From Blastomussa wellsi (Eukaryota > Cnidaria > Anthozoa > Scleractinia > Plerogyridae): DNA of 64,000 nt. The stretch is from assembly GCA_947652115.1 (NCBI GenBank), contig OX393564.1, positions 13,031,097 to 13,095,096 of the forward strand, written 5' to 3'. Made by a program: the position numbers and the translations under genes. This document shows positions 1-64,000 of this stretch, piece by piece. A model generated the notes under the pieces. It was given only the letters and a program-made list of their open reading frames with translations, made no database searches and was not told the DNA's origin. Each line of letters opens with the position of its first letter. Position 1 is the stretch's first letter.

Positions 1-292
1 AGGAGCCAGAGATACAGAAAAGTACTTCAACCCTGGCCTCTCGAAAGTCAGCGTCATGGTGAACGGCTCGCCTAACATGCTGTACAACAACGGCATTTTA
101 TACAGGGACATGTGGGAGACGGTCCGCCGCTTCCTTCCCCAGACAAAAACGCCACACATGAATCTGAAAAAGTTCTACAGCGATGAGAAGTTCGGTCTTT
201 TGATCGATCTGCGCCCCATGGCAGATCAGAATGTTTGTGATAATATGCGCGCAACACGGGGTGTAAATTTGGTTGAAGCTCGTTTCCTGGCT
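1..292 (+). pseudogene. Polinton major capsid protein, C-terminal fragment (outer element E2)
   Basis: The reading frame is open from the window edge and encodes the distal part of a double jelly-roll capsid protein. It matches the end of the capsid gene at 27634-28794: the pattern FNPGLSKVSVMVNG then LYNNGI here corresponds to FINPDLTKVAVTVNG then LYNNGI there. A segment LLIDLRPMAD follows, of a kind known near the end of Polinton capsid proteins. The frame then runs into ATPase coding sequence in another frame at about 270-300, so the end of this gene and the start of the next were lost in a deletion. The gene belongs to E2 and lies upstream of E2 gene 1 once element A is removed. The family call rests on the paralogue and on gene context. 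Confidence 0.6.
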
Positions 293-647
293 TTTCGAGG
301 GCACCAACACGCTCATAATCCTCGATGACTGTGCAGCCTCGAAAGATGTGAAAGGGCGCACAGGCCAGCTGGTAAATTTTGCTTTTTCTGCTCGACATAT
401 TGGCATCAGCGTTTGGGTGCTGACACATAAGATGACCAGCATAACAGCCTCCTTCCGGGAAAACTTGGCGGCGGTCGTTCTCTTTTACACCCCCGCGGCC
501 AAGACCACGAAAGCCATCTTTGATGATTACGCCGGGGAACTCTCCCAGGATGAGTACACAGGTCTTATTTCAAAGCTTAAAGCTCGAAAGTTCGCTCATC
601 TCGTGCTCTCGCTTCGGCACCCCTACGGAGTTAAATTGAAAAAATGA
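273..647 (+). pseudogene. FtsK/HerA (A32-like) packaging ATPase, C-terminal part (E2)
   Basis: About 120 residues of a genome-packaging ATPase. The strand TLIILDDCAA is a Walker B motif with its acidic pair. It is followed by FSARHIGISVWVLTHK, the sensor region typical of A32-like ATPases of Polintons and large DNA viruses, and then by a short tail ending YGVKLKK and a stop. The N-terminal half with the Walker A loop is missing, because the upstream frame is already capsid sequence. The protein would have pumped element DNA into capsids. It is the only ATPase visible: elements A and B have none at the equivalent place. Element A is inserted 46 bp after the stop. Confidence 0.7.
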
Positions 648-692
648 AAGTTCGTTTCGAGTTATTTTGAATTGAAAAAATGAAAGTTGTAT

Positions 693-697
693 ATAGC
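693..697. repeat. Target site duplication of element A, left copy (ATAGC)
   Basis: ATAGC directly precedes the first base of the left terminal repeat. The same five bases follow the right terminal repeat at 15616-15620. Joining the flanks restores E2 spacing between the ATPase gene and gene 1. Confidence 0.75.
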
Positions 698-829
698 ACA
701 CACAAAAAAGATAGGAGTTCTGGCGAACCTGTACAAACAAATTTTAAGGGGTTCTGGCGCACTTAGAACACCTGTATAAACAAATTTTTAGGGGTTCAGC
801 CGCACTTAGCAAAGCGGTACTGGTGTCAA

Positions 830-990
830 AGCTGGTGCACCAACAGTGCACCAACAGTGCAACAACAGTGCACCAACAGTGCACCAACAGTGCACCAACA
901 GTGCACAAACAGTGTACCAACAGAGCACCAAAAGTGAACCAAAAGTGAACCAACAGTGAACCAACAGTGAACCAACAGTGAACCAGCAGC
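830..990. repeat. 11-bp tandem array inside the TIR of element A
   Basis: About 13 tandem copies of an 11-bp unit close to GTGCACCAACA, drifting to AGTGAACCAAC towards the interior. Because 11 is not a multiple of 3, all frames stay open and spurious long ORFs arise on both strands. The inverted counterpart lies at about 15365-15480 with fewer copies. Confidence 0.9.
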
Positions 991-1185
991 GGCGGAGAAA
1001 CCAAGCGGTGGACAAACCAGCCAAGCCAAGCGAAAGCAAGAGAAAAGCAACCAAACAAGTGAGCGGGAAACCAGAACAACAAACCAGCCAAGCGAAGGAC
1101 GGCGAAAGAGAGCCAAACAAAAAAGCGTGACCCAAGCGGAGGAAGAGGAACCATTTGAAGAAATGAAAGCACAGAGTATTTGAAC

Positions 1186-1340
1186 CAGAATTAATTTTCC
1201 ATTTGAAGAAATATCCGCAGAAGAATATACGAATTTGCGTCAGAATTAATTTTCCATTTGAAGAAATATCCGCAGAAGAATATACGAATTTGCGTCAGAA
1301 TTAATTTTCCATTTGAAGAAAAATCAGCAGAAGAATATGT
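1186..1340. repeat. 55-bp tandem repeat at the inner end of the left TIR
   Basis: The segment beginning TTAATTTTCCATTTGAAGAA recurs at 1191, 1246 and 1301, a period of 55 bp. The third copy is more diverged and runs into the TIR ORF. The right TIR has only one copy. Confidence 0.85.
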
Positions 1341-1347
1341 GCAAAAC

Positions 1348-1545
1348 ATGGCAGCAGCAAACGAAATTCGAGAAGAACAAGAACAACACCCAGAAAATGA
1401 AGGAATACATGACCGGTTTATGATATCACAAACAAATTACCGGAATGGCTACGAGTTTGGTGGATGCTTCCAACCAGAGGAAACCCAAACAACCAAGACA
1501 TTTTGGTGTTCGCAAGAGAAAACAAAGAAAAGTACAAAGATTTGA
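1348..1545 (+). CDS. Small TIR-embedded ORF at the left end of element A
   Basis: A 65-residue, glutamate- and glutamine-rich ORF whose first codons (MAAANE) lie inside the terminal repeat. The right end has an equivalent start (MAANVL) at 15119 on the minus strand, after which the two diverge, so each end of the element reads inward with its own product. It ends at adjacent TGA and TAA stops and is in the same frame as the polymerase region that follows, so it may be a remnant of a longer polymerase N terminus. No domain is recognised. Confidence 0.4.
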   Translation: MAAANEIREEQEQHPENEGIHDRFMISQTNYRNGYEFGGCFQPEETQTTKTFWCSQEKTKKSTKI

Positions 1546-1575
1546 TAAAACATAAAAGTAAGTTTCGGGCTACAA

Positions 1576-4500
1576 GTGGAATTTTCAAGAGAAGTAAACG
1601 ACGAAAAGCAATATATGACGCATTATTTTCATGAAACAGAACCCCATTTTATCCAAAGGCATGAAGAAGACAAGATTGAAACTGAATTCAACAAATTCAT
1701 TGAAAAAGTAAATGGAGAAATAGAAAACTGGTCAGTGGAGGGATCAGATTGGGAAGTTGAAGTGATAAAAACAGCATATGTGAATGTCGCACGCTATGAG
1801 CCGTTGAAAGGAGGAACATATCTGCCTCTTCCACCCAATCTGGCAAAAAAGAAGGCCATAGTAAACGTGAAAAACAGGGACAATGAATGTTTGAAGTGGG
1901 CACTAAGAGCAGCATTATTCCCAGTATCAAAAGATCCAGAAAGACCAAGCAAATATCCAACCAACGACGGAATAAACTACCAAGGAATCGAATTCCCAAC
2001 ACCTGTGAAACAGATAGACGAGCTTGAGAAGCAGAACAAAAACTTGGCAATAAATGTATTTGGTTGGGAAAACAACAGTGTGATAGGTCACAGGATAGGT
2101 GAGAAAGAGGAAAATTTAGAAAGGATCAACCTTATGCTTTTAGAGTCAGGGGAAAAACAGCATTATTGTTACATAAAACGTGTGACCGCATTGCTTTATG
2201 ATCAGACAGAAAGCCACAATACAAAGCACTACTGCAGGTTGTGCTTAACAGGATTCACACGAGCGGATTTGCACGAGGACCATAAAAAATATTGGAACGG
2301 AGTTAAAGGCAGGCCAACAAGGATCGAGATGACGGAAGAAGGGAAAAACATGCTTACATTCCAAAATCACCACAAACAGTTAAAAGCGCCTTTCGTGATA
2401 TACTTTGGTCAAAAAGATACCAGGTTGCGAACGCGGACCAGAGAGCAAGCAAAAAAGCTATACGGAGAAGACAGAATGGCACGAAGCAAGCGGCTATGCG
2501 TTTATGGTTGTAACAAGCGACGGAGAAATCACAGGACAAAAAGTCTTCAGGGGTGAAAATGCTGTGGGAATGTTTCTGAGAGACATTCTACAGGAGGAGG
2601 AAACAATAGGAGAGAGTTTGGAAACACCAAAAGAAGTTGTGATGACAGCACAAGACTGGGAAAAATTCAAAACAGCAACAGATTGTCATATATGTAACAA
2701 AAGTTTGATAAAAGAAGAATTCCTAGACTCATTGCCAGTTTGGAACAATGAAAAGTATAGTGGGCAAAGTCATAAAAAATGTTTTTATACAGCGCAGAAA
2801 GAATTAGATTTCATAAGACTAAAAATAATAAAAGACATTCAAGACAAAAACGACTAATGGATAGCGAAAAATCAGGAAACGTGTCTGTTCTGCGCAGAGC
2901 CACTGCTTCAGAAGAACTTCAGAGACGCGGTAAAAGACCATTGCCACATCACAGGCAGGTTCCGCGGAGCCGCGCATAACGAGTGTAATTTCAAAATGCG
3001 AAAAAAACCCAAAACGGTACCAATTCCAGTTGTATTTCACAACCTCAGGGGCTACGATGCGCATCATCTAATGCAAGCGATGTCGCAGCAGCAGAAAGAA
3101 GTCCGGTGCATTGCAAATAACATGGAAAGGTACATAACATTTTCAATGGGGAGTTTGCATTTCATAGAGAGTTTGAACTTTCTGTTGGGAAGCCTTGACT
3201 CAGTTGTAACCGCAACCCCCAAGGAGTGTCTAAAAATAACCGAAAGCATTTCAAAAGGCAGCGAACTGCTTTACAAAAAAGGAATCTACCCTTATGAGTA
3301 CATGAACACTGCCAGAAAAAGAAAAGTTTTACAGCAAACTGAATGATGAAAACATCACAGACGAAGAGTATGCGCATGCAAAGAAGGTCTGGGAGGTTTT
3401 GAGTGTCAAACACTGGGAGACTATCATGATCTCTATGTGAAAACAGATGTCGCTCTGTTGGCAGATGTTTTCGAGAACTTCCGAAACCTGTGCGCAGAAA
3501 AATATGGTTTGGATCCAGCACATTATTTCACGTTGTCCGGTTTCTCATGGGATGCACTACTGAAAATGACGGGTGTAGAGTTGGAGCTGTTCACGGACCA
3601 AGAAATGCATCTATTCGTGGAAAGTGGAATGCGTGGCGGAATCTCGATGGCAAGCAAGAGGTACGCCAAGGAAAATAACCCCCAGCTTCCCAAACGAGCC
3701 GAAAAAGTACATCATCTATCTAGACGCAAATAACCTATACGGATGGGCAATGTGTAAGTCACTCCCCAAAAGGGATTTCAAATGGAAACAAGTTATGCCA
3801 ACAGAGGAAGAGATTGTGAAGAAAAAAGAGAATGCAAAGAAAGGATTGATACTCGAGGTTGATGGAAAATCTGCGTAAACGTGTTGATATAAAAATCGAG
3901 AAAAATAAAATAAGGAAGCTGGTCGCAAGCCCATTGTACTCAAACTCACAACTCACAAACTACATGGCGGGAATTCACATGCACAAAGGCAAGCTGTTGT
4001 TAAACAAGCCAGTATACACGGGAATGACGATCCTCGACAACAGCAAAATCCTGATGTATGACTTTTTCTATAACAAGCTGAAAATGCAATACGGTGAAAA
4101 GTGCGAGCTCTTGTACACAGACACCGATAGCCTTCTGCTAGAGATAGAAACGGACGACGTCTACGGGGACATAGCGAGAAATTCATTTCTTTATGACATG
4201 AGTGATTATCCAGCAGATCATCCACTTCACTCAAATGAAAATAAAAAGGTTTTGGGAAAGATGAAGGATGAATGTGCCGGAACGCTGATTTCAGAATGCG
4301 TGTGCCTGAGGTCAAAAATGTACTCGATTCTGAAAGCGGACGAAAAAAATATCAAAAAAGCGAAAGGCGTAAAAAAGTGCGTGGTCAAGAAACAAATCAA
4401 GCACGAGCAGTACAAGGAAACGCTTTTAGGCGCGAAGCAGATGTGGCACGGACAAAACATTCTTCGAAGCGAGGGTCATCAAATCTACGGAATGCACGTC

Positions 4501-4662
4501 AACAAAATTTCGCTGTCCGCGTTTGATTCAAAACGCTGGATTGCGGATGACGGGATCCAAACAAAAGCTTATGGAAACGCAGAAGTTGAACTTGCTTTGA
4601 CAGAAGCTGAACTTGAAATGGTAGAAGCTGCATTCGAAGAGATGTTGGCAGAATTTGAATGA
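1576..4662 (+). pseudogene. Protein-primed type B-family DNA polymerase of element A (PolB type 1)
   Basis: Coding remains of a Polinton DNA polymerase in at least six frame segments. Residues near 1840-1920 carry a KKKAIVNVKN ... CLKWAL pattern common in Polinton polymerase N termini, followed by a zinc-finger-like CRLCLTGF near 2237. An exonuclease-like NLRGYDAHH lies near 3045, motif A YLDANNLYGW near 3715, and motif C LLYTDTDSLL near 4115. The sequence between motif A and the KMENLRKR-like stretch at 3861 is too short, so most of motif B and its surroundings are deleted. Frameshifts lie near 2400, 2860, 3330, 3710 and 3870. This polymerase differs clearly in sequence from the one in E2, B and D (motif A DANALY, motif C DTDSNY). 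It lies convergent with the integrase on the minus strand. Confidence 0.85.
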
Positions 4663-4850
4663 ATCCCAAGGACACGGACAACATCGCGCGCAAAAAGTCA
4701 ATCAAAGGATCGACAAAAAAGGTTTCTTTTTCCTGAAACGTTTTTGAGTCACTTACAGTCCAAAAATTTTGGTTATCATCGCATTTTTCCTAACATTTGC
4801 CTTTTTTATTATCACACCGTTGCGTCCACTTCCCATTTTTCAAAAAACAT

Positions 4851-5562
4851 CTATTTCTTTAAAAGACCACTGTTCAAGTTTGCCGGCTGGAGAACGGTGT
4901 TTGGTGGAACAAACAGCAGCTCTTCACGCACAAAGCCGCGCCCTGGCCCCTCACGCAAATAGTAGAGAACGGGTTGATCTGGTTTGGAAAAAGATCTAAG
5001 AATGTTGAAAACTTTCAACGACCAGATCGGATCTGTGGCTCTCTTCTTTCCCCCGCCTTCTAACTCTCCAGGAAAGTAAAGATAGCGAACTTGTTCAAAG
5101 GTTGGGAGCTTTGTTTCCTTTTCCCCAACAGGTCTTTTATAAGGTGTTGACGGTTTGGAATAAACAGCTTTTTCTTTGATAGCTTCTGCGGGCTTCTTGT
5201 CGATAAGGCTGGTCTTCTCGTTGTTCAAAGCAGCAACAACCGCAGGAAGCCTTTTCACCCACTCGGTGGACCGCTGACCCGAAGGAAGATTCATTTCCTT
5301 GGCGTACTGGTAGCCGAACAGCCTTTCAGATAAAGTGCGGTTGAAACGTTCGACAATGGCCTGGTCGCGGTGAATCTCGACGCGCCCGCGGCGGATGTAT
5401 GTTTTGTGCTTTTCCATTTCTTTCGACACGGCACCCATGAACTCGCGCCCAGGGTCAACTTGCAGCATCTCTGGCCACACGAGAGGACTGCGTCGAAGTC
5501 AACGGTTCAGCCTCTTTGAAGCGGCTGGCCACGTCGACAATGGTCAGCGCGAATTTGTATTT
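4851..5562 (-). pseudogene. Retroviral-type (rve) integrase of element A, truncated
   Basis: The minus strand encodes VDVASRFKEAEPL near 5510, then VDPGREFMG (second catalytic Asp), VERFNRTLSE (catalytic Glu region) and a C-terminal segment with DPIWSLKVFNI and VREELL. E2 carries a longer version with the first Asp in VHQADLPFLP; here that part is missing because the gene is fused at about 5565 to capsid sequence. A small deletion also lies between the first segment and VDPGREF. The enzyme would have joined element ends to target DNA. It cannot be active here. Confidence 0.85.
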
Positions 5563-5574
5563 TAGTTGTATTTT

Positions 5575-6249
5575 AGTTTATCCGGATCAGAGCCTTTTAC
5601 AACCTGCGAGGCCGGCGCAAGTTTCAACTCAAAAACGAGATTGTGATAGAGCGCTTGGGGATAAAAGACACCGTGGTTTTCAGGATCTGGTGGTCCAGCC
5701 GTATTCTGTATTTCGTTCCGAAAACTTTTGAGAGCGCGTTTTCCGCGTCGACACCCGACGTTTTCTTATCCTTAGTATTTGAGCGGATCTCTCATAGATC
5801 TTCGCTTTGAATTCCATCGAGCAGCATGCCGTCACGCTCTTCCTGCGAGAGGAAAAGGTCCTCCCAGATCTTGTACATGTCAAATCCAACCGTGTCCTGC
5901 ACTGGGGTTCTAGGGGTTCTTCACAACCAGCACTGGGGTTCTTCACAACTGCACTGGGGTTCTCTGGAAACCCAGCACTGGGGTTCTTCACAACTAGCTT
6001 GTCAACCAGAGCCCGTGTGACGTTTTGAACGTTCGCGTCACCTCCAGAAAGATCGATGTCGAAAAGGAGTCCGAGAGAGCCTGGCACAATAACCTCGTGC
6101 TCATTCAGCTTGGGTACGTGAACAAAAAGGGTCTCGGTGGGGTTGGCTTCGCTACGATCAAAGGTGATGCGCTTGACCGTGCGCTCTGCTTTCATCGCGC
6201 CGGGTGTTTTTTCGCTGTGTGTTGGACGAAGGTTTGCTTGCACCGACAT
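5575..6249 (-). pseudogene. Major capsid protein, N-terminal part (element A)
   Basis: The minus-strand ORF starts at 6249 and matches the capsid gene of element B (27634-28794) over MKAERTVK, LNEHEVIVPGSLGLLF and NVTRALVDK. A 20-bp-scale tandem expansion then breaks the frame near 5990, and matches continue in other frames to FKGSDPDKL-like sequence at about 5580. There the gene ends abruptly against the integrase; roughly the distal third is gone together with genes 1 to 5. Double jelly-roll capsid identity is inferred from Polinton context and the E2 fragment at the window start. Confidence 0.7.
5889..5998. repeat. Tandem expansion inside the capsid pseudogene of element A
   Basis: Four to five imperfect copies of a unit near CACTGGGGTTCTTCACAAC. 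The equivalent place in element B (about 28500-28530) has a single related segment, so this is a local expansion that disrupts the frame. Confidence 0.75.
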
Positions 6250-6298
6250 TTTGTATATTAAACAGAAATTTTTTTTTACTCAATAGACTTGCTTTGCA
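6250..6298. promoter_or_regulatory. Divergent promoter between capsid and acidic-protein genes (element A)
   Basis: Only 49 bp separate two outward start codons. The spacer TTTTGTATATTAAACAG, followed by a T run and AATAGAC, is nearly identical to the spacer at 28795-28833 in element B, although the flanking genes have diverged. The TATATTAA core is a TATA-like candidate. The regulatory role is inferred from position and conservation. Confidence 0.45.
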
Positions 6299-6739
6299 AT
6301 GGCGGATGGTGGCGGTTTTGAAAATCCTGGTTATGATCCACATCCCTTTGGTCACGAAGACCTTGACCTTGACGATGCTATTGACAACGATGGCGATGAC
6401 GATGAACAAGAGGAAAATCGCCAAAACACAACCACTCCTTTTTTGCCTGACACCGCTTCGACACCCTATCATGGTGGTGAAGAAATTGAAATGGAAACCA
6501 GGCTTCACGAACATAGCGGACTGCCTGACACTTCTTACACCGAGGAAACTCCATTGATAGGCAGCGGTGAACTCAGCAGTGAACGAGCTTGGATTGTGAC
6601 AAAAGAGATATTTCCGGAGATGAGCGCAAGTGAGCTTGACGTATTTTTCACCCCAAAAGGAAAGCTTCAAGTTAAAATGTTTGGAGCTGGAAAAAAGGCC
6701 TATGACCTGTTTACCACAAAAATGGGTTCAAAACAATAG
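6299..6739 (+). CDS. Acidic protein of the virion block (element A)
   Basis: 146 residues, starting MADGGGFENPGYDP, with a strongly acidic stretch (DDAIDNDGDDDEQEEN) at residues 28-43 and a lysine-rich tail. The frame stops at TAG (6737-6739) but stays open afterwards to about 6890 with a charged coiled-coil-like segment, so the stop is probably a mutation and the protein was longer. The paralogue in element B is at 28873-29370. It is divergent from the capsid gene and convergent with pX. No family is recognised; an internal virion or membrane-associated role is possible but unsupported. Confidence 0.5.
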   Translation: MADGGGFENPGYDPHPFGHEDLDLDDAIDNDGDDDEQEENRQNTTTPFLPDTASTPYHGGEEIEMETRLHEHSGLPDTSYTEETPLIGSGELSSERAWIVTKEIFPEMSASELDVFFTPKGKLQVKMFGAGKKAYDLFTTKMGSKQ

Positions 6740-6856
6740 CAAGTTAATCCATGGCTTTCCAAAGAAATAAAAACTGCCCTCGGAAAGTCCATTTATGAAT
6801 CTCAGGAAGCCGTTCAGCAACAACTGGCTGAAAAACAAAAAGAACTGGAAAAATCT

Positions 6857-7697
6857 TTATCTATGGCAAAAGGTCGTGAACAAGTTAAAGTTATGAGACT
6901 CACTGCCCGAACCAGCCGCGGGCACTGGTTCTTCTGTTTCAACCGTTGGTGCTGGAGTTTGATTCTCTGTTTTGGCTGCAGGTTCTTTTTTCGATTCAGC
7001 TGTGGCTGCTTTGTGCATAGGATTGGAAGGATGGCTGTTTGGCGGGTTAATTTTCGATCTCCCGCCATCCATGTGCTGAAGCGCAGCTTTTTTCGTGCTT
7101 TTGTTTGCCCCGTCGTTGACCCCCAGCTTCATACCCGGAATCGCTTGTTTGAGCTGGTTGTTGTAACCAACCGTGCTTTCTGTGTTTATAATCATCCGCG
7201 CGGGCATAAGCCAGGCTCCCGGGCAAACGGCAAGGTTCAAACGTACCTTTGCTTCATCTACCGCCAGTTGATAACGCTGCACGCTTTTTGCAAGGTCAGG
7301 CAGCCTTACTGCGTCTTCCACCAAGACGTTGAACTCGGTCTGGGCCTCCTTTGCTCCGCCTCCCGCCCCCAGAATGCTGCTGCGGACGTTGACTTGCGCA
7401 CCTAAAATGCAATACACAAATGCTTCAATCGACTGGTTTATTCTCGACAAACCTGCCTGGGTCAAACCTGCTGTGGTTTTTGGTGCTAACCAGTTGAATT
7501 GCTCTTCAGCTGCATCATTTCTTATGAAACAAACTGATATTCCCTTTTCTGTCGCTCTTGGATCCTCGTCATCGAATTTTGCTTTTGCTGATGGATAGGG
7601 AACGTTCAGGATGAAAGGATCGTGACAATAAATATAAACGCTTCCTAGCCCGTGGTTCGGACCTATTGTAAACCGGAAATCTGTTGATGGAGGAACG
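6857..7697 (-). pseudogene. pX, C-terminal part (element A), separated from its start by the Gypsy insertion
   Basis: The minus strand encodes the second half of a protein whose first half lies at 12297-13049. Here are NHGLGSVYIYC, a repeat-free middle with RINQSIEAFVYCILGAQV, and a proline-, glutamate- and threonine-rich tail ending near 6857. The Gypsy element and its GTGAA duplication lie exactly between the halves. The element B paralogue (29380-30311) lacks this C-terminal half. Function unknown; its place among capsid genes suggests a structural or assembly role. Confidence 0.65.
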
Positions 7698-7702
7698 GTG
7701 AA

Positions 7703-7873
7703 TGTAACAATAGTGATTGTTTAGAATGAGTCTTTGTTAATCGAATTGTGTAATCAGTCTAGGATCGAGTTACCTGGTGTAGAATGGGACGTGTGGGATT
7801 AAACGTGTGCTTGAATAGTGCCATTCTGTGTGTCTATTATTGAGTTCTCTGCCAGTGAACAACTATTGAAACA
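7703..7873 (+). repeat. 5' LTR of the first Gypsy element
   Basis: 171 bp, TG...CA termini. The sequence just after it, TGGTGGCAGCGGTGA, is in the position of a primer-binding site. Confidence 0.95.
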
Positions 7874-7951
7874 TGGTGGCAGCGGTGATTTTCGTTTAAC
7901 ACCACCGTTGTGTCGACCGTAGCGCCTGATAGCGTCGGAAATCAAAAAGAA

Positions 7952-8824
7952 ATGCCTCCGCCTGATGAAGCGAGTCAAGCGAGCGGCGATCAAGCGACAC
8001 CGCCCCCAGCTCCGGGAATGTCCAAGGTCGCGATCAAACCACCGATGAAGCTCAATCTTCGAGAAAACACATCGGAGAATTGGAAAACCTACAAACGACA
8101 GTGGCAAAATTATGCGATTGTCACACGCCTGGCCACACAGCCCGATGATTATCAAGTCGCGTTATTTCTCCACTGTTTGGGTTCCGATGCGTTGCGTGTT
8201 TACAATGGCCTGTCTTTTGAGTCAGAGGAAGACAAGAAGAAATTGCCAAAGATTATGGAAAAGCTGGATGAGTTTGCGATTGGAGAGGTGAACGAAACCT
8301 ATGAGAGATACGTTTTTAATAGCCGAAACCAAGAAGCAGACGAAACCATTGATGCTTATGTGACAGCGTTACGCAAACTAGCGCAAACCTGTAATTTCTG
8401 CACGTGCCTGCACGACAGTCTAATAAGAGATCGCATCGTTCTGGGCGTAAGGAGCAAGCAGATAAGGAAAAGGCTTCTCCAAGAGAGAAAACTCAACCTT
8501 GGTAAGTGCATTGACATATGCCGAAGCTCCGAAGCAACAAGTTCGCAGTTACAAGCGATTTCTGGCACAGATACCGGAGAAGTAAACAAGATAAGACAGC
8601 GCGAATCTAAGGTCAAGACTCCGAAAGATGACAAGACACGCAACCCAAAAGGAAACCGCCAGAAATGTCGTTTCTGCTGCGGAGAGCACATACTCAAGAA
8701 AGAGAAGTGTCCAGCCTGGGGAACAAAGTGCCTAAACTGCGGAGGACGAAATCACTTCGCAAAAGCCTGTCGTAAATCGAAGAAATCACCACGATTTGAC
8801 GCCACGGTCAAACAGATCGAATAA
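7952..8824 (+). CDS. Gag of the first Gypsy element
   Basis: The first ATG after the 5' LTR in this frame is at 7952 and gives a 290-residue protein. It starts with a proline-rich linker, then has a helical capsid-like region (WKTYKRQWQNYAI ... ALRVYNGL) typical of Gypsy Gag. It ends with two zinc knuckles: an atypical C-x2-C-x3-H-x6-C (CRFCCGEHILKKEKC) and a canonical C-x2-C-x4-H-x4-C (CLNCGGRNHFAKAC). Gag packages element RNA into particles. The frame ends at TAA (8822-8824), with pol continuing in the same frame at the next codon. Confidence 0.9.
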   Translation: MPPPDEASQASGDQATPPPAPGMSKVAIKPPMKLNLRENTSENWKTYKRQWQNYAIVTRLATQPDDYQVALFLHCLGSDALRVYNGLSFESEEDKKKLPKIMEKLDEFAIGEVNETYERYVFNSRNQEADETIDAYVTALRKLAQTCNFCTCLHDSLIRDRIVLGVRSKQIRKRLLQERKLNLGKCIDICRSSEATSSQLQAISGTDTGEVNKIRQRESKVKTPKDDKTRNPKGNRQKCRFCCGEHILKKEKCPAWGTKCLNCGGRNHFAKACRKSKKSPRFDATVKQIE

Positions 8825-11800
8825 TTGTCTGACGTCGACTCCGACTCCGACTCTAGCGACGTGGATTTCATCACTAGCATCTCTACTACAGTCAGCGCCG
8901 TAAATTCGGAAAATCCACCGAAATCTAGCTACGCGAAGGAAATTTACACCATGATGGAAATCGGAAATCGTGCTGTCAAATTCCAAATTGACTGTGGGGC
9001 GTCGATAAACATCATCACTGAAGCACTTATCGGCAAATCTGTCATCACATCGACATCTAAGCGACTCGTAATGTGGAATAAAACGGAAATTACCCCGCTT
9101 GGAGCGACAAGAATGGTACTTCGAAATCCCAAGAATCGGAAGAAGTACTCGGTCGAATTTGTCGTTGTAAAGGAGAATCTTACTCCACTTATTGGTGCAC
9201 AGGCAGCCCAACATATGAAGCTCATAACGGTAAACGAAGAAAATTTCGTCACGACATCTCCACCCGGTTCAAAGCAAGCAGAGGTTAAAGTCCATAATGC
9301 AGCCGAAGAAGTCATTAAGCGATTTTCTGACGTGTTTGATCGTCCGGTAGGAACGTTTCCCGGCAAGGTTCACCTGGAAGTTGAAGCAAATGCAGTACCG
9401 GTCATCATTCCGCCACGACGAATCCCCACAGCTCTGAAAGATAAGTTCAAAGAAGAACTGACCAAGCTAGTGAAAGAGAAAATTATCGCTCCTGTGGACC
9501 AGCCTACCCCGTGGGTAAACAGCGTCGTCGTGACCACAAAGAAATCTGGCGCCCTGAGGGTCTGCGTTGATCCAAGACCCTTAAATAAAGTGCTGAAGAG
9601 AGAAACCTATCCAATGCCCATCTTGGATGAAATACTACCCGAGCTATCCAAGGCGAGAGTCTTTTCTACCGTCGATCTTAGATCTGGCTTCTGGCATTGT
9701 GTTCTCGACGAAGAGTCAAGTCTTCTGACAACCTTTAACACACCGTACGGAAGATACCGCTGGCTCAGGTTACCGTTTGGCTTATCCGTATCTCCAGAGA
9801 TTTTTCAGAAGCGTGTCAACCAGACCTTAGAGGGACTTGAAGGCGTCCTCAACATCGCCGATGACATACTGGTCTATGGGGTTGGAGATACAGCGGAACA
9901 AGCGAATGCTGACCATGACAGAAAGTTAGAAATGCTTCTGCAAAGATGCAGAGAACGTGGTATAGCTTTGAATCGAGACAAGATCAAGCTGCGCCTCAAG
10001 AGAGTAAAGTTCATGGGCCATGTTCTAACCGACCATGGTTTGGAGCCGGACCCAGACAAGATCGAAGCAGTTCTCGATATGCCTACACCACAGAACGTGG
10101 AGGATGTCCAGCGTCTAAATGGCTTCGTCACATACCTCTCAAAGTTCATGCCAAAGCTCGCAGATGTAATGGAGCCGATTAGACGACTCACACGTAACGA
10201 TACTGAGTGGCAATGGTCAGAAGAACAGGTTTCAGCCTTCCAGAAAGTAAAGACACTGGCAACAGAAGCGCCAATCTTGCGCTACTATGACCCCACCTGC
10301 CAGTTGGAGGTACAGTGCGACGCCAGCCAAAAGGGACTAGGTGCGGCTCTAATGCAAAGTGGCCAACCCATTGCATACATCAGCCGGGCTCTGACCCCAA
10401 CGGAACAGAGATACGCACAAATAGAGAAAGAGTGCCTTGCCATCGTCTATGCTCTGGAGCGATTCCATCAGTACACCTTTGGGCGAAAGGTCCTCGTGTA
10501 CAGTGACCACAAGCCGCTGGAATCGATCCTACGGAAGCCACTAGCAAGCGCACCACGGAGGCTACAGGGCATGATGATGCGTCTCCAAAAGTATGACGTC
10601 ACAGTCAACTACGAGCGTGGTAAGAACATGTTCCTGGCCGACCTGCTTTCAAGAGCATATCTCCCAAAGAAACCAGAGTCGGAAGACCGAGAGTTCGAGT
10701 TTGTCAACATGGCTAGTTGTGTGCCCATCTCTGATCCAAGACTGGAAGAAATCAGACTAGAAACACAGGCAGATGAGACAATGCAAGTCCTCACAAAGGT
10801 GATCCTGCAAGGCTGGCCTGATGACAAGTCTTCGGTACCAACCTTAGCACTTCCCTTCTTTAGCCAGAGAGATGAACTGACAGTTCAGAATGGTTTAATC
10901 TTCCGAGGGGAGCGAGTAGTTGTCCCAAAGAAGCTAAGAGAAACAATGAAGCAGAAAATACACTCTTCACATATGAGTACAGAAGCCTGCCTCAGACGAG
11001 CCAGAGAGTGCATATTTTGGCCTGGAATGAGCGCAGAAATGAAGCAACTAGTAGAATCGTGCGAGACCTGCAGACAGTACGATAGAGCTCAACCGAAGGA
11101 AACCCTGAAGAGTACCCCTGTACCAAAACGACCATGGGAACGGATCGCCACTGACCTGTTCTCCTACAAGGGCAAAGACTTCCTCATCACGGTAGACTAC
11201 TACAGTAACTTCTGGGAAATAGACCAGCTGGCAAGTACAAGTGCACCTACAGTCATCACCAAGCTAAAGAATCACCTCGCCAGGTATGGGTGCCCGGACA
11301 CTGTAGTCAGCGACAACGGTCCCCAGTTTACCTCCCAGGAATTTGCCCACTTCTCCAAGACCTAGCAGTTCAAACATCGCACAATCAGCCCAGGCAATAG
11401 CAAGGCCAATGGAAAAGTAGAGGCTGCGGTAAAGACAGCAAAACAGCTACTGAGGAAATCCAGCGACATTCATCTTGCACTGTTAGACCACCGCAATACG
11501 CCATTCCAAGGAACATCCGCCAGCCCAGCTCAGCGTCTCATGAGCAGAAGAACCAAGACTTTGCTACCCACTACCGAAGCACTGCTGAAACCTCAAGTAC
11601 CTGATGTTGACGAGCAGCGACAGCTCTTACGCCAGCAACAGCTCAAGCAAGCGCAGTACTACAACAAGACGGCTAGAGATCTGCCAAAGTTAGAAATTGG
11701 CGACGTAGTGCGTATGAAACCAATTAAGAAGCACGAGCGCAAGTGGCACAAGGCGACAGTTACCAGCAAGAAGGACGACCGATCGTACGAGGTTGAAACT

Positions 11801-12037
11801 CCAGAAGGAGGGACATACCGCCGCAACCGCTTTCATCTGAGGAAGACCAGAGAGTCCCCCCCACCGAAACCGGTTGAACCTGCAACACCTGATGATCAAC
11901 CAGCAGACCTGCCACAACCATCGGAACTACCAGCGTCCGCACCGCCACAGACTGTTCCAGCTAGCGCCGAGACCAACTCAAGACCAATCCGTAACAGACG
12001 ACCGCCGTCGTACTTGAGGGATTATGTGCGTTATTAA
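8825..12037 (+). pseudogene. Pol of the first Gypsy element: protease, RT, RNase H, integrase
   Basis: A frame of about 1,070 codons with one internal TAG at 11363-11365. Protease FQIDCGASINII is near residue 55, reverse transcriptase has LPFGLSVSPE and NIADDILVYG near residues 315-347, RNase H starts QCDASQKGLG near 497, and the integrase has an HHCC zinc module (HSSHM ... CETC, residues about 712-760), ATDLFSYKG and SDNGPQFTS. The catalytic Glu segment NGKVEAAVK lies beyond the TAG. The TAG replaces a residue between KT and QFKH. There is no ATG at the pol start; expression would need suppression of the gag TAA or a reverted stop. The tail is proline-rich and ends before the polypurine tract. 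Confidence 0.93.
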
Positions 12038-12106
12038 CGGACTTGTCGTAGAATGAACTCAAAGACTTGTGATTTACTAACTTTGATTCGAACTGTGATC
12101 TAGTTC

Positions 12107-12120
12107 TAAAACGAAGGGGA
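12107..12120 (+). other. Polypurine tract of the first Gypsy element
   Basis: The purine run ending CGAAGGGGA directly precedes the 3' LTR, the expected priming site for plus-strand DNA synthesis. Confidence 0.7.
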
Positions 12121-12291
12121 TGTAACAATAGTGATTGTTTAGAATGAGTCTTTGTTAATCGAATTGTGTAATCAGTCTAGGATCGAGTTACCTGGTGTAG
12201 AATTGGACGTGTGGGATTAAACGTGTGCTTGAATAGTGCCATTCTGTGTGTCTATTATTGAGTTCCCTGCCAGTGAACAACTATTGAAACA
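12121..12291 (+). repeat. 3' LTR of the first Gypsy element
   Basis: 171 bp, two differences from the 5' LTR (near 12204 and 12265). Confidence 0.95.
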
Positions 12292-12296
12292 GTGAA

Positions 12297-13049
12297 CTCT
12301 GTACATAATCTTTTGAAAGAAGCTTCGTCATATTTGTTGTTAAACTGACTCCATGTTGGGTCGCCAGGAAGCGCGCTAACGCTTTGGATTCCTCCTAGCT
12401 GAAATAGGATGCGTCGAACCGTGAAGTACACGTGGAAGATGTAAAACGCCCGTACCTGTGGCGGCAGCTTCAGCGTGCTGTCTTTGTCAAATAATTCTCG
12501 TGATATTCCGCAACCTGTTGTCGCACACCACGCTGCAAAGTTCAGCTGCTGTTCCCAGAAAGACAAATCTGGCCTCGCCAGCCATTTTTTCGCGGGCTTT
12601 GACGTTTCGAATTCCACTTGTTCCTTGGTTAATATCTCTCTAAACTTTGTTGTGAAATACTGGTCAGGGGTGACATAAATTTTGATTGCTTTGTTGAATA
12701 TTTTTTTCAAACTCGGTGCCGCGTCATGAAATTCAACTGCTGGAACCGCCAGTGAACTTTTTTCTTGGCGTGGCGACAGTTGGAAAGGAAAACCGTCAAC
12801 TTCAACCAAACCCAGAGCTCTTTTTATTTCTGCGCTCCAATATTTTGAATCTGATCCGAATACGCTTTCCAAACTGTCGGGTCCCTCTTTCCAGAATATT
12901 TCAGCTGTTGCTGTGTTGTCCGGTGCAAAAAATACCTGGGCTTCAAATTTGCTTTTGTCTGCCCTTGGAAACCGTGCTGAAAAAGCTGTCCACGCCTTGT
13001 TTTGTGCGAGCTTCGCATTCGCGGCCTGTGCTACTTTCCCGAGAAACAT
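12297..13049 (-). pseudogene. pX, N-terminal part (element A)
   Basis: Starts at the ATG at 13049 (MFLGKVAQAANAKL); the same start region in element B is MLGYLGKIAQAANAK at 30311. The product continues with FFAPDNTATAEIFWKEGP, SFWEQQLNFAAWCATTGCG and VRAFYIFHVYFTVRRILFQL, then reaches the Gypsy insertion. No signal peptide or long membrane segment is visible. The sequence is close to the B copy throughout. It is divergent from the small capsid-like gene across 57 bp. The product is of unknown function within the virion gene block. Confidence 0.65.
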
Positions 13050-13106
13050 TGCGTTTATATATTTCAAGATTTTTTCAATTGAAAATTTGTTCGGAACAAA
13101 ATAAAA
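13050..13106. promoter_or_regulatory. Divergent promoter between pX and the capsid-like gene (element A)
   Basis: A 57-bp spacer with GCGTTTATATATTTC next to the pX start and TTTTTCAATTGAA in the middle. The spacer at 30312-30366 in element B keeps the same GCGTTTATATATTTC and TTTTTCAATTGAA. The TATATA core is a TATA candidate for one or both genes. Confidence 0.45.
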
Positions 13107-13541
13107 ATGGTTGTGCTTACCGTTTCTTCGTCTTCCAATCCATGCACCGTCTATTTCGATAACCCGATTCCAAAGGCTGATTTCGTCCGCCTGTTGTCTT
13201 GTTCACTTCCAAATTCATGGAACAATTTGAAAAAAGATGGTGTTATTGCGATGTCTGATCGAGATGGCAAAAATGCTGTTCCCATAACATTCCCAAGAGG
13301 GCATTACACTCTTGAAAGTATGGCTCAAAATATAGAACACGCTTTCGCTAACTTTGATGTTAAACTTCCCACTCAAATTAATACACCGGTTGGGGCAATG
13401 ACAGTTGCCAACTTTGAGAATAAAATAATTTCTCTTGACAAAGACCTGGCCAATTTTCTTGGCATTTCCCGCACATTCATGTTTAGAACTTTCGTCAAAC
13501 GGCTTCGAATACCGACAAGCTACTTTGCCCATTGCGACTAG
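13107..13541 (+). pseudogene. Small capsid-like (penton-type candidate) protein, truncated (element A)
   Basis: 144 residues starting MVVLTVSSSSNPCTVYF. It matches the 201-residue product at 30367-30972 up to YFAHCD, where this copy hits TAG. Predicted beta-rich sequence with an ITFPRGHYTLESMAQNIE element and FLGISRTFMFRTF. The missing C-terminal 57 residues and the first part of the next gene were removed in one deletion. Its size, beta-richness and place among capsid genes fit a single jelly-roll minor capsid protein, but that is inference. Confidence 0.55.
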
Positions 13542-13550
13542 ATCTCCAAA

Positions 13551-14084
13551 ATTGAAAAAGAAATTGCCGATGAGGTTGAACACCGGAGGCTTGTGTTGAA
13601 AAAATACACGAAAGCCCGCAAAGTGATTCACTATTCCGCGGGGTCTCTCGGCGTTGGAAGTGCCTTTCTGTCTTCTGGTGCCGTTGCGAGTTCTTTAACC
13701 GGCGTTGGTATTGTTGTCGGGGCGCCTGTCGCCGGAATAGCGGCTCTACTTGGATTTGCTTCAACTGGCCTTGCTGCTGTTAACAGGAAGCTTGCGAGGA
13801 AAGTCAAAAAGCACACGAAAATTCAAGCTTTGGCTCAACCTGAACACGACTCTATCAAAAGTTCCGTTTCCCAAGCTCTGGATGACGGCGTTGTTTCCGA
13901 CGCTGAATTCAAAATCATCTCTCGTGAAATGGAAAAATTTCGTGAACTCAAAGAGAGACTTCGGGTTAACTTCGCCGAACATTCCGATTCTCCTGATGTT
14001 GAAACGATAAAAAAACAGGTTCGCGCCGAACTTCGGAAAGAGTTTCAGAAAAAAATGTCGGCGTCCAGCGCAAATTTGAACTGA
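13551..14084 (+). pseudogene. Glycine-rich hydrophobic protein of the virion block (element A)
   Basis: An amphipathic start (ISKIEKEIADEVEHRR) leads to a long Gly/Ala/Ser-rich hydrophobic stretch of about 50 residues (LGVGSAFLSSGAVASSLTG, then VGIVVGAPVAGIAALLG) with GxxxG spacing. A basic segment and a charged helical tail ending SASSANLN follow. The paralogue at 30997-31624 has an extra N-terminal piece (MSSSNVLPSAPPIYLELPYW) that the deletion removed here. The glycine-zipper character suggests membrane insertion, for example a membrane-active virion component. That role is inferred only. Confidence 0.55.
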
Positions 14085-14733
14085 ACTTTGTATCGAAACA
14101 AAGAAAAATCTTTCTGAGTGTTATTTGCGCGTGACGTTGTGTGATGTTGTCACGCGTGACGTTGTGTGATTGTCACGCACCACATTGCGTGACAGGTCAC
14201 TCACAGGGACGAAACCCTGTGTCGGGGGTGCTCGGTGGCTGTTTGTTGCCTGGCCCCCGCCAGGACTTTCGCGCCGCTGACAAAGTGGCTGTCAGTTCCC
14301 ATTTTACCTCTGGGAGCGAGGTTTGAAATCCCTCGGGATCTCGGGTGGTATCCCGAGGGATTTCTGAGCAGCCCCTGTTAACCAGTAGGGCCCAGGCGGG
14401 TTCACCCGAGGGGCTTGTCCCACTGGAAGGACTTCCCCTATACCTGGTGGTTCACCATCCGCACAAGCCTTTAGCAGGATTCAGACCGGGGCCAGCGGTC
14501 ACCTCCCAGAGCTTCACCAGAATTTGTGAACTTACTTGTTCTTTTTCTGTTCGCTTATTTATTGTGTCCTGTCTGGTGTTTTCTTCAAATTGTGGTGGCC
14601 TTTCTTTACCCCTTGCAAAAATCCCCTTACGCATGCGATTTCCGGTGATGATGAAATTTTCGCCCCAGAGCCCTTCGTTTGAATTCGGAGAGAGCCTGGT
14701 GAAGACTTCCTGTTTTCTGAGAAACCAGTCTTC
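14085..14733. other. Non-coding interval of element A with GTGACG repeats and a hairpin
   Basis: Similarity to element B stops at about 14125, just after the glycine-rich gene. The interval has short GCGTGACGTTGTGTGAT repeats at 14131-14200 and the perfect hairpin at 14326-14363. Short minus-strand ORFs in 14450-14770 are not conserved elsewhere in the window and no gene is supported. Confidence 0.5.
14326..14363. repeat. Perfect 14-bp stem hairpin
   Basis: AAATCCCTCGGGAT at 14326-14339 pairs perfectly with ATCCCGAGGGATTT at 14350-14363 across a 10-nt loop. Confidence 0.9.
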
Positions 14734-15119
14734 TCATAAATAGTCAAAATATAAATTCTCGGGCCATGCTTCAAATCGGTAATCCGGAAATTCTTCTAGT
14801 TCATAATCGAAGTAACGTACTGGTCGGCTTAAAAAGTGAATCTTTCTGTTTTTGAAACACAGTCTACAAAGTTCATTTGTCTCGTCTGTGTAATTATTTT
14901 TTCGAAGCAAAACTTTTGCGACTTGTTGTTTCTCTGTGCAACATGGCGCCGATTGAATTTGGAGGTGAATGTCGTAGCCGTGGTCCAACTTTTCTTTGAT
15001 CTTGTAAGATATTCTTTGTTTATTTTCTCACGAAGTTCGGCTGGAAGGTTTTGAATTGCCTCTGTTATCGTGTCGCAGAACGGATTTGCTTCGCCGACTT
15101 GCAGAACATTTGCTGCCAT
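14734..15119 (-). pseudogene. TIR-embedded ORF at the right end of element A
   Basis: Starts at 15119 (MAANVLQVGEANPFCDTITE) inside the right terminal repeat, the counterpart of the start at 1348. It is followed in a second frame by a segment containing LCRLCFKNRK and ending ENLYFDYL at 14734. A frameshift near 15000 joins the two. The C-x2-C pair might bind zinc. Its place, first gene reading inward from the terminus, matches the Cys-rich gene of element B, but the sequences are not clearly related. Function unknown. Confidence 0.45.
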
Positions 15120-15615
15120 GTTTTCGTTTATTCTTCTGCGGATATTTCTTCCGATGGAAAATTAATTCTGGTGCAAATACTCTGTTCTTTCATTTCTTCA
15201 AATGGTTCCTCTTCCTCCGCTTGGGTCACGCTCTTTTGTTCTGGATCTCTTTCGCCGTCCTTCGCTTGGCTGGTTTGTTGTTCTGGTTTCCCGCTCACTT
15301 GTTTGGTTGCTTTTCTCTTGCTTTCGCTTGGCTTGGCTGGTTTGTCCGCCGCTTGGTTTCTCCGCCGCTGCTGGTTCACTGTTGGTTCACTGTTGGTTCA
15401 CTTTTGGTCCACTTTTGGTGCTCTGTTGGTACACTGTTTGTGCACTGTTGGTGCACTGTTGGTGCACTTTTGGTGCAACAGCTTTGACACCAGTACCGCT
15501 TTGCTAAGTGCGCCTGAACCCCTAAAAATTTGTTTATACAGGTGCGCTAAGTGCACCAGAACCCCTTAAAATTTGTTTGTACTGGTGCGCCAGAACTCCT
15601 ATCTTTTTTGTGTGT
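15113..15615 (-). repeat. Right terminal inverted repeat of element A
   Basis: Reverse complement of 698-1355 apart from fewer 11-bp units and a single 55-bp unit. It ends CCTATCTTTTTTGTGTGT, directly followed by the ATAGC duplication. Confidence 0.85.
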
Positions 15616-15669
15616 ATAGCAGAACAAGAGGTTATGGCAAAAATAGCAGAACAAGAGGTTATGGCAAAA
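15616..15669 (+). repeat. 27-bp tandem duplication starting at the element A target duplication
   Basis: The 27-bp unit ATAGCAGAACAAGAGGTTAT plus GGCAAAA occurs at 15616-15642 and 15643-15669. The first five bases of the first unit are the TSD of element A. It duplicates the start of E2 gene 1. Confidence 0.9.
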
Positions 15670-16200
15670 AGGGCAGAAGAGCATGCAATGGCAGAGGTTA
15701 TGAACGTGCTGGAAGCCGAGCCGTCGAGCGGGCCAGCTGTTGTTGTCTCCGGGCCTGATATTCCTGCCCTTCGTGAGCAGCTGGCCGTGCTGGTGTCGAC
15801 AGGAAAAGCCAAAGAGGCCATCGGGGTGCGGTTAACACACGAGCAGGTGAAGCGCCTCTGCGACAAAGATGTTGAGAAATACACCAAACGGTACGAGACC
15901 TACGTGGGCTCAAAGACAACTGACAGCTTGATCGACAGCTTCATTTTTCTTGTCTCCAAAGGGGTCGGAATGGTCGATGACGTGGATGACATCGATGCTT
16001 ATCAAAAAGAACTCGGAAACGACTACATCATCAACAAAACGCTCTCCAACCTGGCCGGCAACATGGCTTTAAAGTGCGGCCGTTTTCTTGCTGTGGCCAA
16101 CGCGGTGCTGATCACTGCAAAACACCTTGTTTTAAATGAGCTTTTGCGCAAAGGAGAAGAGAGAGAAATTACTGTGCAAAACTCACCAACTATTAAATAA
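15634..16200 (+). CDS. E2 gene 1: conserved helical protein of unknown function
   Basis: 188 residues, the most intact gene of E2. It begins with charged EQEVMAK repeats from the 27-bp duplication, then SGPDIPALREQL, a helical region LTHEQVKRLCDKDVEKYTKRY, and a moderately hydrophobic half with LIDSFIFLVSKGVGMV and LSNLAGNMALKCGRFLAVA. The paralogue in element B is 27002-27592. Upstream in E2, before element A inserted, was the packaging ATPase. The family is not one I can name; conservation in two elements and location next to capsid and ATPase genes suggest a virion or assembly role. Confidence 0.6.
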   Translation: MAKIAEQEVMAKRAEEHAMAEVMNVLEAEPSSGPAVVVSGPDIPALREQLAVLVSTGKAKEAIGVRLTHEQVKRLCDKDVEKYTKRYETYVGSKTTDSLIDSFIFLVSKGVGMVDDVDDIDAYQKELGNDYIINKTLSNLAGNMALKCGRFLAVANAVLITAKHLVLNELLRKGEEREITVQNSPTIK

Positions 16201-16311
16201 TTACTTTGCATTATTAAACAATTACAAAGAAATAGTCGGCAATTCCTCACATACACAGAAATAGGCGGCAATTCCTCACAAAAAATTATTTTTCTCAATT
16301 AAATATATACT

Positions 16312-16809
16312 ATGTCTGAAGAACAACAACCGACCGCTCAAGCACAGATGTCAGAAAAACAACAACCGACCGCTCAAGCACAGATGTCTGAAGAACAGCA
16401 ACCGACCGCTCAAATCTCATAGGCAACTTCACAAGCTCCGGTAACAAGGCCTGCCAAAAGTCCCAAGGGGGTAGCTGCTGGCAAAATGGTTGCTGAAAGA
16501 ACACCGTTGGCCCGCCAAGCGCAGAAAAAAGCCGTAGTCGAGGCTTCTGTCATAATTGCAAAAGAAAAAAATTCTGCACCTGTTCCGGAGACCGCATCAC
16601 CGCCCGCTGCAGCTGATTCCAGAGTTTCAAATTTTCTCAGCACAAACCAATGGATCTCTATCATTGGAATTGCCGCTACACTTGTTACGACTTATGTCAA
16701 GCGTGAAGACATCCTAGCCTTTTTAAGAAAGGTACCGGCATCTGCACCGGCAGCACCGGAAACGCCACTTCCGAGGCAAGCACCTCCCAGCATTCGCCCA
16801 ATGGATTAA
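16312..16809 (+). pseudogene. E2 gene 2: repeat-bearing protein with one membrane segment
   Basis: The product starts with three tandem copies of a 12-residue unit (MSEEQQPTAQAQ, 36 bp each, 16312-16419), then one in-frame TAG at 16420-16422. The open part goes on with KSPKGVAAGKMVAERTPLARQAQKKA, a basic helix, then NQWISIIGIAATLVTTYV, a single likely membrane helix, then a proline-rich tail. The paralogue at 26499-26931 keeps the KNPKRVAAG motif and the WISIIGI helix but not the repeats. A small basic, membrane-anchored protein would fit; function unknown. Confidence 0.55.
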
Positions 16810-16871
16810 TTAAACCTTGGCGAAAAAAAAATATTTGAATATATAACACAAGTTAAAAACATCGCATTACA

Positions 16872-17170
16872 ATGGGGGAAGAAACATACTAGCAACGGTT
16901 AAAAAAAATCGCAGCAGTTACAGGTATTGGTTTTGGTTTGGGGGTGGTGACGTATGAGTGCCTTCAAACTGGCAGTCGTTTAACCAAAAAGCCTGTTGTC
17001 GTATCGGACGAACAATTGCGAAAAGAGGTAGAAAAGTATGAAGAGGAGCAATTGCGAAAAGAGGAGGAAAAGGTGTAGAAAAGTTAATAAAAACAATAAT
17101 AAAAAAGGAAGACGAGTATACGAAAGAAGATCTAAAACAGGTAATAAAAGAAATGTTGGCGAGTATATAA
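16872..17170 (+). pseudogene. E2 gene 3: short membrane plus coiled-coil protein
   Basis: Starts MGEET, with a stop at codon 7, then IAAVTGIGFGLGVVTYE, a membrane-like helix, and a Glu/Lys-rich coiled coil (EQLRKEVEKYEEEQLRKEEEK). A frameshift in the AT-rich tail precedes the end near 17170. The equivalent in element B is at 26106-26410. A TATATAA box occurs just before both this gene (16853) and gene 4 (17163). Confidence 0.4.
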
Positions 17171-17208
17171 TTTCAATTAAATGTTTTTCTCTTCTATCTA
17201 TAACCAAC

Positions 17209-17400
17209 ATGTCCGACAACAAGTTCGTCAAAACCGTCATGGATGCCGCCACCCTTACCGGCCTAGCTGCTGGCATAGAAAAGTTTTACTGCTGACCCTT
17301 CTAATTCTATCGAAAACTACGCAATGTTCACAGCTGTAATGGCGGGGAGCGCTTCGCTCAAAAAGTATTTGGAGGACCCAACATGGCAAGTGTCGCGATT
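17209..17400 (+). pseudogene. E2 gene 4: small hydrophobic protein
   Basis: Starts MSDNKFVKTVMDAATLTGLA. A small deletion and frameshift near 17280 follow, then DPSNSIENYAMFTAVMAGSA in another frame. The element B copy (23740-23962) shows the undisturbed order, about 75 residues with two short hydrophobic helices. The end overlaps the start of gene 5. Confidence 0.5.
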
Positions 17401-17734
17401 ATGGTTGGCGGGGCTGTGTTGAACGCAACGGCTTTCATCGGCGGTAATTATCTCGTGAGGGCTTTTGGGGGCGGTGACAAACCAGCGCAAGAAGAAAAAG
17501 TGCACCATGATAAAGCTCTCGAGCCGTACCAAGCTGCGTACGCAAAATACGCACGTGACCACACCAAACTTCTCGACTGGACTGCGACAAACGCGCAAAT
17601 AAAGGAGGAGGCCAAGCAGAACTTCACCAACACTGACTACGCCTTCAAACTCTACAACAGGGTGCACCCTGAAGAACGGATGGCACCTCCCATAGAGCCC
17701 AAGTTCTCTGATTTCTATCAGCCAAGCGAGCAGC
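17383..17734 (+). pseudogene. E2 gene 5, 5' part, interrupted by element B
   Basis: Starts MASVAIMVGGAVLNATAFIG, a likely membrane segment, followed by a charged helical region (EEKVHHDKALEPYQAAYAKY) and an aromatic motif PKFSDFYQPSEQQ. Element B is inserted inside the Gln-Gln codons; the remaining C terminus, with a second membrane helix, lies at 32291-32364. The paralogue in element B (23269-23694) shows the full layout of about 140 residues with one hydrophobic helix at each end. Function unknown; it precedes the integrase gene in both elements. Confidence 0.7.
17730..17734. repeat. Target site duplication of element B, left copy (GCAGC)
   Basis: GCAGC precedes the left end of element B and follows its right end at 32286-32290. 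Removing the element and one copy restores the reading frame of E2 gene 5, which confirms the boundary. Confidence 0.85.
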
Positions 17735-17899
17735 AGTAGTATTAAGGGGATTCGACAAATACCACCTCGTCGCTTAACCGTTGTCACATCTTCGCCCAAG
17801 TGAAACAAGCTCGCTTTTTGCTCGCTTCTTCCACTTGGGCGAAGATGTGACAACGGTTGAGCGACGAGGTTGTATTTGTCGAATCCCCTTAATACTACT
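17735..17899. repeat. Left terminal palindrome of element B
   Basis: Two 68-nt arms pair at 66 positions around a 29-nt loop centre. The outer end reads AGTAGTAT. The mismatches are at positions 29 (outer C, inner A when both arms are read from the end) and 41. As a single strand this would fold into a long terminal hairpin. Confidence 0.95.
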
Positions 17900-18152
17900 T
17901 GGCAGAAGAACACCCACTGTCACGTTCTTCCAATTAGAGAGAAGTGGCGGAGTCCAAAAATGGCAAACAACTGCGAGTGGTTGCTGCGAAACCGGCAAAA
18001 GAACTGCGGCAAAAAGTGCAGCGGGCAATATTGTTATCAGCACAAGTGGCAAATCAAAAAAGGAATGCAACACCCGGCGCCGTGCCGCAGCTGCGGAATC
18101 GGTGTTTTAACCGACAACCGGCTATACGTGTATTGCGGAGAGGACACGTTTC
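17735..18152 (+). repeat. Left terminal inverted repeat of element B
   Basis: About 418 bp matching the reverse complement of 31868-32285 with few differences. It covers the palindrome, a 60-bp spacer and about 190 bp of the Cys-rich gene, diverging after GGACACGTT. Confidence 0.85.
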
Positions 18153-18238
18153 AAAAGCGGCTAAAACGAATAGAGAAAAAAGCGAAGAAAAATTTTGAAC
18201 TTGTTTTGCGCGAGCTCCAAAAAAGATCAACCATTTAG
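17960..18238 (+). CDS. Cys-rich (zinc-binding) terminal protein of element B, left copy
   Basis: 92 residues from the ATG at 17960 (MANNCEWLLRNRQKNC). Cysteines 5, 16, 20 and 25 with His28 could form one zinc site, and CRSC (42-45) opens a zinc-ribbon-like second site. In the right-end copy and in fragment D the partner is C-x2-C (CVYC, CKKC); here the first Cys is Tyr56, so that site is damaged. A basic helical tail follows. It is the first gene next to the hairpin at both ends. A DNA-binding role at the termini is a reasonable guess; no known family is recognised. Confidence 0.6.
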   Translation: MANNCEWLLRNRQKNCGKKCSGQYCYQHKWQIKKGMQHPAPCRSCGIGVLTDNRLYVYCGEDTFQKRLKRIEKKAKKNFELVLRELQKRSTI

Positions 18239-18332
18239 AGAATTCCACCCAATTAGAGATATGCCCCAAAAGAAAATCAACCATTTAGAGATTTCCACCC
18301 AATTAGAGAAATACACCAAAAGAAAAACAAAA

Positions 18333-21300
18333 ATGGCTGAGCAAGTGACGTTGCAGGATATGGAAGAAGCCCTCGCGGAAATTGACATTGAAAAACTGCT
18401 AGAACAATTAAAACCCAAGGTGTTTGAGGAACGCATACCCCCGGAAGCCCTGGAGCGGCTGCCCGAACCTCTGCTTCCAAAACCCTACAGCCCCATCGTA
18501 CCTCCAAGGCGAAAAAGAGGGACACCAGACAGCGTTCTAAAAATGTTTGATCCAGTCCTTCCCCAGACAGTAAAATCGAAAGAAAAATACCGCGAATCTC
18601 TGGCATGGTTCATGCATGAACCAGAAGCTGAGGGAGTGGAAAGAGGACGCCATTTTATAAATTGGGCGTTCCGGGCGCGAAACGAAAACATGACAGAGGA
18701 AATCATGGAAAAGATCCGGGGAAGAGTTAACACCTCGATGTATATAAGGTACGCTTTTTCTTGTTGGTTGCGACACATTCAAGAGGGTAAGATGATGTTG
18801 TTTTATCAACAATTTAAAGGTTCGCCCTGGATAAACCGATTTTCAGAAGCGGAAAAATATTTGAATGAAAGGGAAGCGGACCGTCTGGATACCGATAACG
18901 TCGAAAGACCGAACACAAGTTGGAAGTTCGTTTGCTATAATGATGTTTTTGTGAAAGTTGTTATCGATCGCGCGCCTTTATTAGGGACAGGTCCCTTGCC
19001 AGACTGGCTACGCAACCTTGCACACAGCAAGGCAATGCTGGCGTTGGACACTTTCCCAGATAATTTATGTCTCTGGCGTTGCATTGCTGTGCATCGAGGA
19101 GCCAGACCGGATCGAAGTACAGCATCGGCCAGAGGACTTGCCAAGAATTTCTACGATTTCGCAAAAGCTCCAAAAGACATTCCAAAAACGTCTCTTGACG
19201 AATCAAAAGCGTCTTTTGACGATTTAGAAGATGTTGAAAAGCATCTAAACAAAAAAGTGGCTTTTTCAGATTGCCTTGGCATCAATGTTTATGAGCCTGA
19301 GCAAGAAAAATCTGGCGAAGTGGTTTGGCATTTAAGACGAAACGCGCCAGCCAAGCTGAAAAACATTATGACAATCGGCATCTGGGAGGGACATGCTTTT
19401 TTGATAAAAAACATAGCAAAGCTTTGCGAAAACGTATGCGTGTGTGGATTGCCGAGCGAGATTCACACAAGCTTGTCATCTAAAACGGCATGCCCAAACA
19501 TGTTCTCAAGGGAATACGAAAATTGTTTGCCCGGGCGAAAAAGTCGAAGCCCCCCAGACATCTTTCAAAAAAGCGTTTTATCCAGACAACAAGGCTTCCC
19601 CAGAATAGCTACGGTGGTTAGACCAAGAAGTCAAGCGGCGGAAAACCCACATCCATCACGCAATGTGTGGTCACGGAGGTGAGAGGTGGATTCTTGGTGC
19701 GCCAGTCGACGGCTGGCACCCAGAAACAAAGACAGTGTTTGAATACCACGGCTGCCACTGGCACGGGTGCCGAAAATGTTTCCCGCATGATCGTTACAAA
19801 ATAATAACGCATAACGACCAAACGCGCGAAGACAGGTGGAAGGCCACACATTGGCGAACAGAAGCTCTCATAGGGGCTGGTTACCGCGTGGTCCAGGTTT
19901 TGGCGTGTGAAGTTGGAGAAATCGATGTTGAACCTCCGCAGACCAAAACAAAAAGCTACCCGCACGCGATCCTGTATGATTTCGAAGCATTTGGCGACAA
20001 GACTCAGGGGAAGGAGCCTACGACCATGCTTACGATCGAGAACGTGCACGTCCCAATCTCTGTTAGCATCGGCGACACGCTCGAGAGAGAGCCCACTCAC
20101 ATCTGTGAAAGAGACCCTACAGAGCTAGTTCGCAAGTTTATGAAAGAGCTGGAGAGACGCGGGAAAAACATCCGGCGCAAAGTCTGGGAAGAGTTCGCGC
20201 CAGAAGACTTGGACCTGCTGTCGAAAAAGCAGCGACAAAAAATTGGGGAATGGTGTGACCAGGTGCCGGTCGTCGGTTTTAACTCGGGCAGTTACGACCT
20301 GAACTTGATTAAAAGCTTCTTTGTGGAGCGGCTTGCAGACACAACCGGAAAAATCAGAGTTGCGAAAAAAGGAAAAAAGGTTATGTTCTTGTTGACCTGG
20401 GGCTTCCGTTTCCTAGACATAATAAACTACCTTGGCCCAGGGACCAGCTACGAAAAGTGGGTCCGAGCCTACGGATGCACAATGCAGAAATCGTGGTTTC
20501 CGTACGAGTGGTTCGATTCACCCCAAAAGCTCGACTATCCAGGGCTCCCAGACTATCCAGAGTGGTACTCGCGTCTGAAGAACGAGTACCTGCTATCGAG
20601 AGAAGAATGGGAAGGATGCAAGCGCCTGTTCAAAGAAAAGGGAATGCGCACTTTCGCGGACTGGTTACGTTTTTACAACAATCTCGACGTGGCGCAAAGC
20701 GTCGAGGCTTTGGAAAAGATGCGGTCTTTCTACACCGAAAAAGGAATCGACATCTTGAAAGACGCGGTCAGTGTCCCGGGGGTGAGTTTGCACTACTTAC
20801 TCCGGGGAGCGGTCGAGAGAGGCGCGGATATTTGGAGGCCAACGCAAGAAGCGTATCAAATGTTGAAAGGCGCTGTGGTCGGAGGCCCGAGCATCGGGTG
20901 TGTGAAAAAATAAGCCGGTGTGAAAAAATAAGATCGCACCAATACGAAGACGCCCGTGCGTGCAAAAAGATCTTGGGCTTCGACGCCAACGCCCTCTATC
21001 TGTCGACCATGCTGAGAGAAATGCCTTGCGGAAAGGAAAGGGTCGAGCACTTCAACTGCCCAGAGGACGCAGCGTTTGTGATTACGCACAAGCTCAAAAG
21101 AGGAACATGGTTCGGATACGCCGAAGTCGATATTGAGATTCCGGAGGCCCTGCACTCGAAGTTCGAGGAAATGTGTCTGTTCTTCTACAACAAAAAGGTG
21201 CCGGACGCAGTTGTCCCGGAACACATGTTCGAATACTTGCGACAAACGGGAAGAAATCGCGGAGACGGGAAAAAGCTCGTTGGAGCTTTGTCCGCAAAGA

Positions 21301-22239
21301 GACTTTTGCTCTTTGCGCCTCTGCGGCGATGGTATGTTGACCACGGGGCGGTTATCACAAACGTTTACAGAACAATCGATTACAAACCAGGCAAGATATT
21401 TCCGTGGTTCGTGGAGCAGGTAACCAAAACGCGGCGAACAGGAGACGTGGAAAAAAGCAAGGCGCTGCTGGCAGACGTTTTCAAGCTGCTTGGGAACAGC
21501 GGGTACGGAAAGTTGATCGGAGCGTTGGAGCTGCAGACGAGCGCGATTTACACCAAAGATGAGAAGGTGGTTGACAGAGCCCTGCGAAGCGCGTATTTCT
21601 CTGACCTTGATGAGATCGGGCCGGAAGCGTATGAGCTGGAAAGCCAGAAGCAAAGAATCACAATCAAACGGACGTTTCAGGTTGGAATCGCTGTCTACCA
21701 GCTGGCAAAGCTGCGGATGCTGGAATTCTATTTTGACTTCCTCGACAAATATTTCGACCGACGAGATTTTGAGCTGATTCAGATGGACACAGACAGCAAC
21801 TACATGGCCATCTCCGCGGAGTGTCTGGAGGATCTTGTCAAGCCGGAGCTGCGGACGGAATTCGAGGCGCAGAAGCAGCAGTGGCTTGCTTGGGACAAAT
21901 GGAGCGGCCGCACGCCCGGGCTCTTCAAACTCGAGTGCGAGGGCAGCCGGATGATCGCGCTCTGCTCAAAATGTTACTTCATCGACGACGAAGCGGGAGA
22001 AAAAAGGAAGTTCAGCACAAAAAGGAGTTTCGAAGAGGCAAAACGAAATATCCTGGCAGCGTTTCAAAGCAGCTTTGGAAGGAAACAAGGACATGGCAAC
22101 CAACAGAGGTTTCAGAATGCGGGATGGAAAGATTGTCACTTATGAACAGCAGAAACTGGGGCTGAGCGCCTTTTATGACAAAAGGTGGGTGCTGCCCGAC
22201 GGAATTCACACAGAACCAATAGAATTTCACTTATTTTGA
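18333..22239 (+). pseudogene. B-family DNA polymerase of element B (PolB type 2)
   Basis: About 1,300 codons from MAEQVTLQDMEE at 18333 in four frame segments, with breaks near 19670, 20905 and 22095. A CLWRCIAVHRG region (near residue 250) and EYHGCHWHGC (near 470) precede the exonuclease: Exo I LYDFEAFG (about 545), Exo II GFNSGSYDLNL (about 645), Exo III YNNLDVAQ (about 782). Palm motifs: A FDANALYLS (about 880), B LLGNSGYGKL (about 1050), C QMDTDSNYM (about 1151). All catalytic acidic residues are present. At 20905 a short unit, GTGTGAAAAAATAAG, is tandemly duplicated and introduces stops. It is convergent with the integrase. The element would replicate with this enzyme, presumably protein-primed or hairpin-primed; the mode is not shown by the sequence. 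Confidence 0.9.
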
Positions 22240-22493
22240 TTTGGCAGCATTTGGGCTTGCGTCAACAGAAGCTGAACTCAAGCCCAAGAGCGCGGACAAC
22301 CTCGCGTGGGTTCAAACCTTCCAAACCCTCCATTAACAAAGGGTCGACAGGATAGGCTTGTTGTCGTTCAAGAGTTTTTCTTTTGGCATTAACAAAATTT
22401 GTGTAGTTTCCTGTTTGAATTAACACACCTTTGCGTCCACTTCCCATTTTACAAAAAAAAAACATCCATTTCTTTAAAAGGGCGGTCCACCGG

Positions 22494-23246
22494 TTAGATG
22501 TCAGCCGGCGGGAGAACGGTGTTTGGTGGAACAACCAGCAGCTCTTCACGCACAAAACTGCGTCCTAGACCGTCGCGCAAATAGTAGAGAACAGGTTGCT
22601 TCGGTTTGATCAAAACTCTTTCTATGTTGTAAACTTTCAACGACCAGATCGGATCTGTGGCACTTCTTCCGCCGCCTTCCAACTCGCCGGGTTGGTAGAG
22701 ATAACGAACTTGGACAAGAGAAGGGAGGATTTTTTCGGCTTTCCCAACTGGCCGAAGATAAGGAGTGGCAGGTTGCGCAGAAACAGCTTTTTCTTTGATT
22801 GCTTCCGCAGGTTTTTTCCCCGTCAGCCGAGTTTTCTCGTTGTTCAGAGCGGCGACAACTAGAGGAAGTCTTTTTTTACCCACGCAGTAGATCGCTGACC
22901 TTCTGGAAAACGCATTTCAACAGCATACTGATGCCCGAACAAGCGCTCGGCGAGGGTGCGGTTGAAACGTTCCACAATGGCCTGGTCGCGGTGAATCTCA
23001 GGTCGCCCGCGGCGGATAAAGGTTTTGTGTTTCTCCATGGACCGCATTGGGCGTGGGAACATCAAATTATGGTCTTGGAATGTGCCTCTGAGCGGGCAGA
23101 TAAATCTGACACAGAGCTTGTTTGACTAACCACTTTTTTGCAGCGTCTTCAGACACCTTTGCGGCCTCGGATAATTTTTTGATAGCTGCAAGGCCTTTCC
23201 AATAGCCTCTCGGACCGTAGTATATCTTTGCGAGTTTGGAGTCCAT
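22494..23246 (-). pseudogene. rve integrase of element B, catalytic core deleted
   Basis: Starts at 23246 (MDSKLAKIYYGPRGYWKGLA) with a helix-turn-helix-like N terminus, then jumps at about 23065 from the segment before the first catalytic Asp straight to SMEKHKTFIRRG, so both aspartates are lost. VERFNRTLAE remains, followed in another frame by the C-terminal part with DPIWSLKVYNI and VREELL. E2 (32472-33440) shows the missing part. It lies just downstream of gene 5 on the same strand. Confidence 0.85.
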
Positions 23247-23268
23247 CACTAAAGGAGACAAAAAAAGT

Positions 23269-23694
23269 TTAAAAGAACCGGAATGCTGCATAGCCAAGAG
23301 CGACAGCCCCGGCGCCAACGAACGCGAGTTCAGCATTTTTCTGCTGCCGGCTCGGCTGATAAAAATCAGAGAATTTGGGTTCTTTGAGAGGCGACATGCG
23401 TTCTTCAGGATGTGTCTGGTCGTATAGTTTTAGGGCATAGTCAGTGTTAGTGAAGTTTTGCTAGGCCTCCTCCTTCATCTCTGTATTTCTTGCAATCCAA
23501 TCGAGAAGTTTGGTGCGGTCTCGCGCGTATTTTGCGTACGCAGCTTGGTAGGCCTCGAGAGCTTTATCATGCCGCACTTTTTCTTCAAGCGCAGCATCGT
23601 CGCCTCCGCCAAAAGCTTTCGCGAGATAATTACCGCCGATGAAAGCCGCCGCATTCAGCACAGCTCCGCCAACCACAATCGCGATACTTGCCAT
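23269..23694 (-). pseudogene. Element B gene 5
   Basis: About 141 codons from MASIAIVVGGAVLNAAAFIG with one in-frame TAG at 23461-23463. After the stop the frame continues through PKFSDFYQPS to a C-terminal hydrophobic helix (FVGAGAVALGYAAFRF). It is the uninterrupted paralogue of E2 gene 5. Its end lies about 22 bp before the integrase start. Confidence 0.6.
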
Positions 23695-23739
23695 TTTTTT
23701 CTTATATTTATTTTTTCAAAATGTTGGTCGAAAGGATTT

Positions 23740-23962
23740 TCAGACATTGGGTGGAAGGATTTTCTGGTCCGCCAGATAATTTTTAAGCGCAAGGCTACCC
23801 GCCATCACAACTGTGAACAATCCATAGTTTTTAATGGAATTAGAAGGGTCACCTGTAAAACTTTTCCTAAACGCTTTTTTGGCCACCCAGCCAATGCCCG
23901 CAGAGAGGCCGACGAGGGTTGCGGAATCCATGACCATTTTGACGAGCTTGTTGTCAGAGATG
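23740..23962 (-). pseudogene. Element B gene 4, split from its start by the Penelope insertion
   Basis: Encodes SDNKLVKMVMDSATLVGLSA, a GxxxG-bearing helix, and DPSNSIKNYGLFTVVMAGSL with a second helix, about 75 residues. The Penelope element entered at the first codons: its 15-bp target duplication contains them. The codon matching the E2 ATG is ATC here, so the start was also lost by mutation. Confidence 0.55.
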
Positions 23963-23967
23963 AATAG

Positions 23968-24012
<45 letters not shown>

Positions 24013-24076
24013 GTATAACAATATAATTTGGTTTTATCAACTGGGTTGATAATGTCAATTGGCCACCGTAAAGAGA

Positions 24077-24125
24077 TTCAAGTGCTGACGTTTCGAGCGT
24101 TAGCTCTTCGTCGGAGCGAATCAAG
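24077..24125 (-). ncRNA. Possible hammerhead-like ribozyme core in the Penelope 3' region
   Basis: On the minus strand CTCCGACGAAGAGC, loop TAAC, GCTCGAAACGTC resembles a hammerhead core: a CUGANGA-like box with one change, a 4-bp helix II, GAAA and a GUC. The inverted copy lies at about 25965-26005. Penelope elements are known to carry hammerheads, but helices I and III are not evident here. Confidence 0.3.
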
Positions 24126-25612
24126 GAATTGTGCGTCGTGTGTCTTTATATACAGAAAGATGGAGTTTCGCTATTGGCTGGTGCCTGGTAACGTGAAAAC
24201 TTCGGAATAAATTAGTTGAATGAAAAGCGTTCGTTGATACCGTGAGGATAAGAGTGCCGATTTGAAAAATAAATTTTTGTTCTAGAGTTTTACGGCTTTC
24301 CGTGTTTCCTTGGTGAAGGGAAAGGCCGCAGACTGTCATATGTTGCTTAGAATGATTTGGGAGATTGAAGTGTCTCGCGACCGGTTTCGATGCATTTTTG
24401 TCGTCTTTCTCTACGTCACGAAGGTGTTCTCGGAATCGCTCGCCAAGTCGTCTCCCTGTTTCGCCGATGTATAACTTTTTGCAAAGAGTGCAAGTTATGC
24501 AGTAGATGGCATTGGCTGAGGTACAGGTGAAATGATCAGTGATTTTGATAGATCGCTTGGGTCCCGATATTTTGTCAACGTTGTGAATGAAAGGGCATGT
24601 TTTGCATCGTGCGCGAGCGCATTTAAAAGTTCCGGGTTGATCACTAGTTTGGAATGCACTTCTGACTAAAAAGTTACCTATGTTTTTGTCGCGTTTAAAT
24701 GAAATTAATGGAGGTTGCGAAAAGATTCTACCAGTGTCGGGATCATTTTGAAGTAATTTAAAGTTCTTGAGAATGATGGATTTAACTGCGTGGTTGTGAG
24801 GGTGAAATGTGAGGGTGAATGGAATTCTATCGTTGTTTTCTATCTGTGACGTTTGTAGTGCTAACTGTCGATCAATTTGCTGGGCGCGATGATGGCCCGC
24901 TTGAACAACAGAAGCAGGATAGTCGCGTTTGTCGAAGAAATTGCACATTTCCTCTGATTTTAAGGAAAAATCAGAGTCGTCACTACAAAGACGGCGAAGT
25001 CTAAGAAACTGAGAATAAGGAATGGAATTCTTGACATGTGATAGATGTGAAGATGAATATAACAAATAGCTATGAGAATCTGTGGGTTTGTAGTGCACAC
25101 TGGTGCATAAACTGTTGCCTTCGATAGAAACTTTGATATCCAGGAATGCTAAGGAAGTATCGGGAATTTCCCAGGTATATTTAAGGGCAGGATGAAACGA
25201 ATTAACAGCGGTTATAAATTGATTAAGTTCCTCTCTGGTAGAAGAGGTAGCGCCGATACAGTCGTCAATGTAGCGACGATAGAGTTCAGGTTTTGGGCCG
25301 TTCTATTGATTGAAAAATTGGTGTTCAATGTAGCCTACGAAAAGATTGGCGTAGCTGGGTCCCATTTTGGTACCCATGGCCACGCCATTGATTTGTTTGT
25401 AATAATTGTTCGCGAATGAAAAACAGTTGAGTGTTAACACTAACTCAGCCAGGCGGAGTAGTGTTTCCGAGCTTGGTTCCTTAACAGTGCGTAAATCAAA
25501 AAAATGTTTGAGGGCTAGAAGACCTTCGCCATTTGGGATGACGGTGTAAAGAGATGTAATATCCATAGTGAAAATAAGTTTGTCTTCGCCCAGGAAATTG
25601 AAATCGAAGTTA
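24121..25612 (-). pseudogene. Penelope reverse transcriptase fragment and GIY-YIG endonuclease
   Basis: One frame with a TAG at 25303-25305. Upstream: TMDITSLYTVIPNGEG and INGVAMGTKMGPSYANLF, then after the stop LYRRYIDDCIGAT, the catalytic YIDD box. The C-terminal part has a CxxC-rich linker (CARARCKTCPF), then AIYCITCTLCKKLYIGETGR, the GIY-YIG motif of Penelope endonucleases, followed by RFREHLRDV. The N-terminal fingers of the RT are missing through 5' truncation. The enzyme would nick target DNA and prime reverse transcription. Confidence 0.92.
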
Positions 25613-26105
25613 TACATCGACGAAACAGGGAGACGACTTGGCGACCGATTCCGAGAACACCTTCGTGACGTAGAGAAAGAGGACAAAAAATGCATCGAAA
25701 CCGGTCGCGAGACACTTCAATCTCCCAAATCATTCTAAGCAACATATGGCAGTCTGCGGCCTTTCCCTTCACCAAGGAAACACGGAAAGCCGTAAAACTC
25801 TAGAACAAAAATTTATTTTTCAAATCGGCACTCTTAATCCTCACGGTATCAACGAACGCTTTTTATTCAACTAATTTATTCCGAAGTTTTCACGTTACCA
25901 GGCACCAGCCAATAGCGAAGCTCCATCTTTCTGTATATAAAGACACACGACGCACAATTCCTTGATTCGCTCCGACGAAGGGCTAACGCTCGAAACGTCA
26001 GCACTTTAATCTCTTTACGGTGGCCAATTGACATTATCAACCCAGTTGATAAAACCAAATTATATTGTTGTCAGAGATGTTGGTTATAAAAAGAGAGAAA
26101 ATTAT

Positions 26106-26410
26106 TTAATTGGAAATTTTTTTCCTGTCTTTTAACAATTTCCAATTCTCTTCCGACTGTTTCAATTCCCTAATAAACTTTTCCTTGTCTCGAACAATTT
26201 GCACACTACAGCGCTCTCCAAATATTTTCCGCATTTTCCACATTTTCCGCACTTTCCTCATTTTCCTCATCTTCCACATCTTCCTCATCAAACGACACTG
26301 TTAAAGCAACATTTTATGAAATACCACCAAAATAAGCCAATGCCTGTTGCTGTTGCGCTGCTTGTCGCAAACGGGGTTAAGTTAATTTTCCGCATTTTAT
26401 ATTTACCGAA
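26106..26410 (-). pseudogene. Element B gene 3, degenerate
   Basis: Short frames encode MRKINLTPFATSSATATGIG, then a hydrophobic piece, and a Lys/Met/Arg-rich repeat (RKMWKMRKM) with a charged helical tail (KEKFIRELKQSEENWKLLKD). Position between genes 2 and 4 and the TGIG helix match E2 gene 3. The repeat is a low-complexity TTTTCCRCA-type array on the plus strand. Confidence 0.35.
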
Positions 26411-26427
26411 AATATTCAAATGAATTT

Positions 26428-26445
26428 CCCCCCCCCCCCCCCCCC
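26428..26445. repeat. C18 homopolymer
   Basis: Eighteen consecutive C between genes 2 and 3 of element B. On the minus strand it is a G run able to form quadruplexes. Confidence 0.9.
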
Positions 26446-26498
26446 AACTCAGTCCATATGGCGAATGCCTTTTTTGGGTTTCGGTGGAGATTCTTGCA

Positions 26499-26931
26499 TC
26501 ACCTGTGGCGCAGGCGTGGCGGAGGTGCGGGCGCAGTTGGCCAAATAATGGCTTTGATGAGGGCTTTGATGTCTTCACGCTTGATATAAGCTGGTACGGC
26601 CGTTGCGACAATTCCAATGATAGAGATCCATTGGGTTGTGCTGAACCAATTTCTGCCTTTGGAATAATCTGCAGCGGGTTGTGATGGCGCAGGCGCAGGT
26701 GCAGGAGGATCAGGTGCAGATTTTTTCGTTCTCATTTGCGCTTTTCTCGTTTGCGATTTTCTCGAGAGCCTTTTTCTGTGCTTCGTGGGCCAAACGAGTT
26801 CTTTGAGCAACCAGTCTACCAGCAGCCACTCGCTTGGGATTTTTGGCGGGCTTTGTGGCCGGTGTTTGTGAAGTTACTTGGCTTTCCATTAGAAGAGTGC
26901 TTGCTTTCGCGGACGTTTGTTCTTCAACCAT
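26499..26931 (-). pseudogene. Element B gene 2
   Basis: Starts MVEEQTSAKASTLL at 26931, with KNPKRVAAGRLVAQRTRLA, a lysine-rich helix, and in a second frame TTQWISIIGIVATAVPAYI, the single membrane helix, then a proline-rich end. A frameshift lies near 26740. Same layout as E2 gene 2 without its N-terminal 12-residue repeats. Confidence 0.5.
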
Positions 26932-27001
26932 TGTTATAATTTGGAAACAAATGTTTAATAAAAAAAATTTTTGTGAGGAATTGCTGAATATTTCTGAGGA
27001 A

Positions 27002-27592
27002 TTATTCAGCGGTTGGTGAGGAAAGCTCAGCGGTTGGTGAGGAATGCTCAGCGGTCGGTGAGGAATCTTCCGATTTTTCTTCGCTTTCCCAATCAATGTT
27101 TTGTGAAATGATCAGAACCGCGTCGGCTGTTGAGAGCAAATATCCAAACTTTAAAGCAATGCGGCCAGCAATATTGGTGAGATCTTTCGTGATGAAATAG
27201 GAGTTTCTGAGTTGTTTTTGTAAAAGTTCGTTGTCTTTTACTTTTTTGACCATTCCGATCGCTTTTGTCGCAAGAAAAATGAAGATGTCGATCAAGCTCT
27301 CAGATGTCTTTGAGCCCTCAAAGGCCTCCAAACGTTTGGTGTAATTCTAAACATCTTTGTCGGAGAGGCGTTTGACCTGATCGTGTGACAGTTGCACGCC
27401 GAGGGTTTCTTTGGATTTTCCTGCCTAAACCAGCACGACCAGCTGCTCGCGAAGAGCGGGAATATCAGGCTGCAATGAAGAGACATTGTCGGGCGCGCTG
27501 GTTGGCTCAGCTTCAAGCAAGTTTAAAACGTCGGTCACCTTGACGTCTTCGAAATCAGCATCGGTCATCACGACGTCTTCGAAAGCACTCAT
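27002..27592 (-). pseudogene. Element B gene 1
   Basis: Starts at 27592 (MSAFEDVVMTDADFEDV) and keeps PDIPALREQL, HDQVKRLSDKDV, SLIDIFIFLATKAIGMV and the IALKFGYLLSTADAVL half of E2 gene 1. Two in-frame TAG codons lie near 27350 and 27425. The C terminus has a triple SSPTAE repeat not present in E2. Confidence 0.55.
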
Positions 27593-27633
27593 TTTTGTCT
27601 ATATTGGTTTCTTTTTTTAATTGCGAACAAATT

Positions 27634-28794
27634 TTATTTCCGTTGGGCACCGAATTGCGCACTCAAGGTAGGAAAACTTATTTTTCCCAATTTAAAAATG
27701 TTTTCTTGGAACTCCTTTTTAGTAAGGATGTTGCCGGCGAATTCTTCATAAAAATATTTCAAAGACTTCAGTGAGGGCGCTCTTCGCTCCAGAACTTTTT
27801 CAGATTCATGTTCTGTGTTTTGTTTTTTTGCCTTGCCAAAGAAGCGGTCAACTTCGCCCCAAAAATCTTTTCCTTCGATGCCGTTGTTGTAGAGCCTGTT
27901 GGGCCAGCCATTCACCGTAACAGCGACTTTCGTCAGATCTGGGTTGATGAACTTTTCTAAATCCCTGTAAGAATTCCTTTCATGGATTTTCTCTGAGGGT
28001 TCACTCTGAGGTTAATCCTTGAGTCGGCGCTTTTTGAAAATGTGACCACCTGCTCCCGCACCACGTGGTCGTATAAGAACTCCTTTCCCGAGGAGTAAAC
28101 ACTGCTTGCATCGTCCGCCAAGGTCTTGCTTCTAATCATTTCGTACTCAAGCTGGATGTTTTTCAGCTTGTATTGCAGTTTATCCGGATCAGAGCCTTTG
28201 AATACCTGTGAAACTGGTGCAAGTTTCAACTCAAAAACGAAATTGTGATTGAGCGCTTGGGGATAAAAGACTCCGTGGTCGTAGAGTATCTGGTGGTCCA
28301 GTCGGATCCGGTATTTTGTTCCGTAAACTTCAGCTAGCGCGTTTTCCGCGTCGACACCCGAGGTTTTCTTATCCTCAGTATTTGAGCGGATCTTGCAGAG
28401 ATCTTCGCTTTGAATTCCGTCGAGCAGCATGCCGTCACGCTCCTCCTGCGAGAGAAAAAGGTCCTCCCAGATCTCGTAGATGTCATAATCCAACGTATGC
28501 TGCAGTGGCTCTCCAGCGTAATTCACAACCACCTTGTCAACAAGAGCCCGTGTGACGTTTCGAACGAGGAAGTTGGCCGGGTGCCCTCCAGACAGGTCAA
28601 TGTTGAAAAGCAGTCCGAGAGAGCCTGGAACGATGACCTCGTGCTCATTCAGTTTAAGCACGTAAATATTCAGGAGCTTGCCAGGGTTGGCTTCGCTACG
28701 ATCAAAGGTGATGCACTTGACCGTGCGCTCGGCTTTCATCGCTTTGGGATTTTTTTTCACTGTATGTTGGAAGAAGGTTTGCTTGCACCGCCAT
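27634..28794 (-). pseudogene. Major capsid protein of element B
   Basis: The most complete capsid gene in the window, starting MAVQANL at 28794. A run of eight A causes a frameshift within 20 codons (element A has six), then 268 codons are open (28760-27957), and another frameshift near 27955 leads to FINPDLTKVAVTVNG and a divergent C terminus. Segments such as LNEHEVIVPGSLGLLF and ALVDKVVVNYAGEPL fit the first beta-sandwich of a double jelly-roll. Total about 385 codons, shorter than typical Polinton capsids. It would form the hexameric capsomers. Confidence 0.65.
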
Positions 28795-28833
28795 TTTGTA
28801 TATTAAACAGAAAAAAATTTTTATTCAATAGAC
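28795..28833. promoter_or_regulatory. Divergent promoter between capsid and acidic-protein genes (element B)
   Basis: TTTTGTATATTAAACAGAAA followed by an A/T run and CAATAGAC, nearly the same as at 6250-6298. Confidence 0.45.
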
Positions 28834-28872
28834 AGTGGCGGAAGGTGGCTTTGGCGAGAGAGAGACCCTCTC

Positions 28873-29370
28873 ATGGAACATACAGACGATCGTGACGACG
28901 ACGACGACGATCGTGACGATGCACATAAGACAATGCCATTTTGTGAGCATGGTGGGTCATCAACACCCGGACCTAGTGGCGAAGAATTTCCAATGAGAAC
29001 AACAACGATGAATAGGCCACCTGAACGTGGTGGCGGCACTGCTGAAACCTCTTTCATTGAAAGACGCCCTCCAGGAATGCGGGTTTTTAACCCAGATTCT
29101 GTTAAAATTGATCTTGGAAACCAAACCTTGATGGAAAGGAACGATCAATATGGGAAAGATGGTAACATTTTAACACTTGAGGTCTCAAAAAAAAGATACC
29201 CTGGAAGAGTTGTTGTTATTGGTCCAAGAGGTGGTGAGACCCCTCTCTTTCTATTCGACGGTAAAACATTAAACCCAAAATTATCAAAATCAGTTATGAA
29301 AATACTTGGACCAGAGAGGGGGGCATTAATTCAAGAAAAAGATAAACAAATCGAAGAAAATCGTTTCTGA
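28873..29370 (+). CDS. Acidic protein of the virion block (element B)
   Basis: 165 residues from the ATG at 28873, with a run of aspartates (DRDDDDDDRDD) at residues 5-15. The ancestral start is probably 28834, where element A has ATGGCGG and this copy has GTGGCGG. After the acidic part come RGGGTAETSFIERRPPG and a basic segment (VSKKRYPGRVVVIGPRGG). The 3' end runs into pX on the other strand, where both genes lost their ends. Function unknown. Confidence 0.5.
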   Translation: MEHTDDRDDDDDDRDDAHKTMPFCEHGGSSTPGPSGEEFPMRTTTMNRPPERGGGTAETSFIERRPPGMRVFNPDSVKIDLGNQTLMERNDQYGKDGNILTLEVSKKRYPGRVVVIGPRGGETPLFLFDGKTLNPKLSKSVMKILGPERGALIQEKDKQIEENRF

Positions 29371-29379
29371 TAAAACAAA

Positions 29380-30311
29380 CTGATATTCCTTTTTCTGACG
29401 CTCTTGGATCTTCATCAACAAATTTTGCTTTTTCTGATGGGTAGGGAACATTCAAAACAAAAGGGCCGCGGCAATAAATATAAACGCTCCCCAACCCGTG
29501 ATTCGGGCCGTTCGTGAAGCGGAAATCAGTTGACGGGTCAACACCGAACTCTGCGCACAATCTTTCCCGCGAAGCTTCGTCGAAATGATTATTAAACTGA
29601 CTCCATGTCGGGTCACCCGGCAATGCGCCAACGCTTTGGTGGCCTCCTAGTTGGAATAGGATTCGACGAACTTTAAAATACGACGAACTTTAAAACACGT
29701 GGAAAATATAAAAAGCTCGCACATGCGGCGGCAGCATTGTGCTGTCAAATACTTCTCCGCAGCCTGTCGTCGCACACCACACTGCGAAATTCAGCTGCTG
29801 GTCCCAGAAAGACAGATTTGGACCCGACAACCATTTTTTCGCGGGCTTTGACGTTTCAAACTTCAGCTGCTTCTTTTGGAAAACCTCTCTGAACTTTGTT
29901 GTAAAATACTGCTCAGGGGAAACATAAATTTTGATTTCTTTGTTGAATATTTTTTTCAAACTCGGCGCCGCTTCTTCGAATGGAACTGCTGGAACAGCCA
30001 GCGAACTTTTTTCTGGGCCGGGCGTCAGTTGGAAAGGGAAACCGTCAAAGGCACCGCCAACCAAACCCAGCGCTTTTCTCATTCCTGCGCTCCAATATTC
30101 TGAATCTGAACCAAATACGCTTTTCAGACTGCCGGGCCCCTCTTTCCAAAATATTTCGGCTGTTGCAGTGTTGTCCGGCGCAAAAAAACCCCTGTGCTTC
30201 AAATTGACTTTTGTCTGCCCTTGGAAACCGTGCAGAAAAAGCTGCCCACGCCTTGGTTTGTGCAAGCTTCGCATTGGCGGCCTGCGCTATTTTTCCGAGA
30301 TATCCCAACAT
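29380..30311 (-). pseudogene. pX of element B, C-terminal half deleted
   Basis: Starts MLGYLGKIAQAANAKL at 30311 and proceeds through a frameshift near 30180 to APDNTATAEIFWKEGP, SFWDQQLNFAVWCATTGCG, then a stop near 29690 and a further segment MPGDPTWSQFNNHFDEAS, NHGLGSVYIYC, up to GISVCFIRND at about 29380. Beyond that the similarity to element A stops, so the C-terminal half (present in A at 6857-7600) has been deleted. Confidence 0.6.
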
Positions 30312-30366
30312 TGCGTTTATATATTTCCTGTTATTTTTCAATTGAATTTATATCGTACAAAATAAA
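30312..30366. promoter_or_regulatory. Divergent promoter between pX and the capsid-like gene (element B)
   Basis: Contains GCGTTTATATATTTC and TTTTTCAATTGAA, as in element A at 13050-13106. Confidence 0.45.
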
Positions 30367-30972
30367 ATGGTTGTGCTTACTATTTCTACGTCTTCTAATC
30401 CATGTACAGTCTATTTTAACAACCCGCTTCCAGAGGCCTCTTTGGTAAGGCTGTTGTCTTGTTCACTTCCGAATTCGTGGCATAATTTGAAAAAAGATGG
30501 GGTTATTGCAATGTCTGATCTTGATGGAAAACGGGCTGTTCCCATAACATTCCCCAGAGGGCATTACACTCTTGAAAGTATGGCTAAAAATATTGAAGAA
30601 GCTTTCGCTAAATTCAATGTAAAACTTCCCACTCAAATCAATACACCAGCTGGTGTTATGGTTATTGACAACTTTGGGGATAAAAAAATCACTCTTGACA
30701 AAGACTTAGCCAATTTTCTTGGCATTTCCCGCACATTGATGTTTAGAACTTTCGTTAAACGGCTTCGAATACCGACAAGTTACTTTCTCCATTGCGACCG
30801 GGGGGAGGCGTTCCAAAAAATCAACTATCAAACGGGGGGGCAGATGCCCTTTCGTGACACTGCTTCGTCTGACAAATATATCAACAGCGTCACGCTTTCA
30901 GTCAGAGACGTGGACGGTGAGCTTTTTAACTTCGAAGATCACCCCCTTGAATTCGAATTGCAAATCATTTGA
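30367..30972 (+). CDS. Small capsid-like (penton-type candidate) protein of element B
   Basis: 201 residues, apparently intact, starting MVVLTISTSSNPCTVYF. Beta-rich sequence with TFPRGHYTLESMAKNIE at about residue 60, ITLDKDLANFLGISRT near 115, and a C-terminal part (MPFRDTASSDKYINSVTLSV ... HPLEFELQII) that element A lacks. Length and predicted fold suit a single jelly-roll minor capsid protein. It is followed 24 bp later by the glycine-rich gene on the same strand. The role is inferred from the neighbourhood. Confidence 0.6.
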   Translation: MVVLTISTSSNPCTVYFNNPLPEASLVRLLSCSLPNSWHNLKKDGVIAMSDLDGKRAVPITFPRGHYTLESMAKNIEEAFAKFNVKLPTQINTPAGVMVIDNFGDKKITLDKDLANFLGISRTLMFRTFVKRLRIPTSYFLHCDRGEAFQKINYQTGGQMPFRDTASSDKYINSVTLSVRDVDGELFNFEDHPLEFELQII

Positions 30973-30996
30973 AAAAATATAATCTGCTGATATACC

Positions 30997-31624
30997 ATGT
31001 CTTCGTCAAATGTCTTGCCGAGTGCTCCACCTATTTATCTTGAGCTCCCCTACTGGAAAGAACCGAAAATTTCCGACTAAGTGCGATCAGCAAAATTGTA
31101 AAAGAAATCTCCGATGAGGTTGAACACCGAAGAGTTGTATTGAAAAAATACACGAAAGCCCGGAAAGTGATTCACTATTCCGCGGTGTCTCTCGGCGTTG
31201 GAAGTGCATTCCTTTCTTCAGGTGCCGTTGCATCTTCTTTGACTGGCGTCGGAATTGTTGTCGGAGCGCCTGTCGCCTGTCGCCCTCCTTGGGTTTGCTT
31301 CGACAGGCCTTGCTGCTGCTAACAGGAAGCTTGAAAGGAAAGTGAAAAAGCGCACGAAAATTCAAGCTTTGGCTCAAGCAAAACACGACTCAATCAAACG
31401 TTCCGTTTCCCAAGCTCTCGATGACGGCAATGTTTCTGACGCTGAATTCAAAATGATTTCTCGTGAAATGGAAAAATTTCGCGAATTAAAAGAGAGATTG
31501 CGGAAAATTTCGCGGAAAAACCTTCCGATTCTCCGAATATTGAAACGATAAAAAAACAGCTTCGCCTCGAACTTCGGAAAGAGTTTCTGAAAAAAATGTC
31601 GGCGTCCAACGCAAATTTGAACTA
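30997..31624 (+). pseudogene. Glycine-rich hydrophobic protein of element B
   Basis: Starts MSSSNVLPSAPPIYLELPYW at 30997. A frameshift near 31075 leads to ISKIVKEISDEVEHRRVVLK and the glycine-zipper hydrophobic stretch, which is broken by another shift near 31270. The PPIY-type proline motif near the start resembles late-domain sequences recruited by ESCRT/Nedd4 in other systems; whether it acts so here is speculation. Confidence 0.5.
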
Positions 31625-31781
31625 AACTTTGAATCGAAAAAAAGAAAAATCTATCTCTCTATAAAGACCTCTGGTTGATCTGCGAAAAAAAAGTTTCCAA
31701 AGTTTTGGAAATTGAAGATTGACAGAACTTTGGAAAATGCTTCTGTTTTTCCACACGCTTTTCTGCATTTACAAGGAACTT

Positions 31782-32060
31782 TCAACGCCCGTTTGGCAGA
31801 GCGCGGTCAGACGGATTACACAACAAGTTGTTGAGGCAATGTCCGAGGTGGGTTCTGATCGAGTTTTGCAACGTGTCCCCTCCGCAATACACGCAAAGCC
31901 GGTGGTCGGTTAAAACACCGATTCCGCAGCTGTGGCATGGCGCCGGCTGTTGCATTTTTTTTTTGATTTGGCACTTGTGCTGATAACAATATTGCCCGCT
32001 GCACTTTTTGCCGCAGTTCTTTTGCCGGTTTCGCAGCAACCACTCGCAGTTGTTTGCCAT
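31782..32060 (-). CDS. Cys-rich terminal protein of element B, right copy
   Basis: Starts at 32060 (MANNCEWLLRN) inside the right terminal repeat. It keeps all cysteines, including CVYC, that the left copy lacks. After the repeat ends (about 31868) the frame continues into unrelated sequence (SIRTHLGHCLNNLLCN) to a stop at 31782, so the basic tail of the left copy is replaced. Confidence 0.45.
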   Translation of the reverse strand: MANNCEWLLRNRQKNCGKKCSGQYCYQHKCQIKKKMQQPAPCHSCGIGVLTDHRLCVYCGGDTLQNSIRTHLGHCLNNLLCNPSDRALPNGR

Positions 32061-32285
32061 TTTTGGACTCCGCCACTTCTCTCTAATTGGAAGAACGTGA
32101 CAGTGGGTGTTCTTCTGCCAAGTAGTATTAAGGGGTTTCGACAAATACAACCTCGTCGCTCAACCGTTGTCACATCTTCGCCCAAGTGGAAGAAGCGAGC
32201 AAAAAGCGAGCTTGTTTCACTTGGGCGAAGATGGGACAACGGTTGAGCGACGAGGTGGTATTTGTCGAATCCCCTTAATACTACT
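31868..32285 (-). repeat. Right terminal inverted repeat of element B
   Basis: Inverted copy of 17735-18152; ends with ATACTACT followed by the GCAGC duplication. Confidence 0.85.
32121..32285. repeat. Right terminal palindrome of element B
   Basis: 165 bp, 68-nt arms matching at 65 positions. Read from the outer end, position 29 is again C in the outer arm and A in the inner arm, as at the left end. Confidence 0.95.
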
Positions 32286-32290
32286 GCAGC

Positions 32291-32364
32291 AGAAAAAAGG
32301 TGAACTCGTGTTCGTGGGCGCCGGGGCGCTAGCTCTGGGCTACGCAGCCTTCCGGTTCCTTTAA
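32291..32364 (+). pseudogene. E2 gene 5, 3' part
   Basis: After the duplicated GCAGC the E2 frame resumes and encodes KKGELVFVGAGALALGYAAF and a stop at 32364, a hydrophobic C-terminal helix. It matches the end of the element B paralogue. Together with 17383-17734 it is one gene split by 14.5 kb. Confidence 0.75.
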
Positions 32365-32371
32365 ACTTTTT

Positions 32372-32500
32372 ATAGCGCGATGGATGCCGAAGTCGCAAAG
32401 ATCCTTTTTAGCGCGATGGATGCCAAAGTCGCAAAGATCCGGTTCCTTTATACTTTTATTTATATAGCGCGATGGATGCCAAACTCGCAAAGATTTACTA
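32372..32500 (+). repeat. Triplicated start of the E2 integrase gene
   Basis: AGCGCGATGGATGCC followed by (A/G)AA(C/G)TCGCAAAGAT occurs at about 32375, 32413 and 32467. Only the third copy is followed by the integrase frame. Confidence 0.8.
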
Positions 32501-33440
32501 CAGCCCGGGGGGATATTGGAAAGGCCTTGCCGCTATTAAAAAATTATCCGAGGCCGCCAAGGTGCCAGAAGACACTGCAAAAAGGTGGCTGGTAAGCCAA
32601 GCCCTCTGGCAGATATACCTGCCCGCTACGAGGCACATTCCTCTGCCAAAATTCGATGTGTCCACACCCAACGCGGTCCACCAGGCGGACCTTCCTTTTC
32701 TGCCACACGACAAACTGCCCCGCGGGCGCAAAGTTTTTAAATACGCGCTAACCGTTGTCGACGTCGCCAGCCGCTACAAAGAGGCCGAACCCTTGACTTC
32801 GAAAAATTCCGATAAGGTCGCCCAGGCCTTTCAAAATATTTACAAGCGATGACCCCTTGCGTGGCCAAAACTGCTGCAGGTTGACCCCGGGCGCGAATTC
32901 ATGGGCGCCGCCTTAAAAGACATGGAAAAGCACAAAACCAATATCCGGCGAGGGCGCGTTGACATTCACCGCGAACAGGCCATTGTTGAACGTTTCAACC
33001 GCACACTTGCTGAACGGTTGCTCGGGTACCAGTACGCCGTGGAAATGCGACTCCCCCTGGCGAGCGGTCCACTGCGTGGGTGAAAAGACTTCCTGCAGTT
33101 GTTGCCGCTTTGAACAACGAAAAAACCCGGCTGACGGGGAAAAAACCTGCGGAAGCAATCAAAGAAAACACTGTTTCTGCGCAGCCCTCCACAACTCCTA
33201 GAAGGCCTGTTAGGGTGAACGAAAAAATCCGTCCCTCTCTTGCCCAAGTTCGCTATCTCTACCAACCCAGTGAGCTTGAAGGAGGCGTAAGAAGGGCCAC
33301 AGATCCGATCTGGTCGTTGAAAGTTTACAACATTGCAAGAGTTTTTGTCAAGCCAAATCAACCTGTTCTCTACTATTTGAACGACGGGCCCAAGCGCGGA
33401 TTTGTGCGTGAAGAGCTCCTGGTTGTCCCACCACACCACT
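32472..33440 (+). pseudogene. rve integrase of E2
   Basis: The fullest integrase in the window. MDAKLAKIYYSPGGYWKGLA starts a helical N terminus. The DDE-type core has VHQADLPFLP (first Asp), VDPGREFMG (second Asp) and VERFNRTLAE (Glu). The C-terminal domain has DPIWSLKVYNI and VREELL. One in-frame TGA (32850-32852) precedes the second Asp, and a frameshift at about 33065 precedes the C-terminal part. It would insert element ends into host DNA. It is convergent with the polymerase, as in A and B. Confidence 0.88.
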
Positions 33441-33460
33441 ATTCGTCCGTCTTACGCGAA

Positions 33461-35276
33461 CTAGTGAAATTCAGTTGGTTCAGTGTGTATCCCGTCGGGC
33501 AGCACCCACGTTTTGTTCTAATAAGCGCTCAGCCCCAGTTTCTGCTTCTCGTAAGTGACCATCCGGCCGTCCCGCATCCTGAAACCTCTGTTGGTTGCCA
33601 TGTCCTTGCTGCCTTCCAAAGCTGTCTTGAAACGGTGCCAGGTTATGTCGTTTTGCCTCTTCGACATCCCTTTCGTGCTGAACTTCTTTTTTTCGCCCAG
33701 TTGGTCGACGAAATAACACTTTGAGCAGAGTGCGATCATCCGGCTGCCCTCGCATTCGAGTTTGAATAGCCCGGGCGTGCGGCCGCTCCATTTGTCCCAA
33801 GCCAGCCACTGTTTCTTCTGCGTCTCGAATTCCGCTTGCCGCTCCGGCCTGACAAGGACCTTTAGCCGGGGACCGGAGATGGTCATGTAGTTGCTGTCTG
33901 TGTCCATCTGGATCAGCTCAAAATCTCTTCTGTCGAAATATATACTTCGAGAAAGTCGTAGTACAATTCCAGCATCCGCTGCTTTGCCAGCTGATAGACA
34001 GCGATTCCAACATGAAACGGACGCCTGATTGTGATCCTTGGCTTGTGGCTTTTCAGCTCATACGCCTGCCCGATCTCATCAAGATCGGAGAAATACGCAC
34101 TTCGCAAGGCTCTGTCGACCACCTTCTCATCTTTGGTGTAAATAACGTTTGTCTGCCGCTCCAAGGCTTCGATGAGCTTCCCGTACCAGCTGTTCCCTAG
34201 CAGCTTGAACACCTCCCCCAGCAGCGCCTTGCTTTCTTCCACGTCTCCTGTCCGCCGCGCCTAGGTGGCCTCCTCCACGAACCAGGGAAAGATCTTGGCC
34301 GGTTGGTAGTTGATTGACCGATGGACACGTCTGATCACTGCCCCGTGGTCCACATACCAACGCAGCAGAGGAGCGTACGACAACAATCTCTCTGCGGACA
34401 GGGCGCCCACGAGTTTTTTCCCGTCTCCGCGCGTTCTACCTGTTTGGCGCAAGTACAGAAGCATATGCTCCAGGACAACTTCGTTCGGCACCTTTTTGTT
34501 GTAGAAGAACGGGCACATTTCCTCGAACTTTGGGCGCAAGTGCTCCGGAATCTCTATATCGACCTCGGCAAATCCGAACCATTTTCCTTCTTTGAGCCTG
34601 CGTGTTAGCTCTGGCACCACCTCCTTTTGGGACTCGTCGTCTTCAGCGTAGTGGGCGACCCTTTCCTTCCCGCAAGGCGTTTCTCTCAGCATGGTTGAAA
34701 GATAGAGAGCAGTGGCGTCGTACCCCAAGATCGTTTTGCAAAGACGGGCGTCTTCGAATTAGTGCGAACTTATCTTTGTCACCACGACTTCGTGGTAGCG
34801 CGTGAACACGAGGCTCGGGCCTCCGACCACAGCTCCTTTCAACATCTCGTACCCTTCTTCGCCTGGACTGTATAGCTCCGCCCCTTTCTCGACCGCTCCC
34901 CGGAGTAAGTAGTGCAAACTCACCCCCGGGACACTGACCGCGTCTTTCAAGATGTCGATTCCTTTTTCGGTGTAGAAGGCCCGCATCTTTTCCAAAGCCT
35001 CGAGGCCAGGTGCCACGTCGAGATTGTTGTAGTAGCGCAGCCAGTCCGCGAAGGTGCGGATGCCCTTTTCTTGGAACAGGCTCTTGCACCCCTCCCATTC
35101 TTCTCTCGAGAGCACGTGGTCGCCGCGAAGGTGTGAGTACCACGCTGGATAGTCTGCGAGCCCTGGATAGTCGAGCTTTTGGGGCGAATCGAACCAGTCG
35201 TACGGAAACTAAGATTTCTGCATTCTGCATTCGTAGGCTCGGACCCACTTTTCGTAGCTGGCCCCTTGGCCAGTGA
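33461..35276 (-). pseudogene. B-family DNA polymerase of E2, C-terminal half (PolB type 2)
   Basis: Minus-strand segments match the element B polymerase from the exonuclease (YNNLDVAPG, Exo III) to the end. Palm motif A is degraded: YDATALYLS has lost its neighbouring Asn but keeps Asp. Motif B reads LLGNSWYGKL and motif C MDTDSNYM. In-frame TAG codons lie near 33518, 34261 and 34758, with frameshifts near 33910, 34240 and 34740. The gene stops at about 35276, where unrelated genomic sequence begins, so the N-terminal half and the right end of E2 are gone. Confidence 0.85.
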
Positions 35277-36085
35277 ATGATGCTTAATTATCTATTGAAG
35301 ATCAATTCATAGCTTTTTTGAAAGAGGTTCTTGAGCTAAGCGAAAGGGAATTGAAAAGCACTTGTTGAACGTATTTTTGAAAGTATCGGTAACAGATATA
35401 TATGTGTAACGAAACGAAACGAGGAGAGGGAAGATATTTTATTATATTTTATCGTTTCAGGTTTTCTCGTAAACACAATAAAGAATACAACGTCACTTTG
35501 TCGAGTTGTACTCTGCTCATTTCAATGAAGCTATGTCAAAATTAACTACTTATCGAAGATCAATTCATAGCTGTTTTGAACTGTTTTGAAAGGAATTGCC
35601 AAGCACCTATGTGTGTGTAACGAGACGCGGTAAGGAGAATAACGCTTTAACCTCTTTTCTTTTAAGTTGAGAACGCCTTCTGTATTAATAGAGAGTCTGC
35701 TTCGCACACGATAAACCAAATAAAAACTCTCTTTCATGGTTTACACTAATTATGCAGGTGGTTTATTAAGTTTTATTCTTTGTATATAAAAAGCATTGAA
35801 AGATCGATGTATTGACCATTTTCGCGTTGCCCATAGTACACCTTGTTTACCCCACAAAATTTTGCATAACCTTTGTTTCCCAATTCGTCTCAGTCGTCCC
35901 AAGAGAATCTCAAGACAATGCTTATGCAAAACTTTGGGGGGTTAACAAGATGTATTATGGGCAGTGCGAAAATGTTCAATAGAGACCTTAAATATTCCAA
36001 TGGATAAAATAAGAAAATGGACACATTATATTTTGTTCAACACTTTTTATTGATTGAGATTTAATACTTTCGACCAAGTACACAA
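35277..36085. other. Intergenic DNA at the right edge of E2
   Basis: No gene seen. Two diverged direct copies of a repeat of about 110 bp, containing GAAGATCAATTCATAGCT and later GTGTAACGA, lie at about 35298 and 35549. A foldback MITE follows. Confidence 0.5.
35810..35981. repeat. Foldback MITE
   Basis: 172 bp. The left arm TATTGACCATTTTCGCGTTG pairs with the right arm (reverse complement TATTGAACATTTTCGCACTG) and pairing continues for about 65 bp with scattered mismatches. No coding capacity. Confidence 0.7.
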
Positions 36086-36089
36086 TTGC

Positions 36090-36430
36090 AGTTAATCGTC
36101 TCTTTTTTCAACGGGCTTATTCGTGTCCACATGCATCTGGTCCTGGGCGACAGTCTGTCCCAGTCTCCCACGAAGGCTTTGATTGATCCGTTCCTTATTC
36201 TTCGCATAATAGCGTCGCCAATTTTCGCTGATTCGTTCCCTGTTGTTTTGATAGTATTTTCATTGATAACTCATGATGCGTTCCCCGTTCTTTTGGCAAT
36301 ATGCTCTCTTGGCCCTGTTGATTTGTTCACGCTTTGTTTTCAGACGGGTTTGATCATCTCCGCATTCTCTGTGAGCCATCGTTTTTGTCGAGCCAGGATT
36401 CGCTCCTTCTTTTCTGCATAATTTCTTTCA
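36090..36430 (-). pseudogene. Degenerate basic ORF with repeated ERI motifs
   Basis: Minus-strand fragments in two frames read NYAEKKERILARQKRW, then NNRERISENWRRYYAKNKER and INQSLRGRLGQTVAQ. The regular spacing of ERI between Lys/Arg/Asn-rich stretches suggests a former basic helical repeat protein. Stops and a frameshift break it. Origin unknown; probably repeat-derived. Confidence 0.3.
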
Positions 36431-36622
36431 TGGTGGGCACTCTTACACACGACCTTCCTATCACCCTCTGGTAATTGATTGTAATATATTGAATTTTCCT
36501 TTGTGCAAGTAATAGTGTAAGTAATATCAGTAATGTAATGCCTCTAAGTAGTATTTGTGTGTAATGTATTGTTTAATATTGTAGCAAAATAATAAAAAAA
36601 ATTCATCTTGAGTACTGTCTTG

Positions 36623-37219
36623 CTAATAACCCCTACAATCTCTCTCTCTTATAAACAGCGATGTAGCTAATTCACACGGAGTTTTCATCATCTTCTTCTT
36701 TTCTTTCGTCATCATCATCTGGCTCGTCAGGGAGTACCTTTCTGGACATTTTCTGTTTAACAAAAATTTCCGTTTTTCTACTGCCGACTCAGCCGCTTCT
36801 TCGAAATCCATGTCGTCTTCGTCAATAAATCGTCGAAGAGTGTTCATGACTTTACGGTATAGTGCATCACGTTTCATACGGTGGGAACATAATAGACGCT
36901 GTAAGAGGGTCCTTCGTAACCTCCTTCTACTTAAAGGTAATAGGACATTGAAAGCAGTATTCTCCGCGTAATCTGGTGTCTTACCCATATCGAGAAACCG
37001 TTTGACTTCATTGACGTATTTTCCTTCCATGTATTCCCTCACTGTCCTACGTATTGGAAGCCATGGATCAAGATCTAGATCCTCGTCCTCTTTGGAGCTG
37101 CTACCATTCTCCTCCCCTTCCTCCTGTTCTTCTTTAGATTCCTCTTTCTCCTCTACATTTTCTTCATTACTTCCATCTTCTTCCTCGTTGTCAAAAATAT
37201 CTGGGGAACGGTCACCCAT
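36623..37219 (-). CDS. Acidic-N-terminus protein of unknown function
   Basis: 198 residues from the ATG at 37219 (MGDRSPDIFDNEEEDGSNEE). Residues 11-50 are almost all Glu, Asp, Ser, Gly and Lys. A predicted alpha-helical domain follows (REYMEGKYVNEVKRFLDMGK, YAENTAFNVLLPLSRRRLRR, IDEDDMDFEEAAESAV). The end drifts into AT-rich sequence. The open frame is long for this AT-rich region, so it was recently coding. It may belong to a repeated cnidarian family or an unrecognised element; I cannot name it. Confidence 0.45.
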   Translation of the reverse strand: MGDRSPDIFDNEEEDGSNEENVEEKEESKEEQEEGEENGSSSKEDEDLDLDPWLPIRRTVREYMEGKYVNEVKRFLDMGKTPDYAENTAFNVLLPLSRRRLRRTLLQRLLCSHRMKRDALYRKVMNTLRRFIDEDDMDFEEAAESAVEKRKFLLNRKCPERYSLTSQMMMTKEKKKMMKTPCELATSLFIRERDCRGY

Positions 37220-38076
37220 GGTCTCGTCAACCTTGACCCAAGACAGTGTGCTTCAAATGAACTGCGTGAATTGAAGCGTTGTTTGATATACTTCAAAAAT
37301 ACTTAATTCTTCGATACCAATGCGGGTATCCTTCGTGCGTCAAGAGGTGGCTAAACACGCGTTTCCTGTCGTCGCTGGCAAGATGTAAATCCAAGGAAAT
37401 GTATCCAACCGGTCGCTCGGCCACTTTTTGATAGATTGTCATTATGTCTGAACACTATGTAGGAAATGCTTGAAGTCATTCTTCATGGGTAGTTGATCCC
37501 TTGGATTCTTGAAGGCCACAACGTAATGCGCATTCCTGGAAATACTTTTTGCGTATTTGCCAGGGGGAACGTGTCTTGGCACAAGAAGAAGAACAAGAAC
37601 AAATTTAGTAATTCTTTATTATTGCTTTCTTCTTCTATTGCTTCTTTCTTCCATGAGATCGTCTAGGTGTCAAAAATGGTCAAAAGGGGCCGCCATTACT
37701 ACTTAAATAATTTAAGTTATACCATAAGCTATTATTAATTTTTCTATTTTTATTGTCAACAATATAAGTAGCGTATGTCCTTGTATTGTGTCAATAAGTT
37801 TTGTAGGTAGCCTGAGAAACTGTACTTGAATTGTAAGTATCTGCATGCGTAGCTGTATCAGTGTTGTAAGTAGTGCGTGTGACATTCATGAAATATATAA
37901 ATAAAAAGTACTCAGAAAGACAGTTATAAGGCACTTAACAATGCACTTAATGACACGTGTGTATCTTGATTTTCAACGGTGTGAAATGAGGGCAGGGTTC
38001 AGTTGAGGTTTGGACGAAAGTTAATTAGTCGCTGTCATCACCGGTATGTTGCATGGCGTCCTATTCTTTCTACAGA

Positions 38077-38182
38077 TACTTTCTTTATGGAGTTCAAAAC
38101 AGAAGCCTTCACGTGGAACCCTGATCTGACGAAGGAGAATCACAAAACCTTCATCAACACCGCTAATAAAATTGTTGAAATC
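38077..38182 (+). CDS. Possible internal exon of a host gene
   Basis: A 106-bp open segment preceded by a polypyrimidine acceptor (CTATTCTTTCTACAG) and followed by a consensus donor (ATC then GTAAGT). It encodes FFMEFKTEAFTWNPDLTKEN and KTFINTANKIVEI, faintly like the start of a SEA domain. No partner exon was found nearby, so this is weak. Confidence 0.25.
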
Positions 38183-38253
38183 GTAAGTAGGTTTACCAGA
38201 GTAATGAAGTTGCTACGTTTGCACACATCGGACATTTCTTTTAGGGTCCTTAA

Positions 38254-38275
38254 GGGGGGGGGGGGGGGGGGGGGG
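38254..38275. repeat. G22 homopolymer
   Basis: Twenty-two consecutive G. Confidence 0.95.
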
Positions 38276-39761
38276 TTCATTACCAATCCCATTTCCCAGC
38301 CCAATTTTTTTTCCAAATCCCACTTCCCAGTGTTAAAATCCCATTGCTACTAGCAGAATTCAGAAAAGTCCCAGTGTTATACATACTTCGTATCGCTTCA
38401 AAATTGCGTTTTCAAAATACGGCACAACAAAGACGCAGTAATTCACGATGATTTGTAAAGATGTTCTGAAGCCAATAGGATCGTTTTAGGGGCGGTACGC
38501 AGCCCTTTACAAGGCCCCACAGTATTGGCTGAAAAAATATAAACAAACAACAGCAACAATGGACCCTGCGTGCTATTAAGATGCAATGAAATTAGAGGTT
38601 CTAGAGAGCAGCGAACTATCTCTCCTTTTAGACTGTACCGAAACGTGCAAATGGAAAAGCAAACGTTACGGCACAATAAAATTATTATTGGATGAGGTTT
38701 TTGTCATATCCGGCTTTGGATGATAACGCTTACCGAGATCTTGAACATGTTCTTGATTATTCCGAATACCAAACAACACGAATGATCTAAAAATTGTTTT
38801 ATTACACTTTACTAACACGATTTCGCGCTTCCACATAAAATAGGTCAAAATATTTTAACACTTACACTAATTTCCTTTTTGTCCTCTGGCTCCTGAATGT
38901 TTTTCTCCTCAAAGTATTTGTGGAACAGTTCCTTCACAGCTGTCTCTCGAGATTGACGGCATTGTGCGCGCAACCTACAGATTGTTTAATGAATAATCTG
39001 TATGTAGGTTTTGATTAACTATAAGCCTTCAAGTGACCAATAGGAAGACAAATAGTTACTTCAATGTTATATAATAATAGCGATTATTTAGGTTACAAGT
39101 TCCGTCCATTTCACATTCCTGCCTGTAGGAAGTCTGTTATCCGACCAATAGAATATGTACTAGACATATTCTCTTGATCCGACTTTGTACCTCTCCCTCA
39201 TTGTCACTGTCAACAGGCCGCAGAGGTCATGGGATTTTGGCATGCTCTGTAAACTTGGCTTTACATACAAACTTTTAATACACACACTACTGCACACAAG
39301 AATCATTCACCACAAGTCGAGGACGCTGATTCGGGAAAATAGAACGTGCTGGCTTAACACGTACTAAAAATTAACACGAACAAGACCATTGAACAATTTT
39401 CTGGCGTTTCTCAATCCAGTATATGTCTCTCCTGGTCATGGGTAAAAGATATTTATCCAATTCCAATTTTTGGCATTTTTTTCCCATTCTCAGTGACCCA
39501 GTCCCAGTCACCTAAATCTCATTTTCCCAGTGCAAAAACAGGCCAATCCCATTTCCAGTTTATAGGATTCTGTTCAGTATATAAACATGATTTCAATATC
39601 GATCGATTGAAAAATGCCTGGTAAAAAAGTAAAACACGCCGGGGATTTTTAGCCAACAGCTTTTGACTTGCCGTGATAGGTTTCAGGAATTCTCTAGGTT
39701 ATAACTTTTGTTCTGCCAAAGGTATGAAACTAAACTTGACACATGTAACACGGCTCAGTTA

Positions 39762-41518
39762 GGGGTGGACCATTAGAAATCCCGGGAGGGGGGGCGGTGA
39801 AAATATCCAAAAACAAAAAAAAAAGTTTCCAAAAATATTCGTGCAAGCAGTTCACCAGGGCCCGCGGAGCGGATTTTCAAGTGGGGGGGGGGGGGGGGGG
39901 GGGCTAATGCGAACGCGTTAGTGTCAGCTAACTAGGGGGACCGGGAGCGTGCTCCCCCGTCAAAAAGTCTTCTGAAATGGCTAGAAATGGATCTAAATCT
40001 GCCAAAAGTGAAGTTAATTCTTATTTTTAAATTCTTATAAAACAACGAGTAACAAACTGGCCTGACCAAATTTAAAGGAATGGACTTACTTCTAAGCTAA
40101 ACCCAACAGACGAATTCTTTGAAGGTACCAAAGTTGCTTTTTCGATTGTCATTGAGAGCTGCTGCTCGAAAAACTATATTGGATCGAAATGGACAAATCA
40201 GAATAAAGCTGCGTTTCCTAAAAGTATTGTAATTTACGTTTTTGTAAAAGGAAGACCTGGTTTACTAAAGTAAAAAGAAATAATAATTTAATCAGCCAAA
40301 ATGTGGGGGGCTAAAGCTCCACCCCCTGCGTGGTCCCTGTTCACCATCCAAAAAAAATATTCGTGCAAGCAGAGTAAGTAATCAAACTGAAAGTCAAAGT
40401 GACTTCAACTTGCTCTTTGACCGATATTATAAAATACCACATTGCAAGTGCCCATGTAGTATAAATGTTTTGATTTCGTCCTGATTTAAATAGGTTTACA
40501 ATTTCAAATCAAGTTATTTTTAATACTAGTATTATAGTAAACTGTTGACTATCTTCCTCCCAAGTCACGACCAATAAATGTCAAAAAAATACCTTGTCTA
40601 TTTGTTGCTTGAAATAGGGGTGGACGATTATAAATCCCTGGGGTACTTGATTTTTCTCTTTTTTTATAAAATATATCCAATTATGTATCCAAGTATTACA
40701 TGAAAATAAATATAATCAATTTTATTTTTTTCTTCATTCAGTTGTACATACAAACCTAATCGGTGTTATAATTCACTAGATTTGGAACACAACGTAACAC
40801 GACACAATGCCTGAAGATGAAACAAGAACGTGTTACCGTTACCGACATTTTGAAACCGAACTTTAAATAAAATTTAATTTGAAATAATAAAGAATACTAG
40901 AAGTTTTCCTTCATGCATTAGTCGACTGTACTTAAAGCGGTTTATGACATCGCAATGTTTTTTTTCCTGAGCTTTTTGAACAATAACAATTCAACAAGTT
41001 ATCAACTACAGTCACCCACATAACATTAAAATCTTGTCTATTTGACGGGGGACAGCCTTCAACCCCCCTAGGATTCATTCTGTTCCACTGTGTTTACTTC
41101 TCCGTTTGAAAGAATCTCTCAAGGTAGGATTCTTACTTTATCTGCATGTATGTCATGGAAAGAAAGCTTAAACCATTTCCCAACCTTTGGCTAGTTCATG
41201 GTACGTGTTTCCTAATTCTTAACTCTAAATAAAGAAAAAAAGACGAATTTAATGAGTTGTTTTCCCTAATAAATAACTCAATTCATTAGCGATGCTCTAT
41301 TCTTGCGAGGATAATGACTGCAAACGACCTACATCTGCAATTAAAACGTGTCCAAAGCTTTTCCTAAAATAATTTTTAAAAAGAAGTTTAGAAAAAAAAT
41401 GCAGACCTTCCACATGGGAGAAAAAAATTCCTGCAGCCAACTTTGACTGAAAAAAAAATTCATGCACTGGAAATGTGTTGCCCCCAACCCCGTCCCGGGA
41501 TTTCTAATGGTCCACCCC
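39762..41518. mobile_element. Non-autonomous DNA transposon with TA duplication
   Basis: Termini GGGGTGGACCATTAGAAATC and GATTTCTAATGGTCCACCCC are inverted repeats of 27 bp (extended by CCGGGA), flanked by TA at 39760-39761 and 41519-41520. That fits the Tc1/mariner TA target preference. No transposase frame is present. A diverged third copy of the terminus (GGGGTGGACGATTATAAATC) lies at about 40617, so at least one related copy is nested. A second unit with CAGGG...CCCTG ends (about 39855-40340) and a G21 tract is also inside. Confidence 0.7.
39883..39903. repeat. G21 homopolymer
   Basis: Twenty-one consecutive G inside the DNA transposon. Confidence 0.95.
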
Positions 41519-41520
41519 TA

Positions 41521-41878
41521 AGAGAAATGTTTTGCACTTAAAGTTGCCTTGGTTACTGGTCACGTGACCTCGTACATGCCTAAATAAAATTTAATAACTT
41601 TTAAATATTTCTCCTTCTTCAATATCATGCCTACAAACAAGATATTTTGCACCAATATAGTAACCAAAAATTAGAAAAACTTGCCCGATTTAGATACTCT
41701 AATTTCGCTTTTGTGACGTCACAATGCCACACTTTTATATCGAATGAGATACACCTTTCAGTTATTCATTTTGCCCTTCAACGTGATAACATTTTTGTAT
41801 CTTCTAGCTCTTTAGAGATAAAGTCAGAAAATCCCATTTTATGACGTCTGTAATTGTAGTACATTCATGCAATATATC
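41521..41878. other. Intergenic DNA between two DNA transposons
   Basis: AT-rich; no gene or repeat structure recognised. Confidence 0.4.
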
Positions 41879-42788
41879 TTAAGGTGATTCCCTTGTAAGA
41901 GAACCCGTCATAGATTTCCTTGGCACATGTTTGCAACAAGTCAAGAAAATTATAAAAACGTAATAAAAAGTGGGGGTCACCGTGCTCGTTTCCACGTGAC
42001 AGTGCTGACCAATATGGCTATTTACGCTTCTCTGGCAACAGCTGCACATAACCCAAAACGAGACAACTAAGCTCCATATTTTCCTTAAAGTTTGCAGCAT
42101 CCTACAACGTTTGACTTGGCTCTATTGTTTATTCACCAATGCACCAAAACAATGTCTTTAAATAGACTTATTTTTGATGTGCGCTGTTGGGCCTTGATTT
42201 GCTTAATCCATGCAATTTAGTTCAATTTCCAGAAACTGGCCATAGATTTCTGGTAATTTTTTTTTCTTATTGAAAGAAAACACTATTATTATTAAAATCA
42301 TGAAATAAAAATGTGGGTCACCGAACTCGTTATCGCGATAGAGCTGCTGAATGTGCGGACAGCCTGCATTTTGTCCGATATTTGAACGAAGACTGGGGCG
42401 AGTTTTCGGACTGTCATACGGTTTTAAGTTCCTTGGAAGGTGGAAGACAGCATCGAAGAAAATATTTTACGGAATTTTGTATCGAAATATGGCAATTAGG
42501 ACGTTTTACGATAGAGTGGGAGCTTAAATGCCATTGTAGTGGCTCATTACAAGTTTAACAGCCATCCGCCGTAAGTCGAACTCAACAACTGACACTGACA
42601 CTTTCACGTTAAAATTTTGAAACATTAAGACTCATCTTGGCCAGAAAACATGCAATTCGACATTTCATTACCTTTTACTCTTCGATCGACCCCATTTAAT
42701 GATCTTTCTGCAGAAATGCCTTTTTATGGCCACCAGATTGTTATGCGCAGTGAGAGATGCGCAGTACAAAACCACTGAATCACCTTAA
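41879..42788. mobile_element. TTAA-flanked non-autonomous DNA element
   Basis: TTAAGGTGATTC at the left and GAATCACCTTAA at the right are perfect 12-bp inverted ends that include TTAA, the target duplication of piggyBac transposases. The inside has a partial internal duplication (GGGTCACCG then CTCGTT at about 41976 and 42315). An 81-residue frame at 42313-42558 is not recognised. Confidence 0.6.
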
Positions 42789-42987
42789 TCACAAGTGTTG
42801 TATTGAAGACGGAGAAAACGTTTAAAGTTTTCATTTGGCCTGCATGAGGTCACGTAGCATGGCAACTCTAATTGCAAGAAAACTTCTCTAACCAAGATTT
42901 TTAATGTGTTAATTATAATGTATAATTAATATATAACCTCGAGAACTCATCCATCCCATCACGTCCGGACATAAGTTGTTTGGCCGC

Positions 42988-43335
42988 TGTAGACAACGCA
43001 CACCAGCAATAGGGTTTCACTTCGTTTTAATATCTCACCATAGTTACGTAATTGCCAATGTGGTTTCTAAATAGATGAATAAAATAAAATTACTGGAGGA
43101 AACCGAACACAAGGAAACATAAACTAATAAGCAAACAAACAAGAATAAAGAACGTACCAGGCGTGACGGGATAAGGGCCGTAGAAGCGAAACTTGACTGC
43201 GAAACTTGACTGACAACAGACAACTGATAACTAACTCGTAGAATGTGACTCGCAAAACTGAATAATAAATTAGCATGCAGAGCGCGAAATATCTAATGTT
43301 GACGAGGCGGCCTGGGTCGAGGGATGGTTTTTACA
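42988..43335 (-). repeat. 3' LTR of the BEL/Pao element
   Basis: 348 bp; the purine-rich CGGGGCCGG just inside it on the minus strand is the likely polypurine tract. Confidence 0.95.
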
Positions 43336-43592
43336 CCGGCCCCGAATAAGGGCTACTAGCCTTATTCTAATAAAAAAAACCAAACCTATACCTACATAAC
43401 TAAATTACGCAGTTCATAGTAATTTCGCAGTCATGGAATTCATGACAGTTCATTCACAGAGTTCATAGTGTCATAAATTCTGGACTCCTTCGAGGAGACA
43501 CACCTTCCTGATGTCTCGTGTGTAGACTGATGTGGCCGTTCTCACTTTAACATGACGGACGTGGCCATGGCTGTCCGGGAACACTTCCTCGA

Positions 43593-46500
43593 TCAATCCC
43601 ATCGGCCAGTGACCTCTCGGCGAACCAGATCACCAACGGCGAAGTTACGACGCTGAGAGGTCCATTTTTGCCTTGACTGAAGAGCAGGTAAATATTCTCT
43701 CATCCATCTCTTCCAGAATGAATTTGCTAGACATTGCGCTTGGCGCCAACGCTTGCTGTACATGTTGTGACTCGTGAAGACATCCAAAGGAAGGCAGGAA
43801 TTGGACTTAAGAAGCAGAAGTTTACTGGGCGTCAGCGACTCTGGATCATCTGGGTGATCACTAACGGGAGTCAAGGGCCTATCGTTGAGTATCTTCTCCA
43901 CTTCGCACAGTAGAGTCGAGAAGGTTTCATCATCACGGTTTCATCATCATTCCCTCGACGGCTTACGACACGTTGGTACGCACAGATGAAGGAATCTGCT
44001 TCTAACTTGTGAGCAACTTCGATATGCACCGCTCTCATGGTCAGGCACGTGAACAAGCACCCATAACGCTGCTGGGAGTGGGGGCCATAATTTGTTCGCC
44101 AGGACGTGCATTTCGCTTGCGACATTCCATGCAGCTTGTCAAAACTCTGCGTACCGCCGAGAGTCCTCGAACTATCCAGAATCTTTGTCGGGTGAAGGCT
44201 AGCACTTGAGAAGGACCACAATGCCCTTGTTGGCGATGACAGTTCTGAATGACTAGATTCGTCACGTGATGTTTACTCGGAAGAATAGCAGGGTGCATTA
44301 CTTCAGGCGAAACAGGAGCATTCTCGAGGCGTCCACCTACTCTCAACATTCCATCTACCAGGATGGGGCTCAAGTTGCGTAGTGGACTGGACTTTGGTAG
44401 ACAATTCTTCTGGCTTTCTGATTCTCTCTGGGCCAACAAAGCTAGCTCGTTAGGAAATTCTTCACGTTGAACAGCTCGCAGAATATCACTTTCAGCTGCT
44501 AAGACCTCGACGACAGACAGAGGCCCCTTAGGAACACTGGAGAGATCTTTACGAGCACAGCCAATCAAGTACTTCTTGAAACGTACTAGCCAGGCCATCC
44601 CCTTCCGCAGTCTATCCCAGGAGGAGTAGCGGGACAGCAGTGGTTCGAACATCTTGTCAAGAACGATCGCGTTCACTCGTGTCGAGCTCTTTCTGCATTC
44701 ATTGTCCTCTTCAGACAATTCTGGTAACTGTGAAGGTTGTTCGGGCCAATATTTCTCTTCCCTCCAAAGAAACTCCGGGCCATGTAACCACAGATTCATC
44801 TTCTCTAGATTGGCACCTTTCGCACCTCTGGATGAGATGTCAGCAGGGTTGGAAGAGGTCTTAACGTGTCGCCATTGACGAGGCGTAGATTCTTCATGGA
44901 TCATCGCGATTCTGTTGGCTACAAACGTCTGGAATCTTCTTGACTCGTTACGAATGTACTGTAAGACTACGGTAAAATCAGTCCAGTAGGTTGTGTCATG
45001 TATGGGGCACTCGAGCTCGTTTCGTATCAGGCAATTTGACTTCACAGAGACCACAGCAGCTGTCAGCTCGAGGCGAGGTATGGAAACCCCTTTAACGGGG
45101 GTCACGCGAGATTTACCAAGAACAAAGGAACAATGTAGAGCACCATTGTTGTCCACGATTCTGAGATAGGATGCTGCACCGTAACCATATTCGGAGGCGT
45201 CCGAAAAATGGTGTAACTGAACATTGACGACAGCACCAAACTCTGGCGGCTTAAAACATCTTGGGACTGATACTGCTCTTAAAGATACAAGTTCCTTCAG
45301 CCATTCATGCCACACAGCGGAATCCTCTTCCGAAATCTTCTCGTTCCAACTATATTCCCGTTTACACAAATTCTGCAACAGGCTCTTTGCAGGCAAGATC
45401 ACAGGCGCCACAAACCCCAGTGGATCGTACATTGAACTAACGACCGACAAAATTCCTCTGCGTGTGGGGGCCTTTGCTTGGTTCATAATACGGAAGTTAA
45501 AGACGTCCGCCTCCATATCCCAATGTACACCCAACGTGCGTTCCACAGGGAGATCTTTCAGATCCAATTCAACAACGGACGGCGCTCTCTCTGTCACCGG
45601 AACAGTGGCAATCAGGTTCCTGTCATTACTAAACCACTTTGTAAGCCGAAACCCTCCTCTCGACAACAACTCACGCAGCTGACCAGACAAAAGCACCGCT
45701 TTCTCTGTCGACGAAACAGACTTTAAACAATCATCAACGTAGAAATTACGGTTGACCGTGTCAATAGTCTCCCCATCGAAATCACCCTGATTATCTGAGG
45801 CCGTCTTCTTGAGGCTAAAGCTTGCGCAACTTGGAGACGACGTGGCCCCGAACAGATGCACTAACATCTGGAAGTCAACTGGCTCTTCCGAGAGGTCGTC
45901 ATTTGGCCACCACAAGAATCTCAGAACATGGCAGTCTTCTGGAGCTACCCGAACCTGATGGAACATGCCTTCCACGTCAGCAACCATGGCAACAGGCTCT
46001 TGGCGGAAACGTATGAGGACTCCCACAAGTCCGTTGTTCAGGTCGGGACCCTGCAACAGCTGATCATTGAGTGAGGTGCCCTTGTACTTAGCTGCACAAT
46101 CGAAGACAACCCTTAATTTACCAGGTTTTTGGGGATGAAAAACTGGATGGTGGGGTAAGCACCAAACTGGTGTATCTTTAGCAGGTGTCAGTTCGTCACA
46201 GGGGACTCGTCTTGCAAAACCGCTGGAGACATCGTGATGGAAACGTTTCTTCAGATGGCGCAATCTTCCCATTGCAAAATCACGGTTGTTTGGGAGGCTC
46301 ACTGACTTGAACCAGCTGATAATGGCCATTCACGAGTTTCACAGAACTTTCCATTTGGGTTAATGCTCTTCGATCTTCAACTGACATCGCGACCTTTGTG
46401 GACATCATTGGCTCGTTGAAATCACTTTTAAACATGGTCTCCATCTGCCGATGAAGTGTTTCGTCGTCGTAACGTACAAAGTTGACACTGAAGGAGTTCC

Positions 46501-47608
46501 TTTCGCAAAAGTTCAATGGTCCCATCAAGGTCCATCCGAGAGGAGTACACACGGCATAAGGTTGGCCACGCCTACCGCGCCTCTGGTCGTACACCCAGTG
46601 AGCTTCTGGAACATCACTGCCGATGAGGACCGACACAGTATCAGATTCTATCCTGGGGAAGTGTATTCCATTCAGATGAGGCCATTGAGCTGTGTCTTCT
46701 GCAGCTGGTGGACTGCCTTGAGGAAGACGCAAAGTATCAACCGTCCAGACTTTATCCAGCGCAATTTCCTCGTCCATCTGCAACCCGCGGACACACAAAG
46801 ACAACTCAAACCCTTTCCGGGAGTCTGACTCGCCATTAACAGTTGCCAACGAAAACTGCTTGGGTTGACCCACTAGCTGGAGTTTATCCATAAGACTCAC
46901 ATCACATAATGTCACGTCCGACCCAGGGTCGAGTAAAGCATTTGTCATGATCCGAACGGGTTCACCCTTTCCTCTCACGATGACTGGAACTATTCTTAAA
47001 CACACATTGTTCTTCCGAATATGCAACATTGTGTGATGTTTCCATCCGCAGCCATTCACTTGGCATCTCATTTTACTTCTGAAATCCATTGCCATGTGAC
47101 CGCTCGCGAAACAGTTGTCACACAGTCTCACTTGCCTAACAAAGCTCTTCCTTTCTTCAGGACTCTTTGCTTTCATGAGCTCGCACTTCGACAATCTATG
47201 TTGACCAGAGCACAACGGGCAATTGACAATGGGAGGAGTTGCATTTGCAGATGGACCGTCTGCGACCATCTCGGATTGCGTCGTAAAGACACCACCTTTC
47301 GTGACTGGAGGCTTAACTTTAGATGACTTCGTACTCCGATCCTTGTCTGGTGTGGAACCAACCGCTCTTCCGTACATAGTGTTTGCCAACAAAGCCTTCC
47401 CTTCAACAAACTCGGCTAGATGCCAGAAATTAGGTTCTACGCTAGCTTGGGTTAATGATCCGGCTCTGTCTGCCCATTTGGACTGTAAATGAACGGGGAG
47501 GCGTTTCATCACCTTTATGAGATTGTCTGAGCCATTTACGTCTGCTCTGTAGCCCATTTGAGCAAGGGTCAGCGCACAATTCTGCATTTGAACGGATAGG
47601 TCTGACAA
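43593..47608 (-). pseudogene. Pol of the BEL/Pao element: protease, RT, RNase H, integrase
   Basis: Starts in the frame with zinc-binding CPLCSGQHRLSKC and CDNCFASGHMAM, then protease ALLDPGSDVTLCD. Reverse transcriptase: LRVVFDCAAKYKGTSLNDQL and FYVDDCLKSV, both BEL/Pao hallmarks. RNase H and integrase follow: an HHCC module (CMECRKRN), then YGCLFTCLTMRAVHIEV in a second frame, and EKILNDRPLTPVS plus WTSQRRNFAVGDLV in a third. Frameshifts lie near 46300, 44100-44200 and 43880, and part of the integrase core around the last catalytic residue is lost. Confidence 0.92.
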
Positions 47609-47619
47609 ACCAGTGACCT

Positions 47620-48893
47620 TCCACTATCTTCGCGATGTGCGCATGCGCAACAATATGCCTCTGTCCAAAACGCTGATACAAGATCTCCTGGGCTTTCATG
47701 TAGCCTCGATCTGGGTCGGAGATTATGGCACAGTTCTTAATGGCTTCTCTGGCATTTCCATTACAAAGCTGAACAAGGTATGCTAGCCTCGACTCAGCGT
47801 CAGGTACTCTCTTGGCAATATTAACCTCGAAGTTATTTACGAACAGCCAGTAGTTAAGGGGGTTACCATCGAAGGTCAAGAGCTCTTTTTTTGGCATTTC
47901 AAACCCTTGTTGAATCGAGACCGCCATCAATTGCAAAGCTTCTTGTTGCTGATTCAACATTTGCTGAAACTGTTGCGCACTAGCCCGGTTTTCATCACTG
48001 CTGCGGCCATGAGGAGGACCTGGGTCCCAAGAACGAACCTTTGAATCCAGTTTTGATTCGGGATGATTTCCACCAACGTTTTCAGGTTTGCATTTGGAGC
48101 CCAATTCGGCATGTTTTTCAGCGGGAATAGAGTTATCTATGTTGGCCGGCTTCAACTCTGATTGGATACTTCCTTTCGAACTTCCAGATACTTGGAAGAG
48201 ATCATCCACAACTTTGGCCTTTTCAATTTCACCTTCAGCTACTAATATGGCGATCCGGCGCTTCAGTTCTTCCTCTTGTGATTTCATTTCGGCCAACTGC
48301 CGCTCCATTTTGCGTTCCATTTCTTGGCGCTTCAAAACGTTTTTCAATTCAACTTCGCGTTGAAGAAGTTCAGCTTTGGCCTTTCTCGATCTTTCGCTCG
48401 CGCGTGAAGACGACTTAGAACTCTTCGACTTTCCGCTGCCCTCGCTGACAACAGAACGTGTAACGCCGTGTGTTTCGTCGCCAGCATCATCCTCTTGCTG
48501 GGAATTAACGGAATTTCCATTTGCGATTTCCTGAACTGACTTGGACCATTCCGTGAAACGCTCGTCAAATTCTTTCTTCCCGGTGATAATGCTATGGCAG
48601 GCATCTAAAGCATCCTTTTTCATCTCTACGTCTTCGACATACTGATAATAATTATCGTAAGACTGTAAACATCTCGCGAATGCAATCTCTAAATTTTCCT
48701 TTCTTTCGCAGGCTTCGCCAATGTTTTTGACGTTTTGCATTAGTGATTCGATTTCCTTATACAGTCTATTCAAGTGTCCGAGGTGTCCAGCACGTGAATT
48801 CTTTAGGGACAGGATTCTTTCGCGCCGTACGGCTTCGATGTCTATTCGCGAACTTGGTTGACGATTCCTTCCAACAGAAAGATCATCAGACAT
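47620..48893 (-). pseudogene. Gag of the BEL/Pao element
   Basis: Starts MSDDLSVGRNRQPSSRIDIE at 48893. An N-terminal helical region and a long charged coiled coil (ELKNVLKRQEMERKMERQLA) precede a capsid-like part (LLTFDGNPLNYWLFVNNFEV, then CNGNAREAIKNC), which is the usual Pao Gag order. The frame is lost near 47620, before the zinc-binding region, which is in the next frame. Confidence 0.85.
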
Positions 48894-48950
48894 GATTCCA
48901 CGGAATAAAGGCGTAATCCAAGCTAGAAACGCAATCCACTCGCCTGAAAC

Positions 48951-49297
48951 TGTAGACAACGCACATCAGCAATAGGGTTTCACTTCGTTTTAATATCTCA
49001 CCATAGTTACGTAATTGCCAATGTGGTTTCTAAATAGATGAATAAAATAAAATTACTGGAGGAAACCGAACACAAGGAAACATAACTAATAAGCAAACAA
49101 ACAAGAATAAAGAACGTACCAGGCGTGACGGGATAAGGGCCGTAGAAGCGAAACTTGACTGCGAAACTTGACTGACAACAGACAACTGATAACTAACTCG
49201 TAGAATGTGACTCGCAAAACTGAATAATAAATTAGCATGCAGAGCGCGAAATATCTAATGTTGACGAGGCGGCCTGGGTCGAGGGATGGTTTTTACA
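48951..49297 (-). repeat. 5' LTR of the BEL/Pao element
   Basis: 347 bp, TGT...ACA. Confidence 0.95.
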
Positions 49298-49302
49298 GCC
49301 GC

Positions 49303-49735
49303 TTTTAGAGGAAAAACTCCCCGGCGTGAAAACCCTATTTTCTTGATTAAACGCCGGACAACCGAATACTGCCTTGAAAAAGAAAATGTTGGAGTATTTA
49401 ACGCCCAAATAAAGGCTTGTTTCCAAATAAACGCCAGATCTGTCACGTCCAGTTTTTAACAAACGCCATCGTCGTTTAATCGAGGTGCCGGAGTTTATTT
49501 ACATTGAGGAGTTCATTTATTTGAACTTGGTAACAGCAGAGCCGCCAAAGCCATAGGGAAACCATCCATTTAATTTTTCATGGTCAAAACGGTTAGCGAC
49601 ATGAGTAGTATATAAAAGGGGGTTTTTGGGCCACACAAATTTAAGAACACAATTTCGGAAAAATAAAATTCAAAATTTTAACATAATTTCACAAACATAA
49701 TTTCACATTTTAACATAATTTCACAAACATTAGGG
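49303..49735. other. Intergenic DNA between the BEL and the second Gypsy element
   Basis: Several AAACGCC-type words (49330-49470) and a TATATAAAAGG box at about 49611. Tandem CATAATTTCACAAA units lie at 49685-49731. No gene or LTR recognised. Confidence 0.5.
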
Positions 49736-49739
49736 TGGG

Positions 49740-50867
49740 GAGACCGCTGACCAGTTTATGGTACGTCTACTAAAACAAGCGAGGCATTGCAATTTCGGAA
49801 TGAGTTTGAACGACAATTTGAGGGATCAGCTGATCGAGAAATTAACAGATTTTGAGTTGAAGAGGAAACTGTTGGAACAAAGGAATATTACACTGGAAGA
49901 GGCCTTAGATAAAGCTCGTGCTTAGGAAGCGGCTGGGAGACAGGCAACGAACATGACGATGAATCCAGTGGTAACAGAAGGAGACAGCGTCAATGCAATC
50001 AAGACGAGACAAGAAAAAGGGTATGATAAGCCCAGAAAGTGCTATAATTGTGGAAGAGAGGGACATCTGGCCATTGATAAGAACAGTCCAGCAAAAGGAA
50101 AGAAATGTGCAAAGTGTGGGAAGTATGGTCATTTTGCTTTGTGTTGTCAGGGAAAGAGTGATAATTATGCAACTGGAGGTAAACCGGGTCAGGGACGGAA
50201 AGGCTCCGGTAGACATCAGTATTACAATGCTAACTTTGTGGGCGACCAGGAGGCATCTGACAGTGAGGAGAACTGTGCTTTTGCATTTGCAGTTACAGAA
50301 AATCCAGGAGAAACATGTAATGCAATTCGTCTTAAAGAACCAGTGCTGGAAGTAAATGTTAATGGCATAACAACAAGGGTACTAATTGATTCCGGATCAG
50401 TTAGTGACCTCATAGGAATGGAAGAATATGAGGAACTTAAGGCCCAAGGCCTTAATGCAAAGATGGAGGATTGCCACAAGCGGTTGTATGCATATGGTGG
50501 AAAGGAGATGGAAGTGATTGGCCAGGTTCAAGTGGAGATCTCGGTTGGTGACAAGAAGATAAGTTCGCATTTGGTGGTTACCAAGAGTGGAAGGTGTCTG
50601 CTGGGCCACGAAACCTCAAAGGCTCTGGGTTTGCTTCGGATTGGTTCGGGCGTCAGCAGTGAGTTTGTGGAGTGCAACGTTGTGGGTGAGAACTTAGTCC
50701 CAGTTCTTCAGGCTAAGTATCCAACCGTGTTTGTTGGCGTTGGTAAGCTGAAAGATTACAAACTGAAACTACATGTCAGAGGTGACACCAATAACTCAGA
50801 AACCAAGGCGTGTCCCATTTGCACTACGAGAGAAAGTGACTACGAAAGTAGAGGATCTCATTGCTGA
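49740..50867 (+). pseudogene. Gag C terminus and protease of the second Gypsy element
   Basis: Gag starts mid-domain (ADQFMVRLLKQARHCNFG) with an in-frame TAG at about 49923. Two zinc knuckles follow, CYNCGREGHLAIDKN, with the last Cys lost, and CAKCGKYGHFALCC. The retropepsin motif VLIDSGSVSDLIG is near 50380. The frame is lost near 50790, where pol continues in another frame. Confidence 0.85.
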
Positions 50868-53214
50868 GGATATAGTGGAGCGAGTAAATGGACCAACGTC
50901 ATGGGTCAGTCCAGTGGTGATTGCGCCAAAGGCATCTGGGGATATCAGGTTGTGCGTGGATATGAGAAAGGCAAATGAAGCTATCATTCGTGAAAGGATA
51001 CCCATTCCGACCGTGGACGAGGTGTTGGAAAATCTCAATGGCAGTGCAGTGTTTTCAAAATTGGATCTCCGTCTGGGATTCCACCAGATTGAACTAGACG
51101 AAGACTCAAGAGACATAACCACATTTGCCACACATGATGGGTTATTCAGATACAAGAGGCTGAGTTTCGGGGTCAACTCAGCACCCGAGAAGTACCAGCA
51201 GATAGTAAGACAAGTAGTCTCTGATATCAGTGGGGTTCAGAACATTGCTGATGACTTAATAGCGCATGGCAAGAACAATGAGGAACATGACAGGAATCTC
51301 CATAGAGTCTTCCAGCAATTGGAGGAGAAGAATCTCCTCCACCCTCAGAAGTGTCAATTCAGGATGGACAGGGTAGTCTTCATGGGACTCCTTGTGTCAA
51401 AGTATGGTATCGGTCCAACAGAAGAGAAAGTTCGTGCTGTACTTGAGTCAAGCCGCCCAACCACGCCAACAGAGGTTAGAAGCTTCCTGGGGATGGTCGG
51501 CTTCAGTGCACGTTTTATCCCCAACTTTGCCACCATTGCAGAGCCTCTACGAGCGATCTCCAGGCAGGGAGTACCCTTTGTATGGGGCAGTGAGCAGGAA
51601 GCATCGTTTCAGGAACTGAAACAGCAGTTGACTAGTGCACCTGTTCTGGCATACTTCGACAAAGAGGCGCACACTCGAGTAATAGCTGATGCAAGTCCTG
51701 TGGGGTTAGGTGCAGTGCTAGTCCAGGAGAAGAATAGTGTGGGTAGAGCCGTCTGTTATGCCAGCAGGAGCCTCAGCAGTGTAGAAAGGAGGTACAATCA
51801 GACCGAAAAGGAAGCGCTGGCACTAGTGTGGGCATGCGAACGGTTCAACCTATACTTGTACGGCTTGCAGGCCTTTGACTTGGTTACAGATCACGAGGCT
51901 CTGAAGGTGATTTACTCTAGAGGTTCTAAGCCATCAGCACGCATTGAGCGCTGGTTGTTGAGGCTGCAACCGTATAGTTACAGGGTGTGCTGCGTTGCAT
52001 CACGGGATAATATTGCTGATGCCCTGTCACGCCTGACCACGCTTCCAGCGTCAGAGAAGTGTCGTTACGACGACGAACATGTTCGAATGGTTGCCCTTAA
52101 AGCAGTTCCTGTAGCCATTAAGATCCAAGAGATAGAGAGCGCCTCCGCAGATGATGAAGAGTTACAAGCAGTACGTAAATGCCTTGTTAGTGGAAATTGG
52201 GAGGAGGGCCCACGGTCATTCGTGATGGTGCGCAACGAGTTGACCTTCATTGGTATAACGTGGAACGCGAATTGTGATACCCAGGGTACTGAGGTCGAGG
52301 GTTGTGGAACTCGCGCACGAAGGTCACCAGGGAATAGTCAAAATGAAAGGGGGAAACAGGTCTAAAGTGTGGTGGCCAGGAGTTGATAAGGATGCAGAAC
52401 GGAAGTGCCGGGAATGCTACGGGTGCCAACTGGTTACAAAGGAGACGATCACTCCGCCTGTGAAAATAACCAGGATGCCAGAGAGGCCATGGCAAGATTT
52501 AGCATTGGACCTACTTGGGCCTATGCCAACAGGAGAATATTTACTGGTCCTAGTGGACTACTTTAGCCGTTGGGTGGACGTTGACGTGATTACATCTACC
52601 ACTTCTGAGATGATCATCAAGTGTTTAGATAAACAGTTCTCTAGGTATGGGGTACCTAGTACCCTGAGAACGGAGAATGGACCCAACCTCGTGTCCGCAG
52701 AAATGGAGGAATACTTGAATGAAATGGGCATCGAGCATAGATTGACCACACCACTATGGCCGAGAGCAAATGGGGAAGTCGAGAGACAAAATCGTTCCCT
52801 TTTGAAATCAACGAGAGTGGCCCATGCCGAGAAGAGAGACTGGAGATTAGAGTTGAACAAGTACCTTCTGGCCTACCGTACGTAACAACTGGCCAGAGCC
52901 CAGCAGAACTACTATTTGGGAGGGAATTGTCTACTAAGTTGCCAGAGGTGGCTGATCTAGAGGAATCTGAGGACCCAGGATATCAACAGGCCAGGGATCG
53001 CGATGCAGAAAAAAAGCAGGTTGGGGCAGACCATGTTGACAAGAGGCATCAGGCAGCAGAGAAATGCATCCAAGAAGGGGATTTCATGTTACTAGAGAAG
53101 AGGAAGGAGAATAAATTGTCACCACACTACGAGAAAGAGCCGTACCAGGTTACGGCACGTCATGGGGACCAGGTCCAGTTAAAATATCCTCAAGGCGTGC
53201 AATACAAGCGAAAC
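50773..53214 (+). pseudogene. Pol of the second Gypsy element
   Basis: Reverse transcriptase with DIRLCVDMRKAN, LSFGVNSAPEKYQ and NIADDLIAHG, and RNase H starting VIADASPVGLGAVL, are in one frame to about 52290. Integrase continues in a second frame (CRECYGCQLVTKE zinc module, ALDLLGPMPTGEY, TLRTENGPNLVSAEM with its Asp changed to Glu in TENGPN, NGEVERQNRSLL) to 52885. The C-terminal domain lies in a third frame and ends QYKRNS at 53214. Confidence 0.88.
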
Positions 53215-53294
53215 AGTAGTATGTCTGGCGGATGACAAATACCACCTCGTCACGCGCTCCTCGGTTGTATTTGTCATCCGCCAGACATACTACT
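53215..53294. repeat. Terminal palindrome of element D
   Basis: 28-nt arms (53215-53242 and 53267-53294) pair perfectly around a 24-nt centre. Outer block AGTAGTAT and inner block GACAAATAC match element B, but the 11 nt between them are GTCTGGCGGAT rather than TAAGGGGATTC. The first mismatch, at position 29, is outer C against inner A, as in B. Confidence 0.95.
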
Positions 53295-53300
53295 TGGCAG

Positions 53301-53594
53301 AAGAACATTCACAACTGCGGGTGGTTGCTTCGAAACCGGTCAAAGAACTGCGACAAAACGTGCACCGGGCAATATTGCTATCAGCACAAATGGCAAGAGA
53401 AAAAGGGAATGCAAAAACCGTTGCCATGCCGCAGCTGTGGGATCGGGGTTTTGACCGACCACCGGCTATGCAAAAAATGCGGAGGGCAAAGGTTACAGAT
53501 GTGGCTAAAACGCAAAGAAAAAAACGCGAAGACAAATTTTTCCCATGTTTTGCGCGAGCTGAGGCACAAGTATTTAGAGAAATGCCCCAATTAG
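53301..53594 (+). pseudogene. Cys-rich terminal protein of element D, start codon lost
   Basis: The frame matches the element B Cys-rich protein from NCGWLLRNRSKNC through CTGQYCYQH, CRSCGIGV and CKKCGG to a basic tail. All expected cysteines are present. The region with the ATG in element B is deleted here and the frame instead runs back through the palindrome without an ATG. Confidence 0.5.
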
Positions 53595-53614
53595 AGAAAA
53601 GCACCAATAGCAAA

Positions 53615-54082
53615 ATGGCTGAGCAAATGACGTTGCAGGAAATGGAAGAAGCCTTCGCGGAAATGGAAGAAGTCCTCGCGGAAATTGACATTGAAAAACT
53701 AGAACAAACTTTGAATGAAATTGACGTTGTAAAACTGTTACAACAAAAGCTGTTTGAAGAAATTCGGCATGAACAAATTCGGAATGAACAAATTCTGAAT
53801 ACGTTCTTCGACCACATTTCCCAGGAAGCCGCGGCTCGGTTGCCCGAACCTCTGCTTCCAAAAAAAGGCCCCATCGCGCCCCAAGGCGGAAAAAAAGAGG
53901 AGAGACGCAAGCCAGTTTTCTTAAAATGTTTGATCCGATCCAGCCCCAGACAGTCGCACCACACAGAGAAAATTACCATGAAACTCTTGCATGGTTTATG
54001 CATGGACCAGAAGCTGAGCAGGAAATGGAAACAGGACGGCATTTTATAAAATGGGCGTTTCGGGTGGGAAACGAAAACATTA
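53615..54082 (+). pseudogene. PolB type 2, N-terminal fragment (element D)
   Basis: Starts MAEQMTLQEMEEAFAEMEE with Glu-rich helical repeats, then RLPEPLLPK and, after a frameshift near 53890, MFDPIQPQTV and FMHGPEAEQEME up to WAFRVGNENI. Beyond 54082 the match to element B ends. Only about 150 of 1,300 codons remain. Confidence 0.75.
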
Positions 54083-54369
54083 GAAGGGCGCATTTTTTTT
54101 TTCGGCACCCAAATTTTCGGCAACTTTTTTTTGCCACAAACCAGCGACTTTCGCATTGCAACAAACCAAACTTGGAGAGCGCATTTTTTTCGGCAACTTT
54201 TTTTGCAACAAACGCGAGTGCATACAAGAACAGCGGATTTTCCAACACCCAAACCACTTTTCCAACAAGCACGCAATAGGGGCAAACAACGGCGCCAGCA
54301 AAACAAACATCAAACCAGGTTGCCAAAATCTCCCAATTGAACAAATACATCGCCGGAAGTATACGAAAA
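54083..54369. other. AT-rich spacer with a direct repeat in element D
   Basis: GCGCATTTTTTTTT followed by CGGCA at 54088 recurs as GCGCATTTTTTTCGGCAACT at about 54178. No gene supported. Confidence 0.5.
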
Positions 54370-56955
54370 ATGTCTACGCAACCGCTAGTGGATTTCGACA
54401 ACGAAACAGTGGTTGTGCAACCTTCCAATATTGTGGCTTTGTTTTTCTCCGGTGCCAAAACGACGAAGTTGCAGCGACGAACGACGAAGACGACGCGGCC
54501 AAACAAACCTTCGAACTCGCAAAACCCGCGGCAAACGACGAAGAAGAAGCTGCAGCAAACGACGAAGAAGAAGAACAGGAAGTTACCGCAACACCCGCGG
54601 CAAACAACGTCGCGACAAGAAAAACCTTCGAAAGCATGGGTCTGCGGTGCGAGAAATCTGTTGCCAACCATCTTCTTCTGGAAAACGCCTGGGACAGCAA
54701 TCTTCTGTCCGACATCGCCAAGGTCGACTATCTGGCAGGGAACCTCGGTCGCACGAATCTGCGGCCATTGGCTGGTCTTCCGCCTTTCGTCGACGACCTC
54801 TTCGTGTTTGGCTATCTTTCCAGAGAGGAGTGCGTCTACAAGAGAGGAAAAATCTCCTGAACCGAGGGCCCAGAAGGCTCGGCAAAAACTGTCGTCGCAA
54901 ACATCGCAATTGCTTTGGAAAATAGCCTGCGGAAACGCCAGAACACAAGCATCATCCACACAGTGGGGCAAGGGAAAGCGGAAAACAGCGCAATCCGCGT
55001 CACCATCGATAGAATCGAAAAAAACACCCGAAAAAGAGCAAAAAGCAGCTGGTTTCGGCTCCACCCCGAGAAAAAGATGACGGCTATTTCGTGGCGAAAA
55101 TCGACGTTTCCGAAGTCCCAATGGAAGCGTTGCACCAGCCGCTGCCAGTTTTCGCAAATCGTCTGGTCGGGGGCTTCGGCTACGATACCTACTCCATCGA
55201 CTACACACAAGACTTTTCGGGCACTTTGGATCGCAAAGCTCTTGTGGCCCACCTTGGATTCGAAACGGCAGGGAGTTTGGCCGCCGCAATGGGAGAAAAC
55301 ACCCCCTGGCTCCTGGACAACACCGCCAGCGTCGCAGAGCACTGCTGCACCTGGCTCGAGACCACAGAAGAAAACACAACCACCCGAAACAAGATCTACA
55401 ACAAACCCGTTTCGAATTTCGAGGCAGGAGAAATCCGCGAGCCTGTTGGCGGACACCTGGCAGAATACGCCGATTCTCCCAAGCAGCGGCTCCGCCAAAC
55501 ATTCTTCCACCCAGACGTGCAAGCCCGAGGTTGTACTCGAATCGAAACCTCTCTCTATGGCCTCCCACTCGGCGAACTATCCAACGAGAAAGCTTCCACC
55601 TGCATCGAGAAAGTCTTGGAGCTGGTTTCTGTCGACAACGACGAAGAAGCTCTCTTTGTGGTCCAACCGCCCAGCAAGCAGTGGCAAAACCTCGCCGCCA
55701 CCCTCGACAGGTGCCTTGTTCTCGCGGACAGACCACAAGGCCACATCTTCGTCGCGTGGGGCGGCCACACAACAACAGGCCGAATCATTGGAGTCCACGT
55801 GCGCCCTTCCCAAGCGAACATCCAAGACCCAGCCAAGTGGGAAAAAGCAGTGCAGTGGGCAGCAGGGGACTTCGGCTTCCGGTGTTGCCCGATTTTCCGG
55901 GTCGACATTCTGGCCGCCGACGACGAAGGGGTGGAGCTCGGCCCCCTCGCACCATCCTCGCAGCGAGCAAAAAACCGACACAGCTCCACCCAAACGGAGG
56001 CAACCTGCCAACACTTCTGCCGCTAACAGACAAGATCGAGTGGGAATGGCGAACCAAAACATGCCACGCCATCGGCAACGATTCTTCGAAATACGAGCTC
56101 CAAGAAGTGCCAGAAATCGCCCAACAGCGGCAAATATCTGCGCTTTCGACAAGAAACCGAGAGAAAGTTCTCGACGAGCTTCGATACGCCCGCACAGCCG
56201 AGGAGTGGAAACGAGCCCAGTGGGAAAGAGAAGAAAATACATGCAAAAAAGAGGAAGAAAACACAAGGATTAGCCAAGCGGAAATAGAGACCCTTCGCGT
56301 CTATGCCGAGACAAAGAAAAAAATAGAAAGAAAAAGCCGAGGGACCCGCGCAAAAATCTTGGACGCTCTTGCGGAGGGCACAAAAAAAGTGTCGGAGCTG
56401 GCCGCAAACGAGATATGGAAAGTTCTTGTTTTCCGCGCGAAAGAAAAGCAATATCGGGTTGTCTTGCAGGAACCAAATTCTCCGCCTGTTTCTGTTGGGG
56501 CGACGAAAGGTCTGCGAAAAATCCTCCACGAATGCGAGGCCTTCTTCAGCATGGAGGAAGACAAATTTGGTCGGAAACTTTTCTGGCTTGTGGCTTTCGA
56601 CGGGGGCGGCACGCTTGGAGGGTTGGAGTTGCAAATCCAACCCCCGAAAACCTTCGTGTCCAACGAGGACAAAACAATTGTGTGGAACCCAGTGGAAGTT
56701 CTCGAAGCCCCAGATCCTGGGCGTCTCCCAATCTTGTGGGCTCTTGGGGCGAAATACGAAGAATACGAAAAACTTTGCGCAGATCTCGCCAAAACCCAAA
56801 TCAATTTCCGAAAAGTTTCTGCTCCAACAAACAAAGACACGAAAAAAACAACAGACCTGCTGGCGGGAGAGTACAAGCGTTTCGCAGCGACAACCTTCCG
56901 AAACTCTCCGCGGACCATTCTCTTCCTGCTCCCGATCGGCGAAGACGTATGTTAG
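54370..56955 (+). pseudogene. Large uncharacterised Polinton-associated protein (element D)
   Basis: About 860 codons from MSTQPLVDFDNETVVVQPSN, with frame changes near 54450, 55075 and 55960 and a stop at 54858-54860. Regions in order: an acidic linker (NDEEEAAANDEEEEQE), a conserved-looking core (GGFGYDTYSIDYTQDFSGTL, RPQGHIFVAWGGHTTTGRII), a charged coiled coil (AEIETLRVYAETKKKIERKS), and a C-terminal domain (IWKVLVFRAKEKQYRVVL, LVAFDGGGTLGGLELQ) that could be a beta-barrel of OB-fold type. The consistent codon use and GC-rich composition set it off from its surroundings. A role in element replication is a guess from its place beside PolB. No known family is recognised with confidence. Confidence 0.55.
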
Positions 56956-56971
56956 ATCTATGTTAGATCTA

Positions 56972-57560
56972 TTTCCATTAGTTTTGCCAAGTCAAGGACA
57001 ATATCTTCGGGGTCTTTGTCAACTGTTTCAGGAATTCCATGAAGTTCAAGATTGAATTTTCTTGTATATTGCTCTAAATCATCGTGTTACATGAAGATTT
57101 CGTCTAATTTCTTTTCAAACTTGGCATGTGCAACTTGGCTCTTTTTCTTCAGATCTGTTTCCAGTTGGGTCATTCTTTTTTGTAATGCGATATTGGCCTT
57201 CGCCATCTGCCCCATTTGTTCTTGCAAGGCGGTGTTCTTCGTCGCCATTTCCTCCATCTTGCTTTGTGTAAATTCAAGACTTTCACGAAGCTCCTAGTAA
57301 TTTCGCTTTAGGGCTTTTTGCTCGCTAATCAGGAGGTTGGTGTTTGCTTCGATTCTTACTAATGCTTCCCATATAGCTGCAAGTGCAGGATCTTGTACGT
57401 GCTTGACGCTTGCTTCGCTCATGTCCTTGTGCAAGTTCGACATGCTTGCTTGATCTTCATTTGGTCGTTTCGCTTCTGGAGAACTGCGGGAACCATCCAT
57501 ATCTGGACTTTTGCAATCGTCTCTTTTTCGTCTTGTTCCGCTCTGTTCTTCCTTTCCCAT
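56972..57560 (-). pseudogene. ORF1 of a non-LTR retrotransposon, N-terminal part
   Basis: Starts MGKEEQSGTRRKRDDCKSPD at 57560, then a coiled coil (IWEALVRIEANTNLLISEQK, KMEEMATKNTALQEQMGQMA) with a TAG at 57294-57296 and a TAA near 57089. It ends with HDDLEQYTRKFNLELHGIPE, the start of the RNA-binding domain of LINE ORF1 proteins. The copy keeps its 5' part and lacks the 3' part, the reverse of usual LINE truncation, so the 56955-56972 junction is secondary. Confidence 0.7.
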
Positions 57561-57653
57561 GTTGTTTGAGATAAAGAAGCTTCCTTCGCGTTTAACCTCT
57601 CTTGTTACGGAGCTTAGAGAAATATGTCTTCTCGTCTCAACCGCTCGACCCAA

Positions 57654-58619
57654 GGTCCAAATTTATTTTTTGTCATAGATCACTTGTTTATTGGAACAAC
57701 ATGGCTCTGGAGGAGGCTCAGGTGTTGGTGGGTAAAATTCATTGAACATATCAGTTATGATACACATCTATATTCTGTGATTCTAAGGTCTTTAAAAATT
57801 TGTCTTAAAACCAACTCTATAAGTGCATGAAATGACTGACTTAGGTAATTTCATGTTTTGCTCGATTTCGCCTATTTTTGCTCATAAATGGCTATCCCTT
57901 TGAACACGTGCTTGTCCAAAGGGGGGAGTGTTAGACGTGGAAAGAATGAAAAAAGGAATCTCACGTTAGGAACGCAAGGAATCTTACAAAGGAGCAGGCT
58001 CCGGCTAGACGGGGGTGTTAGGGGATGGTCGGGGGCGGTTGGGCATTGGATCAAAATTTGATCAAAATTTGCATATCGCTGAAAATCGTTGTGCAAACAG
58101 GGTATCTTCTGGCTGTTTATTAGCGGTCTACAGACTGATCTAAAAAGGACATTTATGAGCCTTTCGCTGAGGAATTTTGTAGACGACTCGTAATTCTATG
58201 GTGAAATTCTCGTCTTAATTTCGTTTCGCAGAATGTATAATTCCAGCCGGCGAACCGAACGAAGCGCCTCTGATATAAATATGTATCGATTTGTTGTCTT
58301 GTCTGGAGATGCACTTTGTTTAGCAATTAAACTATCAACTGTCAGCCGGCTCATGCAGCGACTTGTAAGGATAGAAACTGAATGTGAAAGACAAACAGCT
58401 TGTACACATGACATGCAACTCATGTAGTTCCTTATTTTTGGAAACGTTGAACAACGTGATCGGTGGCGCGTTATTCTTTTAGAATTCTGAGAATTACAGG
58501 TTAACGGCTTTTTACAAAATAGGCAATGGAGATTAAATTTGCAAAGAGCTGCAAAAAAACCCGGAGTAAAGTGTATATTTCCCGGACTGACCACTCGATG
58601 AAACCGACTATTGATAGCA
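57654..58619. other. Intergenic DNA
   Basis: No gene supported. A GC-rich segment (GCAGGCTCCGG ... GGTGTTAGGGGATGG, about 57990-58040) is loosely inverted at about 59165-59215 and may mark the ends of an old repeat. Confidence 0.4.
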
Positions 58620-59055
58620 ATCGATAACAACCGCTAACAATTAATCGATTGATATCGGATGTCGATGACCAATCGATGAACAAAAAAATTGTTTATCGAT
58701 TGCCATCGATTGCCATCGATCGCTATCAATTGCCATCGATTATTATCGATTCCATCGATTTTCATCGACTAGCAATTTCATCGACTTCCATATTTTTTGG
58801 GCCGGTATATAAGACAAACGTATCTGCATACATGTAGATCTCGGTGACGATGAGGCATTGGAACTTATTATTCCCAGAAGGAAGGTCAGGTGAATTTTAA
58901 ATATGAAGTAAATTTGGCAATCGATAGCAATTAGAGGACTCGAGCTTGTGATGATCGATTAGTCATCGATTGGCCGATAGCAATCGATAGCAATTAACTA
59001 ATTGTCATCGATTGATCGATTGCATTTCGGATCATCGATTGTCATCGATTGGTCA
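58620..59055. repeat. ATCGATT-rich degenerate repeat zone
   Basis: Many copies of ATCGAT within TGCCATCGATT units at 58620-58780 and of the inverse form (ATCGATAGCAATTA) at 58918-59055, around a unique centre with GGGCCGGTATATAAG. It is a large imperfect inverted repeat rich in GATC. Confidence 0.75.
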
Positions 59056-59758
59056 GGCCGGGATATTTTTACATTCGAATACATCCCCACGTAGTTAATG
59101 ACATGTTGTGAAAGATTATTGACAGCTTAAATTCCAAGGGGTTTGAATGGCGGCTTGAACCCTTTGTAGACAGGCTGCACCGTCCCCTACCCACCCCGAC
59201 CCACACCCGGAGCCTGTTCACAGGCTAACACAGGAATGCATTGTGAGTCAACATTTCCAAAAACGAACTCGGAGTGTTTTATTACAGTATAATACATGGC
59301 TTAGGCTTCTTTATTTGCTTTATGATATAGATTTTATACGCCGCGAGTAAAAACAACAAAACAAACACGATCGATAAACTGAAGCGATTCAATTTCGCTT
59401 CTTCTACTTTCATCTCGAACTTAGAAGCTTCGTCGAATTCAGAATTTTGTCCGGAATTTCTTTATAGAAAATGTTCGCCGCCATCCCTTGTGAATTTTCA
59501 CTAGAATGAAGATGACGAAAAGCAATTAAACACGCTTTTGCTATGTTTTATACTCTGATGAAACATGGGTTTTTGACCAATCAGAGCGCACGCAGAGTCC
59601 TGTCTATATTATAATAATGCTCAACAATGATTAGCGAATGTAGATTCGTTCTTAGGAGCGGTCTCAGAGCCTCCATAAAGTTTTGAAAGTCAGTCCATTT
59701 TATAGCAACATCTTAGGAAACGCTTTGCCTTACACAGATTGACGACCTTTATACAAAC
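59056..59758. other. Intergenic DNA upstream of the predicted host gene
   Basis: AT-rich with no coding signal; the promoter of the following gene may lie here but no clear core element is seen. Confidence 0.4.
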
Positions 59759-60774
59759 ATGTCACGCTTCGAAGGCAGCTATGTTATTGGCTTTAGGTAA
59801 GCTATTCCTTTTTTTCAGATTTTGAAATTTGTATCCTGCCATTTATGTTACCCAAAAAACTTAGCTTTTTTCATTCTTGTATCTGTTGCGTACATCTGTT
59901 GTTATGATCTTAACGAATGATCAATGCTGTACTGTGTACAATAAATTTGTGCACTCCGTTGATACTAATTTATGTCATTCAAACACAGAGAAGGAGTGTA
60001 TGTTTCTATAAAGTTGCAGTTCTATGGAGGTGGTATAAATAATCTGGACATCATAATCCAGTTCTTACGAGACGGAGGAGGGGAGTTGCTGACAGACAAA
60101 GTTTATCTAAAGCTCGGGAAAATAGGTAAGACACAATAAGCCTCCTTTTTGTTATGTGAAGTAGTTAGTTGCCTCAAAACACTTTTCAACATTGCACGCG
60201 TCGCGCCCTATTACCATGAGAGGTGGCTGCAAAATGTCGTCTATTTTCTGCCCCGTACAATAAGGGACTGGCCATAATGTACAGGGCCGCCGTTGATACC
60301 AGTCCTGCGACTGAAGGGGTCACCCTGTTTGAATATTAATTTATTATTATTGTTATTACAAGTGAAACCGGTAAAACAATATTATAATTATTATCTCTTC
60401 TATAAAATTTCAATTTAAGTTGGCTCCTTGTATAATGTAACTATTTTAAACACTTCTGTCATGATGATATATCTGGCATTCAATCACAGCTACACCAGTA
60501 ATGATAAGAGGAAACTGCAGGCGGAGATGTTAATTGCCGTAGCTATTTAAGGCTTTAAGCTTTGTTCGTGCATTCTGACGTTGATTGTGATTGGTCACTG
60601 AATAACCAACATTTCCAAACTATTTCAGGCGCTCACACTTTTGTGAGTTTGACAGTAACTAATGCACAAATTTTGGTGACTATGAAATCAAAATTTGTTG
60701 CAAAGGCCAAAGAAGCATTAACTTCTAGCCACGTGGTGAATGATATATTTAGTTTAGTCAGCGTAAGAAAATAA
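59759..60774 (+). CDS. Predicted three-exon host gene, 106 residues
   Basis: Exons 59759-59796, 59989-60125 and 60629-60774. Donors are AG/GTAAGC and TAG/GTAAGA, acceptors ACACAG and TTTCAG. The phases fit (38 nt ends in phase 2, 137 nt in phase 1, and the third exon ends in TAA). The product begins MSRFEGSYVIGFREGVYVSI, has YGGGINNLDIIIQFLRDGGG in exon 2 and AHTFVSLTVTNAQILVTMKS in exon 3. No membrane helix or signal peptide is evident and no family is recognised. Further exons could exist upstream. The matching phases at two introns are the main support. Confidence 0.45.
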
Positions 60775-60796
60775 TTTTGAACCGGTACATTGGATT

Positions 60797-61045
60797 CCGG
60801 GGGGCGTGGTGGCCTCATGGTTAGTGTGCCCCCTTCCGGATCAAGTATTCCGGGTTCGAGTCCTGGCTGTAGACCTGTGTTGTGTTCTTGGGCAAGGCAC
60901 TTTACTCTCACAGTGCCTTTCTCCACCCAGGTGTATAAATGGGTACCGATGAATTTAATACTGGGGATGACCTTGCGATGGACTAGCGTCCCGTTCAGGG
61001 GGGAATAGAAATACTCCTAGTCGCTTCATGCTACAGAAACGGAGC
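60797..61045 (+). repeat. tRNA-derived SINE
   Basis: Head with box A-like GTGGCCTCATGGTTAGTG and box B GGGTTCGAGTCC, the RNA polymerase III promoter pair, then a body with TTGGGCAAGGCACTTTAC and CCAGGTGTATAAATGGGTAC and a tail CTCCTAGTCGCTTCATGCT. The length and the non-tRNA body exclude a tRNA gene. It lies 20 bp after the stop of the host gene. Confidence 0.8.
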
Positions 61046-61384
61046 CAATTAGGCTTGAATGCAGACTTTTACATTAGATTCAGAGATAGATGTATGCCTT
61101 TTTCACATAAATTTACGGTGGTTCTTGTACTATTAGCCGGAGAAAACAGCAAGACGTGTTTCATACGATCAAGATGGCGACTCCTTTATTGCACGTGGTC
61201 CCAGCATGCATTGGGGCGCTGAACTGTTATATAACAATCCTACTTCTGCCTCCCAAAAATGTAAGACAACAGGTGAGAGGGAAGACAACAACAACAAATG
61301 AACAAAATCAAGAGATAAAGGTTCAAAGGAAAATAAAGGTCAATCGTCCAAACATAACTCTTCACTTCATACAGATTTGTTCGT

Positions 61385-64000
61385 TAATCCACGTTCAACT
61401 TTCCTCAACTTTGCGGTCTTTAATTCTAGATCTGTGAGAAACAAGATCGAGAGCATTATTGACCACGTCGTAGAAAATGACACTGGCCTTTGCACCGTTA
61501 CCGAGACCTGATTAAATGACGCTGATTCTGTCAGTTTTGCTCAGTTATCTGTGGCTGGTTATTTTTTCAAGAATTTTTCTCGACAATCGCAAAATCGTGG
61601 TGGTGGAACTGCGATTCTGTTCCGAGACTCTGTCAACGTTTCATTAGTCGATGGGAAGGAAAACAAGTCATTTGAATATTCTGAGTGGATTGTTAAAGTG
61701 ATTGATCACTCAATGAGACAAATAATAGTGTATCGACCTTCATATTCTTCGTTACATCCTGTTTCTGCCTCTGTTTTCTTTGATGAATTCTCTCAGTTTT
61801 TAGAGAATGTTGTTATGTGCCCCGAGGTTTTTGTTACCTCTGGAGACCTTCATTTAGATGACCTCCATGACAATGACACCAAGAAATTTATGGATTTATT
61901 GGAAACGTTTAGAATTTTGTAACACGTTTCCGGCCCGACCCATATATCTGGTCATACCTTGGATCTAATTATTACTCGTTCCTCGGATGATGTTGTCCTT
62001 GCTACGCTACTTGCCAAGCTACTTTTCCTATCTCCGATCATTTTATTATTCAGTGTCCTATCGGTTTCCTGCGACCTGCTTTATCATGCTTTATCATGCA
62101 ATTGACTTTTCGTAAACTCAAAAATATTGATATTGCCGAATTCTCAGCTGATATTGCCTCTTTTATGCTTTGTGCAAGCGTACACTGGGACAACATTGAT
62201 GCACCCTCCGACTGCTTTTACACGACTCTTGCTGACATTTTGGACAAGCATGCCCCGCTCAAAACAAGGATTATGATAAATCGCCCAAAGATCCCGTGGT
62301 TTAATGATGACATCAAACAACTCAAGCGTAAACGTCGTTGCCTTGAAAAGAAAACCTTGAAAACTAACCTCCCTGGCGACTGGAATAATTACCATAAAGT
62401 TCGTAATCAGTACTCTGCACTTCTTAAATCCGCACGTGTGAATTATTATTCAAACCTAATTGATCACTGTGTGGGTGATTCCCGCAAGCTATTTCGTGTG
62501 AATAATTCTTTGTCCAGGGAACCACTTGAGAAGGCTCTTCCAGAGCACGATGATCCAATTAAGTTAGCAAATGAATTTGGCACCTTCTTCCTCAAAAAAA
62601 TTGAAATCATTAAGGAAAATCTTGACAAGTTTCAAGTTCAAGAGCCTCAACTTGCTCCTGTCAGTCCAAAGGAGAATCTGGAGAATTTGTCCTCGCTATC
62701 CATAGGAGAAGTGTGTAAGATTGTTCGAGAATCCTCCAATGCCTCTTGTCGGTTGGATCCTGTTCCTTCATGGCTAGTGAAGTCCTGTCTTGATGTATTA
62801 GTACCCTCTATCACTGAGATGGTTAATCTCTCTGTTCTCAGTGGTCGCGTTCCAGAAAATTGGAGAACCGCTGTTGTCATCCTTCTATTGAAAAAACCTG
62901 GACTTGATTTGGTCTAGTAAAATTTCCGTCCAGTCAGTAATCTACCATTCATTTCCAAGGTAGTGGAAAAAGCTGCACTTCAACAACTTTTCGTACACGT
63001 GAGAAAAATGCCCCTCTTCCTAAATTCCAGTCCGGCTTCCGCAAGTATCACTCGACAGAGCCTGCTCTATTACAGGTTCAAGTATGGATAATAAGGACGT
63101 GACACTGTTCGTACTTTTGGACCTCAGTGCTGCTTTTGATACTATTGAACATTCCAATCTTCTGAATATTTTGCAACAGGATTTTGGCGTCGTCGTAACT
63201 GCTTTAAATTGGTTCGACTCATTTTTGTCAGGTCGCAAACAACGTATACTTGTCGGTGATAAGACTTCTGACGACTTTAACCTGAACTGTGGAGTCCCCC
63301 AATGCAGTTGTATTGGGCCTATTTTATTTACCCTCTACGTCTCCCGCCTCTTTAACATTATTTCTCAGCACCTCCCTTCCGTCCATGGTTATGCTGACGA
63401 CACCCAGATTTACCTCTCCTTCCGACCTTGTTCTTTCCATTCGGAAATTAACGCTGTTTCTGTGATTGAAAAGTGCATTGCTGATGTTCGCTCTTGGTTT
63501 ATTGGAAATCGTTTAATGATCAATGATGCGAAAACTGAGTTTCTAATTATTGGCACCCGTCAACGACTTGATAAAACATCAATTGAATCTATTATCATTG
63601 ATGACACCGTCATTAAACCTTTAGAAAGCGTCCGGAACCTTGGGTCCTGGTTCGATGCTCGTATGCGAATGGATGTTCACATAGGCAAGATTTGTAGCAA
63701 GGCTTTTCGCGGACTATACAACATAAGACAGATAAGAAAATTCCTTACTGTGCAATCCACAAAGACATTGATCCATGCCTTTGTATCTTCGCACCTTGAT
63801 TATTGTAACGCACTTCTATTTGGCCTACCTAAATATCAGCTTGACCGTTTACAGAAAGTCCAGAATGCTGCCGCTACTGTGACTCCAGATTGCGAAATTT
63901 GATCATATCACACCCGCTCTTATCGACTTACATTGGCTTCCAGTAACGTTTAGAGTTCAATTCAAATTGCTCCTTTTTGTTTGCAAGTCACTCCACAACC
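61385..64000 (+). mobile_element. CR1/L2-type LINE, running off the window
   Basis: Contains an apurinic-type endonuclease then a reverse transcriptase on the plus strand; the 3' end is outside the window and the 5' part before the endonuclease is short or degenerate. Confidence 0.85.
61390..64000 (+). pseudogene. ORF2 of the CR1/L2-type LINE: endonuclease and reverse transcriptase
   Basis: Endonuclease traces: FNSRSVRNKIESIIDHV, CTVTET followed by a stop, GGGTAILFRDSVNVS, and VTSGDLHLDDL with the expected acidic residue region altered. Reverse transcriptase: FRPVSNLPFISKVVEKA, QSGFRKYHSTE, FVLLDLSAAFDTIEHSNLL (catalytic Asp), NCGVPQCSCIGPILF (usual PQGS changed to PQCS) and HGYADDTQIYL (YADD). 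Stops or frameshifts lie near 61509, 61921, 62915, 63000, 63075 and 63900. Confidence 0.9.

Follow-up and report, generated by a model that had tools for sequence, protein, structure and literature searches.

Terminal palindromes with co-changing stems at the ends of a Polinton-like element family in the coral Blastomussa wellsi

A large family of Polinton-like elements in the genome of the coral Blastomussa wellsi carries terminal palindromes, which are the true ends of these elements. The outer 28 nt of the palindrome pair and co-change with an inner copy, and it is proposed, with a probability of roughly 0.55, that the end forms a hairpin on single-stranded replicating DNA and that the terminus is re-copied from the inner arm. 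The terminal stem was found to vary between elements far more than its surroundings, to be shared by the two ends of any one element and to have a sharp border at position 29. These observations address the open question of how linear protein-primed elements guard their last bases, for which the many natural copies represent a record. An end that is folded and copied from itself had been suggested in the first-pass annotation of the window, i.e., the whole 64-kb stretch of DNA analyzed (G000:C5:13031097-13095096). It remained the best reading in view of the co-changing stems and the 5-bp duplications located outside the palindromes, whereas copying of the whole palindrome was not upheld (0/104 ends reversed).

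Elements B and D in the window

Element B (14.6 kb) carries a left terminal palindrome at positions 17735–17899 of the forward strand (76-nt arms, 95% complementary, 13-nt loop) and a right terminal palindrome at positions 32121–32285 of the reverse strand (76-nt arms, 93% complementary, 13-nt loop). At the left end, the outer arm of 28 nt (17735–17762, forward strand) begins with AGTAGTA and holds the hypervariable stem (positions 8–20), and the 28-nt inner arm (17872–17899, forward strand) is complementary to it. Position 29 of this end (17763, forward strand), an outer C with its inner partner at 17871, represents a fixed asymmetry. The corresponding arms of the right palindrome are located at 32258–32285 (outer) and 32121–32148 (inner) of the reverse strand. 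Both palindromes are abutted by copies of a GCAGC target-site duplication (17730–17734 and 32286–32290). The left palindrome constitutes the outermost part of the terminal inverted repeat (17735–18156, forward strand; right copy 31864–32285), and the matching arms of these repeats comprise 427 nt with 96% complementarity. For element D, a left terminal palindrome of the short-loop type was found at 53215–53294 (forward strand; 32-nt arms, 97% complementary), with its outer arm at 53215–53242 and its inner arm at 53267–53294; a right end of D was not found within the 64-kb window. The palindromes of B and D account for three of the five longest entries in a list of 17 close inverted repeats of the window. 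The first-pass annotation had placed palindromes at both ends of B and at D, which was confirmed at exactly these positions. Its comparison of the two stems also proved exact on rechecking: AGTAGTAT on the outside and GACAAATAC on the inside are common to B and D, and the 11 nt in between are unrelated between the elements, yet fully paired within each. The extent of the palindromes described there is real, but the well-paired unit comprises the outer 28 nt, after which position 29 breaks the pairing (99/104 ends). Furthermore, B is nested in another element, its flanks at 17380–17736 and 32286–32402 both matching B's internal region 23224–23697. An unrelated inverted repeat with 67-nt arms (85%), perhaps a separate MITE, was observed at 35810–35981.

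The gene next to the left palindrome of B encodes a Cys-rich protein of 92 aa (17960–18238, forward strand) and lies within the terminal repeat at a distance of 60 nt from the palindrome; a partial copy is present at the right end (about 31854–32060, reverse strand), and the corresponding gene of D is located at 53310–53567 (forward strand). The predicted structure of the Cys-rich protein is of low confidence (pLDDT 60). A family B DNA polymerase is encoded in two overlapping frames (19942–22145, forward strand). The polymerase ORF of B matched PF03175 with 22 bits (cut-off 25.8), and homologues passed this cut-off (P0123 with 59.4 bits, P0149 with 48.5 bits). As deduced from these sequence matches, the predicted polymerase of B is of the protein-primed family B type. 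Further Polinton features observed were terminal inverted repeats of hundreds of bp (B) and the AGTAGT end motif. The target duplication comprises 5 bp instead of the 6 bp of Polintons, and the family was therefore named Polinton-like; duplications of 5–6 bp are described for polinton-like viruses in an excerpt of PMC12220804. Two candidate integrase fragments in B gave no Pfam match, a piece of element C (32472–32849) matched rve weakly (E 0.0015, 19.2 bits; cut-off 32.6), and none of the integrase pieces had a sequence match in the PDB. Region 27957–28799 matched Capsid_N with an E-value of 0.042, below the cut-off. Within B (24017–26069), a pair of 98% inverted repeats encloses ORFs of reverse transcriptase and GIY-YIG-like type, which presumably resemble a Penelope-like element.

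A possible Vsr-like nuclease domain (19663–19938, forward strand) precedes the exonuclease domain of the polymerase, each match being weak. A single-sequence PDB search for this domain returned unrelated matches, zinc fingers ranked above Vsr chains in the profile search, and in a second structural comparison Vsr ranked 7th and 9th, its Z-scores being shared by unrelated chains. In a literature search on Vsr in Polintons, no paper with this combination of terms was listed. On this weak evidence, the PolB-fused Vsr-like nuclease is named as a candidate end processor.

Palindromic ends across the genome and covariation of their stems

The genome (368 Mb) was searched by palindrome core and, independently, by Cys-rich protein. 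The core search yielded 40 distinct places (the best 40 of 192 candidates), 38 of which, outside the window, were analyzed. From the protein search, the best 150 of 688 candidates were taken, of which 139 were examined and 11 were left out. A terminal palindrome, defined by at least 22 of the 28 outer positions being paired, was present at 104 of the 139 ends next to the Cys-rich gene, and all 28 positions were paired in 59 of these 104. The same pairing test applied to reversed sequences as control was passed by 3/139. The 35 ends below the threshold comprise mutated, truncated or longer palindromes, plus some without any. Moreover, the strict end pattern AGTAGTAN{15,17}AAYACCACCT gave 401 matches genome-wide and its reversed version none. 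Among the 100 listed pattern matches, 14 single places were hand-picked, with the inner side covered for only about 200–500 nt; seven had a palindrome (at least 20/28) and the other seven had none. Much longer palindromes with ACCCACCGTAGATATACC-like arms were seen at ends L104, L112, L138, L144, L154, L164, L169 and L174.

From the outside to the inside, an end consists of AGTAGTA, the hypervariable positions 8–20, a tail to position 28, the asymmetric position 29, a section with some mismatches up to position 38, a second covarying stem, a loop of variable type, the inner arm and the gene, which lies a median of approximately 75 nt inward of the inner arm. AGTAGT was present at 96/104 ends. 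Element A (698–15615), another Polinton-like element whose terminal repeats of approximately 490–540 nt are rich in 11-nt tandem units, is devoid of such a palindrome, indicating that the feature belongs to some, but not all, such elements in this genome. Viral contigs contained no relative by PolB protein, alignment or end pattern, and prokaryote contigs searched by end pattern gave no matches. Protein homologues were identified in the coral Oculina patagonica and in one bacterial MAG (Thiodiazotropha), among the 120 matches listed per search.

All convergent end pairs within 60 kb among 131 palindromic ends were taken regardless of their stem. An exact 5-bp duplication directly outside AGTAGTA was found for 19 of 25 pairs. 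All 19 duplication-bearing pairs share their stem (0–1 of 13 differences). Five of the six pairs without an exact duplication differ at 6–12 stem positions; the stem of the sixth matches, and its duplication is off by one base. Duplications of 6 bp were found in none of 21 rows (20 distinct pairs, one element appearing twice); for shuffled right ends, the mean number of exact duplications was 1.1. Left and right ends sharing a stem are 5–52 kb apart, and the stem sequence represents a handy genomic tag for pairing both ends of one insertion. In three elements (C2:9974311/9988707, C2:24050980/24069458 and C22:8814979/8838332), the terminal repeat consists of the palindrome plus about 46–62 nt, and the Cys-rich gene has apparently been lost or broken at one end.

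Pairing was found in 1015 of the 1040 hypervariable cells of 80 distinct stems; 2000 permutations gave 475 on average and 543 at most. In 70 of these stems, no other arm matched as well as the own inner arm; in the remaining 10, another arm tied with it or exceeded it. A chance origin of the pairing was excluded by the permuted and reversed controls. The test named in the first-pass annotation, alignment of the stems of other copies, thus yielded paired and co-changing arms (104/139 ends; 1015/1040 cells). The second stem (positions 39–66 in the class of 157–167 nt) was assessed for 50 ends with 42 distinct outer arms and had 920/1176 cells paired (0.782; permuted mean 0.485). Two elements can have terminal repeats that are 96–98% alike and yet differ at 4–10 of the 13 stem positions (0–3 in other comparisons), and many of these elements with diverged stems show no mismatch inside either end.

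Among 83 stem mismatches in the outer 28 nt, 36 were G.T or A.C and neither strand showed a clear excess of wobble pairs (21 vs. 15), a result that argues for copying at the level of DNA and not of RNA. The 3'-outermost strand folds more stably (DNA parameters) in 87 of 97 palindromes of up to 200 nt (other strand 8, equal 2) and, at positions 29–38, shows A.G mismatches in 351 of 536 cells; both counts are from ends that share ancestry. The stem looks modular, common right blocks such as GATTAA being joined to many left blocks. A cognate code between the stem modules was considered and dropped, since blocks 8–12 and 15–20 are combined randomly (mutual information 3.50, permuted 3.53, p 0.78; 128 distinct arms).

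Position 29, orientation of the end and related systems

When the ends were oriented by their gene, 99 of 104 showed an asymmetry at position 29 and not one showed it reversed. The asymmetry usually consists of an outer C with an inner A or T, or of a 1-nt insertion in the inner arm. Of the remaining five ends, four are symmetric and belong to one divergent group, and one is unclassified. In six ends (four elements), positions 30–38 are fully paired and position 29 is nevertheless mismatched in all six; the one-way spot is therefore likely to be under selection, and at least three different types of change have led to it. The common loop was readable in 47/104 ends, all in forward orientation and none in reverse, and 57/104 carry other loops. 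Flip/flop inversion was rejected, since no inverted asymmetry or loop occurs at gene-bearing ends (0/104). Certain elements combine one shared stem with loops that differ between the two ends, for example C15:12630750/12645778 with palindromes of 117 and 80 nt and C5:14464043/14479729 with palindromes of 104 and 132 nt, and their terminal repeats are 98% similar. This finding indicates that the rewritten unit is the outer stem and not the whole palindrome, and copying seems to be limited to about 28 nt.

These results bear directly on a parvovirus-like rolling hairpin or a poxvirus-like closed telomere, in which the whole palindrome would be unfolded, copied and resolved at the inner border. 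Mismatched terminal palindromes on a linear element are in line with such replication, as is the loss of origin function in one arm of minute virus of mice through an additional nucleotide (excerpt of PMC1185569), comparable to the 1-nt insertion at position 29. However, whole-palindrome copying, for which the first-pass annotation had pointed to parvoviruses and poxviruses, predicts flop copies, and the absence of reversal at position 29 (0/104) and of reversed common loops (47 forward, 0 reverse, 57 other) speaks against it. One stem with different loops at the two ends also shows that the copied unit is not the whole palindrome, and a Pfam match to a Rep/NS1-type endonuclease was absent among the ORFs scanned, which cover part of B. 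A single orientation would be retained in an asymmetric variant of the kind seen at the left end of minute virus of mice. Taken together, this alternative is considered improbable, although it fares better than those discussed below.

For the preferred reading, in which the terminus is re-copied from the inner arm, we infer, from integrated copies, folding, copying and marking of the end as follows. Replication would start by protein priming at the AGT repeat, and the 3' end of the displaced strand would then snap back. The inner arm may template resynthesis of the outer 28 nt, the direction being a proposal. Position 29 could bar the integrase or the priming machinery from using the inner copy as an end. 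In the most speculative step, the PolB-fused Vsr-like nuclease would nick at the mismatch. The full picture, a self-templating 28-nt hairpin telomere on a protein-primed virus-like transposon, with a hypervariable stem rewritten concertedly in all four arms, a one-way mismatch marking the true end and a polymerase-fused mismatch nickase processing it, is offered tentatively and is more doubtful than the core proposal. If true, the self-templating telomere would unite two modes of end replication, the adenovirus type and the parvovirus type, within a single element. Polintons, adenovirus-type priming and parvovirus-type hairpins, so far connected by bidnaviruses via shared genes, would also be concretely linked by it.

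In literature searches, the listed titles and beginnings of abstracts contained no description of palindromic Polinton ends. Vertebrate Mavericks resemble the B family in having a terminal AGT twice, terminal inverted repeats and a family B polymerase, and B falls within their size range of 12.7–24.6 kb (excerpt of PMC8097293). Jumping-back priming has been proposed for the Maverick AGT repeat, and Mavericks have 6-bp duplications in contrast to the 5 bp found here (same excerpt). The terms "hairpin" and "palindrom" have no occurrence in PMC8097293.

A likewise palindromic end, bearing an asymmetric doublet/triplet, is described for the left terminus of minute virus of mice and LuIII in an excerpt of PMC1185569. 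In minute virus of mice, the two arms differ as origins, one being active and one silent, which represents a precedent for a one-way spot at position 29. For the LuIII left end, earlier work saw the flip form only, which this paper questions. Parvoviruses rely on NS1 nicking and the rolling hairpin, whereas the elements described here encode a PolB, have terminal repeats and integrate, and rewriting seemingly concerns only their outer 28 nt. Vaccinia telomeres are similar in being imperfect hairpins whose mismatches matter to the virus, and differ in their flip and flop forms, closed ends and concatemer resolution (excerpt of PMC8956199). Bidnaviruses share a Polinton-derived PolB and terminal repeats, but these repeats are stated in an excerpt of PMC4061559 not to form parvovirus-type hairpins. 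A deletion derivative of the Kalilo linear plasmid offers a hairpin form on a PolB-kind linear element, but as a deletion product, according to a title cited in PMC11071308.

Timing of arm matching, template switching and solo copies

In order to evaluate when the arms were matched, decay was compared in 16 of 20 pairs, namely those with inner repeats at least 90% alike. Divergence between the arms within one end amounted to 2.0% (18/896) and that between left and right terminal repeats to 2.3% (65/2773). The four pairs left out are 81–89% alike; three share a short repeat only and one is out of register. Over all 20 pairs, repeats differ by 4.6% and arms by 2.1%. The per-pair correlation of arm and repeat decay was not significant (rho −0.36, p 0.18). 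Since the arms decay approximately as fast as the terminal repeats, they seem to have been matched before integration and to decay freely after insertion.

This comparison also concerns the possibility that template switching or gene conversion on the host chromosome keeps the arms alike, the palindrome being a protein-binding site only. Template switching homogenizes inverted repeats (PMC8604942 and PMC8794818), but it also inverts spacers (excerpt of PMC8604942), and none of 104 ends is inverted at position 29. Moreover, the arms of inserted copies diverge about as much as the terminal repeats (2.0% vs. 2.3%, 16 pairs), and one stem is common to ends 5–52 kb apart. No clear trend of arm identity with insertion age, for or against template switching, was observed in the 16 pairs. 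Template switching is thus regarded as unlikely, slightly more so than whole-palindrome replication.

A long covarying stem would be in line with selection acting on an RNA hairpin that is transcribed from the end, and G.A-rich asymmetric spots are common in RNA too, but this origin is highly improbable given a stem that is almost purely Watson–Crick, without wobble excess, and that can differ at 4–10 of 13 positions although the terminal repeats are 96–98% alike.

Equally little weight is given to a foldback MITE sitting at element ends by accident. Solo palindromes exist, amounting to 10 of 90 places (20 rows) among the first 100 matches listed for the end pattern, and some are flanked by duplications. 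In six solos evaluated by script, an exact 5-bp duplication was found for L178, L179 and L181 and none for L177, L180 and L182; TAACC was seen by eye on both sides of L027. However, at gene-bearing ends the duplication outside the palindrome matches the far end of the element, and five of the seven solos read (L178–L181 and L027) carry the outer-type C on either side at position 29, a pattern that internal deletion of an element would be expected to leave. Based on these solos, the outer arm seems to be enough for integration, and the inner arm seems not to be treated as an end. A palindrome occurring mostly as a free MITE, which would have spoken against a terminal function, was not what was found: it resides mostly at element ends, and solos are a minority (10/90 places listed). 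Six solos of the same spacing cluster at G000 C1:14080227-14168992, where L178 and L179 share their flanks and apparently represent a duplication of one insertion.
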